Shown here one piece after another: positions 1 through 45,338 of a DNA stretch of 45,338 nt. The stretch covers positions 1-45,338 of the IMG/VR virus record IMGVR_UViG_3300009788_000154; one strand, given 5' to 3'. The notes beneath the pieces were generated by a model. That model saw only the letters and a list, made by a program, of their open reading frames with translations. It made no database searches and was not told the DNA's origin. A program made the position numbers and the translations under genes. The number at the start of each line of letters is the position of its first letter. Position 1 is the first letter of the stretch. The DNA is from a virus.

Positions 1-147
1 CACGAAACTTTATTCGGCCATACGGAAGTCAAGCGCAAAGAGAGAAAATCATTTTTTAGAAGGCTGGCCGAGTCGAAAGGTTCGCCAAAAATAGATTTTG
101 AAGTTGTTTTATGTATGTCAAGGAAGGAGACCAAATGCAAGAAGTGA
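1..147 (+). CDS. C-terminal end of a truncated upstream gene
   Basis: Frame 1 is open from the first base to a TGA at 145-147, giving the last 48 residues of a protein that begins outside the window. The segment is basic (KRKERKSFFRRLAESKG) and I cannot assign it. It overlaps the start of the next gene by 13 bases, the usual tight phage spacing, which supports it being a real gene end rather than chance. Confidence 0.5.
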   Translation, partial: HETLFGHTEVKRKERKSFFRRLAESKGSPKIDFEVVLCMSRKETKCKK

Positions 148-545
148 TTGATTGCTTAGAAAACATAATCAGAATTATAAATACCCAACCATCAACTATA
201 AGTGAAGGAGTTATCAGAGAGCAAGCCAACCAAGCCCTCGCCAAGCTCCGAGCAGCCCCGACAGAACTCAAATTACCTGTATTTATGCCTGATGATTACG
301 ATACCTTGTATTCGGTGGCTCAGGCTATGGCAAAGAAGGTTATAGCATTCCAAGCCCAAATAGAAGAACTCGAATCCGCTCTTGATATGGCAAAAATACA
401 TAATGCAGTCATTAAAAAGAATCGCAATGAGTTTTTTGATGAAACAGTAAAGCTCCAAGCCGAAATAGATAAATTAGTAGAAGGTCAAGAAGCGAAAAGA
501 AGGGCTGGAAGCGGCGGAAAGGTAAATGATGGCACGATACGCTAA
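135..545 (+). CDS. Hypothetical coiled-coil phage protein
   Basis: 136 residues. An earlier ATG in frame lies at 111, but GGAAGGAG sits just upstream of the ATG at 135, so that start is chosen. The second half (roughly residues 65-125) is rich in E, K, A and L and looks like a long helix or coiled coil; the region near residue 40 (PTELKLPVFMPDDYDTL) is more globular. No catalytic motif is seen and the function is unknown. It overlaps both neighbours, so it is probably cotranscribed with them in the early plus-strand block. Confidence 0.75.
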   Translation: MQEVIDCLENIIRIINTQPSTISEGVIREQANQALAKLRAAPTELKLPVFMPDDYDTLYSVAQAMAKKVIAFQAQIEELESALDMAKIHNAVIKKNRNEFFDETVKLQAEIDKLVEGQEAKRRAGSGGKVNDGTIR

Positions 546-942
546 AAATACAACTGTTCCGGTGGCGCGTTCAAAACAGAAGATTGAGGAGCTTTTGGTA
601 TCCTATGGGATTGAGGAGTCTTTTTCGGGGAGAAGTCCTCGCGGGGATGGTATCGGTTGGAAATATCAAGGCAAGATTTATAAGATGAGCGTCCCAATAC
701 CTTCAAGAGACGAAAAAACAGAAAAGCAATATGAGCAGGAATTGCGCCAAAGATGGCGCATCCTGTATATGTCAATGAAGATGAAATTTGAGGAGATTGA
801 AGCTGGCGTTATATCGTTTGAAGACCAATTTCTTGTCCAGATGAGCTTACCTGATGGTAGCACGGTAGCCGACTTTATGAAACTTCCTGAAAACACGGCA
901 AGGCTTGAAAAAACCAAAATGCCTCGATTATTAACAAGTTAG
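529..942 (+). CDS. Conserved phage protein (MARYA.. family), function unknown
   Basis: 137 residues. Two adjacent ATGs (526 and 529) exist; the second gives the N-terminus MARYAKNTTVPVARSKQKIE, which I recognise as a recurrent small phage and prophage protein whose members begin MARYAxxTxV and then IExxLxxYG. No enzymatic motif is visible. It overlaps the end of the preceding gene by 17 bases. Such genes usually sit in early or replication regions, which fits here. It is followed by a long gene-free RNA region. Confidence 0.8.
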   Translation: MARYAKNTTVPVARSKQKIEELLVSYGIEESFSGRSPRGDGIGWKYQGKIYKMSVPIPSRDEKTEKQYEQELRQRWRILYMSMKMKFEEIEAGVISFEDQFLVQMSLPDGSTVADFMKLPENTARLEKTKMPRLLTS

Positions 943-967
943 AGGCTAAAAAATAAATAATTTTATA

Positions 968-996
968 TTTGCTTTTTTTGCTTGGTGGAGTAAGAT
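968..996 (+). promoter_or_regulatory. Possible sigma70-type promoter for the 1003-1400 RNA
   Basis: TTTGCT (968-973) and TAAGAT (991-996) are separated by exactly 17 bases. The -10 matches TATAAT at four of six positions and the -35 is weak. The predicted start, near 1003, coincides with the first paired base of the downstream RNA structure (1005), which raises its plausibility. Confidence 0.35.
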
Positions 997-1002
997 AGCA
1001 TT

Positions 1003-1400
1003 ATGGTAACAGTGATACTGAAACATAGTGTGATAAAAAAAGCTCGGAGTAAAGTCTTCGTCACTGTTGCCTTCTCTGGGCTTTTTTCTTACCCCAGTCG
1101 TTACAATCCAAGCCAAAAAAGAGATGCTCGATGCACGAATATCCCACAAAAAGGAGCCTTGCTAACAGTCAAGGGCGTGGGGCAGCGGCGGAGAAAGGGC
1201 TTTCAGGAATGGTATCGCTTGTTGCAACAACAAGGACAAGGGGTTGAAGACGAAGGACGCTTCGTGGTAGGTCTGAGCCTAAATTGGATTTTAGGCAATC
1301 CTGCCCATCCTGAAAGTCCTTTCTCCGCTGTTGAAATAAGGCACCCAGCGAGAAATACGAGGTTATGAGAAAAGTCCTTTGCCTTGCTTGTACTCATAGA
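1003..1400 (+). ncRNA. Large structured RNA candidate, class unknown
   Basis: This lies in the 536-base stretch without a convincing gene (943-1478). Pairings read directly: 1005-1015 with 1061-1071 (11 bp); 1041-1049 with 1074-1082 (9 bp, one mismatch, followed by six T), which crosses the first helix; 1143-1147 with 1177-1181, enclosing 1156-1161 with 1170-1176; and a 23-bp helix, 1183-1208 with 1308-1330, with one 3-base bulge and one GU pair. Inside that helix are three hairpins: 1218-1224/1228-1234 (7 bp), 1250-1255/1260-1265 (6 bp, loop GACG) and 1277-1283/1290-1296 (7 bp). A further hairpin pairs 1364-1369 with 1393-1398. A four-way junction of this regularity is not expected by chance. 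I do not recognise tmRNA, RNase P or a group I/II intron core. It could be an ornate phage RNA of the GOLLD/ROOL kind in a broad sense, or a long leader for 1479. Confidence 0.65.
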
Positions 1401-1406
1401 TAATAG

Positions 1407-1457
1407 ATAACAGCTAAGACTGAATTTTATTAGTAAACTCAGTATAAGCCCTGTTAT
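1407..1457 (+). promoter_or_regulatory. Two-tier stem-loop in the leader of the next gene
   Basis: ATAACAG (1407-1413) pairs with CTGTTAT (1451-1457), and inside it ACTGA (1419-1423) pairs with TCAGT (1439-1443). It ends about 13 bases before the ribosome binding site of the gene at 1479 and could be the 3' domain of the upstream RNA or a separate translational control element. Confidence 0.4.
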
Positions 1458-1478
1458 GTAAAGAAATAAGGAGAAATA

Positions 1479-1880
1479 ATGAATACGGAAGAATTACTCA
1501 AAGTCTTAGATATGAGCGAGGAAGAACAAGTAGAATTTTTCTATATCAAGGGCTATCGCCAACTTGTGGATACATTTCCGGCAGGTGGATTAAAAATAAA
1601 ATACAATGAAAAGAAAGAAATAATATCTGTAAAGCATTCGCAGTCAGAATTAAGGTTTGATAGACGCGCCCTTGCCGACCTTGCATTTAGGCTTAGAGAT
1701 GAAGTAAAAAGCAAAGTCGAATTTCATCATTGCATAGCAAAAGTCTGCAAGCATCTTGACCCGTATATTATAAATTATGCTGGTTATGGACTCTGCACCT
1801 GCAAGCCAATTCACTGGATAATCGCTGCCTTAATAGCTCTCAAAAATGACCTTCAAACCACCAACAATACAAGAAGCTAA
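1479..1880 (+). CDS. Hypothetical phage protein
   Basis: 133 residues, starting at an ATG behind a clear AAGGAG. The N-terminus is acidic and helical (MNTEELLKVLDMSEEEQVEF), the middle is mixed, and the C-terminal third has Cys/His residues (HHCIAKVCKHLD, then CTCKPIHW) followed by a hydrophobic helix (IIAALIALK). The Cys/His cluster might bind metal but does not match a family I know. It is the first gene after the structured RNA and leads a run of early genes ending at 4069. Confidence 0.7.
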   Translation: MNTEELLKVLDMSEEEQVEFFYIKGYRQLVDTFPAGGLKIKYNEKKEIISVKHSQSELRFDRRALADLAFRLRDEVKSKVEFHHCIAKVCKHLDPYIINYAGYGLCTCKPIHWIIAALIALKNDLQTTNNTRS

Positions 1881-1886
1881 AGCAAT

Positions 1887-2342
1887 ATGGAATATACTCC
1901 TGAATTTGAGACATTCTGGAAAGCCTATCCTAAAAGATGGAATCGCTCATCTGGCAGACACTACAAAGTCGGTAAGTGGGAAGCGTTTCAGGTCTGGAAA
2001 AGATTAAGCCAAAAGGACAGAAGCGATATTTTAATCAAAGTCAAATATATGAAAACTGGAGAGTTTGTTTTGGATGCCCATAGGTGGTTAAAAAAGAGGC
2101 GCTTCGATGATATGGATTTACCAGAACCTAAAAAGAAACGGGTAGTTTCAAAAGAAATAAAAGTGATAGAATCACCCGAAGCAATAGCAGAGCGCGAAGA
2201 AAAAGGGCGTATATGGAAAGCTAAATATGATAAGCGCAAAAAAAAGTTATTCGAGATGCCGCCAATGCCAGAGAAAGATTTCAATGAAAAACGAAACGCA
2301 GCCCTGAACGCTTTAGCCAAAGTTAAGGAGAAATACGAATGA
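1887..2342 (+). CDS. Phage replication-protein-like (replisome organiser N-domain)
   Basis: 151 residues. The first 45 residues carry the pattern F.xFWxAYPxR, then KxGKWEAFxxWKRL, which is common at the N-terminus of phage replication initiation or helicase-loader-type proteins. The rest is very basic and helical (PKKKRVVSKEIK, DKRKKKLFEMPP). No winged-helix domain can be shown by eye, so the role in initiating phage DNA replication is an inference from the motif and early-region position. Its last four bases overlap the next start codon (ATGA), so translation is probably coupled. Confidence 0.65.
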   Translation: MEYTPEFETFWKAYPKRWNRSSGRHYKVGKWEAFQVWKRLSQKDRSDILIKVKYMKTGEFVLDAHRWLKKRRFDDMDLPEPKKKRVVSKEIKVIESPEAIAEREEKGRIWKAKYDKRKKKLFEMPPMPEKDFNEKRNAALNALAKVKEKYE

Positions 2343-2728
2343 ACTTTATTAAAAATCTATGGCGAAAATATATGCAAGGGGCAAAGGCAAACAGTTTCCC
2401 TTGCAATTTGGACGAAGCTGTTGTGGCTTTGGATTATACTATAAGCCTTGAAGATAAGGAGCGTTTTCAAGAATGGGAATGCAGTGAGGAAATATTTGTC
2501 GCCAGATTACATCACAATCTTGGGCGGTGGATACGCAACAACTGGGGTTTGTGGGATGAGACAAGCAAATTACACAAGTGGTTCAAAGCGCTAGGAATAT
2601 GGCACGCCGATGATATGTCTGGAATTATAATTACGTCATATTACCGGCAAACACACAACTTACAGCGAAGATTTAGAGAACAAGTCAAATCATATATCGA
2701 ATATTGGCAGAAAGAAGAAGATAGATGA
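2339..2728 (+). CDS. DUF6794-like protein
   Basis: 129 residues. The pattern LDEAVVALD, then LHHNLGRWIRNNWGLW, then WFKALGIWHADDMSGII and a C-terminal YWQKEE matches what I know of the DUF6794 domain, a domain of unknown function found in bacteria and phages. The Trp/His-rich core spans roughly residues 25-110. It starts inside the previous gene's stop (ATGA overlap). Nothing in the sequence indicates catalysis. Confidence 0.75.
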   Translation: MNFIKNLWRKYMQGAKANSFPCNLDEAVVALDYTISLEDKERFQEWECSEEIFVARLHHNLGRWIRNNWGLWDETSKLHKWFKALGIWHADDMSGIIITSYYRQTHNLQRRFREQVKSYIEYWQKEEDR

Positions 2729-2757
2729 AATATTGAAAGAGAAAGGCGGTAAGTGAT

Positions 2758-2997
2758 ATGGCCACAAAAGCAGAAAAGATAATTGAATTATTAGGCATAA
2801 TCAGCAATGAAAGTGTACGAATTAAAAAACTCAAAATTGAGTGTGGTCAACAAGCAACTAAAATATGTGTATTAGATTTGCGAATCAAAGAGCTTGAGGT
2901 ACTTATGCAACAGCTAATATGGATAGCAGAAAAAGCTGTTACTGACGACTCCGAAGATACTACAATCGAATTAGCTAAGCAAATCCTGGAAGGATAG
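2758..2997 (+). CDS. Small coiled-coil protein
   Basis: 79 residues, helical throughout with a leucine/isoleucine heptad pattern (IIELLGIISNESVRIKKLKI, LRIKELEVLMQQLIWIAEKA). No motif assigns a function. It has an upstream AAAGGCGG ribosome binding site and sits 29 bases after the previous gene. A small dimeric DNA-binding or regulatory partner is possible but unsupported. Confidence 0.6.
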   Translation: MATKAEKIIELLGIISNESVRIKKLKIECGQQATKICVLDLRIKELEVLMQQLIWIAEKAVTDDSEDTTIELAKQILEG

Positions 2998-3031
2998 ATG
3001 ATATGGCAGAATACAAAAAGGAGATATACTA

Positions 3032-4069
3032 ATGTCAGATAAAAGTAAAATCGAATGGTGCGATACTACTTGGAATGTCGTGGCAGGATGTAGCAAAATA
3101 TCGCCCGGCTGCAAATTCTGTTACGCTGAGAGGATGGCAAAACGTCAAGTTGCTATGGGATGCGCCCGGGGCGGGGACAATACGGCCACTTGGATAGCTT
3201 ACAGCGATGCAATCAATCCAAAGACCGGTAAGTGGAGTGGCGAGATAGCCTTGAGATATGACCAACTCGACAAACCCCTGCACTGGAAGGAACCTCGCCG
3301 AATCTTCTTATGCTCGATGAGCGACTTGTTCCACGAGAAAGTACCGTTTAGCTTTACTGACAAAATATTTGATGTAATGTATAAATGCCCTCGGCACACA
3401 TTTCTGATATTAACAAAACGCCCAAAACAAGCGCTTTCATTCGTTGGGGAAAAAGGTGAATATTGGTTTACGTTACCAAACGTTCACTTCGGCATATCCA
3501 TTTCAAACCAAGCCGAGGCCGATGAGAAAATCCCGATACTCTTGCAGATACCCGCAGCGGTTCGATGGTTGAGTATTGAGCCGATGTTGGGAGCGATAGA
3601 TTTGCGGTGTGTGATAGTTGGTCCTCGCCGCCGATGTGTATTTGATTGCTTGCGAGGTACAGCCGCCAGCGAAATCGGAGTTATCAAAGAAACTGTTTGT
3701 GGAACTATTAACAGTGTAATAGTCGGCGGTGAATCCGGTCCAGGCGCAAGGCCGATGCACCCAGACTGGCCACGGAATATACGAGACCAATGTGTAGCCG
3801 CAAACGTTCCGTTTTATTTCAAGCAATGGGGAGCGTGGGAAATAGCGAACAAAGAAAACGCCACACGAAATGGATATGTTGTTACCGAAAGCCGACAAGG
3901 CTTTCTAACGCCATACAATAAAAAGAAGTTTGTAAGCCTCAACGGCGATGGTAGCTATTATCGAGACAATCCACAGACTAATAGCATAGCAATGGCGCGT
4001 GTCGGCAAGAAGAAAGCTGGCTGTATTTTAGATGGCAAAATCTGGAAGCAATTACTCGAAAGAAAGTGA
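3032..4069 (+). CDS. DUF5131 / phage Gp37-Gp68 family protein (radical-SAM-like)
   Basis: 345 residues, behind AAAGGAG. The start IEWCDTTWNVVAGC and the cysteines C20, C27 and C30 (CX6CX2C in CSKISPGCKFCYAE) are the signature of the DUF5131 (phage Gp37/Gp68) family. That family is related to radical SAM proteins and is frequent in phages and mobile islands. Other family motifs present are FLCSMSDLFH, LTKRP, WLSIEPML and the C-terminal GGESGPGARPM. The protein is full length. A stretch around residues 190-230 (VGPRRRCVFDCLRGTAASEI) looks like an extra insert. The substrate of the family is not established; an Fe-S cluster role is inferred from the cysteines. It ends the early plus-strand block, facing the minus-strand block at 4087. 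Confidence 0.88.
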   Translation: MSDKSKIEWCDTTWNVVAGCSKISPGCKFCYAERMAKRQVAMGCARGGDNTATWIAYSDAINPKTGKWSGEIALRYDQLDKPLHWKEPRRIFLCSMSDLFHEKVPFSFTDKIFDVMYKCPRHTFLILTKRPKQALSFVGEKGEYWFTLPNVHFGISISNQAEADEKIPILLQIPAAVRWLSIEPMLGAIDLRCVIVGPRRRCVFDCLRGTAASEIGVIKETVCGTINSVIVGGESGPGARPMHPDWPRNIRDQCVAANVPFYFKQWGAWEIANKENATRNGYVVTESRQGFLTPYNKKKFVSLNGDGSYYRDNPQTNSIAMARVGKKKAGCILDGKIWKQLLERK

Positions 4070-4086
4070 ATGTGGCCAAATGACTT

Positions 4087-4506
4087 TTACCGAGCCTTCT
4101 TGATGGCAGCTTCGGCAATTTCTTGAGCATCTTCGGGCAAAATCCGTCCGCTTCCACCACAATTTCCGCAAAGAATAGTGTCAGCATTTTCACTTAATAA
4201 ATGACCTTTGCCATCCGCGTACAATCGACCATTCCCCTCACAACGAGGACAGCATTCAGATTCTAAATCTCTTATTTGTTCCAACGCAACCATTAAATCA
4301 TCCCGTTGTTGTTTGAGGTCAGGTGCAGAAGCTATAAGGCGGGCTCTATCTTCTTGTATTTTTATATTCGGATGACCAAAAACACGGCATATAATTTCGC
4401 CGAGTTCATCAGATTCAATATATACCATTCTGATTAGTCTTTCGGTTTCTTTTGTATAATCCCATTCTGGTTCGTGGCGAAATTTTGTTATCCACTTTTC
4501 ACTCAT
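4087..4506 (-). CDS. Zinc-finger protein with DnaJ-type CxxCxGxG motifs
   Basis: 139 residues. The middle has ARLIASAPDLKQQRDDL, a motif I recognise in many small phage proteins. The C-terminal half has two CxxCxGxG motifs (CPRCEGNG and CGNCGGSG) as in the DnaJ central zinc domain, so one zinc ion is probably bound. It reads from a start with AAGGAAG upstream on the minus strand. It is the last gene of the minus-strand block, and its stop lies 17 bases from the stop of the converging DUF5131 gene with no obvious terminator between. Confidence 0.8.
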   Translation of the reverse strand: MSEKWITKFRHEPEWDYTKETERLIRMVYIESDELGEIICRVFGHPNIKIQEDRARLIASAPDLKQQRDDLMVALEQIRDLESECCPRCEGNGRLYADGKGHLLSENADTILCGNCGGSGRILPEDAQEIAEAAIKKAR

Positions 4507-4542
4507 AATACATACTTCCTTTCGTAAATTGCTATTTCCCTA

Positions 4543-4710
4543 TCAAGTCCAGCCAAAAGACCATTCATATATTTCAGCCTTTTCTCCGAGTCTGGGAACG
4601 TCCGCGGGAATTCCAAACTTGAGATTGTCTCTTATCCTGCGCTCTTTTGGCATTAACTCCGATAAGCTAAATTTGTGCCGTTTCTTGAATTTTAGTCTTT
4701 TCTTGCTCAT
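4543..4710 (-). CDS. Small basic hypothetical protein
   Basis: 55 residues if translation starts at the ATG (MSKKRLKFKKRHKF); a GTG seven codons upstream would add MDSGIAN. The N-terminus is strongly basic, suggesting nucleic-acid contact, and the C-terminus is aromatic (YEWSFGW). The ribosome binding site is weak. The coding call rests on its position in a regular series of minus-strand small genes. Confidence 0.5.
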   Translation of the reverse strand: MSKKRLKFKKRHKFSLSELMPKERRIRDNLKFGIPADVPRLGEKAEIYEWSFGWT

Positions 4711-4746
4711 ATTTGCTATCCCAGAGTCCACAGCACGCCGCTGGCT

Positions 4747-4762
4747 GGACGAACTGCCGTCC
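4747..4762 (-). promoter_or_regulatory. Intercistronic hairpin
   Basis: GGACG and CGTCC (5 bp, 6-base loop) lie between the stop of the gene ending at 4787 and the start at 4710. It is one of four GC-rich hairpins found between minus-strand genes and may protect or process the mRNA. Confidence 0.35.
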
Positions 4763-4786
4763 GAGGGTATAAGAAGTACCTCGCTT

Positions 4787-4996
4787 TTAGCCTATCGGAT
4801 ATTTTTTAATAACATTGCCTTTTGAATCTACAATATCTGCTTGGTCAGCACCATTTGGCCTTATCCTATCGCCATATTTATTTTGTACAAAACTTTGTGC
4901 TTCTTCAAGAGTGTCAGCTTCTCCAACAAGGATTGTTTCGTTATCAAAAGTATCCCAATGATAAATACCAAATTCTTTTTTGTGTGATATACTCAT
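4787..4996 (-). CDS. Hypothetical protein (FGIYHWDTFDNET family)
   Basis: 69 residues, with AAGGTAG upstream of the ATG. The protein alternates short strands and a helix: FGIYHWDTFDNETILVG, ADTLEEAQSFVQNKYG, DIVDSKGNVIKKY. This arrangement is common in small phage and plasmid proteins of unknown role that read like a compact alpha/beta fold. No active-site pattern is seen. Confidence 0.65.
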   Translation of the reverse strand: MSISHKKEFGIYHWDTFDNETILVGEADTLEEAQSFVQNKYGDRIRPNGADQADIVDSKGNVIKKYPIG

Positions 4997-5046
4997 TTTC
5001 TACCTTTCTACTTTATGGCCTACCTGCTACTGATATGGTTAGGATT

Positions 5047-5232
5047 TCAATGTTTGTGTGTTTTATTCCGAATATCAGTTGTGTATGCCTCTACATTTAA
5101 TACTTCGGGCACGAAAAGGGAATTGTTAAGATGGTGATATATCCACCCGCCAAATACTCTCATTATAGTAAATCGGTCATTGATAGTGATTATTTGGTGT
5201 AATTCCATTTTTAGTAAATCTTCTTTAGTCAT
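5047..5232 (-). CDS. Small hypothetical protein
   Basis: 61 residues, ATG preceded by GAAAGGATAGG. Its N-terminus MTKEDLLK resembles that of the 53-residue gene at 5889-6050 (MTKKELIEQL), hinting at related small early proteins. The rest (TINDRFTIMRVFGGWIYHHL) is strand-like. Function unknown. Confidence 0.55.
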   Translation of the reverse strand: MTKEDLLKMELHQIITINDRFTIMRVFGGWIYHHLNNSLFVPEVLNVEAYTTDIRNKTHKH

Positions 5233-5273
5233 TTTCCTATCCTTTCAGAGTTAAGTTATCGTTAAACTCAGGG

Positions 5274-5567
5274 TCAATTTAAATCAACATATCCCAAACG
5301 GATTATTTCGCAGATGATATTCCAGAACTCTTCTGTGATTTGCAAGCCAGAAGCTCCGCCCTCGATATGTCCGGCCTTTCTCCATTTTTCCAATACTTCT
5401 CTGTCGTCTTGGTGGCAGTGCCTTATATCTATTTTTTGGTCGTTTACCATAACATATTGAACATAAGGCATAAGTCGCAATTCTCTTTGGGTGATTTCGT
5501 AGCCCAAAAGTTCTTTGGATTTAACTTTGATACGTTTTGTTAGATTTCCTCGTAATTGTTTTTCCAT
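5274..5567 (-). CDS. Hypothetical phage protein
   Basis: 97 residues from the ATG (MEKQLRGNLTKRIKVKSKE), which has GAAAGGAACG just upstream; a GTG five codons earlier is less likely. The middle includes YEITQRELRLMPYVQYVMVN and the C-terminal helix EEFWNIICEIIRLGYVDLN. It is of a size and composition common among early phage proteins. I cannot assign a function. Confidence 0.65.
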   Translation of the reverse strand: MEKQLRGNLTKRIKVKSKELLGYEITQRELRLMPYVQYVMVNDQKIDIRHCHQDDREVLEKWRKAGHIEGGASGLQITEEFWNIICEIIRLGYVDLN

Positions 5568-5584
5568 TTTCGTTCCTTTCACAA

Positions 5585-5598
5585 TCCTGCGTGGGCAG
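5585..5598 (-). promoter_or_regulatory. Intercistronic hairpin
   Basis: CCTGC and GCAGG (5 bp, loop GTGG) lie between the stop at 5604 and the next minus-strand gene start at 5567. It is part of the series of hairpins separating these small genes. Confidence 0.35.
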
Positions 5599-5603
5599 GG
5601 GGG

Positions 5604-5822
5604 TTAAAAATATACAACTTTTACAACATACTTGCCATTTATTCTTTCGAGAATTTTGCCATTTTTGTCGATAAGCTCAAACCAAGGTACTGCGGCCATT
5701 TCGCCATTTACTGAGCAAACTTGTATTGCTTCAATAAGTCCTCCGCCTTGTATTATAGATGAACAGGCACCGTCTAATACTAATCGCTCAATAGGTCTTT
5801 GGTCTTTCAGTAATGCACTCAT
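5604..5822 (-). CDS. Hypothetical small protein
   Basis: 72 residues with AAAGGGATATGAA before the ATG. The sequence is a mix of helices and strands (LIEAIQVCSVNGEMAAVPWF, then GKILERINGKYVVKVVYF) and reads as a small beta-rich globular protein. No known motif. Confidence 0.55.
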   Translation of the reverse strand: MSALLKDQRPIERLVLDGACSSIIQGGGLIEAIQVCSVNGEMAAVPWFELIDKNGKILERINGKYVVKVVYF

Positions 5823-5856
5823 TTCATATCCCTTTCAGTTAAACTCACAGCATACG

Positions 5857-5877
5857 CCGGAGCGTTGTCTGCGCTCC
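5857..5877 (-). promoter_or_regulatory. Intercistronic hairpin
   Basis: GGAGCG and CGCTCC (6 bp, 7-base loop) lie between the stop of the 53-residue gene (5889) and the start of the next minus-strand gene (5822). No T tract follows on the minus strand, so a terminator role is doubtful. Confidence 0.35.
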
Positions 5878-5888
5878 AGGGAAGGCTG

Positions 5889-6050
5889 TTAGGTTGAATC
5901 ACTTAATACAATCCCATCCGCTGTAAATACAACACTGTTTACTTTCACAGTGATTTCGGCAGGCATAATTTCACCTTTGAGCTTGTGTTGAAACCAAACT
6001 TCGCTATCATCACATTCTCTCAATTGTTCGATAAGCTCTTTTTTAGTCAT
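5889..6050 (-). CDS. 53-residue hypothetical protein
   Basis: An ATG with complement at 6048-6050 opens a 53-codon frame, MTKKELIEQLRECDDSEVWF, continuing through KGEIMPAEITVKVNSVVF and ending LSDST. The acidic helical start followed by beta-like segments resembles small phage proteins that begin MTKxELxxxLxxxxDDxEV. The start lies 2 bases after the stop of the gene at 6053-6289, so translation is probably coupled. Function unknown. Confidence 0.6.
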   Translation of the reverse strand: MTKKELIEQLRECDDSEVWFQHKLKGEIMPAEITVKVNSVVFTADGIVLSDST

Positions 6051-6052
6051 TT

Positions 6053-6289
6053 TTATTCTTCATTTAATTCTGCATATTTGCCGATGAATTTGCCTTCTGT
6101 CCAGATAAGTTCAGGGTCTTGTACAGCAGGGCTTTGGTATATATCGCAAAATTGAGAAGCAGGAAATACAGCAAACATCTTCTTCTTATTCATTATGTTT
6201 GTGTATTCATATACGTTTCCGACTGCTGTGCCTTCCGCCTGCATTTCTTCAATTAAGCCTTGTACTGTTTCGATAGTTTGCACTGTCAT
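6053..6289 (-). CDS. Hypothetical small protein
   Basis: 78 residues, ATG behind TAGGAGATT. It begins with an acidic helix (ETVQGLIEEMQAEGTAVGNV) followed by an aromatic strand-rich part (KKKMFAVFPASQFCDIYQSP) and an acidic tail. No recognised domain. Good ribosome binding site and tight spacing support expression. Confidence 0.6.
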   Translation of the reverse strand: MTVQTIETVQGLIEEMQAEGTAVGNVYEYTNIMNKKKMFAVFPASQFCDIYQSPAVQDPELIWTEGKFIGKYAELNEE

Positions 6290-6321
6290 TTTCTAATCTC
6301 CTAAAAATAAAGCCCCTCCGG

Positions 6322-6483
6322 TTAAATTGGTTTTGTGCCCCACACTAAACAAACAGGGCGACCTTTATAATATCCTTGTTTCGAGCCACAGTGCGGGCAG
6401 GGTTTCGACTTATAATAATGCCGATGTTTCTTGCCACACTTTGCACAGGTGATTATACAATATTTGTTTTTTGTTAAGCTCAT
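6322..6483 (-). CDS. 53-residue zinc-ribbon protein
   Basis: The frame starts at the ATG whose complement is 6481-6483. Two CxxC knuckles (CAKCGKK at residues 13-16 and CPHCGSK at 29-32) separated by a basic His/Tyr-rich linker make a classical zinc ribbon. Such small zinc ribbons in phages are usually of unknown role but may bind nucleic acid or host proteins. The C-terminal part (GRPVCLVWGTKPI) is short. Confidence 0.65.
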   Translation of the reverse strand: MSLTKNKYCIITCAKCGKKHRHYYKSKPCPHCGSKQGYYKGRPVCLVWGTKPI

Positions 6484-6486
6484 AAG

Positions 6487-6510
6487 CCCGCACAACCGTT
6501 AAGCTGTGCG
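6487..6510 (-). promoter_or_regulatory. Intercistronic hairpin
   Basis: CCGCACA and TGTGCGG (7 bp, 10-base loop) lie between the stop at 6524 and the start at 6483. It is the strongest of the four minus-strand intercistronic hairpins. Confidence 0.4.
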
Positions 6511-6523
6511 GTAGTGTGAACTT

Positions 6524-6715
6524 TTATTTTCCGCAATTACGATGTAAATGTGCATTTTCTTCGGTTATTTCTTCGCAGCATATACATAGTTTTGGCTCTG
6601 TGTTACGCTGGCATTTGCGGCAGAAAAAAGTGCCATCTAATTTCTTATTGATAATTGTTTTGTGTTTCTTGCAAATTAAAACTCCATTTTCGTATTCTGT
6701 TTCTTCAAGTTTCAT
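6524..6715 (-). CDS. Cysteine-rich zinc-finger protein, first gene of minus block
   Basis: 63 residues, ATG behind GAGGTG. Cysteines at C15, C32, C35, C44, C46, C47 and C61, with His residues near the end, suggest one or two bound zinc ions. It is the promoter-proximal gene of the minus-strand block. Its mRNA leader contains the folded element at 6733-6812. A small regulatory or host-takeover role is possible, but nothing proves it. Confidence 0.65.
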   Translation of the reverse strand: MKLEETEYENGVLICKKHKTIINKKLDGTFFCRKCQRNTEPKLCICCEEITEENAHLHRNCGK

Positions 6716-6732
6716 TTTTACACCTCATAAAT

Positions 6733-6812
6733 AAAAGCCCCGCCATAACCGCAATGTTGGCACTACTGGCAAGTAGAGGTTTGTCCTTCAAAGCAGAAAC
6801 TTTGGGGCTTTT
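6733..6812 (-). promoter_or_regulatory. Folded 5' leader of the minus-strand block (three-way junction)
   Basis: A 9-bp closing helix pairs 6733-6741 with 6804-6812. Inside it 6747-6750 pairs with 6778-6781 around a 5-bp hairpin (6763-6767/6772-6776, 4-base loop), and AAAG (6790-6793) pairs with CTTT (6800-6803). On the minus strand it ends GGGGCTTTTATTT directly before the SD of the gene at 6715, as in an attenuator. On the plus strand it also ends in a T-rich tail, so a bidirectional terminator is the alternative. The bases 6813-6982 beyond it are AT-rich and hold only a possible minus-strand -10 (TATAAT, complement at 6911-6916) without a good -35. Confidence 0.45.
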
Positions 6813-6982
6813 GTTTGTCTGAATTTTACTTGCCAGCGTAATCATTATGATATTATTATCGTCTAAAAAGAAAAATAAATCCAGTAAAATATTTCTTTGA
6901 TGTTAAAATAATTATAACCCTTGCAAATTCAAAGACTTATGAGATTATTTTCCGCTAATACAATTATAAGAGAATTTTATCC

Positions 6983-7010
6983 TTGACAGTTTGTGATTTT
7001 GTGTTACTTT
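6983..7010 (+). promoter_or_regulatory. Promoter of the 7017-7371 RNA
   Basis: A perfect TTGACA (6983-6988) is followed after 16 bases by TACTTT (7005-7010), preceded by TG at 7002-7003 as in extended -10 promoters. The -10 itself is weak. The predicted start is near 7017, just before the first RNA hairpin. Confidence 0.55.
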
Positions 7011-7016
7011 GTGATT

Positions 7017-7371
7017 ATATCCTCGGCTAATTACGGTTAGTCGAGCATACCTTAATATCAGGATAGCCGATTTGATGAAAGGTGCTGCTGAGTCGCGACC
7101 GATGACAGTATAATTGGTACTCACGACATAGGCCATTGCGTTGGTTCCGGACTGGCACATTCAGAAAATACTGTTATCAGTGGCAGCACCAAATATTGAT
7201 AGAGACTGGCCACGTAGTGTTAGGAAACCAACGCCAATGCGTCGCCAGTACAAATACGAACATATTAGCACACAGGGAAGGAATTGAGGCTGATATGATA
7301 AAAGATAATATCGTTTATAAAGCGGTTAAGGACAGACTCGAATTAACTATTCTGTCCTTGCCGCTTTTTTT
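7017..7371 (+). ncRNA. Stand-alone structured RNA gene with loop-loop pairing, class unknown
   Basis: About 355 nt between a promoter and a strong terminator, with no convincing ORF. Helices read from the sequence: 7022-7030/7037-7045 (9 bp, one GU); 7081-7088/7183-7190 (8 bp); 7101-7111/7168-7178 (11 bp, one GU), nested inside the last; 7205-7214/7240-7249 (9 bp, one mismatch). The loop of the 11-bp hairpin (7134-7148) and the loop of the last hairpin (7223-7239) are complementary over 15 bp with two single-base bulges, so the molecule can form a loop-loop pseudoknot, switch between two states, or dimerise. No tRNA-like acceptor end is seen, so it is not tmRNA, and I recognise no known family. 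Confidence 0.7.
7319..7371 (+). terminator. Strong intrinsic terminator
   Basis: AAAGCGG (7319-7325) and AAGGACAG (7328-7335) pair with CTGTCCTT (7352-7359) and CCGCTTT (7361-7367), a 15-bp stem with a small internal loop. A run of seven T (7365-7371) follows. It ends the RNA gene. Confidence 0.9.
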
Positions 7372-7398
7372 ATTGGCTGAAAATGAGGGATTCCGTTA

Positions 7399-7575
7399 GT
7401 GAGTAAGCCATTACATAGAATAGTTAGATTTGAGTCGGGGGCAACGCTTGACGACTTTGCGTCCCCAAAACCATTTATCTTGCCAAGTGAGGATAAATGG
7501 GAACGCTGTCTTAAAAGCGCGGGAGATTGTAATGCGGGCAGCCTACAATCATTTGACCGTCCACTTGGTCGCTAA
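7399..7575 (+). CDS. 58-residue hypothetical protein (GTG start)
   Basis: A GTG at 7399 preceded by GAGGGA (7385-7390) opens a 58-codon frame beginning MSKPLHRIVRFESGATLDDF and containing PKPFILPSEDKWERCLKSAG. This reads as a normal globular sequence, unlike the overlapping longer frame at 7430-7684. It is the first gene after the RNA terminator. Function unknown. The bases 7576-7697 downstream hold a short hairpin (GAGCGA/TCGCTC) and no gene. Confidence 0.55.
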   Translation: MSKPLHRIVRFESGATLDDFASPKPFILPSEDKWERCLKSAGDCNAGSLQSFDRPLGR

Positions 7576-7697
7576 AGTCCTAAAACGGCTCTGGCTAAAG
7601 GGGCAACTATTTATTAGACTCAAAAATGCCTATTTGTTTAGTTGTGAGCGATCGTTAAAAGTCGCTCTCTATCCCTACGGATAACACAGGGGCAACT

Positions 7698-7925
7698 ATG
7701 AGTATATTAAACAAACAATGTTTACAGAAACCAAAAGCGCAAACATACACAAGAAGCAAGGTATTTTACCGTCCTCATATGATAGTGAAGTCAGCGCCAA
7801 TACGACAAGGATGTTATACTCAATTTGGGACTGAGTTAAAAGTGGCCAAAGAAAGCGGAAGGAAATTGAGGGAATGGTTAAAAATAGAAGAACAGGCGAT
7901 AGAGCGTAAATTTGAGCTAATATAA
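7698..7925 (+). CDS. Small basic hypothetical protein
   Basis: 75 residues, ATG behind AGGGGCAACT. Basic throughout, with a C-terminal helix (KVAKESGRKLREWLKIEEQA). It might bind nucleic acid, but no domain is recognised. Confidence 0.55.
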   Translation: MSILNKQCLQKPKAQTYTRSKVFYRPHMIVKSAPIRQGCYTQFGTELKVAKESGRKLREWLKIEEQAIERKFELI

Positions 7926-7945
7926 CATATCCAAGGTGTAAGAAT

Positions 7946-8041
7946 ATGAGCAGAAGAAGGATAAAAAATAAGAAATCAAAAACTTATCGTAATCCACGTT
8001 TATTCCACAAGAGACAGAATTATAGGATTTTATGGGATTGA
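7946..8041 (+). CDS. 31-residue basic peptide
   Basis: ATG at 7946 follows AAGGTGTAAG at good spacing. The peptide starts MSRRRIKNKKSKTYRNPRLF and is one third Lys/Arg. The gene is plausible because of the ribosome binding site and the dense small-gene context, but it is too short to prove. Confidence 0.4.
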   Translation: MSRRRIKNKKSKTYRNPRLFHKRQNYRILWD

Positions 8042-8128
8042 CAGCATAAGACCATATTGTTGACATCAACAAAAAGGTCAAATGGATTTTTGGCTCAAAA
8101 AGAGGGCTGACAGCATAAAGGCAGAGAA

Positions 8129-8317
8129 ATGACATTTAACCCGCAATTTCAAAGAACAGCGCCAGAGAGAAAAGATGTGAATTGTCAGGTAATTCACAAT
8201 AGGCTCCCTGACCACAATGCGAGGCTTCAGGCTCACGCTGATAGAGTACATCGGGAACACTTTGCCAAAAAGGGCTGCCAGTGCGATATTTGCTTAGGTT
8301 TTACGCCAAAGGGGTAA
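8129..8317 (+). CDS. Small Cys/His-containing protein
   Basis: 62 residues with AGGCAGAG before the ATG. A helical His-rich middle (NRLPDHNARLQAHADRVHRE) is followed by GCQCDICLG, so one metal site made of C and H residues is possible. Not recognised as a family. Its stop is adjacent to the next small membrane gene. Confidence 0.55.
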   Translation: MTFNPQFQRTAPERKDVNCQVIHNRLPDHNARLQAHADRVHREHFAKKGCQCDICLGFTPKG

Positions 8318-8318
8318 A

Positions 8319-8435
8319 ATGAAGTATATTGTCGTACTATGCGTATTTATTCTTTATAAAGTCATAACGTGGTCAGTATTTGGTATTATTGATGATATAA
8401 AGGAATTAAGGCGTATAAATGACGGAACTAACTGA
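8319..8435 (+). CDS. 38-residue single-span membrane protein
   Basis: ATG at 8319 lies just after AAGGGGTAA. The N-terminal half (MKYIVVLCVFILYKVITW) is a clear transmembrane segment and the tail is polar (DDIKELRRINDGTN). It overlaps the next gene by 17 bases. Tiny membrane proteins like this are frequent in phages; a role in membrane perturbation or exclusion is only a guess. Confidence 0.5.
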   Translation: MKYIVVLCVFILYKVITWSVFGIIDDIKELRRINDGTN

Positions 8436-8634
8436 ACAGCCAAGAAGATTTAAGCAAAACGCAAGATTTGCGGCACAGAGTATGATGATTGCCGAAATAT
8501 CCCATAGCAAGAAAATCCCAGAAGTCTGTAAAAATCTAATGATTGAGAATGTGCAAAGCCACATGCACTCATTAGGTAACGCTTTAGGTTGTATAGAATT
8601 AGCTGCTCGCAGGGCAAGTATTCACGGGGTATAA
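8419..8634 (+). CDS. Small hypothetical protein
   Basis: 71 residues, mostly helical, with several Met, Cys and His residues (SMMIAEISHSKKIPEVCKNL). The N-terminus MTELTEQP closely resembles that of the following gene (MTKPTEQP), suggesting the two arose by duplication or share a processed start. Function unknown. Confidence 0.6.
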   Translation: MTELTEQPRRFKQNARFAAQSMMIAEISHSKKIPEVCKNLMIENVQSHMHSLGNALGCIELAARRASIHGV

Positions 8635-8817
8635 ATGACTAAGCCAACTGAACAGCCAAACCAAATGATATTCGAGCAGATAGAAGGCTGTTGCGAGATG
8701 ATAGAGAAATTACTGAATCAGTTAATGCCCAAAACTACGCAAGTTGACGACTGTATAATAACTCATAAGGCCTGGCAGGACAACAACCTAAAGCACTTAA
8801 AAGGGGCTTTTGAATGA
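8635..8817 (+). CDS. Small hypothetical protein, partner of the preceding gene
   Basis: 60 residues, starting immediately after the previous stop (TAAATG). Helical, with EQIEGCCEMIEKLLNQLM in the middle. The shared MTxxTEQP start with its neighbour is the only clue to relatedness. It overlaps the next gene by four bases (ATGA). Confidence 0.55.
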   Translation: MTKPTEQPNQMIFEQIEGCCEMIEKLLNQLMPKTTQVDDCIITHKAWQDNNLKHLKGAFE

Positions 8818-8975
8818 GCAAGGGCAGAAATAAGCGTAAGGAACGCACAGAGCAGTTTAGAGAAGCCATAGCACGGCGCATAATAGCAGAACAGGCTGAT
8901 AATACTATTGAACAGCATAGATTTGATAAATTAGTTAAACAGGGCGTGATAGTTGAATGTGAGGCTTTTGAATAA
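8814..8975 (+). CDS. 53-residue charged helical protein
   Basis: ATG at 8814 overlaps the preceding TGA. The product begins MSKGRNKRKERTEQFREAIA and is almost entirely helical and charged. It lies directly upstream of the small terminase gene with no gap between its stop and that start, so it may be made with the packaging proteins. No recognised domain. Confidence 0.55.
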   Translation: MSKGRNKRKERTEQFREAIARRIIAEQADNTIEQHRFDKLVKQGVIVECEAFE

Positions 8976-9455
8976 ATGAAAGATAGACCCTTGACAAGTA
9001 AACAGCAAAGATTCTGCGAGGAGTATCAAATAGACCTAAACGCAACACAAGCAACTATAAGGGCAGGATATAAATGCAAAAACGACCACGTAGCGCAAGT
9101 TATAGGATGGGATAACTTGTTAAAGCCTGTTATAAAGAGTGAAATTATTAGGTTAAAGGCCGTTGTAAGCGAGAAAATAGGGTTGACGGCTCAATATGTA
9201 TTAGATAAGCTCAAAAAGATAGCCGAAGATACAGAATTAACACATCCTGCGGTATCTGTTAAGGCTTATGAGCTTTTAGGTAAACACAAAGGCATATTTG
9301 AACTTGACAACGAGCAGAGCCGCCCAGACGCCCGCACGTTCAATCTAACGCAGTTGACGGCTATAATAGAGGCCGACAAGGCCAAGGTTAAGGAGATAGA
9401 CGGTATTACGGGCGGCATAGCCGGGGAGTCGCTTACAGGGCAAACTGGGGGCTAA
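8976..9455 (+). CDS. terS: Terminase small subunit
   Basis: 159 residues. The N-terminus LTSKQQRFCEEYQIDLNATQ followed by ATIRAGYK is the hallmark of the Terminase_2 small-subunit family. TerS recognises the phage DNA packaging site and forms a ring that regulates the large subunit. The helix-turn-helix lies in about the first 60 residues, the oligomerisation helices around 60-105, and the tail is Gly/Thr-rich. The large subunit follows 1.4 kb downstream after several small ORFs, a G-rich tract and a terminator, rather than adjacent as is more usual. Confidence 0.92.
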   Translation: MKDRPLTSKQQRFCEEYQIDLNATQATIRAGYKCKNDHVAQVIGWDNLLKPVIKSEIIRLKAVVSEKIGLTAQYVLDKLKKIAEDTELTHPAVSVKAYELLGKHKGIFELDNEQSRPDARTFNLTQLTAIIEADKAKVKEIDGITGGIAGESLTGQTGG

Positions 9456-9467
9456 TAGGGGTATTCT

Positions 9468-9953
9468 ATGTATAAGGACAAGGATAAGCAGAGAGAGGCC
9501 AATAGAAAGGCACAAGCCAAGTTCAAGGCTAAGTCAAAAGGTATTACTGAGCAGGGTGTTACTGAACAGGGTATTACCGAGCAAGAGTTCATAAAAGAAG
9601 CGGCTAAGATATTTGATGTACCCGAACGGACGGCACAAGGCAATATCAGAGTAAGCAAGCCAGGCGATATTGACTACGAGCCGCAAGGCGTGACGACACA
9701 AGATGGCTATTACCAAAAGGTCAATCAGGTTGCTAAGTCGCCCAAGCGAGGCAAGGACATCAAATGCTTCGCAGACTTGCCGCCGGATGTACAGACTACC
9801 ATAGACAGAATGAGCATAAATAAAGACGGTACGATAAATCAGACAGTCAAGGCCAAACGCACAACCGCAGCTATTAAGTACCAGCACCTATACCCAGGCA
9901 GATACTACTCGACAGGTGCAGCCCTTAATATGAGTGTGTTCAAAAAAAGGTAA
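9468..9953 (+). CDS. Terminase-neighbour phage protein with GITEQ repeats
   Basis: 161 residues. It begins MYKDKDKQREANRKAQAKFK, a pattern I recognise from small phage proteins encoded next to terminase small subunits. Residues 25-39 are three tandem GxTEQ units. Residues 40-57 (EFIKEAAKIFDVPERTAQGN) look like a DNA-binding helix-turn-helix. A role in packaging or DNA recognition is inferred only from position. Its stop codon is followed at once by the G-rich tract at 9954. Confidence 0.75.
   Translation: MYKDKDKQREANRKAQAKFKAKSKGITEQGVTEQGITEQEFIKEAAKIFDVPERTAQGNIRVSKPGDIDYEPQGVTTQDGYYQKVNQVAKSPKRGKDIKCFADLPPDVQTTIDRMSINKDGTINQTVKAKRTTAAIKYQHLYPGRYYSTGAALNMSVFKKR
9540..9584 (+). repeat. Three 15-bp tandem repeats encoding GITEQ/GVTEQ
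   Basis: Units begin at 9540, 9555 and 9570 (consensus GGTRTTACYGARCAR). They differ at synonymous positions and one Ile/Val change, so the duplication is not recent. They form a short repeat between the basic N-terminus and the predicted DNA-binding part of the protein. Confidence 0.8.
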
Positions 9954-9990
9954 GGGGGGGGCCTGGGGGGTGGTCGGGGGGCTGTGGGTG
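9954..9990 (+). other. G-quadruplex-type G-rich tract
   Basis: G runs of 8, 6, 6 and 3 (9954-9961, 9965-9970, 9976-9981, 9986-9988) are separated by 3, 5 and 4 bases. This satisfies the canonical four-run quadruplex pattern. It starts at the base after the stop codon of the preceding gene, in a genome that is otherwise AT-rich. Confidence 0.75.
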
Positions 9991-10050
9991 GTAGTAGGTA
10001 GTACTGTATTATAAACGATTTGGTGTTATTTTTGAGTTATTGTAAAGTAT

Positions 10051-10365
10051 CACCAAGGCAGATAGGCAGAAAGTAGGCAGATATGATAGTTAGAATTTTG
10101 AATGACAAGGAAGACACGGACAGGTTTTATGATTGCAGGAATAGTTGTGTCCACAAAACAAATCGGGTGGGCGGCGACGAAGATGAGTTTTCTCTAATAT
10201 TTGAGTTTACAGTAGGTGATTCTATTGAAGTGGTGCTCGGAAAAGGGGATAAGATTTATTACATGAACGATAGCGGCAAAACGGTGCATGCCGATTGCAA
10301 GGCACGGAACATTATTGACGATAGTAAGAGTTAAGTAGCTAAAAGCCAAGTTATCTGCCTTGGTG
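10051..10365. repeat. 14-bp perfect inverted repeat flanking a small gene
   Basis: CACCAAGGCAGATA at 10051-10064 is exactly complementary to TATCTGCCTTGGTG at 10352-10365. The two arms enclose the single ORF 10083-10334. The left arm can also pair with TTGGTG at 10019-10024, and the right arm forms part of a terminator-like hairpin, so alternative folds exist. Confidence 0.7.
10083..10334 (+). CDS. Hypothetical protein inside the inverted repeat
   Basis: 83 residues. Strand-rich and acidic (FSLIFEFTVGDSIEVVLGKG), with Cys residues in two places (DCRNSCVHK, HADCKARN). No recognised family. The ribosome binding region is only AGGCAGAT. It is the only gene enclosed by the 14-bp inverted repeat. 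Confidence 0.55.
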   Translation: MIVRILNDKEDTDRFYDCRNSCVHKTNRVGGDEDEFSLIFEFTVGDSIEVVLGKGDKIYYMNDSGKTVHADCKARNIIDDSKS

Positions 10366-10371
10366 TTTTTT
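10345..10371 (+). terminator. Weak terminator-like hairpin
   Basis: GCCAAG (10345-10350) pairs with CTTGGT (10359-10364) over an 8-base loop and is followed by G and six T (10366-10371). The stem is only 6 bp with one GU pair. The 3' arm is shared with the 14-bp inverted repeat, so a long-range fold would disrupt it. Confidence 0.35.
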
Positions 10372-10382
10372 AGGGACGAAGT

Positions 10383-10529
10383 ATGAGTTATGAGATAGAA
10401 TCAGCCACAACCAATAAACCGACAAGGATTAAGTGTGAGGTTTTAGTAGTTTCATTGACAGATAAAACAGGCAAATGGAATAATGAAGCGGCGAAATGGT
10501 TCGCCAAGCCACAGGAGAATAGAAAATAG
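10383..10529 (+). CDS. 48-residue hypothetical protein
   Basis: ATG at 10383 follows AGGGACGAAG. The product begins MSYEIESATTNKPTRIKCEV and contains VVSLTDKTGKWNNEAAKWFA. Small phage proteins with a TGKWN..AAKWF pattern are familiar, but I cannot name a function. It sits in the cluster of tiny genes between the two terminase subunits. Confidence 0.5.
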   Translation: MSYEIESATTNKPTRIKCEVLVVSLTDKTGKWNNEAAKWFAKPQENRK

Positions 10530-10564
10530 TAAGATTAAACGTTAAATATCCTTGTGGTAAAAAA

Positions 10565-10753
10565 GTGGTTTGTGGCGGAGTCGAAGGAATGGTAACTGCT
10601 ATATTCATAAGGGGTAAGGGTAGAACTTATGAGTTTAGTTATACAACTACCGAGGGCGACCCCAAAAGCGTTACTGCTGAGGAATTTGAATTGAAGCCCG
10701 TAAAGCCAAATCAAATAGGTTTTAGGAATCCCGTAACCATCGGTAAGGAATAG
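10565..10753 (+). CDS. Small hypothetical protein with uncertain start
   Basis: 62 residues from a GTG at 10565. The frame stays open upstream to 10523 and would add VRLNVKYPCGKKV, which looks like genuine protein, but no ATG, GTG or TTG is available there. Only ATA (10526) stands at good distance from the AGGAG at 10513-10517. An ATG at 10589 is a third option. The body (GGVEGMVTAIFIRGKGRTYE) reads like a small beta-barrel protein seen in phages. A terminator follows at 10762. Confidence 0.55.
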   Translation: MVCGGVEGMVTAIFIRGKGRTYEFSYTTTEGDPKSVTAEEFELKPVKPNQIGFRNPVTIGKE

Positions 10754-10761
10754 AATTGGGA

Positions 10762-10804
10762 AGGGCGGATATTTAGGCCGAACCCGTATCTGCCCTAATT
10801 TTTT
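10762..10804 (+). terminator. Intrinsic terminator before the late operon
   Basis: AGGGCGGATA (10762-10771) pairs with TATCTGCCCT (10787-10796), 10 bp with one GU, followed by AA and six T (10799-10804). It separates the small-gene block from the terminase-led late operon. Confidence 0.85.
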
Positions 10805-10818
10805 GAGAAGGAGTAACT

Positions 10819-10836
10819 ATGGTAGAATTTAGGTGA
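10819..10836 (+). promoter_or_regulatory. Leader minicistron (MVEFR) before terminase
   Basis: GAGAAGGAG (10805-10813) is ideally placed for the ATG at 10819, but that frame is only MVEFR followed by TGA (10834-10836). The large terminase starts 10 bases later at an ATG with no ribosome binding site. Reinitiation coupling is one reading; a one-base indel separating an original start from the gene is the other. Confidence 0.4.
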
Positions 10837-10846
10837 ATTTCCTCTT

Positions 10847-12586
10847 ATGGGGGCAGAACAAACATTTTCGATGCGTGAGATTAGCGGTGCCTTGGGTTTT
10901 CCCCAATGGTCGGCTATGAACCTCACAATTATCAATATGCAGGGCAAGTACCAGCTTTTGGACTTGAATATAGCTCAAAAGATAGTTCATTCCAAGTTGG
11001 AGCTTCAGCGCAAGGCCGGTCTTCCCATGCGGGTCATCATATTGAAGGCTCGTCGCGAGGGGGTCAGTACCTATGTCGAGGGACGATTTTTCCGCGAAAT
11101 AAACCGCCTTGCCCTTCGCTTTGCCTGTGTGTGTAGTGCTGATGTTGCTGCTACCCAAAAGGTCTTTAGTATGGCCAAGCTCTTTCAAGAGAAGATGCCG
11201 GACGATATAAAGTTAGAGGAGAGATTTTCAAACCGCAACGAGATAGTTTATGCTGGCGACCATCGCTCTTCCTTTTTGCTCCAGACGGCTGGCAAAGAGG
11301 TCTTGGGTCGAGGTGGATTGACTCATTATCTTCACGCCACAGAGTTCGCTTTCTGGCAGAAGGCCAAGGAGCAGTTCGCTGGTGCCGCCCAGGAGGTTCC
11401 CGATGACCCTGAGACCATCATAGCATTGGAGAGTACCGCTAATGGGGTGGGGGGGGCTTTTTATGATATGTATGACCAGGCGGTAGGGGACTGGCGATTA
11501 ACGAAGGACTTGAACAATTACATTCCCATTTTTTTGCCGTGGTTTATTTTTCCGGCATATTCCAAGCCGGTTCCGGCGGGTTTCGAGTTGGATGCCGAGG
11601 AGAAATCTATTCGGGACGATTTTTCTTTATCTTTGGAACAGATGTACTGGCGACGGTGGGCTATTAAGAACAAATGTCAGAGTGATATAAATCTCTTCAG
11701 GCAGGAATATCCATCGACTTGGATAGAGGCTTTTCAGGCGTCCGGCAATCCGGTCTTCACAAATTTTATGATTTCGTTTCAGAATGCAAATGCCACTAAA
11801 GAGCCGAGGTACTGCATATTTACCAAGAAGGGAATCGAGGATGTAGATAGGAAGTTCAACTGTTGGCAGATAAGGACTTTACCAAGGAGCGACCATCAAT
11901 ATTGTATGGGCATAGACACTATGGAAGGTCGTCTGTCGGATGTTCAAGACCCTAAAAGTAAACTCGACTGTGATGCTGCAACTATAATGGACAGAACAAC
12001 CGACCCTGCCGAGTATGTAGCTATATATCACGGCAGGGGCAGTCAGGATGACTTGGCCGACCAGTGCCTTTTGGCCGCCGAGAGATATAATGACCTGTGG
12101 CTGGCGCCTGAGATTCCCAATTCAATGGTACTCCTTAAGAGGTTCAAGGAAATCGGATACCAGAACATTTATAACAGGCAAGTCCACGATGAGCAGCTTG
12201 AGGCCAAGGATTCCGAGAACCTTGGTTGGCGCACTACGATGATTACCAGAAAGTTCCTTGTGGACGATTTTATAACTGCGATGAGGAACCAGGATTTGTT
12301 GGTGGGTTTTCAAAGTATCGTCAATGAGATGCGGACTTTCATTAAAGATAAGACGGGCAAACCTATCCACCAATCAGGCAAGTACGATGACCTCTTGATT
12401 TCTGGTATGATCGCCCTTCAAGTCCACCTGAGATGTCCCTTGAACCCCCAACCGTATCCTGATTCGCATACTTCTCTTTATGAGGACAAGAGGGAGAAAG
12501 AAGACAAGTTATGTTTTTCCGGTGTCGTTGATACCGGAATGGAAGATGAAAGCGACGATGAATTTTACGAGACACATACAAGTTGA
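10847..12586 (+). CDS. terL: Terminase large subunit
   Basis: 579 residues: the packaging motor that cuts concatemeric phage DNA and pumps it into the prohead through the portal. The ATPase domain shows a Walker A-like segment at 67-74 (KARREGVS), a Walker B-like segment at 161-166 (YLHATE) and a coupling motif around 195-200 (ESTANG). The nuclease domain has acidic residues at D357 (GIDTMEGR), E422 and D514/D515 (KYDDLL), as in RNase H-fold terminases. Length is typical. The start lacks its own ribosome binding site and lies behind the MVEFR minicistron. It opens the late operon. Confidence 0.93.
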   Translation: MGAEQTFSMREISGALGFPQWSAMNLTIINMQGKYQLLDLNIAQKIVHSKLELQRKAGLPMRVIILKARREGVSTYVEGRFFREINRLALRFACVCSADVAATQKVFSMAKLFQEKMPDDIKLEERFSNRNEIVYAGDHRSSFLLQTAGKEVLGRGGLTHYLHATEFAFWQKAKEQFAGAAQEVPDDPETIIALESTANGVGGAFYDMYDQAVGDWRLTKDLNNYIPIFLPWFIFPAYSKPVPAGFELDAEEKSIRDDFSLSLEQMYWRRWAIKNKCQSDINLFRQEYPSTWIEAFQASGNPVFTNFMISFQNANATKEPRYCIFTKKGIEDVDRKFNCWQIRTLPRSDHQYCMGIDTMEGRLSDVQDPKSKLDCDAATIMDRTTDPAEYVAIYHGRGSQDDLADQCLLAAERYNDLWLAPEIPNSMVLLKRFKEIGYQNIYNRQVHDEQLEAKDSENLGWRTTMITRKFLVDDFITAMRNQDLLVGFQSIVNEMRTFIKDKTGKPIHQSGKYDDLLISGMIALQVHLRCPLNPQPYPDSHTSLYEDKREKEDKLCFSGVVDTGMEDESDDEFYETHTS

Positions 12587-12598
12587 GAAGGAGAAATT

Positions 12599-12652
12599 AT
12601 GGAATTTGTTATAAGAGCAATTAGAAGATATGAGAATGATAACTTTTCATAA
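12599..12652 (+). CDS. 17-residue peptide ORF
   Basis: ATG at 12599 stands six bases after GAGAAGGAG and opens a 17-codon frame, MEFVIRAIRRYENDNFS. The ribosome binding site is as strong as those of real genes nearby. It may be a true micropeptide or a leader for the fibre gene, which has its own AAGGAG 25 bases on. Confidence 0.3.
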   Translation: MEFVIRAIRRYENDNFS

Positions 12653-12676
12653 ATTGGGAATTAAGGAGAAATAGAG

Positions 12677-14221
12677 ATGAAAAAAGAAAACGAGAAATGT
12701 CTTCTTGTTTTATTTATTATAATATCCTTTTCAATTATAGCCGACACAGTTTTGTCTTGTAAAGCGGACTTGGAAATAAATTATGGTCATATAAGAATCA
12801 GTAGAGAATCCCCCCCTGGAACACCAACTGTTGTTGTAAATCCCAGCGCTGGAAATCTTAATGGTGATTATTATTATAGAATTTCTTTCGTTACAGCAGG
12901 CGGCGAGACAACAATAAGTGAACATTCAACTAAAGTAAGCCCCGCCAACGAACGAGTTGATATTAGTGCAATTTCTATTGGAACTGACGAAGTAACGGCT
13001 CGTAAAATATACCGAACAACAGCAAACCCCGATGATGTTTATGCAAGAATGAAATATGTGGTTACATTGAATGATAATACAACTACGACATATACTGATA
13101 ATATTTCTGATGGTAATCTTGGAGACTGGAACCCAGGTATAAATACTACTGGTGGTCTTATCTATGTAAATAATATTCCTTCTATGGTTTTAGGTGATTT
13201 ATATTCATTAACTGCTGTTGGTTATCGGGCGGGAGAAAGTAATAAAGGTTACTATAATACAGCCTTTGGAACATTAGCACTTTATAGCAATACAACAGGT
13301 TCATTTAATGCTGCCTCTGGTTATAATTCAATGCGTTCCAATACAGTTGGAGAAAAAAATACAGCTTACGGCCATGATTCTATGTACCATAATACAACTG
13401 GGATTGAAAATACTGCTGTTGGTAGTTGGGCATTAAGTAAAAATGAAGATGGTAACTATAATGTTGCTATTGGTAATAATGCTTTATACAATAATATTAG
13501 CGGCTCATATAATATGGCTTTAGGTAAAGGGGCTTTAACTAAAAACACTACATCTTATAATACAGCAATGGGGGTTTTTGCGGCTTATTATAATACAGGT
13601 GTGGCTAATATTGCAGTAGGCCATAACGCTCTTTTTTATCAAGAGACAGGGGGTTGGAATGTTGGAATAGGTCAAGAATCTGGAAAAGGAACTGCCACAC
13701 ATAATAGTTCTTTTAATGTTTTTATAGGTGCGCACTCAGGTTACTCAAATTCTACTGGTGGTAAAAACATTTTTATTGGTCGCAGTGCTGGTTATCACCA
13801 GACTACAAATTCAAACCTTCTTATTATAGACAATCAAAATAGAGGCAGCGTGGCCGCAGAAGCCACTGACTCTCTAATATATGGAGAGTTTAACGCTACT
13901 CAAGCCTCACAGAAGTTGATTATTAACGCCGACCTTGTGTCTAATACTTATAATTTTGCGGCAGACGCACAAGATAACGACGCTTATGTAATTTTGCTTG
14001 ACCCTCCACCCAAAGCATACATTACAGGTATGATGATAGTTTTTACTGCCAATACGGAGAATACGGGCTCTTGCGCGGTTAATGTCAATATGTTAGGAGC
14101 AATACCCCTAAAGATGCTACACGACCAAGACCCCGAAGACAATTATATCGAATCAGGAAGTGTTGTTGTAGCAGTTTATGATGGGAATAACTTCCAAATG
14201 ATTCAGCCAACAGCTAATTAG
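12677..14221 (+). CDS. Exported or lipoprotein-like fibre protein with repeats
   Basis: 514 residues. Residues 9-27 form a hydrophobic signal segment after a Lys-rich start, ending VLSC28, which fits a loose lipobox. Residues 45-155 resemble a phage tail beta-domain (YYYRISFVTAGGETTIS, then ARKIYRTTA). Residues 178-385 are about nine 23-residue repeats of the type NTAxGxxALxxN, as in trimeric fibres and adhesins. The C-terminal domain (about 410-514) is separate. It is encoded between the terminase and portal genes. A tail fibre or adhesin with a bacterial export signal is unusual; display on the infected cell is an alternative to assembly into virions. Confidence 0.75.
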   Translation: MKKENEKCLLVLFIIISFSIIADTVLSCKADLEINYGHIRISRESPPGTPTVVVNPSAGNLNGDYYYRISFVTAGGETTISEHSTKVSPANERVDISAISIGTDEVTARKIYRTTANPDDVYARMKYVVTLNDNTTTTYTDNISDGNLGDWNPGINTTGGLIYVNNIPSMVLGDLYSLTAVGYRAGESNKGYYNTAFGTLALYSNTTGSFNAASGYNSMRSNTVGEKNTAYGHDSMYHNTTGIENTAVGSWALSKNEDGNYNVAIGNNALYNNISGSYNMALGKGALTKNTTSYNTAMGVFAAYYNTGVANIAVGHNALFYQETGGWNVGIGQESGKGTATHNSSFNVFIGAHSGYSNSTGGKNIFIGRSAGYHQTTNSNLLIIDNQNRGSVAAEATDSLIYGEFNATQASQKLIINADLVSNTYNFAADAQDNDAYVILLDPPPKAYITGMMIVFTANTENTGSCAVNVNMLGAIPLKMLHDQDPEDNYIESGSVVVAVYDGNNFQMIQPTAN

Positions 14222-14229
14222 GAGAAATA

Positions 14230-14994
14230 ATGTCTCTGATAGCTCATTACAAGATGAATGACAACCTTGCTACTGATGTTATTATTGATGAAACTGGAAA
14301 CCATAATGGGGCGGTTAAAGATGTCACAGGAACGGCGACGTCAACATTTCATTCTGTGGCCGGAAAAATAAACAAAGCACAAGATTTTGACGGAACAGAT
14401 GACTATATCGAAGTTGCCGACCACGCTGATTTTACACCTGCTCTCATTCCGTTTAGTATCAGCGCCTGGGTTTATATGCACGATGCGAGTGACTTTGTGG
14501 TAACAAGTAAGGGTGTCTTGGGTGTGGATGGTGAATGGGTATTTTATATAGCAGGTGATGATATCTTGCGTTGGCGGCAATTTGATGAAAGTTTAGGTAT
14601 TCGTAGAGGCCGTAAATATAATTCTGTTCTAACTGGCTACGAAAATCAGTGGATTCACTTAGTGGCAACTGCCGATGGGGGAGCTTTGAGTTCCGGACTT
14701 AGAATCTATCTTAATGCTATTCGTATTGACGATACTGATGACCTCACTGGCATTTTTGTTTCTGTAGAAAATCTCACTCATGCTATTTGGATAGGTAGGT
14801 ATGATACAAGTTATGCCAATGGTCTCATTGACAATGTAGTATTCTTTAGCAAAGAAGTAACACCAGATGAAGTTAAGAGGATTTACAATAACGGACACGG
14901 CACGGAAATATTGGCAGAGGTAGATTCAGTTATAAGTCCGAGACGTAGTAATACTTCGCCATTGGGATTGAGGGCAAGATATGAGTTTCCTTAA
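14230..14994 (+). CDS. LamG/concanavalin-A-like lectin-domain protein
   Basis: 254 residues behind TAGGAGAAAT. Features of the LamG_3 jelly-roll fold are clear: LIAHYKMNDN at the start, GKINKAQDFDGTDDYIEV at 45-62, FSISAWVYMHD at 74-84, WIHLVATADGG at 142-152, and GLIDNVVFFSKEVTPDEVKR at 197-216. Such domains bind carbohydrate or decorate virions. It follows the repeat fibre gene by 8 bases, so the two may act together in host attachment. Confidence 0.85.
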   Translation: MSLIAHYKMNDNLATDVIIDETGNHNGAVKDVTGTATSTFHSVAGKINKAQDFDGTDDYIEVADHADFTPALIPFSISAWVYMHDASDFVVTSKGVLGVDGEWVFYIAGDDILRWRQFDESLGIRRGRKYNSVLTGYENQWIHLVATADGGALSSGLRIYLNAIRIDDTDDLTGIFVSVENLTHAIWIGRYDTSYANGLIDNVVFFSKEVTPDEVKRIYNNGHGTEILAEVDSVISPRRSNTSPLGLRARYEFP

Positions 14995-15169
14995 TGAAAT
15001 TATATTTATATTGGGAATGGTAACAGGTGCGGTCTTAGTTAGATATGGTATCGGTATCGGTACAAAAATAGTCGAAAGAACGAGAGAAGATTTGCCTGTT
15101 TTTGGGAAAGATGGTGAGCCAACAGAACAATCACACACAGGTAGTTATGAGATAGAAGAAGATTTGTAA
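14981..15169 (+). CDS. Small membrane protein
   Basis: 62 residues with one transmembrane segment (about residues 5-28, IIFILGMVTGAVLVRYGIGI) and a polar acidic tail (VFGKDGEPTEQSHTGSYEIE). It overlaps the lectin gene by 14 bases. Small proteins of this shape occur near phage head genes, but no function is clear; a holin-like role is not excluded. Confidence 0.6.
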   Translation: MSFLNEIIFILGMVTGAVLVRYGIGIGTKIVERTREDLPVFGKDGEPTEQSHTGSYEIEEDL

Positions 15170-15193
15170 ATAAATTTAATTAGGGGCAAAATA

Positions 15194-15718
15194 ATGTTAA
15201 ATACATTTCAAGGGAGCTATGTATTATTGGCCGAAGCGTCTCAGGATATTTCTGGCTTTGACGGCACATCGCCAGGTTTTACTTCACATTGGCACGATTT
15301 ACCAGCCAATCGACCGTCGGATGATACGCAGCCTAATATTAGGGATTTAACCCAAGGCACTATAGAGGTAGGTAATGAGGCTAATGGCTGTGTTATATAT
15401 GCAGCTTGTGTCTCGACGGCTACGGAAGGTAAAAATGGCGCTTTTGAACTTTGGGGATGGCCTGAAATGGGGCCAGCAGAGTACATAGCTGATATTTCGT
15501 GCACTACCGGACTGAACTTCATTAACGATTTAACTACGGCTCTTTATGTAGATACAATAGTAATCGCCGAGCAGAAGCACATTAAAACTCTTTCTGTTAA
15601 TGATAGTGCCGCTAATAGAATATGCAGATTGTCCTTTGATTTGGCCGGACTAAAATACATTTCCTGTAGATGGTATGACATTACTGGCAAGTGGGAATCG
15701 TATATAAGGGTTTTCTAA
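15194..15718 (+). CDS. Probable virion-associated protein, unknown
   Basis: 174 residues behind TAGGGGC. Beta-rich, with GTSPGFTSHWHDLPANRPSD and IYAACVSTATEGKNGAFELW, and no transmembrane segment. Its stop overlaps the portal start (TAATG). Position between the fibre genes and the portal, and composition, suggest a structural or decoration protein, without a family match. Confidence 0.6.
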   Translation: MLNTFQGSYVLLAEASQDISGFDGTSPGFTSHWHDLPANRPSDDTQPNIRDLTQGTIEVGNEANGCVIYAACVSTATEGKNGAFELWGWPEMGPAEYIADISCTTGLNFINDLTTALYVDTIVIAEQKHIKTLSVNDSAANRICRLSFDLAGLKYISCRWYDITGKWESYIRVF

Positions 15719-17883
15719 TGGCTGACGTTTTAGGAAAAGTTGAAGGCGAGTTTATCGCCGAACTCGATAAGGAACAAGAATACGGAATGAGTATTACGGG
15801 TTCGTGGGCTTCCGTATGGCAGGAGTCTCTGCGCTATTTCTTCAGCGACCAACTTCACGGCAAGAAGGTCCACAAGGACTGGGACTGGATAATAGTCAAC
15901 TATATTTGGCCGTCCGCCATTCAGGAGATATGCAAGCTCGCCAAGAATTATCCGAGGATTCTCGCTCATCCCTGGGAGGACAGCGATACGGATGCCGCCG
16001 AGACCTGGCAATCAGCCCTTCAGTGGATTTGGGAAAAAGGTTTGAGAAAAGGCGGGATGCGGTTGGAGCAGATAAAGGCCTGTTTATGTGGCAAGATATT
16101 CGGATACAGAATATCCAAGATATACTGGGAAGACAAACCGGACGGTGCCTGGGACGATACCAAAAAAGAATGGGTGGGCGACGTAAAACACCGCTTGTGG
16201 CATCCTGCGGAGTTCTGGGCTTCCGACAGGGAATATATAGATGAAGGTAATTGCGGTACGGTTCGGTATGTAGATTTGGATTGGGCAACGCACCGCTGGC
16301 CGAAATATGCGAAAAAATTAAAGGACAATGCCACAAGCTACAAAGAGGCTGTAAGTAAGGGTGGCAATGTCATTAGAGGCCAAGTATCGAGCGCAGGGAC
16401 ATATCCTGCGACTGGTAGGGGCGGCATAGACAAGGGAATGGGAACCAATGACCCATCGGCGTTATTGCAACTTATTCTTCAATCCGACAAGATGAGTGGC
16501 CAGCAGAGCGCTAAAGAGGAAGACAGAAAATTTGTCAAAATCAGCGAGCATTACCGGAAGAACTATGATACGACTAACGAGAAACTCGAAAAGGATGTAC
16601 CGGAAGAAGAGTTAATACAACAGGGTGTTATAATTCCAAACAATGGCCAGTTCCTTGATGCCAAGACGATGCAACCATATCTAAGAGAAAACTGGCCGAC
16701 AAGAGTAGTCAAGGAATGGAGACAACCTAAATATCCTTACGGTCAGCATATCATAAGAAACGAAGAGACAATCTTGAATCCGGATGACCAGAAATATCCG
16801 TATTCGAGATGGCCGTTTATCGTAACTCCTCACTATCTGCTTCCGTTTATGTGGCAGGGCGTGGACGCTGTACAGTTGTATAAATCTAACCAGGATATGA
16901 TAAACGTTACTGTAAGTCATCTTGTCAATAATATGAAGAAGTTCGGCGACCCGCGAGTTCTTCTTGAAACGGGTGCTATAGCTACAAATCCCAAGACGAA
17001 AAAAGCATTTAAGATATTTTCCGGTGCCGGCTCGATTATACGTCTTGTCAAAGGCGCAATAGGTCGCAAGGCAGTTAGTATAGTACCGCCAATTCCTATA
17101 GGTGGCGGTGCTCTTCAGTTGTATCAGTTGTTTTCACAAGAATACAAGAATATGGTTGGCTTGCAGGATATTTCGCAGGGCAAGAAACCGCCTGGTGAGA
17201 TGTCGGCAACCGAATCCCAGTATCTTGCCCTCTCATCCAACGACAGGATTTACTTACAAAGTGTTTTTGAAGATGAATGGGTGCGCCAGATAGCGACTTT
17301 AGTAGCAGAGATATGCCAAGATAAGTACGACATTGGGAGATTTATTCGGATAGTTGGCGAGGACAAGCTAATTGGCACCCAACAGATTAAACAAAAAATG
17401 AAGTCTATCCGAATGGATATAGACGTTGAGCCTGGCGTGAATCTTCCCTTCGATCCCGAGAAGAAAGAAGCCAGATACGAAAAGGCTTACGCGATGTTGG
17501 CTCAGCCGATGGTAAATGTGATGATACCCGAAATGTTGAGATTGTACGAGATTTCCAACTGGCAGAAAATTTTACAGAAACATCAGGCTTGGCAACTATT
17601 CTTTCAGTTCAATCAACTATACCAAGCTGTTAGAGAGCAGAAAATTACACCTGAGCAGGCTATTCAGATGATAGCCCAGAAAGCAAGACAGCAATTCGCT
17701 CAAGAACAGCAATCAGTTGAGGGCATAGAGGCGAGGAATACCGAGAAGGGCGATTTCGATAAGAAACAACTAAATATCGACCGTCAACAGGGCAAACTTG
17801 ACATAGATGAAACGATATTTAAGTTGGAAGTGGCTGCCAAGAAAGAACGTGAACAAAAAGCTAAACAGAAAAAGAAGAAATAA
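15718..17883 (+). CDS. Portal protein
   Basis: 721 residues from the ATG at 15718 (AAGGG upstream); an in-frame GTG at 15691 is less likely. The size and long alpha/beta body, with WQGVDAVQLYKSNQDMINVT and a helical Gln-rich C-terminus (from about residue 620), match large podovirus-type portals (P22-like). The portal is the dodecameric ring at one capsid vertex through which DNA passes and to which terminase and adaptors dock. Context supports it: terminase upstream, scaffold and capsid downstream. The call relies on size, order and texture more than on a single motif. Confidence 0.82.
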   Translation: MADVLGKVEGEFIAELDKEQEYGMSITGSWASVWQESLRYFFSDQLHGKKVHKDWDWIIVNYIWPSAIQEICKLAKNYPRILAHPWEDSDTDAAETWQSALQWIWEKGLRKGGMRLEQIKACLCGKIFGYRISKIYWEDKPDGAWDDTKKEWVGDVKHRLWHPAEFWASDREYIDEGNCGTVRYVDLDWATHRWPKYAKKLKDNATSYKEAVSKGGNVIRGQVSSAGTYPATGRGGIDKGMGTNDPSALLQLILQSDKMSGQQSAKEEDRKFVKISEHYRKNYDTTNEKLEKDVPEEELIQQGVIIPNNGQFLDAKTMQPYLRENWPTRVVKEWRQPKYPYGQHIIRNEETILNPDDQKYPYSRWPFIVTPHYLLPFMWQGVDAVQLYKSNQDMINVTVSHLVNNMKKFGDPRVLLETGAIATNPKTKKAFKIFSGAGSIIRLVKGAIGRKAVSIVPPIPIGGGALQLYQLFSQEYKNMVGLQDISQGKKPPGEMSATESQYLALSSNDRIYLQSVFEDEWVRQIATLVAEICQDKYDIGRFIRIVGEDKLIGTQQIKQKMKSIRMDIDVEPGVNLPFDPEKKEARYEKAYAMLAQPMVNVMIPEMLRLYEISNWQKILQKHQAWQLFFQFNQLYQAVREQKITPEQAIQMIAQKARQQFAQEQQSVEGIEARNTEKGDFDKKQLNIDRQQGKLDIDETIFKLEVAAKKEREQKAKQKKKK

Positions 17884-18038
17884 TGTTGTGTCCTAATTGC
17901 GGAAAAGAACTGTCGAAAGAACCAGATAGCAATGTAAAATTTGGTTGTTTGTATTGTGGCAAAACATACAGATACCAAGAAGTTGACCCAAATCATTGTT
18001 GTCCTAATTTTGAACCAAAAGAGAAAAAGGAGAAGTAA
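17883..18038 (+). CDS. 51-residue zinc-ribbon protein
   Basis: Starts in the portal stop (TAATG). Two CxxC pairs (CPNCGKE at residues 3-6, CLYCGKT at 25-28) make a classical zinc ribbon, followed by HCCPNF and a Lys/Glu tail that also encodes the AAGGAG for the next gene. Its role between portal and scaffold genes is unknown. Confidence 0.65.
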   Translation: MLCPNCGKELSKEPDSNVKFGCLYCGKTYRYQEVDPNHCCPNFEPKEKKEK

Positions 18039-18109
18039 TGCCGTGTCCATATAAAAGAAAAGGTAAGAAAAAACGAAAACGTGGTTGGGCGGCAGGAATG
18101 AAGAAATAA
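18038..18109 (+). CDS. 23-residue highly basic peptide
   Basis: Overlaps the previous stop (TAATG) and has AAAAAGGAG upstream. The peptide is MPCPYKRKGKKKRKRGWAAG plus MKK; about half the residues are Lys or Arg. Such peptides recur in phage head modules, possibly as DNA-binding or assembly factors, but this is conjecture. The bases 18110-18222 that follow contain a weak 5-bp helix (18115-18119/18159-18163) and no gene. Confidence 0.45.
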   Translation: MPCPYKRKGKKKRKRGWAAGMKK

Positions 18110-18222
18110 ATAGTTCACCGAAGCAGCCAATAGGACTATGAGCCGAAAGGATAGCCGAGGTGATTAACCTAATTTGAATGAAAGAGACTACGTGCTCAAA
18201 ATGAATTTCAAAGGAGATAATA

Positions 18223-18963
18223 ATGCCGGAACTTGAAAAAACAAAGGAAGAATTGGAAGCCGAAGAAAAGACTAAGGCTGAAGCTGAGACCAAGAAGTGG
18301 GATGAGCAGAAGCAGAAACTCGACCAAGCTGAATCTGTTGCAAGCAAGGCTAAGTTAGAAGCTCAAGAAAATGCAGAGGCACTGGAAGAGTCAAATGCCA
18401 AGCTCGCAGAAATGCAGGCAAAGTTGGAAGCTAACCAAAAGACGGTACAAGACAAGAAAGGCCAACTTGCCGAAATGGATACTCAGTACGTTGATAAGGG
18501 CGTTATCAGTAATATCCAAAAGCTTGAAGAAAGCAATAAAAAACAAGCCGAAAGGATAGCGAAGCAAGAGGAAAAGATTGCTAAAGCCGAATCCATAGAA
18601 CAGCAGAGACGGGATGTACTTGCTGTTGAGCAAATGAAGCAGGAAATCCTCAAAGACTGCGATAAGGAGTTCGGCTCTAAGTATCGCAACGATGCCTATA
18701 AACTTGCTGATAGCCTGGTAGATACCGGAAAAGAAAAGCAACCCAAGACTCAATACGCAGGCTATATCTTGATGCGCAAATGCTACAAGCAAGTCAAAGA
18801 CGAGGCTGAAGCTAAGGAAAAGGCTGAAAAGGATAAGAATAAGGTTCCGACAGATAGTGGTTCAGGCGGTGTATCTCATACCAAGACTACAAGAAAGTCA
18901 GGTACAATGAAAGAGGTGCTCGCTGATATGAAAACGGATAAGTCTTGGCTAACCGAGACGTAA
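18223..18963 (+). CDS. Scaffolding protein
   Basis: 246 residues behind AAAGGAG. Almost entirely charged coiled coil from residue 1 to about 140 (KTKEELEAEEKTKAEAETKK, then KLAEMQAKLEANQKTVQDKK), then a compact helical part and a Lys/Ser-rich C-terminus. A coiled-coil protein directly upstream of the capsid gene is the usual signature of the phage scaffold, which guides procapsid assembly and is then lost. Assignment is by position and composition. Confidence 0.75.
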   Translation: MPELEKTKEELEAEEKTKAEAETKKWDEQKQKLDQAESVASKAKLEAQENAEALEESNAKLAEMQAKLEANQKTVQDKKGQLAEMDTQYVDKGVISNIQKLEESNKKQAERIAKQEEKIAKAESIEQQRRDVLAVEQMKQEILKDCDKEFGSKYRNDAYKLADSLVDTGKEKQPKTQYAGYILMRKCYKQVKDEAEAKEKAEKDKNKVPTDSGSGGVSHTKTTRKSGTMKEVLADMKTDKSWLTET

Positions 18964-18985
18964 ACTATTTGTTAGGAGTTAAACT

Positions 18986-20020
18986 ATGAGTACAAGAGAT
19001 GTTACTTTGGCAACGAGGGAACTTTTTGACCGTACCCTTGTTGACCAAGTTAGAATGCGAGTACCCCTTATCGAGGCTTTGGAACGGAACGGGCAGGTAA
19101 AAAAAACTTTCAAAGGCGGTAAATACATCGAGAAACTTATCGACACCGATACTCTTGAAAGTCAGGTTCAGGAATATACCGCCAATTCGGCCTTGCTTGA
19201 TTCCAAGAAAACGACTTTGGAAAAACCGAGGTTCACCTGGAAATATGCCACATTACCTCTTCGGTATGACGTTGATGAAGAGGTTCAGAACGCCGAAGCG
19301 GGTAAGGAAGAGCAGTTGCTCGATTTGCCGGAACACATGGTAACTAAAGCACATCGAGACCTTAGAAGATGGATGGAAGCCAAGATGTTCAATTCCGGCA
19401 GTGCGACAGGAGTTGCCGATGGCGCCGTAACTTTTCAGTCTTTGGTGTCTGCTTTGGATGCTGATGTGACTTACGGCACGATTACCAGAACGGCGGCGAG
19501 TAACGTTGCCGACTATTGGCAGGGTTCAGACCCATCAGGATTATGGTCGTCCATAACAGCAGGAACTCAGGCGGCTGCGGCAAACTTTACTACATCCAAT
19601 ATCCGTAAGTGGGTGAACGAGAGCAATATCGCTCATTTTATGGAAGGCGCGGACGACTTGATGATTTTGTGTTGCCCGACCTTGTGGAACAAAGTGGCTG
19701 CCGAAATGGAAGGCAAGGTGATTTACAAACCTGGCCTTAAGCAATCGCAGGGTATTCGCAGTATGATGTTTGACGGCCACGAGATAGTCAGTGTTCCCTA
19801 TCTCCAGACTTCCAGCGAAATGAAGGCATGGGTTTTCATACTCAATCTTCGTTACTGGGAGTGGAGAATGTGGTACGCAAGGGACTTTAAGTTCACGGGC
19901 TTTAAATGGCAGGGCGAAAATTCCAACGGTTATGACTACTGGCTCGCCAGGGTTATGATGGTCGGAAACTTTTTCTGTTGGAAACCTTCGTCCTCTATGT
20001 GGCTTTCTAACGTCAGTTAG
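18986..20020 (+). CDS. Major capsid protein
   Basis: 344 residues. Mixed alpha/beta sequence with few charged repeats, starting MSTRDVTLATRELFDRTLVD and including PRFTWKYATLPLRYDVDEEV and IRSMMFDGHEIVSVPYLQTS. Length, order after the scaffold and before the adaptor, and the intercistronic hairpin downstream all fit a HK97-fold major capsid protein. No decisive motif exists for this family, so the fold is inferred. Confidence 0.85.
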   Translation: MSTRDVTLATRELFDRTLVDQVRMRVPLIEALERNGQVKKTFKGGKYIEKLIDTDTLESQVQEYTANSALLDSKKTTLEKPRFTWKYATLPLRYDVDEEVQNAEAGKEEQLLDLPEHMVTKAHRDLRRWMEAKMFNSGSATGVADGAVTFQSLVSALDADVTYGTITRTAASNVADYWQGSDPSGLWSSITAGTQAAAANFTTSNIRKWVNESNIAHFMEGADDLMILCCPTLWNKVAAEMEGKVIYKPGLKQSQGIRSMMFDGHEIVSVPYLQTSSEMKAWVFILNLRYWEWRMWYARDFKFTGFKWQGENSNGYDYWLARVMMVGNFFCWKPSSSMWLSNVS

Positions 20021-20042
20021 AATAAAGACTTATGGTAATTTG

Positions 20043-20069
20043 GTATCCGGCAAGTTTTTTGTTGGATAC
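20043..20069 (+). promoter_or_regulatory. Hairpin after the capsid gene
   Basis: GTATCCGGCAA (20043-20053) pairs with TTGTTGGATAC (20059-20069), 11 bp with two GU pairs and a 5-base loop. No T tract follows, so mRNA stabilisation or processing after the capsid cistron is more likely than termination. Confidence 0.5.
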
Positions 20070-20136
20070 TATTAAAAGTCCTCTCGTAAAATACGGGAAA
20101 AATGTAAACTAAGATTTAATTTTAAGGAAAAAGAAA

Positions 20137-20862
20137 ATGACTACTGTAAGATTATGTTATCTCAATTTAATTGACAGATGGCCTGGGGCGGTAAATCCCA
20201 ATCGCAGTATTCCTACTGACGGCTGGGATAACACTGTTGATAATATGATAACGACCGCTGCCAATGAAACGCCTCCGGTTCCGGTGGGAACCAAGGTGAT
20301 GGCATACTCAAACAACGCCAATGCGCCCGGATGGTACACGATGATGTACTTGATGTTTCATTCTTACGAGGACGGCGTTGACGTTATAACATCGACCGAT
20401 TATAGTCTGAAGGGTGCATGGTGTGCCCATACTGACGGCTCAACTTCGGAAAAATGCGATACTGACCTTTCGGTATCGCCGTATTATGTCGTTTCCAAGT
20501 GTTATACGGCGGTTAGTTCCGACCTTACGGATATGGGGAATGGCATTTGTTTGCCCTGTGCAACCTTAGACAGTGATGGTACGGTTGTTTTAGTACAAAC
20601 TTTCGGCGATGGTTATGGTTGGTTCTGGGTTGGCGGCGTGCCACCTTTGAATGACGTAAGTCTCTTCAGGGGGGCTGCCGACGCTTCCAAGGGCTTTGAT
20701 TTTACGACAGATACTTTATGTCGTAAAGGAGCGGTTCTTTTTGAGATGACTGCCGACCAATCGTGGCTTACCAGTTGCGACCAAAGCGAAGGCGGGCTAA
20801 CCGATGCCAGTGCGGGTATCTATTTGTATCCTCACGCTTTACTTTGCGTTAGTTCACAATAA
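20137..20862 (+). CDS. Probable head-associated protein
   Basis: 241 residues behind TTAAGGAAAAAG. Beta-rich, soluble, with several Cys, including MGNGICLPCATLDSDGTVVL and AVLFEMTADQSWLTSCDQSE. It directly follows the capsid gene and precedes another small unknown and the adaptor, so a capsid decoration or head-completion protein is likely. No family recognised. Confidence 0.6.
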   Translation: MTTVRLCYLNLIDRWPGAVNPNRSIPTDGWDNTVDNMITTAANETPPVPVGTKVMAYSNNANAPGWYTMMYLMFHSYEDGVDVITSTDYSLKGAWCAHTDGSTSEKCDTDLSVSPYYVVSKCYTAVSSDLTDMGNGICLPCATLDSDGTVVLVQTFGDGYGWFWVGGVPPLNDVSLFRGAADASKGFDFTTDTLCRKGAVLFEMTADQSWLTSCDQSEGGLTDASAGIYLYPHALLCVSSQ

Positions 20863-20877
20863 CGAAAGGAGCTTATT

Positions 20878-21162
20878 ATGGGTAGAGATTTAGATACTCA
20901 AAGGTCAGGAACTTTACCTGGTGCTGGAAGAGTAGATATTGGATACTACGATATAAGTTCCGGTTCGCTTACCGTAGAGGTTCCTACCATCCTTACCACA
21001 TGCAACTTTGGAATGGGTATGGCTGATATGAATGGCGACGATAACAACTGTCTTGTGTTTAACACGGACTGTGTTATTTCGGCAGGAAATGTTACGTTTA
21101 GGCGGAACTCAGGTTATACAGCGGAAGATGTTAGATTCCGATATTTGTTAGTAGGTTGGTAA
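20878..21162 (+). CDS. Small head-region protein
   Basis: 94 residues behind GAAAGGAG. Gly/Ser/Thr-rich beta structure (RVDIGYYDISSGSLTVEVPT, ITTxx-type strands, VRFRYLLVGW). Could be a capsid decoration protein; nothing more specific is visible. It is followed by a very stable hairpin. Confidence 0.55.
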   Translation: MGRDLDTQRSGTLPGAGRVDIGYYDISSGSLTVEVPTILTTCNFGMGMADMNGDDNNCLVFNTDCVISAGNVTFRRNSGYTAEDVRFRYLLVGW

Positions 21163-21176
21163 TTTGGCCTTCTCAG

Positions 21177-21212
21177 GTTGGATATGGGCAGGGCGCCCTG
21201 CCTGTATCTAAC
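21177..21212 (+). promoter_or_regulatory. 16-bp intercistronic hairpin
   Basis: 21177-21192 pairs with 21197-21212 along the full 16 bp (three GU pairs) with loop GCGC; its centre is the 16-base palindrome GGCAGGGCGCCCTGCC. There is no T tract. It lies between two structural genes and 7 bases before the AAGGAG of the next. Confidence 0.7.
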
Positions 21213-21227
21213 TAACAAGGAGATGAT

Positions 21228-21932
21228 ATGGCTTTGATAGGTGAACATCTTATCGATGAGATTCAGGCCGTTACGGGTAGGACTGCCGCCGGAGAACCTC
21301 TGGTAGATACTACAAGATGCACTCGCTGGTTAAATGAAGCCCAAAAAAGAATTGCCCGCGAATGCGTTAATTTAGAATGTCTTTCTTTTGATAACAGGGA
21401 TTCCATAGATACTACACAAACCTTAAGGTATGCGGTAGCCGATATAACGGTTGGCGACACTTCTACTTTAGAAAGAGTTAATCGGGTATTTGATGTTTAT
21501 TATTTAGATGGTCTCGAATCGAGAAAACTTACATATATGTTTATTGACGATTTCGATGCCAAATATCCAGACCCGACCCATACCAACGTACCAAAAGACA
21601 GACCTACGCACTGGACTCGCCGAGGCAATAATATTGAGATATTCCCTTTGTGTTTAACTGCATATTGCGATGATGATTTAAGATTCGTAGGGGACTTCTG
21701 GCCACATGACCTTACAACTGACGACCCTACATATAGCGATATATGCGAAGGAGACGAAGGGCTTATCGCTTACGGTGTGTGGAAGGCTTGGAATTCTATC
21801 GGGGGACAGCAAGCGACCTTGGAAGCGTTGAAATGGAAAAAGACATTTAACGATTGGCTCGATGAGTTCAAAGAGCGAAACGAGATTCTACACGAATGGG
21901 ATGGGAAGGAATATGGAGACGAACTTTACTGA
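21228..21932 (+). CDS. Head-tail adaptor (P22 gp4-like)
   Basis: 234 residues. Starts with helices carrying LIDEIQAVTGR and TRCTRWLNEAQKRIARECVN, then a beta part with KDRPTHWTRRGNNIEIFP, and ends with helices (LEALKWKKTFNDWLDEFKER). This helix-beta-helix layout and the W..NEAQ..IA pattern are typical of podovirus adaptor proteins that sit below the portal. Position after the capsid genes agrees. Confidence 0.75.
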   Translation: MALIGEHLIDEIQAVTGRTAAGEPLVDTTRCTRWLNEAQKRIARECVNLECLSFDNRDSIDTTQTLRYAVADITVGDTSTLERVNRVFDVYYLDGLESRKLTYMFIDDFDAKYPDPTHTNVPKDRPTHWTRRGNNIEIFPLCLTAYCDDDLRFVGDFWPHDLTTDDPTYSDICEGDEGLIAYGVWKAWNSIGGQQATLEALKWKKTFNDWLDEFKERNEILHEWDGKEYGDELY

Positions 21933-22314
21933 GAAGAGTTCTTTGACAAGTAAAAATGGATGTAAATATGGCATAGATTGTCCACTAAGGCCGAGAAGTG
22001 ATATTCCATATTGCTGTGGCCAATGCAGTAGAAAGAGAAAGCCTTTTATAAATGATGCTAACAGGCATTTGTGGACAGACGAAACTGGTTTTCATTCTTC
22101 TCAAGGATGTAAATTGCCCAGAGAGGAAATGCCTCCTGATTGCGTAGAATATGATTGTCGTCAACGTCCGTTTGTAGCGCTCTTGTATTGGAAAGGTGGT
22201 AAATGGCAGGCATTGAGAGGTTTCGAGTTAGAACATAATGAAACAGAGGCAATAATAATGTCTATCAATGCTACTATGAAGGTAAATCGTGAACAAAATC
22301 AAAATAATATCTGA
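21913..22314 (+). CDS. Cysteine-rich zinc-binding protein
   Basis: 133 residues from the ATG behind GGGAAGGAAT, overlapping the adaptor gene by 20 bases. Cys clusters include CKYGIDCPLRP, YCCGQC, GCKLP and PDCVEYDC, enough for two zinc sites. No family recognised. It is the last gene before the sugar cassette and overlaps the NeuB-like gene by 26 bases, so the cassette is translated in the same operon. Confidence 0.65.
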   Translation: METNFTEKSSLTSKNGCKYGIDCPLRPRSDIPYCCGQCSRKRKPFINDANRHLWTDETGFHSSQGCKLPREEMPPDCVEYDCRQRPFVALLYWKGGKWQALRGFELEHNETEAIIMSINATMKVNREQNQNNI

Positions 22315-23125
22315 TATGGGTGCCGAGCATCAACAGTCTTTTCAAAAGGCTCTGGCGATAGTCTGGTCGGCTGCCGAGGCCGGTGCCGATGCTTTGAAAG
22401 TCCAGATGTTCACACCGGATGATATGACCTTACCTAAAGATGATGAAAGGTTCAAAATAACGAAGGGACTTTGGCAGGGTCATACCCTATACGAATTGTA
22501 CGAGAAGGCTTGTATGCCTTATGACTGGATACCTCGCCTGAAAGAGCATACGGAGGCCAGAGGAATGGAATTTATTGTTACGGTATTTCACCCCAGAACC
22601 GTACCTATAGCCGAGGAAATGGGCATTGAAACGTACAAGGTGGCCTCATTTGAAATAAATTACGAAAATTTAATATTAGCACTTGACAAAACTGATAAGC
22701 CGGTTATAGTAAGTACAGGTTCGGCCACCTATAAGGAAATAGAATCAGTGGTCAAAGTTTTGAGAAGGAATTTGACGTTGTTAAAATGCACTTCGCAATA
22801 TCCCGCACCCGTAGAATCAATGAACCTAAAGACCATTCCCGCTTTGGAGCATTGCTTTAAGGTTCCTGTCGGTTTATCAGACCATACGACTGGCATAGTA
22901 GCTCCGGTAGTTGCGGTCAGTTTGGGTGCCAAGGTCATCGAGAAGCATATCACTATTGATGGCAAGGGTTTGGATGGTTCGTTTGCTATTCTGCCCGACA
23001 GGTTCGCTGTGATGGTACAGGCGATAAGGGAAGCGGAGAACTCTTTAGGTGAAATAGATTATGGTGGCGAAAAAACATACCATCGTCAATTGATAGACGG
23101 TGAAATGTTAAGGGCAATAGCGTGA
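22289..23125 (+). CDS. NeuB/PseI-type nonulosonate synthase lacking the SAF domain
   Basis: 278 residues. Enzymes of this family condense phosphoenolpyruvate with a hexosamine to make sialic, legionaminic or pseudaminic acid. Visible motifs: GAEHQQSFQKAL (11-22), AGADALKVQMFTPD (31-44), YKVASFEIN (116-124), LLKCTSQYPAP (164-174), GLSDHT (195-200) and EKHITID (218-224); H199 and H220 correspond to the metal-binding histidines. The TIM barrel is complete, but the C-terminal SAF (antifreeze-like) domain of the usual ~340-residue enzymes is missing. The choice between NeuB and PseI substrates cannot be made by eye. Confidence 0.9.
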   Translation: MNKIKIISDMGAEHQQSFQKALAIVWSAAEAGADALKVQMFTPDDMTLPKDDERFKITKGLWQGHTLYELYEKACMPYDWIPRLKEHTEARGMEFIVTVFHPRTVPIAEEMGIETYKVASFEINYENLILALDKTDKPVIVSTGSATYKEIESVVKVLRRNLTLLKCTSQYPAPVESMNLKTIPALEHCFKVPVGLSDHTTGIVAPVVAVSLGAKVIEKHITIDGKGLDGSFAILPDRFAVMVQAIREAENSLGEIDYGGEKTYHRQLIDGEMLRAIA

Positions 23126-23384
23126 GTAATACACCAAATGATATATTGATTAAAGCTAATCTTTTAATACAAAGGCAATTAGCTCAAAGAGATAGACCAA
23201 TAGAATTGACTAATGAAGATAAATTTGCTATTGCTTTTGCTGTTGGTGTAGAGACACATTTTGAAACAGATTATGATGGTTGGTTGCCTGCTCAAGATAC
23301 TACTAAAATAAAAGCAATAACTGTTCCTTGTGGCATAGCTTGGGATGGCGATAAATTTTGTGTATTTACAGGGCAATAGCGTGA
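23111..23384 (+). repeat. 15-bp direct repeat AGGGCAATAGCGTGA
   Basis: Identical copies at 23111-23125 and 23370-23384 form the junctions between successive genes. The first copy is read as RAIA-stop and the second in another frame as TGQ-stop, so the identity is at DNA level. A third, shorter relative (AGCGTGAAAT) is at the junction near 23591. Confidence 0.75.
23122..23379 (+). CDS. Small hypothetical protein (GTG start)
   Basis: 85 residues; the GTG overlaps the NeuB-like stop (GTGA). Helical first half (NDILIKANLLIQRQLAQRDR), beta second half ending CGIAWDGDKFCVFTGQ. It does not resemble the SAF domain missing from the preceding gene. Function unknown. Confidence 0.55.
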   Translation: MSNTPNDILIKANLLIQRQLAQRDRPIELTNEDKFAIAFAVGVETHFETDYDGWLPAQDTTKIKAITVPCGIAWDGDKFCVFTGQ

Positions 23385-23596
23385 AATGTGTAATGCCAAA
23401 TTGTGATAAAGAAGTTCCTATAAATAAAAATGGAGATTATTTACCTTGTCTTCAAATACCATTAAGTTTAGGAAAAGCTAAGAAATTCGAGGAACTATCT
23501 CGAATAAGAATATTTTATCCTAAAGACCAACCTCTGTGCCAAAAACATAGGCTGACGATAATTATAGAAGCACTATTTGAGAAAGCAAAAGCGTGA
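23381..23596 (+). CDS. Small Cys-containing protein (GTG start)
   Basis: 71 residues from GTG at 23381, which lies in the repeated AGCGTGA junction. CVMPNCDKEV at the start and PLCQKH later can form one zinc site of the type common in small phage proteins (C..C..C..H). No family assigned. Confidence 0.55.
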   Translation: MKCVMPNCDKEVPINKNGDYLPCLQIPLSLGKAKKFEELSRIRIFYPKDQPLCQKHRLTIIIEALFEKAKA

Positions 23597-23691
23597 AATA
23601 TATCTATATGACATTCAAAGATGAGAAATATTTATATTTCGCGTGGTTGATTGGCGGGACGTGGTTGCGCAGAAAGTGGAGAAAGCAATGA
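23593..23691 (+). CDS. 32-residue membrane-like peptide
   Basis: The GTG overlaps the previous stop (GTGA), and the TGA overlaps the next ATG. The product begins MKYIYMTFKDEKYLYFAWLI and ends GGTWLRRKWRKQ: an aromatic, possibly membrane-inserting segment with a basic end. Overlap on both sides supports translation. Confidence 0.4.
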   Translation: MKYIYMTFKDEKYLYFAWLIGGTWLRRKWRKQ

Positions 23692-23963
23692 AACGTAGAG
23701 ATTTCCTAAAACTAATAGGTATAGCCCCAATAGCACCGAGCGTATTGGCGGCAATGCCAAAGAAGAAATTAACTTATCAAGGCGTAAAAATAGTTTTCAA
23801 TGAAAAATTGCCAGAAGATGGGGGGCTTCTTGTCAATAGGCCAATAGGATTTGCCTTAGAGGATATTTCCAAAGATGAATATGGATGGGCGCGTATTTGT
23901 ACGCAAGCTCAATTTATATGTGAACAATCAATAAGAAGCGGAAAGTTAGTTAATGTTAAATAA
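23688..23963 (+). CDS. Small protein with a twin-arginine (Tat) signal
   Basis: 91 residues from the ATG behind GGAGAAAG. The N-terminus MKRRDFLKLIGIAPIAPSVL matches the Tat consensus (RRxFLK followed by a moderately hydrophobic stretch), and AAM follows as a possible cleavage site. The mature part (KLTYQGVKIVFNEKLPEDGG) is small, beta-like and unrecognised. Folded export across the host membrane is predicted from the signal. It overlaps the PseB-like gene. Confidence 0.7.
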   Translation: MKRRDFLKLIGIAPIAPSVLAAMPKKKLTYQGVKIVFNEKLPEDGGLLVNRPIGFALEDISKDEYGWARICTQAQFICEQSIRSGKLVNVK

Positions 23964-24801
23964 TAAAAAGGTACTAATTAGTGGCGGAACTGGCTCGTTA
24001 GGTAATGCCTTAGTAGGGAAGATATGCACTGATTACAAACCTGAAAAGCTGATTATATTTTCGAGAGACGAGTACAAGCAGAAGATAATGGCTGAAAAGT
24101 TTGACTATTATCCTTGTTTGCGATTTTTCTTAGGTGATATACGAGATATTAAAAGGTTTAAGGAAGTATGTCGAGACGTTGATATAGTAATCCACGCAGC
24201 AGCTCTTAAGCAGATTCCAACACTCGAATATAATCCAACCGAGGCCATAAAGACAAACGTTGACGGTACTGTAAATGTAGTTGAGGCTTGTATTGACTGT
24301 GGCGTAGATAAGGCGATTTTAATATCTACGGACAAGGCCGTTAATCCTGTAAATCTTTACGGTGCTACCAAATTATGCGCCGAGAAGATATTCCTTGCGG
24401 CCAATTCGTTCAATAAGACAAGGTTCTCGGTAGTGAGATATGGTAACGTCCTCAATTCAAGAGGTTCGGTCATCGAGCATTTCCTAAAGTTGAAAGAGGC
24501 GGGGATAAAAGAATTTCCTATTACTCATCCTGATATGTCAAGATTTTGGTTGACCTTGGAAGATGCTGCAAGATTTGTTCTCGTATCATTGATAACAGCA
24601 AATGATAAGGTGGCAATACCACAAATACCATCTATGAGGATGGTAGATGTAGCAAGAGCAATAGACCCCGAATGTACTTTTAAGATTACAGGAATCCGAC
24701 CTGGAGAAAAACTGCACGAATCTCTTACAGAAGGATATACGTCAGATAAGAATGACCAATGGCTAACACCAGAAGAATTGAGAAGGAAAATAGGATTATG
24801 A
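23953..24801 (+). CDS. PseB-like UDP-sugar 4,6-dehydratase (SDR)
   Basis: 282 residues. Extended SDR of the FlaA1/PseB type, which converts UDP-GlcNAc to a 4-keto-6-deoxy sugar. Motifs: NAD-binding GGTGSLG (11-17), FSRDE (36-40), GDIRD (61-65), HAAALKQ (81-87), STDKAVNPVNLYGATK (125-140, catalytic Asp/Lys/Tyr region) and RYGNVLNSRGSV (about 162-173); GIRPGEKLHE is the C-terminal signature. It is about 50 residues shorter than typical PseB. The class that inverts C5 leads to pseudaminic acid, and I cannot separate the two classes by eye. Confidence 0.9.
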   Translation: MLNNKKVLISGGTGSLGNALVGKICTDYKPEKLIIFSRDEYKQKIMAEKFDYYPCLRFFLGDIRDIKRFKEVCRDVDIVIHAAALKQIPTLEYNPTEAIKTNVDGTVNVVEACIDCGVDKAILISTDKAVNPVNLYGATKLCAEKIFLAANSFNKTRFSVVRYGNVLNSRGSVIEHFLKLKEAGIKEFPITHPDMSRFWLTLEDAARFVLVSLITANDKVAIPQIPSMRMVDVARAIDPECTFKITGIRPGEKLHESLTEGYTSDKNDQWLTPEELRRKIGL

Positions 24802-25469
24802 GCATATTTTCAAGATTAGCTTTAGGGACGGCCAATTTCGGCAAGGAATACAACGGGGTCAAGGTCTCCGAAGATGAGCAGAAAAAGATACTGGATTACT
24901 GCCAGTGTTCTGGAATTGATATGGTTGACACTGCCGTTGCATACGAGTGGGATTGGTCGAACATCTCTACTTCTTTTGAAGTTGTTACAAAGGGCGATGG
25001 CACTGATGAATTTCCGAGAAAACCTTATGGTTATTTGGCGCACGAAGGAGTGATTTGGGAACCATTTTGGTGCAAGGTAACGTCTGCTGAAAAACAAGGG
25101 TTGTCTATTTATGAACCATCGTCTATTCCGCACTTTGGAACATTCGGAATACATCAAGCGGATATTATTCAAGTTCCATATTCGATATTCGACCGGAGAT
25201 TTGAGCCATACTTTGCAGAACTAAAGTCAGGAGGCACAGAAATCCACGTCCGTTCTATCTTCTTGCGGGGCAAGCTCTTAGAGAAATTCAAACCTTGGGA
25301 GTGCATAGCTTTTTGCTTGATGAATCCCTGTATAGACCGTGTAATAATCGGCGTGGATTCATTGCAACAGTTGAAAGACAACCTAAGACCGTTTCATCGT
25401 ATGAACTCCGCTGAGATTCACGATGAGAATATATTAGACCCCAGGAAATGGAAAAATGAGAAGGAGTAA
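24798..25469 (+). CDS. Compact aldo/keto reductase
   Basis: 223 residues from the ATG overlapping the previous stop. LALGTANFGKEYNG (7-20), IDMVDTAVAY (40-49; D44 and Y49), TKG (K65) and H82 supply the AKR catalytic tetrad. IIGVDSLQQLKDNL near the end is the typical NADPH-site motif. It is about 70 residues shorter than usual. Homologous reductases accompany NeuB/SpsF genes in surface-sugar clusters. The C-terminus WKNEKE is encoded by the AAGGAG of the next gene. Confidence 0.8.
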   Translation: MSIFSRLALGTANFGKEYNGVKVSEDEQKKILDYCQCSGIDMVDTAVAYEWDWSNISTSFEVVTKGDGTDEFPRKPYGYLAHEGVIWEPFWCKVTSAEKQGLSIYEPSSIPHFGTFGIHQADIIQVPYSIFDRRFEPYFAELKSGGTEIHVRSIFLRGKLLEKFKPWECIAFCLMNPCIDRVIIGVDSLQQLKDNLRPFHRMNSAEIHDENILDPRKWKNEKE

Positions 25470-25473
25470 AATT

Positions 25474-25722
25474 ATGGCAAAGTTTAAGATTGCTGATTGG
25501 GCATACGTTAAAGGTGCAAAACTTGAGGGGATGGGTGGATTTCTCACAAAGGTACACATATTAGAAGTTGTAACACAACTATGCGAGGCTGGTATTGAGC
25601 AAACTCGTTATTTATGTCGGATATTTATAAAGAGTTTGAGATGTGGATGGGAGCCTGCAGCAAAAGAAATACAGTTTCGTGAGATGGAATTGGAGTCTAT
25701 TGAGAAGGAGACAAATGAGTAA
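25474..25722 (+). CDS. Small hypothetical protein
   Basis: 82 residues from the ATG behind AAGGAG. MAKFKIADWAYVKGAKLEGM at the start and repeated IExTRYLCRIFIKSLRCGW-type helices later. The opening looks like a small beta-barrel found in phage proteins of unknown role. It overlaps the aminotransferase gene by 8 bases. Confidence 0.55.
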   Translation: MAKFKIADWAYVKGAKLEGMGGFLTKVHILEVVTQLCEAGIEQTRYLCRIFIKSLRCGWEPAAKEIQFREMELESIEKETNE

Positions 25723-26974
25723 CTGGCTAAGAACTTGTGAAATCATTCCCGATGGCGTTCAGACTCTTTCTAAGATGCCATCGAAGTTTGTGGATGGAGT
25801 TTATCCAAAGTACATTACTAAAGGCGATGGCGCCTATGTCTGGGGCGACAACGATAAAAAGTATATAGACTACCCTTGTGGACTCGGCGCCATCCTTTTA
25901 GGCTATAATAATCCAATAGTAAATAGAGCGATTATCGACCAATTAGCCAAAGGCATTCTGTTCTCGCTTCCCAATTATCTGGAAACTGAATTGGCCGAAA
26001 AGATAGTCGATATTGTCCCTTCTGCTGAGATGGTTAGATTCCTGAAAACGGGTAGCGAGGCGACCTCGGCGGCAGTCAGGATAGCAAGGGCATATACCGG
26101 CAAAGAAGGAATTATTTGTTGCGGTTATCACGGATGGCACGATTGGTATGCTTTTACGACTTCTAAGAACAAAGGTGTTCCCGAACAATATGTAATGCAA
26201 TGCAAATACAATGACATTGAAACTATGATAGAGATTTTTGACAAGCAAGACTCATCTACTGTTGGAATAGCCGCCGTCATTATGGAACCTTATATCCTCG
26301 AAGAGCCGAAGCAGGAATATCTTCGCAAGGTCAGAAAACTATGTAATCGCCACGGAGCGGCGTTGATATTCGATGAGATTGTTACCGGTTTTCGCACTTT
26401 GGAATGGACTGCCCAAAAATATTTCGATGTAACGCCAGACTTGACCTGTCTGGGTAAGGCAATGGCTAACGGATTGCCTATTTCCTGCATATGTGGGAAG
26501 AAGGAACTGATGAAAGAATTGCAAGGTGATTGTTTCGTATCATCGACTTTTGGCGGCGAACTTCTTTCGATTGCTGCTGCCCTTGCGACTATTAAGATAG
26601 TTGAGGAGCAAGGCGTTATCAAACAGATTTGGATTATGGGTTCAAGACTCACAGAGAGTTTTAAACAGTTGGTAGGTGTAATGAATTTGAATGACGGTGT
26701 GAGCATTTTGGGTTATCCACCGAGAACATTTTTCAAGTTTAAGACCGAAGCCCACAAGTCGTTATTCTGGCAGGAATGTCTCAAGAAAGGAGTCTTGTTC
26801 GGATATGCCCAATTCATAAACTGGTCGCACGGATTAGGCGAGATAGACCAGACTGTAATGGCTATGAGACACGCTTTGGGTATGGTCAGGAAATACTGGG
26901 AACATCCTATAGATGCTCTTGAAGGTGCTGTTGCACAGGAAACTTTTAGATTACTTGAGAAGGAGAAAGTATGA
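25715..26974 (+). CDS. Class III PLP aminotransferase (glutamate-1-semialdehyde type)
   Basis: 419 residues from the ATG behind AAGGAG. Class III fold: GDGAYVWGDNDKKYIDYPCG (37-56), GSEATSAAVRIARAYTG (113-129), YHGWHDWY (138-145), IFDEIVTGFR (218-227; D220) and the PLP lysine K248 in CLGKAMANG. Such enzymes occur in nonulosonate and spore-coat sugar clusters, where they may aminate the 4-keto sugar made by the PseB-like enzyme, a step done by DegT-type PseC in the classical pathway. Alternatively it makes a side-chain amine. Its end encodes EKE within the next gene's ribosome binding site. Confidence 0.88.
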   Translation: MSNWLRTCEIIPDGVQTLSKMPSKFVDGVYPKYITKGDGAYVWGDNDKKYIDYPCGLGAILLGYNNPIVNRAIIDQLAKGILFSLPNYLETELAEKIVDIVPSAEMVRFLKTGSEATSAAVRIARAYTGKEGIICCGYHGWHDWYAFTTSKNKGVPEQYVMQCKYNDIETMIEIFDKQDSSTVGIAAVIMEPYILEEPKQEYLRKVRKLCNRHGAALIFDEIVTGFRTLEWTAQKYFDVTPDLTCLGKAMANGLPISCICGKKELMKELQGDCFVSSTFGGELLSIAAALATIKIVEEQGVIKQIWIMGSRLTESFKQLVGVMNLNDGVSILGYPPRTFFKFKTEAHKSLFWQECLKKGVLFGYAQFINWSHGLGEIDQTVMAMRHALGMVRKYWEHPIDALEGAVAQETFRLLEKEKV

Positions 26975-27126
26975 AAGAGCAACAAGATATAGATAAGTGT
27001 ATGAAATGCCAAAGATTTGAGGCAAATATTGGGAATTCACAAAATCAAAGATTTGGTACATATTGTGGCATATATTCACGACCAAAAGGAAGTTGTGATT
27101 TTATTCCAGAGAAGGAGAAAAAATGA
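26971..27126 (+). CDS. 51-residue zinc-binding protein
   Basis: The ATG overlaps the preceding stop. Cysteines at C10, C13, C34 and C44 (CMKCQRFEANIG, YCGIY, GSCDF) fit a single zinc site. The tail PEKEKK is encoded by the GAGAAGGAG that also serves the acetyltransferase. Role unknown. Confidence 0.55.
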   Translation: MKEQQDIDKCMKCQRFEANIGNSQNQRFGTYCGIYSRPKGSCDFIPEKEKK

Positions 27127-27650
27127 AGCTTGAAGCTCTGACCCTTGAACAATGCGAGCGAGTTCGTATTTGGCGCAACGCCGAAATGGAAGTCTGGCGC
27201 ACGCCATTTATGCTTACAGAGGAAATGCAAGCGGACTTTTATCACGATAGAGTCTACGATAGAAATTCCGAGCATAGATATTGGGCGATATGCACAGGAA
27301 CAGGTATTCACAAGTTTCTTGGTATGGGTGGCATAACTTATATAAGTTGGGAAAACCGAATAGGCGAGATAACACTTATCATCGACCCTGAAAAAAGAAA
27401 AGATGGTTTAGGCGAAAAGGCCGTTGATTTGCTTTTAGATCAAGCCTTCAATCATCTTAATCTCAAGACGGTTTTTGGAGAGTGCTATGGCGCAAATGAA
27501 AAGGGTTGTTCTTTTTGGCAAAGTATTACTGTTAAGTACAATGGATTTACAACGGCCTTGCCAAATAGAAAATACTGGAAAGGCGTATATGAGAATAGTC
27601 TATATTTCTCGATAGACAAAGATGACTTCAACAAAATCCATAATAGTTAG
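27123..27650 (+). CDS. GNAT-family N-acetyltransferase (PseH-like role)
   Basis: 175 residues. RimJ/RimL-type GNAT: MKLEALTLEQCERVRIWRNA at the start, FLGMGGITYISWENRIGEIT (about 65-84), then LIIDPEKRKDGLGEKAVDLL, the acetyl-CoA loop. In nonulosonate pathways a GNAT (PseH) acetylates the 4-amino group before synthase action; that role here is inferred from context. It overlaps the next gene by 29 bases. Confidence 0.82.
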   Translation: MKLEALTLEQCERVRIWRNAEMEVWRTPFMLTEEMQADFYHDRVYDRNSEHRYWAICTGTGIHKFLGMGGITYISWENRIGEITLIIDPEKRKDGLGEKAVDLLLDQAFNHLNLKTVFGECYGANEKGCSFWQSITVKYNGFTTALPNRKYWKGVYENSLYFSIDKDDFNKIHNS

Positions 27651-28152
27651 CAATCGTGGCGAAGCAGATATAACAAAGCGCGAAGATTTTACGCCGATGA
27701 AGTTGCTGCTTTACGACAACTTGGATTATATCTTTGTGCCATTTTGGAGTTGGTATATTCCAGTTGAAATCTTTGAAAACTGGGAAGTGATTGTATTTCA
27801 CTGCACGGACTTGCCTTATGGGCGCGGGGGGAGTCCGTTGCAGAATTTAATAATACGTGGCCATAAAAAGACGATGATAAGTGCTATTCGATGCGTCAAG
27901 GAAATTGATGCAGGTGCGATTTACTGTCGCAGTGAGTTGGATATATCCTATGGTACGGCGGATGAGATTTACGATAGGGCGGATAAAATTATCAGAGAAA
28001 AAATGATACCATACATTTTGGAGATAAGACCCAAGCCAAGGCCACAGGAAGGCAAACCCATCTATTTCGAGAGATGGAAATGTAGCAAAGAAGATGTGAT
28101 AAGGGCAATGGAGACTGATTATGAGGATATTGGTTGTAGCAGCACATCCTGA
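27622..28152 (+). CDS. Formyltransferase-like sugar-modifying enzyme
   Basis: 176 residues. FENWEVIVFHCTDLPYGRGG (51-70) and SPLQNLIIRG match the formyl-folate transferase core (H60, DLPxGRGGSP), and KEIDAGAIY (93-101) is the second conserved motif. Related proteins formylate sugar amines and occur in NeuB clusters. It is shorter than methionyl-tRNA formyltransferase and lacks its tRNA-binding C-terminal domain, supporting a small-molecule substrate. It overlaps its neighbours on both sides. Confidence 0.8.
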   Translation: MTSTKSIIVSNRGEADITKREDFTPMKLLLYDNLDYIFVPFWSWYIPVEIFENWEVIVFHCTDLPYGRGGSPLQNLIIRGHKKTMISAIRCVKEIDAGAIYCRSELDISYGTADEIYDRADKIIREKMIPYILEIRPKPRPQEGKPIYFERWKCSKEDVIRAMETDYEDIGCSSTS

Positions 28153-28690
28153 TGATGAGATACTCGGTTGTGGCGGTACGACAGAGCGATTGAAAAGAGA
28201 AGGTAATACAATAAGCATCGTTTTGTTAGGCCAAGGACGATTTAAGTCTCAGGATAATAAATTTGATGAAGTACCTTTATTGCATTGGGTTCAAAAAGTA
28301 GAAAGTTATATTGAACAACGGAAACCCGACATCATCTTCACCCATTACGAGAAAGACTTAAACATAGACCATCGCATAACATACCAAGCGGTGATAACGG
28401 CGGCGCGGCCTATGCCTGATTGTTGCGTAAAAGAGATATATTCCTTTGAGGTTTTGAGTTCTACCGAATGGTCTTTCCCGACAAGTTTCTCGCCAGATGT
28501 GTTTTATAAATTGACGAAAGAACAAGTAAAAGATAAGTGGAATAATCTTATAGATAAATATTCAGCAGAAGTAAGAGCTTATCCGCACCCCCGCTCCGTA
28601 AAAGGAATAGAAACTTTAGCTATGTATCGTGGTATGCAAATAGGTGTTGATTTTGCCGAAGCATTCAAGACTGTGAGAGTTATCCGATGA
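28121..28690 (+). CDS. PIG-L/LmbE-family deacetylase
   Basis: 189 residues. AHPDDE (8-13) and DLNIDHR (79-85; H84) give the metal-binding and catalytic residues of GlcNAc-PI or LmbE-like deacetylases, which remove an N-acetyl group from sugars. In this cassette it could deacetylate an intermediate so that a different acyl group (formyl or acyl, from neighbouring enzymes) can be added. It overlaps the formyltransferase gene by 32 bases, suggesting coordinated amounts. Confidence 0.88.
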   Translation: MRILVVAAHPDDEILGCGGTTERLKREGNTISIVLLGQGRFKSQDNKFDEVPLLHWVQKVESYIEQRKPDIIFTHYEKDLNIDHRITYQAVITAARPMPDCCVKEIYSFEVLSSTEWSFPTSFSPDVFYKLTKEQVKDKWNNLIDKYSAEVRAYPHPRSVKGIETLAMYRGMQIGVDFAEAFKTVRVIR

Positions 28691-28827
28691 AGTTGGAAGA
28701 AGTTAAAAAACAAGCAATTAAAAAAATTCGTAAGCAAACTAAACTGGCGGGTTTAAATTGTGATAGTTTATCGGATGAAGAATTATGGTCTATATGGTGG
28801 AATATTGTAAAAGAAAATGAAACTTGA
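28687..28827 (+). CDS. 46-residue helical protein
   Basis: Starts in the previous stop (ATGA) and overlaps the next gene by 11 bases. Lys-rich helix (MKLEEVKKQAIKKIRKQTKL) followed by a Trp-containing end (DEELWSIWWNIVKENET). No recognised domain. The overlaps support translation. Confidence 0.5.
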   Translation: MKLEEVKKQAIKKIRKQTKLAGLNCDSLSDEELWSIWWNIVKENET

Positions 28828-29620
28828 AGAACTAACAGCCCTTTATAGCCCTCTGGATATTGAATACGCTCAAGCAATGTCCGGCGAATACGAAGACCTA
28901 TCTTTCAGGTCTGACGAAATAACGATTATAGCGGGGTTGAAAGACGGCAGGATTAGCGGTTTCTGGCGTCCTGTGGTCGCTGTGGGCGACGAACGGCTCC
29001 AAAAGCTACATATAGAGCGTCTTTACGATATATGCCAGAATATCTACTATATGGACTTTCTGATAGACGGTAAATTATCGGTGATAAGCCAGTTCCTTTT
29101 GAGGCACAGACACAAGGCGAGACCGTATTATACGCAGATTATAGATGTTACAAAAGACCCAACTACATTACATAGTAATCTAAGAAAAAGCTATAAAAGT
29201 CTTATAAATAATCGCAAGGAGTATATTGTAAGTTCAGGAGTTATCTCTGATTTAATGGATTTACATAATCATACAAAAGGCCAGACGCGCAGTTTTGAAA
29301 CGTGGCATATTCAAAAGCAAATGATAAACAAAGGCGAAGCGTTTGTCATTTACGATAGAGAGATAGGGTCTATTTTTGGCGGAGCTTTGTTTTATATAAA
29401 TAACAATGGCATAGGATATTATGCTTCAGGTACATCCGTAAAACAACATCCAAATCACGCTATAATATGGAACGCGATAATACATACACAAGGATTAAAA
29501 TATATGGAGTTGGGCGAACAGGTATTTTCTGGCAATGAAAAACTTGTGAACATAAGCAAATTCAAACGGGGTTTCGGTGGCGAAACCAAAACAAGACTTA
29601 TTCTTGAGAAGGAGCAATAA
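28817..29620 (+). CDS. FemAB/GNAT-like acyltransferase
   Basis: 267 residues. LRKSYKSLIN (122-131), a central region with GGALFYINNNGIGYYASGTS and the end FKRGFGGETKTR give the layout of FemAB-like acyltransferases frequent in surface-polysaccharide clusters. It may add an acyl or aminoacyl group to the sugar amine exposed by the deacetylase. Substrate not determinable. The C-terminal EKE is encoded by the ribosome binding site of the next gene. Confidence 0.7.
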   Translation: MKLEELTALYSPLDIEYAQAMSGEYEDLSFRSDEITIIAGLKDGRISGFWRPVVAVGDERLQKLHIERLYDICQNIYYMDFLIDGKLSVISQFLLRHRHKARPYYTQIIDVTKDPTTLHSNLRKSYKSLINNRKEYIVSSGVISDLMDLHNHTKGQTRSFETWHIQKQMINKGEAFVIYDREIGSIFGGALFYINNNGIGYYASGTSVKQHPNHAIIWNAIIHTQGLKYMELGEQVFSGNEKLVNISKFKRGFGGETKTRLILEKEQ

Positions 29621-30997
29621 ATGGCAAAGAAGAAAACAGCACCAACACCAAAAGAGCGTAAACGCATATTGGTTTTAACAGCTTCTCCCAGACGAGACAT
29701 TCTAATAGACGAACTCTTATCTGACAAGTTAAGGTCGTTAGGCAACGATGTTTGGGTATCGCCTTGCTTGAGAGAAGGCAGGCAAAAGACTTTAGAGATT
29801 GAACCTGATGTTGTACTCTTACCGCCGATACGGAATATGTATAGCAGGGACTTCGCCGAGACGCTTAAAAGGTGGGGTGTTGGCGTGGTTACAAGACATA
29901 CCGAGCCGAGTTGTGATTGGGCTGATTTTAAGAAAATGGACGCGAGGCAAAAGGCTGAAATCTGGGGTAATATGCCTTACATAGCTGATATGGAAATAGT
30001 ATGGGGCGAGGATGAAGTACAGATACTCCAAAAGAGGGGATGCAGGTTCCCCGTCTATGCGGTCGGTTCTTTCTCGGCGGACAAATACTTAAACGAAGAT
30101 TTCAAGAAAAGGTATCGTCATAGAGATAAATTTAACCAGAAATACAAATTCAAGAAAACGAAGAAGACGATACTCATACAATCACCGTGGGGCTTTGCCG
30201 ACCATTCGCCCGATTTGAGAATAGACGAAATAGACGAGTTCAAGGAAGACATTGCCGGCAGAGATAGACATTTGGATATGATAGAGCAATTACACAAGGC
30301 ATTAAATGATAAGTACAATATTCTCGTTACTACCCATCCAGGCGTTATCACTGAACCTTACAAGGAACGTCTTGATAAATTGAAGATACCCCTTGATGTC
30401 GAGGCTGTGTGTTTGGAGTTAATGATAAATTCTGATATTCTCATTCACGCCGGTTCGACTATGGCGGTCGGGGCACATCTTCTCGGTATGCCTGCCTTTC
30501 AATTCGGTGATGCAAACGTCAAGGAATCCAAGAACTGGTGGTCTGATTCCAATAAGATTATGTCAGAAATCTCACCATATTTTAAGGACGTGGAAAATTT
30601 AATTGAAACGATAAAGATAACTCCTCGGCAATTTTCAAATGCAAAAGTTAAAACCATTGAAGCCCTCAAAAAAGGTCGTTACGGCAAGATGGACGGCAAG
30701 GCTTACGAGAGAGCTGCTATTCTAATAAACAAGGTTCAAGGCCACTTCAAGATGTGCTGGCCAAAGACTACCCGTGATTACAACCAACTTACTATCGTCA
30801 AGTATCCACACCAAGTATTAAACAGCGTGGTATGCGGAATATGCAAGGAACCGTTCCAAGTTATCAGTAAGGATTGGATTGAAAAACTTCTGGTCAATAT
30901 CGGTGAGGAACACGCTGACAAACTAAGACCCAAATTCGGAACGTGCTGCCCGCATTGCGGCTCGAAATATATGATGAAAAAGGAGATGATGAGATGA
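29621..30997 (+). CDS. Surface-carbohydrate glycosyltransferase-like protein with C-terminal zinc ribbon
   Basis: 458 residues. A GT-B-like body: RKRILVLTASPRRDILIDEL (13-32), TRHTEPSCDWADF, KKTILIQSPWGFADHSPDLR and SDILIHAGSTMAVGAHLLGM (the C-terminal nucleotide-sugar region) resemble proteins annotated as surface carbohydrate biosynthesis proteins. Residues 403-458 form a separate zinc ribbon (C405, C408, C443, C446) not usual in this family. It may transfer the activated sugar. A PseG/NeuC-like hydrolase role is less likely. Confidence 0.7.
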   Translation: MAKKKTAPTPKERKRILVLTASPRRDILIDELLSDKLRSLGNDVWVSPCLREGRQKTLEIEPDVVLLPPIRNMYSRDFAETLKRWGVGVVTRHTEPSCDWADFKKMDARQKAEIWGNMPYIADMEIVWGEDEVQILQKRGCRFPVYAVGSFSADKYLNEDFKKRYRHRDKFNQKYKFKKTKKTILIQSPWGFADHSPDLRIDEIDEFKEDIAGRDRHLDMIEQLHKALNDKYNILVTTHPGVITEPYKERLDKLKIPLDVEAVCLELMINSDILIHAGSTMAVGAHLLGMPAFQFGDANVKESKNWWSDSNKIMSEISPYFKDVENLIETIKITPRQFSNAKVKTIEALKKGRYGKMDGKAYERAAILINKVQGHFKMCWPKTTRDYNQLTIVKYPHQVLNSVVCGICKEPFQVISKDWIEKLLVNIGEEHADKLRPKFGTCCPHCGSKYMMKKEMMR

Positions 30998-31623
30998 TAA
31001 AGATTATAGATGCGGAAAAAGGTATTGTTAAAGTAACGCCGAAGCGGAAGAAGGTTGCCATTATCGGTTGTGGGACAGGCAGAGATTATGCCCCCTATGA
31101 TAATAAAGAATGGGAATGTTGGGGTTTGAATGAAGTTGACCAACAGCGAGCCGATAGATGGTTTGAGATACACGAACTATATGCCTCAAGCGAAAGAGAA
31201 GTTGAATGGCTCAAAAAATGCAAGAAGCCAATATATATGATAAAAAGGTATCCTGAAATACCAATGTCGGTTTGTTATCCTTTAACTGAAATCGCAAAAA
31301 TGTTTGATTGCCCTCTATATTTTACCTGTACCTTTGCGTATCAGATAGCCCTTGCCATATACGAGAAATTTGAGGTAATTGGTTTATTTGGTGTTAATTT
31401 GCCTTATGGCTCGCCGAGAGAAAGACTTATAGAAACACCTTGCACCGAATATTGGCTTGGCGTTGCGAGTGGAAAGGGCATAGAAATTCGGATTCCTCAA
31501 GACGAATATCTTTTGCATCACGAATATTTATACGGGTATCACTACCAAAAAGAAATAGACTACACCAAGAGAAAAGTGGCCGCTATGTGGGGCAGGATGC
31601 AAACTGATTTGTACTTAAAATGA
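30994..31623 (+). CDS. Rossmann-like phage protein
   Basis: 209 residues, starting in the previous stop (ATGA). KKVAIIGCGTGRDYAPYDNK (18-37) is a glycine-rich Rossmann start, followed by WECWGLNEV and RWFEIHELYA. I recognise this as a widespread phage protein of unknown function whose members share (I/V)GxxPSW/GTGRD..WGLN..RWFELH. It may bind a nucleotide or SAM. Its position suggests work in the sugar pathway. Confidence 0.65.
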   Translation: MIKIIDAEKGIVKVTPKRKKVAIIGCGTGRDYAPYDNKEWECWGLNEVDQQRADRWFEIHELYASSEREVEWLKKCKKPIYMIKRYPEIPMSVCYPLTEIAKMFDCPLYFTCTFAYQIALAIYEKFEVIGLFGVNLPYGSPRERLIETPCTEYWLGVASGKGIEIRIPQDEYLLHHEYLYGYHYQKEIDYTKRKVAAMWGRMQTDLYLK

Positions 31624-32231
31624 AAGTGGTAGCTATTATTCAAGCTCGTTTAGGCAGTGAGAGACTACCAAATAAGGTACTCTTAAAGATACCGCCCGAT
31701 AGCGGGATAACCTGTCTTGAGAGGGTTATAGAGAGAGTTAAGAAAAGCACCCTTATCAATGATATTGTATTAACCTCACCAGATGGACAGTTGAACTCAA
31801 TCGCTCGGAAGCAAACCATTATCTTTCATTTCTATCCTGGAGCAAGAGATGTTTTGGCTGAGTATTACTCAGCAGCCAAAGAAACTGATATTATCGTTAG
31901 AATTACCGCTGATTGCCCCTTGATAGACCCTGAAATAATTGACCAATGTATAGACGAATTTCTTGACAGCGATGTAGATTTGGCGTATAATACAAGTGAA
32001 GATGAAGGGCAGTTGAATGGCGAGGGTAGTGATGTAGAGGTATTTTCGTTTAACGCTCTCCAAAGGGCATACAACGAAGCTAAAACACCTGATGATAGAG
32101 AGCACGTTACTAAATATATGAGGCGGACAATGAGGACAAAAAAAGTATCTATGAAGAAGTTGGGAATCAAGAGCCTCAATACGTGGGAAGATTATCAAGA
32201 TATTTGTAAAATTTACGAGAAGGAGAAATAA
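31620..32231 (+). CDS. SpsF/PseF-type cytidylyltransferase
   Basis: 203 residues. VAIIQARLGSERLPNKVL (4-21) is the nucleotide-binding signature of CMP-sugar synthetases (SpsF, NeuA, PseF, KdsB superfamily). RITADCPLIDPEIIDQCIDE follows. The enzyme would activate the nonulosonic acid with CTP as CMP-sugar for a glycosyltransferase. It is at the downstream end of the cassette and overlaps the Rossmann gene by four bases. Confidence 0.88.
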   Translation: MKVVAIIQARLGSERLPNKVLLKIPPDSGITCLERVIERVKKSTLINDIVLTSPDGQLNSIARKQTIIFHFYPGARDVLAEYYSAAKETDIIVRITADCPLIDPEIIDQCIDEFLDSDVDLAYNTSEDEGQLNGEGSDVEVFSFNALQRAYNEAKTPDDREHVTKYMRRTMRTKKVSMKKLGIKSLNTWEDYQDICKIYEKEK

Positions 32232-32345
32232 ATGCCACCAATACCCACAGGCGACCCAGACCCGTTTGTAGCAGCATTTTTCTGTGTTGCTTTACTTTTA
32301 GGAATATTTACTTTATTATGGTTTATAAGTAAGTTAGGGATATAA
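32232..32345 (+). CDS. 37-residue single-span membrane protein
   Basis: The ATG follows GAGAAGGAGAAATA. After a Pro/Asp-rich start (MPPIPTGDPDPFVA), residues 14-33 are a clear transmembrane helix (AAFFCVALLLGIFTLLWFIS). Small phage membrane proteins with this PTGDPDPF start are familiar to me, but their function is unknown. Confidence 0.55.
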   Translation: MPPIPTGDPDPFVAAFFCVALLLGIFTLLWFISKLGI

Positions 32346-32371
32346 ATGAGAAGGAGGAAAGCAGATGAATC

Positions 32372-32998
32372 TTGAAACAATGTAGCAAATGTAAAATCTG
32401 GAAGGATGAGGGGGAGTTTCATAAAAATTCTCGCACTAAGGATGGTTTGTGTAGCAAGTGCAAGGTTTGCGCAATTATCTTAGCGCAAAAATGGACGGAA
32501 GATAACCGCAAACGTAGTCGTCAAATCAAAGCTAAATGGCAAAAGAATAATCGACAAAAACAAAACGAAATACGCAAACGTTGGCGCAAAGCCAATCCTA
32601 AAAAAGTAGCTTCAATTCAAAAAAAGCACGATGCCAAACGTGCTAAAGTCCCAAGAAATAAGCTAAGTCGCAATATTAGTAGGCGAATAAGGTATAGTCT
32701 GCACGGAAACAAAAATGGGTTGCATTGGGAAACACTTGTAGGATATACATTACAAGAACTAAAACAGCATATAGAATCTCAATTTGTCGAGGGTATGTCT
32801 TGGGATAATTACGGTGAATGGCATATCGACCACCAGATACCTATAAGCGCATTTAATTTTGATTTCCCAGAAGATATAGATTTCAAACGATGTTGGGCGA
32901 TAGAGAATTTGAAACCTTTGTGGAGATTTGAGAATTTGTCTAAATCAGGAAAAGTAAATAAGCATTTTCAGCCTATGTTGAAAATGAAAATAATATAA
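32372..32998 (+). CDS. HNH endonuclease with N-terminal zinc finger (TTG start)
   Basis: 208 residues from a TTG. C4, C7, C27 and C30 form the N-terminal zinc finger typical of free-standing HNH endonucleases. A basic linker (34-100) follows. The HNH nuclease core is HIDHQIPIS (151-159), followed by ENLKPLW (178-184). A perfect ribosome binding site (AAGGAGG, 32351-32357) instead serves an ATG giving MNLETM-stop at 32365-32385, so the gene depends on reinitiation, a weak TTG, or has suffered a one-base shift. It marks the downstream edge of the sugar cassette and may mobilise DNA there. Confidence 0.85.
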   Translation: MKQCSKCKIWKDEGEFHKNSRTKDGLCSKCKVCAIILAQKWTEDNRKRSRQIKAKWQKNNRQKQNEIRKRWRKANPKKVASIQKKHDAKRAKVPRNKLSRNISRRIRYSLHGNKNGLHWETLVGYTLQELKQHIESQFVEGMSWDNYGEWHIDHQIPISAFNFDFPEDIDFKRCWAIENLKPLWRFENLSKSGKVNKHFQPMLKMKII

Positions 32999-33009
32999 GG
33001 AGATAAATC

Positions 33010-34035
33010 ATGTCGGTACACCCTGACGGTTCGGGCAGTGGTTGGACGAATGTTGAGACTGTCGATGTCAACCAACCGCACGGATTTGATTATAGATACA
33101 GTCAACACATAGCCAAAGGTGTTCGCAAGAGGTTAGACCAGGAACATTCGACTTTTGCCGATGCTACGGTCGGCGCCATCCACACCCCAGGCGGATGCGC
33201 AATTCTCGGAATGGAAATCAGCGACGACGGTGGGGACATTACTTCGCCCGTAGTCGGGGACGGCACGTACAGAGCGAGGGGATTAGTTTGGGCTTGGGAC
33301 GGTTCTCAGAACGCAATCCTATGGTGTGCTACCAAAGCTGCCGGAAACTCTACGACCGGCGACTGGACTGTCTTAATGATACATCCAGACAAGCAATGGG
33401 GTGGTAGGGATGTTACCTGGGCTGGGGCGCACGAGTTCGATGCCTCTGTGGATATATCCGGCAACGTAGCTATGGACGGAGATTTGACTGTTGATGGAGT
33501 GTTGAAAGTCGATAGCTCTGCTGATTTTTCTGATGTCTATGTTGATGGCGATATATCGGTAAAGGGTTCATTGAAAGTTGCTACTGACGTTACTATTACC
33601 GGCGATATGGCGATTGATGGTACTTCTAATTTTTATGATGAAGTTGATTTTTCTGATGTCTATTTGAGAGGAGACGTAACTGGCTCGGCTCTTGGAATAG
33701 TATCGGTTTTTGGCGCTTATACTGATGAAGACGATGATTCTCAAACACTTGCAGCAGCTCATGCTTATCTTGCGAATCAAGACGGTTTTGTTCTTGCGGT
33801 ATGGACAGCAACAGGTGCGGGAAATGCTGTTAATGCTTATATTGATACTGATAACAATCCTGCTGCTGGTGGGGATTTAGTACAAAAAGTTAACTCTTAT
33901 GGCAATGGATACGAATATAGTATATCTTTTCCAGTTGCGAAAGGTAAATATTGGGAAATTACACATAATGGCACAAGTGTTGTTATTCGATGGTTTCCTA
34001 TTGGAGTTTTGGTTAAATGTACTGACCAAGATTAA
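33010..34035 (+). CDS. Tail fibre/appendage protein
   Basis: 341 residues behind AAGGAGATAA. Residues 1-150 are a globular virion-binding domain (MSVHPDGSGSGWTNVETVDV, then VGDGTYRARGLVWAWDGSQN). Residues 150-225 are short repeats of the type VDGDLTVDGVLKV that form a beta-helix or triple-helical shaft. The remaining ~100 residues are a beta-rich tip. Typical of receptor-binding tail fibres of podoviruses. It resumes the structural genes after the sugar cassette. Confidence 0.75.
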   Translation: MSVHPDGSGSGWTNVETVDVNQPHGFDYRYSQHIAKGVRKRLDQEHSTFADATVGAIHTPGGCAILGMEISDDGGDITSPVVGDGTYRARGLVWAWDGSQNAILWCATKAAGNSTTGDWTVLMIHPDKQWGGRDVTWAGAHEFDASVDISGNVAMDGDLTVDGVLKVDSSADFSDVYVDGDISVKGSLKVATDVTITGDMAIDGTSNFYDEVDFSDVYLRGDVTGSALGIVSVFGAYTDEDDDSQTLAAAHAYLANQDGFVLAVWTATGAGNAVNAYIDTDNNPAAGGDLVQKVNSYGNGYEYSISFPVAKGKYWEITHNGTSVVIRWFPIGVLVKCTDQD

Positions 34036-34038
34036 ATT

Positions 34039-36099
34039 ATGCCACTTATTCAAAGTCCAGATTTAGGATTGAATGCTTTAGTGCCACCTAACGCTCTCGA
34101 TTTAAGAGAAGCGGCCAAAGGCAGTCAGAATGTAGTCTATGAGTATGGACTTTTGAGGACTCCGTGGGGATTTGCCAAACTTGATTTGACTGCTTATCCT
34201 ACAGGATTGAATACTGGCGATACTATTCTTCATTCGTTTCAATGGAAGGAAATTATTGACGATACAGGCCATTTAATGGCTGTAACCACCGAGAAGATTT
34301 ACGACCACGACAGAGTAAATAATACGTGGGATGACAAGACTCAAGGTAGTGTTACAATGGCGTCGGCAATTAGTAATCCCATAAGTTATGCAGTGGTCGG
34401 CCACGATGATACTGCCATTTATCTTGACGATGACAATACCAGAACTAATGCTTATCACCATATAGTAATCTGTGATGGTGGTTTATCGAATATTCAAAGA
34501 TGGGCGGGCAAATGGGAGACGGACTTTGCCGATTTAGTTGGCGGTGGTGATTATCACGATGGCAGTACTCACAGAGCTTTACAGGTAAGTCTATCCAAAA
34601 GAAATAGGTTGCTACTTGTAAGTCCAAGAGAGTATGATTCGGCGACGGCCTCTTGGGTTAAGAATAATCAACGTATTCGCTGGCCTACTATCGGTAAGAT
34701 AGAGACTTGGACTGGTACGGGTTCAGGTTTTGCTAATCTGCTGGATACGGGCGGCACTAATGTATGGTCGGCGTCTCTCGGTAGTGACCACATAATCTAT
34801 CAGACAAGGGGAATATGGTCTATAAATTGGGTAGGGGGTTCAACTGTCTTTAGTCCTGTTCCGGTTATACCAGACTTGGGTCTTTTAAGTTATCATCTTT
34901 TGTTCAGTTATAATAATGTTCATTACTTTTTGGGAACTGATTATAATGTCCACGCCTATTCCGGTGGTTCGGTAAAAAAGAGTATCGGGGACAATATACA
35001 CAGGTATCTTCAGGAAGATTTAGACCCTCAATATAAGAATCGCTGCTGGTTAGTAATGGGGCCACAAGGCAAATTCTTATATATATTCATAGTGCCATCT
35101 GATTCGACTTATATCACAAAGGCATACCGAAGAAATATGCAGACTGAAGCGTGGATGATAAGGGATTATAAGGACGCTTTCAGTAGCACGACAGGAATAT
35201 CTTCCGTATGTCTTGCTGCTGCCGAGAGTTATGTTACCGGCGAGACCTACCAAACTGCATTAGATACCGATTCCGCCTATGCCGTTTCTGATGCGGGCAA
35301 TATTACCAGACGTTACGCCGATAGTCTTTTAGAGATGAGTCGGACATTAACGAAAGATTATACGGCGGGAACGTGGACTGCTGGCGGTTTCGATTACAGT
35401 AAGGCGGCAGAGGCTTTTACTGCCGATATTTCAGAGAACGATATATTAGCCTGCTATGATGGTTCGGATGCGACTAATACGAGATATGGGACTCATTTCT
35501 ATACTGTGTACGATGTATCGACTAACGGCTTTTCTGTTCGTCCTACCGAGGACAAAACGACTAACCAATGGCACGGGATAGCGGACGCCAGCGATTCTGT
35601 GCCAGCAGACTTATCAGTGGCGGGTAATGATACGATAGGATTCTTTTCGGCTTGCGATAGCGGGATAGTGGGCGATACTTACAATCAAGTTTTGGAAAAT
35701 ATCCAGACCGCAGAAAAACTTATCTTGGGGGATAGTGGCGGATTCATATATGATGTCGATGAAACTTACACAACCGATAGTGGTACTGATATAGATTCTC
35801 GTCATTTAACTCCCGTAGTAGATGCCGGTATGCCAGGCAACTACAAGAGATGGCCAGGCATAAAAGTTACTGCTAAAGGTACAAGGTTTCTCATAAGAAG
35901 TAGGATAGGGAGTTTCGATACTTCTGATACCGGATGGTCAGATATAAGTCAAGAACTTACAAGCGAATGGATAAACTACGAGTTTCCCCTGAACATAACA
36001 TCTAAGAAAATTCAATGGGAGATAAAGGACTTATCGGGGCAGGATTATCAAGTCTCAGATATGGAGATATTAACTCCGACAATCGAGGACAATCGTTAA
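34039..36099 (+). CDS. Packaged-DNA stabilisation protein (P22 gp10-like)
   Basis: 686 residues. LIQSPDLGLNALVPPNALDL and EAAKGSQNVVYEYGLLRTPW at the start, then repeated blade-like segments (DHIIYQTRGIWSINWVGGST, NVHYFLGTDYNVHAYSGGSV) suggest the beta-propeller hub protein of the P22 gp10 type that plugs the portal after packaging. The C-terminal 120 residues (SRHLTPVVDAGMPGNYKRWP onward) form a separate beta domain. Confidence comes from size, texture and position before the small tail genes. Confidence 0.75.
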   Translation: MPLIQSPDLGLNALVPPNALDLREAAKGSQNVVYEYGLLRTPWGFAKLDLTAYPTGLNTGDTILHSFQWKEIIDDTGHLMAVTTEKIYDHDRVNNTWDDKTQGSVTMASAISNPISYAVVGHDDTAIYLDDDNTRTNAYHHIVICDGGLSNIQRWAGKWETDFADLVGGGDYHDGSTHRALQVSLSKRNRLLLVSPREYDSATASWVKNNQRIRWPTIGKIETWTGTGSGFANLLDTGGTNVWSASLGSDHIIYQTRGIWSINWVGGSTVFSPVPVIPDLGLLSYHLLFSYNNVHYFLGTDYNVHAYSGGSVKKSIGDNIHRYLQEDLDPQYKNRCWLVMGPQGKFLYIFIVPSDSTYITKAYRRNMQTEAWMIRDYKDAFSSTTGISSVCLAAAESYVTGETYQTALDTDSAYAVSDAGNITRRYADSLLEMSRTLTKDYTAGTWTAGGFDYSKAAEAFTADISENDILACYDGSDATNTRYGTHFYTVYDVSTNGFSVRPTEDKTTNQWHGIADASDSVPADLSVAGNDTIGFFSACDSGIVGDTYNQVLENIQTAEKLILGDSGGFIYDVDETYTTDSGTDIDSRHLTPVVDAGMPGNYKRWPGIKVTAKGTRFLIRSRIGSFDTSDTGWSDISQELTSEWINYEFPLNITSKKIQWEIKDLSGQDYQVSDMEILTPTIEDNR

Positions 36100-36678
36100 A
36101 TGGAATTAACTGAGATACAAAAACCGCCTGATGATATGCCTCCAAGTTGGGCGGTATGGATACAGACGCATTTGATGGAACTTTTTAATGCTCTGCGCCA
36201 GTTATTGATAGGTATTTATGTTGACGAGGACGGCAATGTCGGCATTGGGCAACTAATACCAACATTACCCTTAGATATTAAAGCAAAAGTAGGAATAACA
36301 GCAATCGGTGGAATTGCTTTTAAGCTAACAAATAATACGGGGGCTAATAGCGTTGAAGGTCAATTGGTTGAGGTTGATGATACAGATGAGAACTCGTATA
36401 AAGTGGCCGATGCTGATGCAGTTGATGTTATAGGAGTAGTTTATAATACTGGTGTCGCAGATGGTTTGGATGTTTGGATTGTGCAAGGTGGCATAGCAGA
36501 AGTGCTTTTGGATGCTGGCGGTTGTGTTCATCACGATAGATTGATAAGTTCAAATACCGCTGGCAGTGCGGATGTGAATAATGCCCCAGCCGTTGCAGTT
36601 CATTTCCAGGAAATAGGACACGCAATAGAGACGGTAGTTGGTGCGGGATTGGCCAAAGCAGTGATACATTTATTATAA
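36100..36678 (+). CDS. Tail protein with C-terminal beta decoration domain
   Basis: 192 residues, starting right after the previous stop. A helical N-terminus (WAVWIQTHLMELFNALRQLL) is followed by a beta domain (VGIGQLIPTLPLDIKAKVGI, VIGVVYNTGVADGLDVWIVQ, EIGHAIETVVGAGLAKAVIH) of a kind I recognise at the C-termini of phage tail and fibre proteins. Probably an attachment or fibre-adaptor protein. Confidence 0.65.
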   Translation: MELTEIQKPPDDMPPSWAVWIQTHLMELFNALRQLLIGIYVDEDGNVGIGQLIPTLPLDIKAKVGITAIGGIAFKLTNNTGANSVEGQLVEVDDTDENSYKVADADAVDVIGVVYNTGVADGLDVWIVQGGIAEVLLDAGGCVHHDRLISSNTAGSADVNNAPAVAVHFQEIGHAIETVVGAGLAKAVIHLL

Positions 36679-36687
36679 GGGCATAAC

Positions 36688-36933
36688 GTGAAAATAAAAG
36701 TCTTAAATATTATAAAGCGCAAGGGCAGGAAGTGGGAGTATAATGGTAGGTTTTATTTTAATCACAAGTGGATTCCTGCTATTGGTACTGTGACTGATTA
36801 CAAAACGGAATCACAAATAAAACGGGCGATAATAAAGAATATTAAGGTTCAGGCCGAAAAGCATAAACTTAATTTACAAATACCACAGGAAAAAAACTTG
36901 GCAATAGATACGGTTTTCAAGGAAGTCTTATGA
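36688..36933 (+). CDS. Small basic hypothetical protein (GTG start)
   Basis: 81 residues from a GTG behind AAGGGCATAAC. Strand-rich N-terminus (MKIKVLNIIKRKGRKWEYNG) and a Lys-rich helical end. It overlaps the next gene by four bases. Unknown function in the tail region. Confidence 0.55.
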   Translation: MKIKVLNIIKRKGRKWEYNGRFYFNHKWIPAIGTVTDYKTESQIKRAIIKNIKVQAEKHKLNLQIPQEKNLAIDTVFKEVL

Positions 36934-37331
36934 GGATTTGGAACTGCAAAGACTATGAGTGGGCTTCTATGTGGCTGGTTCCGTGGTTCGTTCCAGCAGG
37001 GCAGAATCCTATTGATATGGGATGGAAATTACACGAAAGGCTACGAGAAAAACCCGATGACACTCTATGTTTAGTAGCCATTGAAAAGAACATTATTCAG
37101 GCTATTTTGATAGCATACGTCCGGAAAAGGGATGTCTGGCTTTGGCAAGCGCACGGGCGGAAGGGGTTCAGGTTCTCGAAATTGATGTTTAACTTATTGA
37201 AGAATTGGTCAGGGATAAGAAATCGAAAGAAAATAAGAATGGGAATATACGAAAAAAAAGATGCTTTTCAAAGACGGTGGGGGTTCAAACCCTGTCGTTG
37301 GGGTAAAGATATTATGGAGCTAAAGATATGA
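36930..37331 (+). CDS. GNAT-like acetyltransferase
   Basis: 133 residues. AILIAYVRKRDVWLWQAHGR and the C-terminal DAFQRRWGFKPCRWGKDIME resemble the last strands of a GNAT fold, where a final RxxGF motif is typical. The acetyl-CoA loop is not obvious, so activity is uncertain. Phage tail-region GNATs of this size are familiar. A modification of a virion or host protein is conjecture. Confidence 0.55.
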   Translation: MRIWNCKDYEWASMWLVPWFVPAGQNPIDMGWKLHERLREKPDDTLCLVAIEKNIIQAILIAYVRKRDVWLWQAHGRKGFRFSKLMFNLLKNWSGIRNRKKIRMGIYEKKDAFQRRWGFKPCRWGKDIMELKI

Positions 37332-38275
37332 GCCAAGACGAAAAATCAAAACAGACGCAGACAAGTCCGTATGTGGCTGGTGAAACTGAATGGAAGAGAA
37401 AAGCCCTTGATGTTTATGGCCCAACTTTAGGCCAGGGTCAAGTATCTTTTGCAGGCGAGAGAATAGCGCCTCTGACACCTACACAGACTCAGGCTACTGA
37501 TGTTCAAGGGTTTCTTGAACAGTTTGCACCTTATAGAGATATGCCGATGTTCGGAGAAGGCCAAGAGGCATTGTCAGGTATCTTGGCTGGTAGAACTGGC
37601 GCCGCTCCAATAACACCGGAAGCGACTGAGCAATACATAACAGGTGCAATCGCAGACCCAAGACGTAAGGCGTTTGAGAGGTTCGAGAGACCGGCGATAA
37701 GAGAGGAGTTCGCAGGCCCAGGATTCTGGGGTTCGGCAAGGGCTAAGGCTGTCGGCGAAAGGTCGCAGGAGATGGAGGATTGGATTGGCGAAATGGGTGC
37801 CCAGACCCGATGGGACGTAGAACAAGCCAATCGTCAAATAGAAGAAGCGAAAGCGGGACGGTCTTTAGCTGCAATAGAACCGGCAAGGATGTACGCAGGC
37901 GAACCGACAAGAGAGGCGACGGCAAGACTCGCTGGTAGGGCGGGGGTATTTGGTTTGTCGGCAGAGCAACAGCAACAGCAACAAAGAGAAATAAATGTCG
38001 CGATGAATATATTCCGTGAGGAATTACGAGAGACCGACCCTGAAAACTTGGAAATTCTTATGGCGTTATTGAATATGCAACCAACGGGCGGAGTTACAGT
38101 TAGGCAAGAAACCAGACCAAGCGATTTTCAGCAAGCTGCTAATTGGGCTGGCGTTGCTGCTTTAGGATATGGAGCATTAAATCGTCCCACAAGTGGCGGG
38201 GCGTTAGATGGAATGAGTGACCCGCAATCGGCGGCAAGTCGATATACATTAGGTGGATATGGCGGTGGTTTTTAG
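37328..38275 (+). CDS. Ejection/internal virion-type protein
   Basis: 315 residues, starting in the previous stop. Ala/Gly/Gln/Glu-rich with long helices, a polyglutamine stretch (AEQQQQQQRE near residue 220), and PYVAGETEWKRKALDVYGPT at the start. Composition and place after the tail hub and before two similar proteins match internal virion or ejection proteins that enter the cell with the DNA in podoviruses. Confidence 0.6.
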   Translation: MSQDEKSKQTQTSPYVAGETEWKRKALDVYGPTLGQGQVSFAGERIAPLTPTQTQATDVQGFLEQFAPYRDMPMFGEGQEALSGILAGRTGAAPITPEATEQYITGAIADPRRKAFERFERPAIREEFAGPGFWGSARAKAVGERSQEMEDWIGEMGAQTRWDVEQANRQIEEAKAGRSLAAIEPARMYAGEPTREATARLAGRAGVFGLSAEQQQQQQREINVAMNIFREELRETDPENLEILMALLNMQPTGGVTVRQETRPSDFQQAANWAGVAALGYGALNRPTSGGALDGMSDPQSAASRYTLGGYGGGF

Positions 38276-38285
38276 GAGATAGAAA

Positions 38286-39299
38286 ATGGCAGACGCATTA
38301 AGTGGTATATTAGATGTAGGAGCGAAAGCGGCTCACGGTTTTGCTTTAGTTGGCAGCCCAGGTTATAGGGCAGGCCAACAAGTACAACTGCAAATAAACG
38401 AACAGCAACGAACAAAACAAAGAGAACAGCTTAGTTTATACTTAAATATCTTAAAAGATAGAACTGGAAGTTGGTCGAAGGAAGCCCAAAAAGCTGCTGG
38501 CGATAGTATCCGAAGATTGCCCATATTCAAAAGTATAGCGGACAGACTTGGCGGGGGGCGACTTCGAGGGGAAGGTGGTGGTGCTTTTGGTGGGATACCA
38601 CCAGGGATGATAACATCTAAAGTAGAAGTAGGCAAAGAAGGCTTGCCATCTTACACCTTTGAGCCTGAACAGAAGTTCGGCGCTATTCCAGGCGCTTATG
38701 GTCTTGTACCAGAAGAAAAACGAGCCGCTCTTGCTGAAGAAGCTATTGTTAAGCCAGCAACTCAAATTATTATGTCATCTACGGAAAGACAGAAAATTGC
38801 TGAAACACGGGCAAGTATTGACGCACTTGATAATTTAAAAAGTCTATTTGATAGCGCCCAGACAAAAACCGGCCCGATAACAGGTAGAATCTCTCCTATT
38901 GCTGGTTTAGTGGGGATGACAACTGATGAACAGGAATCATTTATGGCAGCTACCTCGGCTTTCAAGAACGCCATAATTAAGGAAATAACTGGCGCTCAAA
39001 TGTCTGAACAGGAAGCCAGCCGAATTATGAAACAGATTCCTGATATTACAGACCCATCGCCAAGATGGAAAGCTAAATGGGAGCAAAGTAAAAAGAACTT
39101 GGAATTTCTACAAAAGCGCAGACTTGAAATATTGGAACAATCAGGCTTGCGAGTTCCGCGAGCAGGGGGTGAAAAAGAGAACGTATTTATATCAAGTCCT
39201 TTTCGTTCAGATAGCTTCCCAACAGCGGTAAATCCAAAAACGGGACAACGATTGATTTTAATAAATAACAAATGGGTTCCTGCTAATAAGGAGAAATAA
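38286..39299 (+). CDS. Ejection-type protein
   Basis: 337 residues. A helix/coil-rich protein with TGPITGRISPIAGLVGMTTD, then MAATSAFKNAIIKEITGAQM and EQEASRIMKQIPDITDPSPR, a helical module I recognise in phage internal proteins. The C-terminus (NPKTGQRLILINNKWVPANK) is a short beta motif. It lies between two other ejection-like genes and ends overlapping the next start. Confidence 0.65.
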   Translation: MADALSGILDVGAKAAHGFALVGSPGYRAGQQVQLQINEQQRTKQREQLSLYLNILKDRTGSWSKEAQKAAGDSIRRLPIFKSIADRLGGGRLRGEGGGAFGGIPPGMITSKVEVGKEGLPSYTFEPEQKFGAIPGAYGLVPEEKRAALAEEAIVKPATQIIMSSTERQKIAETRASIDALDNLKSLFDSAQTKTGPITGRISPIAGLVGMTTDEQESFMAATSAFKNAIIKEITGAQMSEQEASRIMKQIPDITDPSPRWKAKWEQSKKNLEFLQKRRLEILEQSGLRVPRAGGEKENVFISSPFRSDSFPTAVNPKTGQRLILINNKWVPANKEK

Positions 39300-41137
39300 T
39301 GGCTAACCAAACACAGTTGCCGCCACTACCAGAAGGTTTTGTATTAGAAGAATCTAAGACTACTCCAGAGACTCCAACACTTCCCGAAGGATTTGTATTA
39401 GATAAACAACCTCAAGAGGAGGATATTCTTGTAAGACCAAGACTTAAAGGAATATATGATTTTCAGAGAAAAATAGCAATTCCACCTGAGAGACAAGAAC
39501 GGGCAATACGCAGGTTTCATTATGGTGCCCAAACTGCTGGTGGCTTTGGTGGTGGTGCATTAGGCGCTACTGTCGGACATCCTATTGTTGGCGCAGGACT
39601 TGGCGGGGCTGCTGCTGAATCTCTTGTCCAATTAGGAGAACACGCTTTTTTCCCAGAAATTGCACCTAAAACTTCTTGGGAAGCAACGAAGAAAATTGGA
39701 TGGGCTGGTGGTAGAGAAATGCTCGAAGAAGGGATAGCGAGAGCGGTGATTAAAGTAGGTGCGCCTTTTGCCAGAAAAATATCCCCGAAAACAAAAGAGG
39801 TTATGAATTATCTTAAAAGATATAAAGGACGATTAACACCAGCGCAAGCTACCGAAGACCGCGCCCTTGATTTATTGGAAAATGTGGCTGAATCTTCATT
39901 GTTAGGTGGCGGGCGAATGTTTGAATACAAAAGAGGGCAGGAATTATTACTTGATACAATCGCAAATGATATTACTACCAGATTGGGAACGAGGGCGACT
40001 AAAGAACAGGCTGGCGAAGTAGTTCAAGCGATAATTAAGAATAAAACAGACGCTTTCAGAAAAGTTGGGGCAGGCTTATATAAGAAAGTCGATGATGTTA
40101 CCAAAGGTATAATGATAAATACCAAGCCTCTTAAAAGAGAAGCTACAAAAATATTAAAGCAAATGACACCTATAACCAAAGGTAAGGCTCTTATGCCTTC
40201 TCTTGCCAATAAAAGTACTGTGAGGGTATTGAGAGACTTTCAAAATCTTCCTGATGCCGTTCCATTTTCATATCTAAATCAATGGCGAAGTGACTTACTT
40301 CAAGTTGGTTATGCTCCAAGTGATATAATTCCAGGCAAAACTGCGGGTATGGCGAAATATTTTGCGGGGAATATTGATAGCCTTTTCAAACAAGCAGAAG
40401 GCGGTTTGACTGGAGAGGCAGCGGAAGCATTACAAGCCGCAAATTCATATTGGAGATTAGGCAAAGAGCGCTTTAATTCTGCTTTGATAAAAAGAATTGC
40501 TAAAAAGAACCCAGAGTATGTTTTGCCAGCTTTTGTGAAAAGAGGCGCTATTGGAGATATACAGGAAGTTAGAAAAATCATTGGCCCGAAAGCGTGGGGG
40601 GATGTAAAGGGTGCGTATATACAAGACCTTTTGTTTGTGCAGGCAAGAGATGCTTCGGGCGTGTTATCAGGAAAAAAATTGCAGAATATACTAACCAAAA
40701 TGACGCCAGAGACAATGAGTGAGATTTTTGGTAAGGCAAGTACAAAAGAATTAAAATTATTTGCTAATACCGCAATGGCAGTTCAACAAAGAGCGGCAGG
40801 CGGTGGTGGAATGTTAATTCAATTAACTCAAGCAGGAGCAATTCTTAGTTTTCCAGCATTTGTAGCGGGTGGCTTAACGGAAGTGGGGGCAGGAACTACA
40901 GGAACAATTCTTTTAGGCCCTTATGCTATGGGTCGTATTTTTACGAATCCGACAGGGATAAAATGGTTAACCGAAGGTTTAATAACAGGTGCAGGCTCAA
41001 AAGAAGCAGTGCGTTTGACGCCACGTTTAATACATCTTATTGGTAAAGAAGCATTAGCTAAAGATGAAGTTTTACAAAAAGAACGAATGGCAGTAAAACA
41101 AAGACAACAACGGCCAGCTTTCGGACATCATTTTTAA
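39299..41137 (+). CDS. Large ejection protein with membrane-active segment
   Basis: 612 residues. The N-terminus carries two PxLPEGFVL motifs (residues 8-15 and 27-34), common in phage ejection proteins. A Gly/Ala-rich hydrophobic segment follows (TAGGFGGGALGATVGHPIVG, about 79-98), then a helical body, and a second hydrophobic region near 515-550 (AGAILSFPAFVAGGLTEVGA). Such proteins form the transmembrane conduit for DNA entry. It is the last gene of the late operon, and its stop abuts the stop of a converging gene. Confidence 0.7.
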   Translation: MANQTQLPPLPEGFVLEESKTTPETPTLPEGFVLDKQPQEEDILVRPRLKGIYDFQRKIAIPPERQERAIRRFHYGAQTAGGFGGGALGATVGHPIVGAGLGGAAAESLVQLGEHAFFPEIAPKTSWEATKKIGWAGGREMLEEGIARAVIKVGAPFARKISPKTKEVMNYLKRYKGRLTPAQATEDRALDLLENVAESSLLGGGRMFEYKRGQELLLDTIANDITTRLGTRATKEQAGEVVQAIIKNKTDAFRKVGAGLYKKVDDVTKGIMINTKPLKREATKILKQMTPITKGKALMPSLANKSTVRVLRDFQNLPDAVPFSYLNQWRSDLLQVGYAPSDIIPGKTAGMAKYFAGNIDSLFKQAEGGLTGEAAEALQAANSYWRLGKERFNSALIKRIAKKNPEYVLPAFVKRGAIGDIQEVRKIIGPKAWGDVKGAYIQDLLFVQARDASGVLSGKKLQNILTKMTPETMSEIFGKASTKELKLFANTAMAVQQRAAGGGGMLIQLTQAGAILSFPAFVAGGLTEVGAGTTGTILLGPYAMGRIFTNPTGIKWLTEGLITGAGSKEAVRLTPRLIHLIGKEALAKDEVLQKERMAVKQRQQRPAFGHHF

Positions 41138-41440
41138 TCAATATGGACCAAAATAAAACCAAACAAAAAAAGAAGAGATAAGCCATATTATTTTTAATGA
41201 TTGTTCTGGATAAACTATAAAGATAATGGCCAAAATAATGAGAACAACAAATATCAATTCAAAAAGAGTATGTTTGATTTTTGTAAATTTTGGTGGTTCT
41301 GATTTGATTCCTTGAGAGCGTAATTCGTAATAGTCTTTTCGGTCTTGGTCAAAACGTAAATTCTCATGTTTCACCATTTGCCGATGAGCTACAAGAATGA
41401 AAAAAGCAATTAAAAGAATTAAAAAACCTATTGCAAACAT
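41138..41440 (-). CDS. Three-span membrane protein, divergent
   Basis: 100 residues on the minus strand. Hydrophobic segments at about 2-18 (FAIGFLILLIAFFILVA), 62-77 (IFVVLIILAIIFIVYP) and 82-97 (LKIIWLISSFFVWFYF), with a charged middle. No ribosome binding site is seen; the promoter at 41447-41474 would start transcription at the ATG (leaderless). Candidate for a superinfection exclusion or holin-type moron, unproven. Its stop is directly next to the stop of the ejection gene. Confidence 0.65.
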   Translation of the reverse strand: MFAIGFLILLIAFFILVAHRQMVKHENLRFDQDRKDYYELRSQGIKSEPPKFTKIKHTLFELIFVVLIILAIIFIVYPEQSLKIIWLISSFFVWFYFGPY

Positions 41441-41446
41441 AACTAT

Positions 41447-41474
41447 ATTTTAACTATTTTAACAGGAAAGTCAA
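41447..41474 (-). promoter_or_regulatory. Minus-strand promoter giving a leaderless mRNA
   Basis: Read on the minus strand, TTGACT (complement 41469-41474) and TAAAAT (complement 41447-41452) are 16 bases apart, and only six bases separate the -10 from the ATG at 41440. A start 7 bases after the -10 would coincide with the ATG. Confidence 0.65.
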
Positions 41475-41481
41475 GTAAAAT

Positions 41482-41664
41482 ATGAATAATATAGCCCAAT
41501 GGATAATCGTAGCAATAGCAGTTGGTGGTTTTATTTATAGTGCCATAGTTACGAATGTTACACTCAAAAATGATGTCAAACATTTACAAAAGTCTGTAGA
41601 TGGCCTATGGTCAGAGATAAACGAAATCAAAAATATTCTAATTGAAAAAAGGAGCAAATTATGA
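41482..41664 (+). CDS. XhlA/holin-accessory-like membrane protein
   Basis: 60 residues: an N-terminal transmembrane helix (about 5-23, AQWIIVAIAVGGFIYSAIVT) and a C-terminal coiled coil (LKNDVKHLQKSVDGLWSEIN). This shape is typical of haemolysin XhlA-like or spanin-like lysis proteins. The following lipoprotein overlaps its end by four bases, supporting a lysis pair. Confidence 0.6.
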   Translation: MNNIAQWIIVAIAVGGFIYSAIVTNVTLKNDVKHLQKSVDGLWSEINEIKNILIEKRSKL

Positions 41665-42218
41665 AGAAATTATTTGTTGTAGCGATACTGGCATTGGAAA
41701 TGTTGGTATTTGCTGGTGGTTGCATACCGACAACCGCTCAAATCCAGACAGCAACCAATAAGACCGATACCTTGATGGTTGTCGTGGATAAGTTACAAGA
41801 AACCGTTGGAGTTTTGGTCAAGGATGGCATTATTGAGTCCGAGAAGGTCAAAGTAATCTTCAAGGAAATTGACGATGCTCAGGAGAAAATTATTGCCGCT
41901 AACGAGGCCATCAAAGAGAAAGCGGACGAAAGTGCCTTAGAGCAATTCAAGGCCGGTTGGGAAACGACTAAGGACTACAATCCTTATTACGTTCCTGGCG
42001 CTCTCATTCTGACGATTCTTGGTGAAGCTGGCGCATTGTGGAAGGTCAACCAAAACAAGAATAAGGTAAATGCCAAGCGCCAAGCAGATAAAGAAGGTCG
42101 GGAATTAGCCTTACGTGAAATAGCCGCAATGCCAGACACCGAAATAACTGCGCCGGTCGTTAAGGCAAAAATGTATAAAGCTATAGGTGATGCACGTAGA
42201 GGTAATGGCGTAACTTAA
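41661..42218 (+). CDS. Lipoprotein, possibly lysis-related
   Basis: 185 residues. MKKLFVVAILALEMLVFAGG followed by C21 forms a lipoprotein signal. The mature part has a long helix (KVIFKEIDDAQEKIIAANEA), a second hydrophobic segment at about 113-127 (VPGALILTILGEAGA) and a basic C-terminus. With the preceding membrane protein it could act as an outer-membrane spanin partner or in adhesion. No enzyme motif is present. A terminator follows. Confidence 0.65.
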   Translation: MKKLFVVAILALEMLVFAGGCIPTTAQIQTATNKTDTLMVVVDKLQETVGVLVKDGIIESEKVKVIFKEIDDAQEKIIAANEAIKEKADESALEQFKAGWETTKDYNPYYVPGALILTILGEAGALWKVNQNKNKVNAKRQADKEGRELALREIAAMPDTEITAPVVKAKMYKAIGDARRGNGVT

Positions 42219-42242
42219 AGAGCTTTTCATCACCCTCCTCCG

Positions 42243-42277
42243 AAGCCCAGTTGATTTTTTAGTTGACTGGGCTTTTT
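42243..42277 (+). terminator. Intrinsic terminator after the lysis-type genes
   Basis: AAGCCCAGT (42243-42251) pairs with ACTGGGCTT (42266-42274), 9 bp, followed by TTT to give five T (42273-42277). The 3' arm overlaps the -35 of the next promoter. Confidence 0.85.
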
Positions 42278-42291
42278 AATTGTGGTATAAT
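42263..42291 (+). promoter_or_regulatory. Strong promoter inside the terminator, leaderless start
   Basis: TTGACT (42263-42268) and a perfect TATAAT (42286-42291) are exactly 17 bases apart. Six bases lie between the -10 and the ATG at 42298, so the mRNA should begin at or within a base or two of the start codon. The -35 lies in the 3' arm of the preceding terminator. Confidence 0.8.
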
Positions 42292-42297
42292 GCGAGA

Positions 42298-42498
42298 ATG
42301 GGTTTAAGTAAAAATGGCTACAAATTGAGAGAGGCAATAGCCGAAGCTGGCTTTGAGATAACGCCTGATGAACTTGACGATGCACTGATGGAAGCTCACG
42401 AAAGAATTAGTGGTGGCAAATGTCGTTTTTGCGGAATAGGTGACGAAAACACAGAATTAAGATATGGGATGTGTTTTAATTGTTTTATGAAAGCGTAA
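42298..42498 (+). CDS. Small zinc-finger protein, leaderless
   Basis: 66 residues from the ATG at 42298, with no ribosome binding site because the transcript starts there. A helical first half (YKLREAIAEAGFEITPDELD) is followed by CRFCGIGDENTELRYGMCFN and a final C: two CxxC pairs for one zinc ion. Its own promoter and placement right after a terminator are the features of an independently expressed moron gene, perhaps active early or in other states. Confidence 0.7.
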   Translation: MGLSKNGYKLREAIAEAGFEITPDELDDALMEAHERISGGKCRFCGIGDENTELRYGMCFNCFMKA

Positions 42499-42518
42499 AT
42501 CTTTTTTTTAATTTATTT

Positions 42519-42579
42519 TCTCGTATTTATGCAATGGTTTTTGTCCGGCTAAATCTTTGCCTCTTAGATATTTACGAGA
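42519..42579 (+). other. Stem-loop downstream of the zinc-finger gene
   Basis: TCTCGTA (42519-42525) pairs perfectly with TACGAGA (42573-42579), enclosing a second imperfect pairing of AAATCT with AGATATTT. It may stabilise the 3' end of the leaderless mRNA. Directly upstream a run of eight T follows the stop codon without a hairpin. Confidence 0.35.
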
Positions 42580-42640
42580 TTTAAGCCCAAAAAATGTCGT
42601 AGAAAATGAACGGTTAGAGAAGGAATTTTCAAAATAGGGC

Positions 42641-42669
42641 TTGACTTTCTTGCCGAAATAGACGATAAT
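42641..42669 (+). promoter_or_regulatory. Promoter for the HNH-AP2 gene
   Basis: TTGACT (42641-42646) and GATAAT (42664-42669, five of six matches) are 17 bases apart. The predicted start is near 42676, leaving a ~40-base leader before the ATG at 42716. Confidence 0.65.
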
Positions 42670-42703
42670 ATAATACAGAATTAAGAATTGAATAGTTTAG
42701 TAA

Positions 42704-42804
42704 GGGAACCCGACAATGAAGATTACATCCCAAAAAACCAAATCACGGCACAATACCGTTCAAGGGGTATGTCAATTCCTTTTGTCGGGTTCCCATACCC
42801 TTTG
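42704..42804 (+). promoter_or_regulatory. H-type pseudoknot at the start of the HNH-AP2 gene
   Basis: GGGAACCCGACAA (42704-42716) is perfectly complementary to 42782-42794 (13 bp), and CAAGGGGTAT (42761-42770) pairs with ATACCCTTTG (42795-42804, 10 bp, one GU). The order of the strands makes an H-type pseudoknot with the two helices directly adjacent. The ATG at 42716 begins at the last paired base, so the fold can control translation. Confidence 0.65.
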
Positions 42805-43264
42805 GCGGTTTATCCCATTGTCTCAAGGATTATTTGCTATTGTTGATGCAGATAAATACGAATGGTTAATGCAGTGGAAATGGTGTGTTTGTGAAAGCAA
42901 ATTCGGTTATGCTTATGCGATAAGAGGAGAAAAAGGAAAAACGATTAGTATGCACCGCCAGATATTAGGTTGTAAAAAGGGAGAGCATACTGACCATATA
43001 AATCACAATACGCTTGATAACAGGATTGACAATATAAGAAAATGTACCATTGCGCAAAACCAATATAACGCAATGCCCAGAAAAGGCACAAGCAAATATA
43101 AAGGCGTCTATTTATATCGCGACCGTAACAAATGGCACGCAGAAGTAGTGTTCAAGGGTAAGCATTATCATTTAGATTGGTATAAATCAGAAAAAAAAGC
43201 GGCAAAGGCGTATGATGTTAAGGCTAAGGAATTATTCGGAGAATTTGCATATACGAATTTCTAA
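42716..43264 (+). CDS. HNH endonuclease with AP2 DNA-binding domain
   Basis: 182 residues. The family core begins at about residue 33 (IPLSQGLFAIVDADKYEWLM, W..KWCVC). The HNH active site is HTDHINHNTLDNR (91-103) after MHRQILG. The AP2 DNA-binding domain is YKGVYLYRDRNKWHAEVVFK (128-147). Such genes are free-standing homing endonucleases of phages. The first 32 residues look like non-family sequence because they are encoded across the pseudoknot; an internal TTG at 42782 is an alternative start. It has its own promoter. Confidence 0.88.
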   Translation: MKITSQKTKSRHNTVQGVCQFLLSGSHTLWRFIPLSQGLFAIVDADKYEWLMQWKWCVCESKFGYAYAIRGEKGKTISMHRQILGCKKGEHTDHINHNTLDNRIDNIRKCTIAQNQYNAMPRKGTSKYKGVYLYRDRNKWHAEVVFKGKHYHLDWYKSEKKAAKAYDVKAKELFGEFAYTNF

Positions 43265-43306
43265 ATTGGCTCCGCGCTCTTGTCGGTTTATTAAAGGAGA
43301 AAGAAA

Positions 43307-43603
43307 ATGGGCAATAAATACATACTTGAAGGCCATAAAGCAGTTAGGTGCGATAGTTTATTTGAATGGGCTAAATGGTACGAAACGGCAGACCGCCACG
43401 TTGCGAAAACTGATATATCCGATGAAGTTAATGTAAGTACAGTTTTTCTCGGTCTCAATCATAATTACGGAGACGGTGAACCGATACTGTTTGAAACTAT
43501 GGTTTTCGGTGGTAAGCACGACGAAGAAATGGAACGATATTCAACTTGGGAAGAAGCCGAAGAAGGTCATAAAAGATGGGTGGATAAATTCAAGCAATCA
43601 TAA
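43307..43603 (+). CDS. Conserved phage protein (DRHVAKT..STVFLGLNHN)
   Basis: 98 residues behind AAAGGAGAAAG. MGNKYILEGHKAVRCDSLFE, then DRHVAKTDI, STVFLGLNHNYGDGEPILFE and YSTWEEAEEGH form a pattern I know from many phages and bacteria, without an established function. The conserved segments suggest a small enzyme-like fold, but no active site is defined. Confidence 0.75.
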   Translation: MGNKYILEGHKAVRCDSLFEWAKWYETADRHVAKTDISDEVNVSTVFLGLNHNYGDGEPILFETMVFGGKHDEEMERYSTWEEAEEGHKRWVDKFKQS

Positions 43604-43610
43604 GGAGTAA

Positions 43611-43976
43611 ATGATGAAGTGGCTAACAAAAACAGAAATAGGAAGACGAGCAAAAAAATCCTACAAAGAAGCTCTATTAGTTTCGATAGAACACCACCAA
43701 CAAATAGCCAGAGCTACCCGCAGAGAGTTTTTTGAGGGCGTAGGTTCTGGGAAAGTATCAATCTCATCAAGTCATTGTGGGGTATGTCAAGCAACAAAAG
43801 GAAGTAAGTGTGGAGATTGTTTCTTATTCAGCGGTCGTGGTGGTTGTGGTTCTGATTGGAAAAGAATCCAAAAAGCAATTGATGATATTTTAACAGCAGA
43901 TGGACTTTGGCCAACAGTTGTAAAAGCTGAGAATAAAATGATTAAACGACTCGAAAGAGAATTGAAAAAATTATAG
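43611..43976 (+). CDS. Cysteine-rich hypothetical protein
   Basis: 121 residues; an ATG three bases downstream is an equal candidate. A helical N-terminus (KKSYKEALLVSIEHHQQIAR) and a central zinc region CGVCQATKGSKCGDCFLFSG with a further Cys (GGCGS), then a helical C-terminus. A phage-type small metal-binding protein without a known role. Confidence 0.65.
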   Translation: MMKWLTKTEIGRRAKKSYKEALLVSIEHHQQIARATRREFFEGVGSGKVSISSSHCGVCQATKGSKCGDCFLFSGRGGCGSDWKRIQKAIDDILTADGLWPTVVKAENKMIKRLERELKKL

Positions 43977-43990
43977 CAAAGAAGTAAATA

Positions 43991-44299
43991 ATGCGTTTAA
44001 CACGAAAGAAAGCAATAGCCCTGTGTATTGAAATGTGGACAATACACGCAGAAACAGGTTGTACAAAAGATGAGTTGCCAGAGAAACATCAAGGAATAAA
44101 TTGTGATTGTTGGTTCTGTGAATATGACGACCAAAAAAGCCCTAATTTGAAATGCGTAAAGTGTATTTTTCCATTCGAGGGCGGTGGTCTTATGTGCGAG
44201 GATATAATTTCTTATCAAAAATGGGAAGATGCCAAAACCCCCCGCACCCGCAAAAAATACGCCAAGTTATTCTTAGGGCAGATTAAGAAGTGTAAATAG
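43991..44299 (+). CDS. Cysteine-rich conserved phage protein
   Basis: 102 residues. MRLTRKKAIALCIEMWTIHA, then CDCWFCEYDD, CVKCIFPFEG and C..., and the C-terminal YQKWEDAKTPRTRKKYAKLF are a recurrent combination in small phage proteins that probably bind zinc. Function unknown. It lies in the accessory region downstream of the HNH-AP2 gene. Confidence 0.7.
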   Translation: MRLTRKKAIALCIEMWTIHAETGCTKDELPEKHQGINCDCWFCEYDDQKSPNLKCVKCIFPFEGGGLMCEDIISYQKWEDAKTPRTRKKYAKLFLGQIKKCK

Positions 44300-44334
44300 A
44301 CAAGGAGATTAGCGGAGAAAAGAGAGGAAGAATT

Positions 44335-44514
44335 ATGAGCAAAAAACAAAAGAAGACGCTGAAGGGCTATGACAAGAATGACAATCTTATTATTACTGTC
44401 GATGTTACAACTTTGCCTCAAGAGCCAATTAGCAAACTCAAAAAGGAAATTGAAATTGGGCCGATTGGTCGAAAGATTGGTAAAATAAAATGGGTGGAAG
44501 CTACAGGCGAATAA
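44335..44514 (+). CDS. 59-residue hypothetical protein
   Basis: ATG at 44335 follows GAGAGGAAGAATT. The product begins MSKKQKKTLKGYDKNDNLII and includes VDVTTLPQEPISKLKKEIEI; basic and beta/helix mixed. No family recognised. Good ribosome binding site and short gaps to the neighbours support it. Confidence 0.55.
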   Translation: MSKKQKKTLKGYDKNDNLIITVDVTTLPQEPISKLKKEIEIGPIGRKIGKIKWVEATGE

Positions 44515-44529
44515 CGTAGGAGAAATAAA

Positions 44530-44781
44530 ATGGCGAAAAAAGAAGAAATCAAATTCCCATTTGAACCATCCGAAAAAGTAAAGGCAGCTTTTCGGCACGA
44601 AGGTCAAATGAGGGCAGCGGTAAGGCTAATGACTGAGGCCTTGCTTAAAGTTGCTGGGGAACAGTGTGGAGAACCTTTTGAAATATTAAGAAAAGAACAT
44701 CCCGATATATTTCTTAAACACAGACCTCTTTTTTACAACCATGCTACACAAACAGTAGATATTAGAACTTCTAAAGATTAG
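44530..44781 (+). CDS. Small hypothetical protein
   Basis: 83 residues behind TAGGAGAAATA. Helical, with AAFRHEGQMRAAVRLMTEAL and KHRPLFYNHATQTVDIRTSK; one Cys. No domain assigned. Confidence 0.55.
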   Translation: MAKKEEIKFPFEPSEKVKAAFRHEGQMRAAVRLMTEALLKVAGEQCGEPFEILRKEHPDIFLKHRPLFYNHATQTVDIRTSKD

Positions 44782-44793
44782 TACAGGAATATC

Positions 44794-44881
44794 AGCGGCG
44801 GAGACCTGTCGGCAGGTTGGTGGAACCAAATACCGTATAATGACCGATAATAGCCAGATAGTCAAGGATGGCGCCGCCGCT
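44794..44881 (+). ncRNA. Short structured RNA candidate or leader
   Basis: AGCGGCGG (44794-44801) pairs with CCGCCGCT (44874-44881), an 8-bp closing stem. It encloses a hairpin GACCTG/CAGGTT (44803-44808/44813-44818), overlapping an alternative TTGG/CCAA pairing (44817-44820/44826-44829), and GCCA/TGGC (44853-44856/44869-44872). It ends about 22 bases before the start of the next gene, so it may be a leader rather than an independent RNA. No promoter or terminator is obvious. Confidence 0.45.
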
Positions 44882-44903
44882 CTTTTGAATAAGGATGAAT
44901 GTT

Positions 44904-45083
44904 ATGAGTAAATACAATATATTATTGACAGTAGAAGTGCCAGACGAATCTACGATTGAGCAAGTTGAATCATGGGCGAGATTCTGCGCTGGATATACAG
45001 GTTCGCTTGAAGAAAATAATCCTATATACGAACAACGAGGCAGTGATATAGAGGCAATTAGTTGTCATATATGCAAGCCCTGA
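44904..45083 (+). CDS. Small hypothetical protein
   Basis: 59 residues from the ATG at 44904 (AAGGATGAATGTT upstream); an ATG at 44895 in frame is also possible. MSKYNILLTVEVPDESTIEQ followed by VESWARFCAGYTGSLEENNP reads as a small alpha/beta protein. It follows the structured RNA element. Confidence 0.5.
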   Translation: MSKYNILLTVEVPDESTIEQVESWARFCAGYTGSLEENNPIYEQRGSDIEAISCHICKP

Positions 45084-45102
45084 AAGACTAAGGAAAAAGA
45101 AG

Positions 45103-45338
45103 ATGGGTAAGCACTTATTCAAACTCAAGAAAGACGGTAAGGCGGTAGGGTATCTGGAATTCAAGGATGGAAAGTTTGTCTATTCAAACGAAGACGGCTC
45201 ATACGTTAGTCCTTATTGTATTTCTATTTGGAAAGGGAAAGTATTCTCTTTTCAATGCCCTGCTTATAGCAGCTCCTACTATGAACACGATGAATGTGAA
45301 TATGATTCTATTCATCTTTTCGTAACCAAAGACAAGAA
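45103..45338 (+). CDS. Truncated hypothetical protein, runs off the window
   Basis: ATG at 45103 behind AAGGAAAAAG; the frame is open to the last base (78 complete codons). MGKHLFKLKKDGKAVGYLEF and KDGKFVYSNEDGSYVSPYCI suggest a small beta-rich protein. Later residues (YYEHDECEYDSIHLFVTKDK) are acidic. The end is cut by the window, so length and function are unknown. Confidence 0.55.
   Translation, partial: MGKHLFKLKKDGKAVGYLEFKDGKFVYSNEDGSYVSPYCISIWKGKVFSFQCPAYSSSYYEHDECEYDSIHLFVTKDK

Follow-up and report, generated by a model that had tools for sequence, protein, structure and literature searches.

What does a phage do with a run of sugar-biosynthesis genes in the middle of its virion gene block? 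The window analysed here, a viral record of 45,338 bases, carries such a cassette. An earlier note on this DNA had named ten enzyme families, encoded in one direction between the head-tail adaptor and the tail fibre, as a phage-borne nonulosonic acid (NulO) pathway. Profile searches bear out all ten on the + strand, flanked on the left by an SU10-type adaptor and on the right by a fibre-like gene. Elsewhere in the window, 10847-12586 gives a terminase match and 12677-14221 is a virion structural/tail spike protein by PHROGs. A conserved eleventh gene, at 30994-31623, was absent from the earlier list and encodes a GT42-like protein (hereinafter designated X226). The start of the aldo/keto reductase (AKR) gene overlaps the end of the PseB gene via ATGA, as the X226 gene overlaps the GT-B gene. 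The three small ORFs between NeuB and PseB, and the one ahead of the aminotransferase, have no Pfam match.

Table 1 Positions of the cassette genes and their flanks in the window, with the evidence for each.
Feature	Position	Strand	Evidence
Head-tail adaptor SU10_adaptor, left cassette flank	21228..21932	+	PF24175 E=4.7e-10; syntenic in relatives
Small Cys-rich protein	21862..22314	+	Homologues at same place in most cassette phages
NulO synthase, PseI/NeuB type, 278 aa	22289..23125	+	PF03102, TIGR03586, PDB 8h2c
Three small ORFs (85, 83, 106 aa) in NeuB/PseB interval	23122..23963	+	ORF list
PseB-type inverting UDP-GlcNAc 4,6-dehydratase	23953..24801	+	TIGR03589 (Polysacc_synt_2/PseB), PDB 2gn4
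Short aldo/keto reductase (AKR)	24798..25469	+	PF00248 E=5e-6; alignment
Small ORF ahead of aminotransferase	25456..25722	+	ORF list
Class-III PLP aminotransferase, hemL-like (AT3)	25715..26974	+	PF00202 E=7e-55
GNAT N-acyltransferase, PseH-like	27123..27650	+	PF13302 E=5e-13
Short formyltransferase-like protein, accessory	27622..28152	+	PF00551 (Formyl_trans_N) E=1e-5
PIG-L/LmbE deacetylase, accessory	28121..28690	+	PF02585 E=1.3e-19
FemAB-like acyl/aminoacyl transferase, core	28817..29620	+	TIGR04421 E=9e-10
GT-B fold protein, core	29621..30997	+	NF046086 E=7e-24, TIGR04396 E=6e-17
GT42-like protein X226	30994..31623	+	Model, fold matches, profile matches
SpsF-type CMP-NulO cytidylyltransferase	31620..32231	+	PF02348 (CTP_transf_3) E=3e-21; PDB 6oew
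Fibre-like protein, right cassette flank	33010..34035	+	Syntenic in relatives; weak bactofilin match

The same arrangement recurs in other viruses. With AT3, the synthase and the GT-B protein as queries, scans gathered 13 further IMG/VR contigs (L002, L088, L089, L090, L091, L092, L178, L179, L184, L185, L188, L194 and L212), each with at least five cassette genes in identical order and slot, some of them ending within the cassette; L093 and L180 are apparently extra assemblies of L091 and L178, and L182 and L191 are fragments. The shared order runs adaptor, NeuB, PseB, AKR, AT3, GNAT, FemAB, GT-B, SpsF, fibre and tail, the eight genes from NeuB to SpsF forming the core. The FemAB-like gene is present in 13 of the 13 relatives, and L002 and L194 show no AKR match. 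Homologues of the small Cys-rich protein usually lie between the adaptor and NeuB; in L002 NeuB adjoins PseB directly, the three small ORFs being absent at that place. Among named phages the relatives amount to three distant NeuB proteins, and a portal search found none. Many aminotransferase matches in named phages look like bacterial contamination.

Cassette-protein distances track capsid-protein distances (Mantel r 0.59-0.88, p<0.01), and in an AT3 tree of 94 rows, rooted at the midpoint, the 14 cassette phages form one clade (100/97) apart from 79 bacterial sequences. By these sequence measures the cassette is phage-resident and vertically inherited with the virion genes, not a chance pick-up. 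Estimates of dN/dS against L002, rough since synonymous sites are near saturation, are 0.06-0.20 across the cassette genes compared and 0.04-0.08 for portal, capsid and adaptor, and point to purifying selection on the cassette genes.

The synthase matches PF03102 (E=1.1e-72) and the PseI family TIGR03586 (E=1.5e-86; 290.6 bits, below the cut-off of 340), scores better against PseI than against NeuB in profile searches, and aligns best with the Pse synthase PDB 8h2c (E=3.7e-61). It is a TIM barrel whose C-terminus stops ahead of the SAF domain, a domain that other phage PseI proteins retain; shortened NeuB proteins also occur in the Bacteroidota cluster L018 and as PDB chain 6ncs (290 residues). 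In the alignment the barrel and most active-site residues known from NeuB structures are present, and one position is Asp in the window and L002 and Glu in most others. The dehydratase is a PseB of the inverting type with a shortened C-terminus (TIGR03589 E=1.8e-112; 375.5 bits, below the equivalog cut-off of 407.75), and its nearest PDB chain is the UDP-GlcNAc C6 dehydratase 2gn4 (E=5e-85). The nearest equivalog families are thus PseB for the dehydratase and PseI for the synthase; both proteins fall under the curated cut-offs, partly because both are C-terminally shortened. The SpsF-type protein matches the cytidylyltransferase PDB 6oew (E=5.5e-23), conserves the motifs QARxGSxRLPxK and DCP, and reaches only E=7e-6 against the PseF profile; it is predicted to be the CMP-sugar synthetase of a pseudaminic pathway. 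Biosynthesis of a nonulosonic acid by the predicted enzymes of the cassette is well supported.

Key motifs are also kept in AT3 (the lysine motif GKAMANG), in AKR (the Asp/Tyr/Lys/His residues of the AKR tetrad, by alignment) and in the PIG-L protein (AHPDDE and DLNxDH intact). The GNAT protein matches PseH TIGR03585 at E=8e-9, its 35.8 bits lying below the cut-off of 93. The formyltransferase-like protein scores just under the Formyl_trans_N cut-off, is without the usual catalytic Asn and has a relative at 43% in the bacterial cluster L071. Only the window, L002 and L185, 3 of 14 cassette phages, carry the formyltransferase-like and PIG-L genes, and in L002 the PIG-L gene has moved to the end of the cassette. 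The idea that the cassette first deacetylates and then re-acylates its sugar thus keeps its genes, but is limited to this subset and is not general to the cassette.

Two pathway steps have no recognisable gene. Consistent with the earlier note's failure to recognise a PseG, searches of 29 viral records with TIGR03590 turned up no convincing match, and the same search matched 8 of 9 bacterial genomes; the sole viral hit (E=0.009) spans 34 residues at coordinates within the GT-B gene of L194 and was rejected. None of the 14 cassette phages gave a match to PseC (DegT, PF01041), and AT3, a class-III enzyme, does not belong to the DegT family of PseC. The proposed pathway therefore stands as phage-borne and, by its enzyme families, pseudaminic in type, but it is incomplete: with neither PseG nor PseC encoded, two steps would have to be supplied by the host or taken over by substitutes, AT3 and the GT-B protein. 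In most other NulO phages a DegT gene is present, only some 205-228 residues long, and AT3 is missing, a hint that AT3 fills the place of PseC. Since the L094 phage (with a PseC-like gene) and bacterial clusters carry both, AT3 is only a hypothetical PseC substitute.

The GT-B protein scores below the cut-off of NF046086, the BFO_1060 glycosyltransferase family. In the alignment of its relatives the motifs THP and HxGST are invariant and a Cys4 knuckle lies at the C-terminus. Its model is of moderate confidence (pLDDT 74), and Foldseek returns a tie between UDP-GlcNAc 2-epimerase and the CDP-glycerol transferase TagF (E about 1e-9 each), so that no single function can be assigned from the fold. 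Its profile found nothing among PDB sequences, and a search of 24 bacterial genomes that hold AT3 clusters, run without a positive control, found no relatives. From its fold and motifs we regard it as a candidate NulO transferase or UDP-sugar hydrolase. The earlier expectation that an unassigned protein might show a PseG-like fold was not borne out clearly: besides this split match, the fold of X226 is GT42-like, which rules out the eleventh gene as PseG.

The model of X226 is confident (pLDDT 93), and its top 15 PDB folds are the GT42 sialyltransferases CstI and CstII (probability 1.00, E=1.7e-4 to 5e-3), at a TM of about 0.5 and about 14% identity. A profile of 54 relatives retrieves only GT42 chains from PDB sequences at E<0.05, and the conserved Asn47 aligns with Asn51 of CstII. 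The fold and this Asn are thus common to X226 and CstI/CstII, whereas in the 54 relatives the stretch from the GVD strand to the following helix contains no conserved His equivalent to the catalytic His188 of CstII; X226 is for this reason not filed as GT42. Within the cassette family it occurs in the window, L002, L088 and L184, and most cassette phages are without it. Outside that family a member of the GT42-like family is found, at E 1e-43 to 1e-57, in 12 of 20 NeuB-bearing viral loci with flanks of about 6 kb inspected, and in none of 80 bacterial loci around the related aminotransferase; conversely, NeuB is present in 6 of the 78 loci fetched with X226. Its neighbours in L211 are PseB, a short PseC, PseF, a Pse-associated methylase, WbuX, WbuZ and a PseI above cut-off, by sequence an acetamidino-pseudaminate set. 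L205 resembles this locus, and in L198 the adjoining gene encodes a terminase. Fold and gene company make X226 a candidate nonulosonate transferase.

We infer a route from the enzyme families, and with it the exact sugar, the enzyme order, the acceptor and the benefit. PseB would convert UDP-GlcNAc to a 4-keto-6-deoxy sugar, to which either AT3, standing in for PseC, or a PseC of the host would add the C4 amine; the GNAT protein would acylate the aminated sugar, and either a host PseG or the GT-B protein would cleave off UDP. Condensation of the free sugar with PEP would then fall to the SAF-less PseI/NeuB and formation of the CMP-sugar to SpsF, after which the GT-B protein, the GT42-like protein or both would transfer the activated sugar to the acceptor, with AKR, FemAB, PIG-L and the formyltransferase-like protein tailoring the substituents. 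On this basis the cassette is probably a phage-encoded, vertically inherited operon that makes and attaches a pseudaminic-type nonulosonic acid, most likely on virion proteins.

Compared with the Helicobacter/Campylobacter pathway PseB-PseC-PseH-PseG-PseI-PseF, the cassette shares the PseB- and PseI-type enzymes, a PseH-like GNAT and a CMP-sugar synthetase. It is without PseC (DegT) and PseG, its synthase is SAF-less and an SpsF-type enzyme replaces PseF; it adds the class-III aminotransferase, AKR and FemAB, and sits in a virion gene block. Bacterial clusters with AT3 (L071, L068 and L026) come close, having AT3, PseB and NeuB, along with SpsF in L026 and L068, PIG-L in L068 and L071, and the formyltransferase relative in L071. 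Unlike the cassette, these clusters keep PseG, plus PseC where checked (L026 and L068); the NeuB of L026 is full-length (349 aa), and the oxidoreductase in L026 and L071 is of the Gfo/Idh/MocA type instead of AKR.

Such clusters also lend some weight to a different product, another nonulosonate or a 3-deoxy ulosonate, with AT3 and AKR serving as an extra amination module. AT3 stands beside a normal PseC in L026, L068 and L079, so that AT3 may do another step; a Gfo/Idh/MocA-type oxidoreductase is found in L026, L071 and L079; and in the distinct Bacteroidota cluster L018, AT3 and a short NeuB occur alongside the halves of a transketolase and a HAD phosphatase. The Pse cluster of Vibrio B9-25K2 likewise joins SpsF and an aldo/keto reductase, there as a fusion, to the Pse pathway, although it is chromosomal and has PseC and PseG (PMC7371886). 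Against this, the inverting-type PseB is conserved in the cassette and the synthase is closer to PseI than to NeuB. Most other NulO phages, moreover, have a PseC-like gene without AT3 and the cassette is the reverse, which suggests mutual substitution. We consider a different product rather unlikely and retain the pseudaminic type.

Where such a sugar would go is suggested by position. The operon lies in the virion block, is co-directional with it and evolves with the capsid, and for these reasons we infer that the cassette would be expressed late and that virion decoration is the most likely use of the sugar. That phages can glycosylate their virions is established for mycobacteriophages (Freeman 2023, as cited in PMC12619734), in which the particle is sugar-coated by the phage.

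The main rival to virion decoration is modification of the host surface (capsule, LPS or flagellin), which would block superinfection or alter recognition. Acinetobacter prophage 8-epi-Pse enzymes (EpaA/EpaB) and O-acetyltransferases are, like the cassette, phage genes acting on nonulosonic acids, and they alter the capsule; they tailor a host-made sugar, whereas the cassette carries most of the synthesis (PMC12053666, PMC6586298). The absence of PseG and PseC also suggests a host pathway to feed into. However, the cassette keeps a fixed place, with the adaptor gene on one side and the fibre gene on the other, and its evolution follows that of the capsid; no integrase was noticed, and a surface change late in lytic infection would bring little gain, making this use unlikely in our judgement. 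Attachment to phage DNA, instead of protein, is very improbable: some other phages do have their DNA hypermodified by virus-encoded glycosyltransferases (Pyle 2024, as cited in PMC12619734), but the cassette lies among virion genes and no gene for hypermodified-base synthesis was recognised among the window proteins scanned. An assembly artefact, or bacterial contamination joined to phage, can be dismissed as next to impossible despite the bacterial origin of the enzyme families, since the same junctions recur in 13 contigs from different metagenomes at protein identities down to about 40% and the AT3 clade is separate from the bacterial sequences, which disposes of the chimeric contig that the earlier note had raised against itself.

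The chemistry of the cassette is already known from bacteria. What appears to be new is a nearly complete, long-resident set in a phage virion operon, together with a linked phage GT42-like family. We know of no nonulosonate pathway reported in the glycosylated mycobacteriophages, and our literature search, which covered few subscription papers, found no phage NulO operon; prior knowledge comprised phages with single genes modifying host nonulosonic acids. More tentatively, and with less than even confidence, we propose at least two separate phage NulO systems, one the AT3 virion operon and the other an acetamidino-Pse system with a short PseC, a full PseI and the GT42-like protein, in both of which the virus would build a sialic-like coat and attach it to its own particle by a phage-specific family of GT42-like enzymes or by a GT-B enzyme. 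That a nearly complete pathway has been retained so long in a virion operon implies that the particle itself has need of the sugar. The cassette also offers new synthases, a PseI reduced to a minimal form that lacks SAF, an enzyme that may substitute for PseC and a new candidate sugar-transferase family. If the proposal is true, sialic-like decoration would enter phage biology, with a bearing on adsorption, stability and immune recognition.

A second group of phages with nonulosonic acid genes, formed by the loci L211 and L205 and their relatives L196-L210, carries genes for a full-length PseI, PseB, PseF and a short PseC, together with a Pse methylase and WbuX/WbuZ-type acetamidino enzymes; a GT42-like gene lies close by. 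The PseC-like (DegT) phage aminotransferases, also present in the records of L201, L204, L206, L208 and L210, span only ~205-228 residues, and their matches to the 360-position profile fall in two regions that are not contiguous; they are apparently miniaturised enzymes.

The GT42-like family (loci L096-L174) was confirmed in 123 viral stretches in one scan. Many phages carry a member without NeuB within the fetched flanks. Copies are fused into longer proteins in L197 and L198, and the copy in L209 is duplicated.

Coordinates of the loci and genes described
Feature	Position
Second phage group	L211:408-9746
Second phage group	L205:67-9573
Short PseC-like (DegT) aminotransferase	L211:1354-1962
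Short PseC-like (DegT) aminotransferase	L205:938-1594
Bacteroidota cluster	L018:7201-13516
DUF5131 protein, early region	window 3032-4069
Laminin_G_3/concanavalin-like domain protein	window 14230-14994
Small Cys-rich protein	window 21862-22314
HNH-like ORF	window 32372-32998

In the window, the Laminin_G_3/concanavalin-like protein lies among virion genes and is possibly a sugar-binding virion part. The small Cys-rich protein recurs beside the adaptor/NeuB junction; viral contig L090 has two copies, and in L088 it is relocated beside the GT-B gene. Between SpsF and the fibre lies an ORF that resembles HNH proteins by eye and has no Pfam match. A relative in viral contig L212 sits between PseB and AKR, and this different placement suggests a mobile endonuclease.

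The Bacteroidota cluster encodes SpsF, a split transketolase, a class-III aminotransferase, an SDR, a HAD phosphatase and a SAF-less NeuB; it appears to represent another way of making a 3-deoxy ulosonate.
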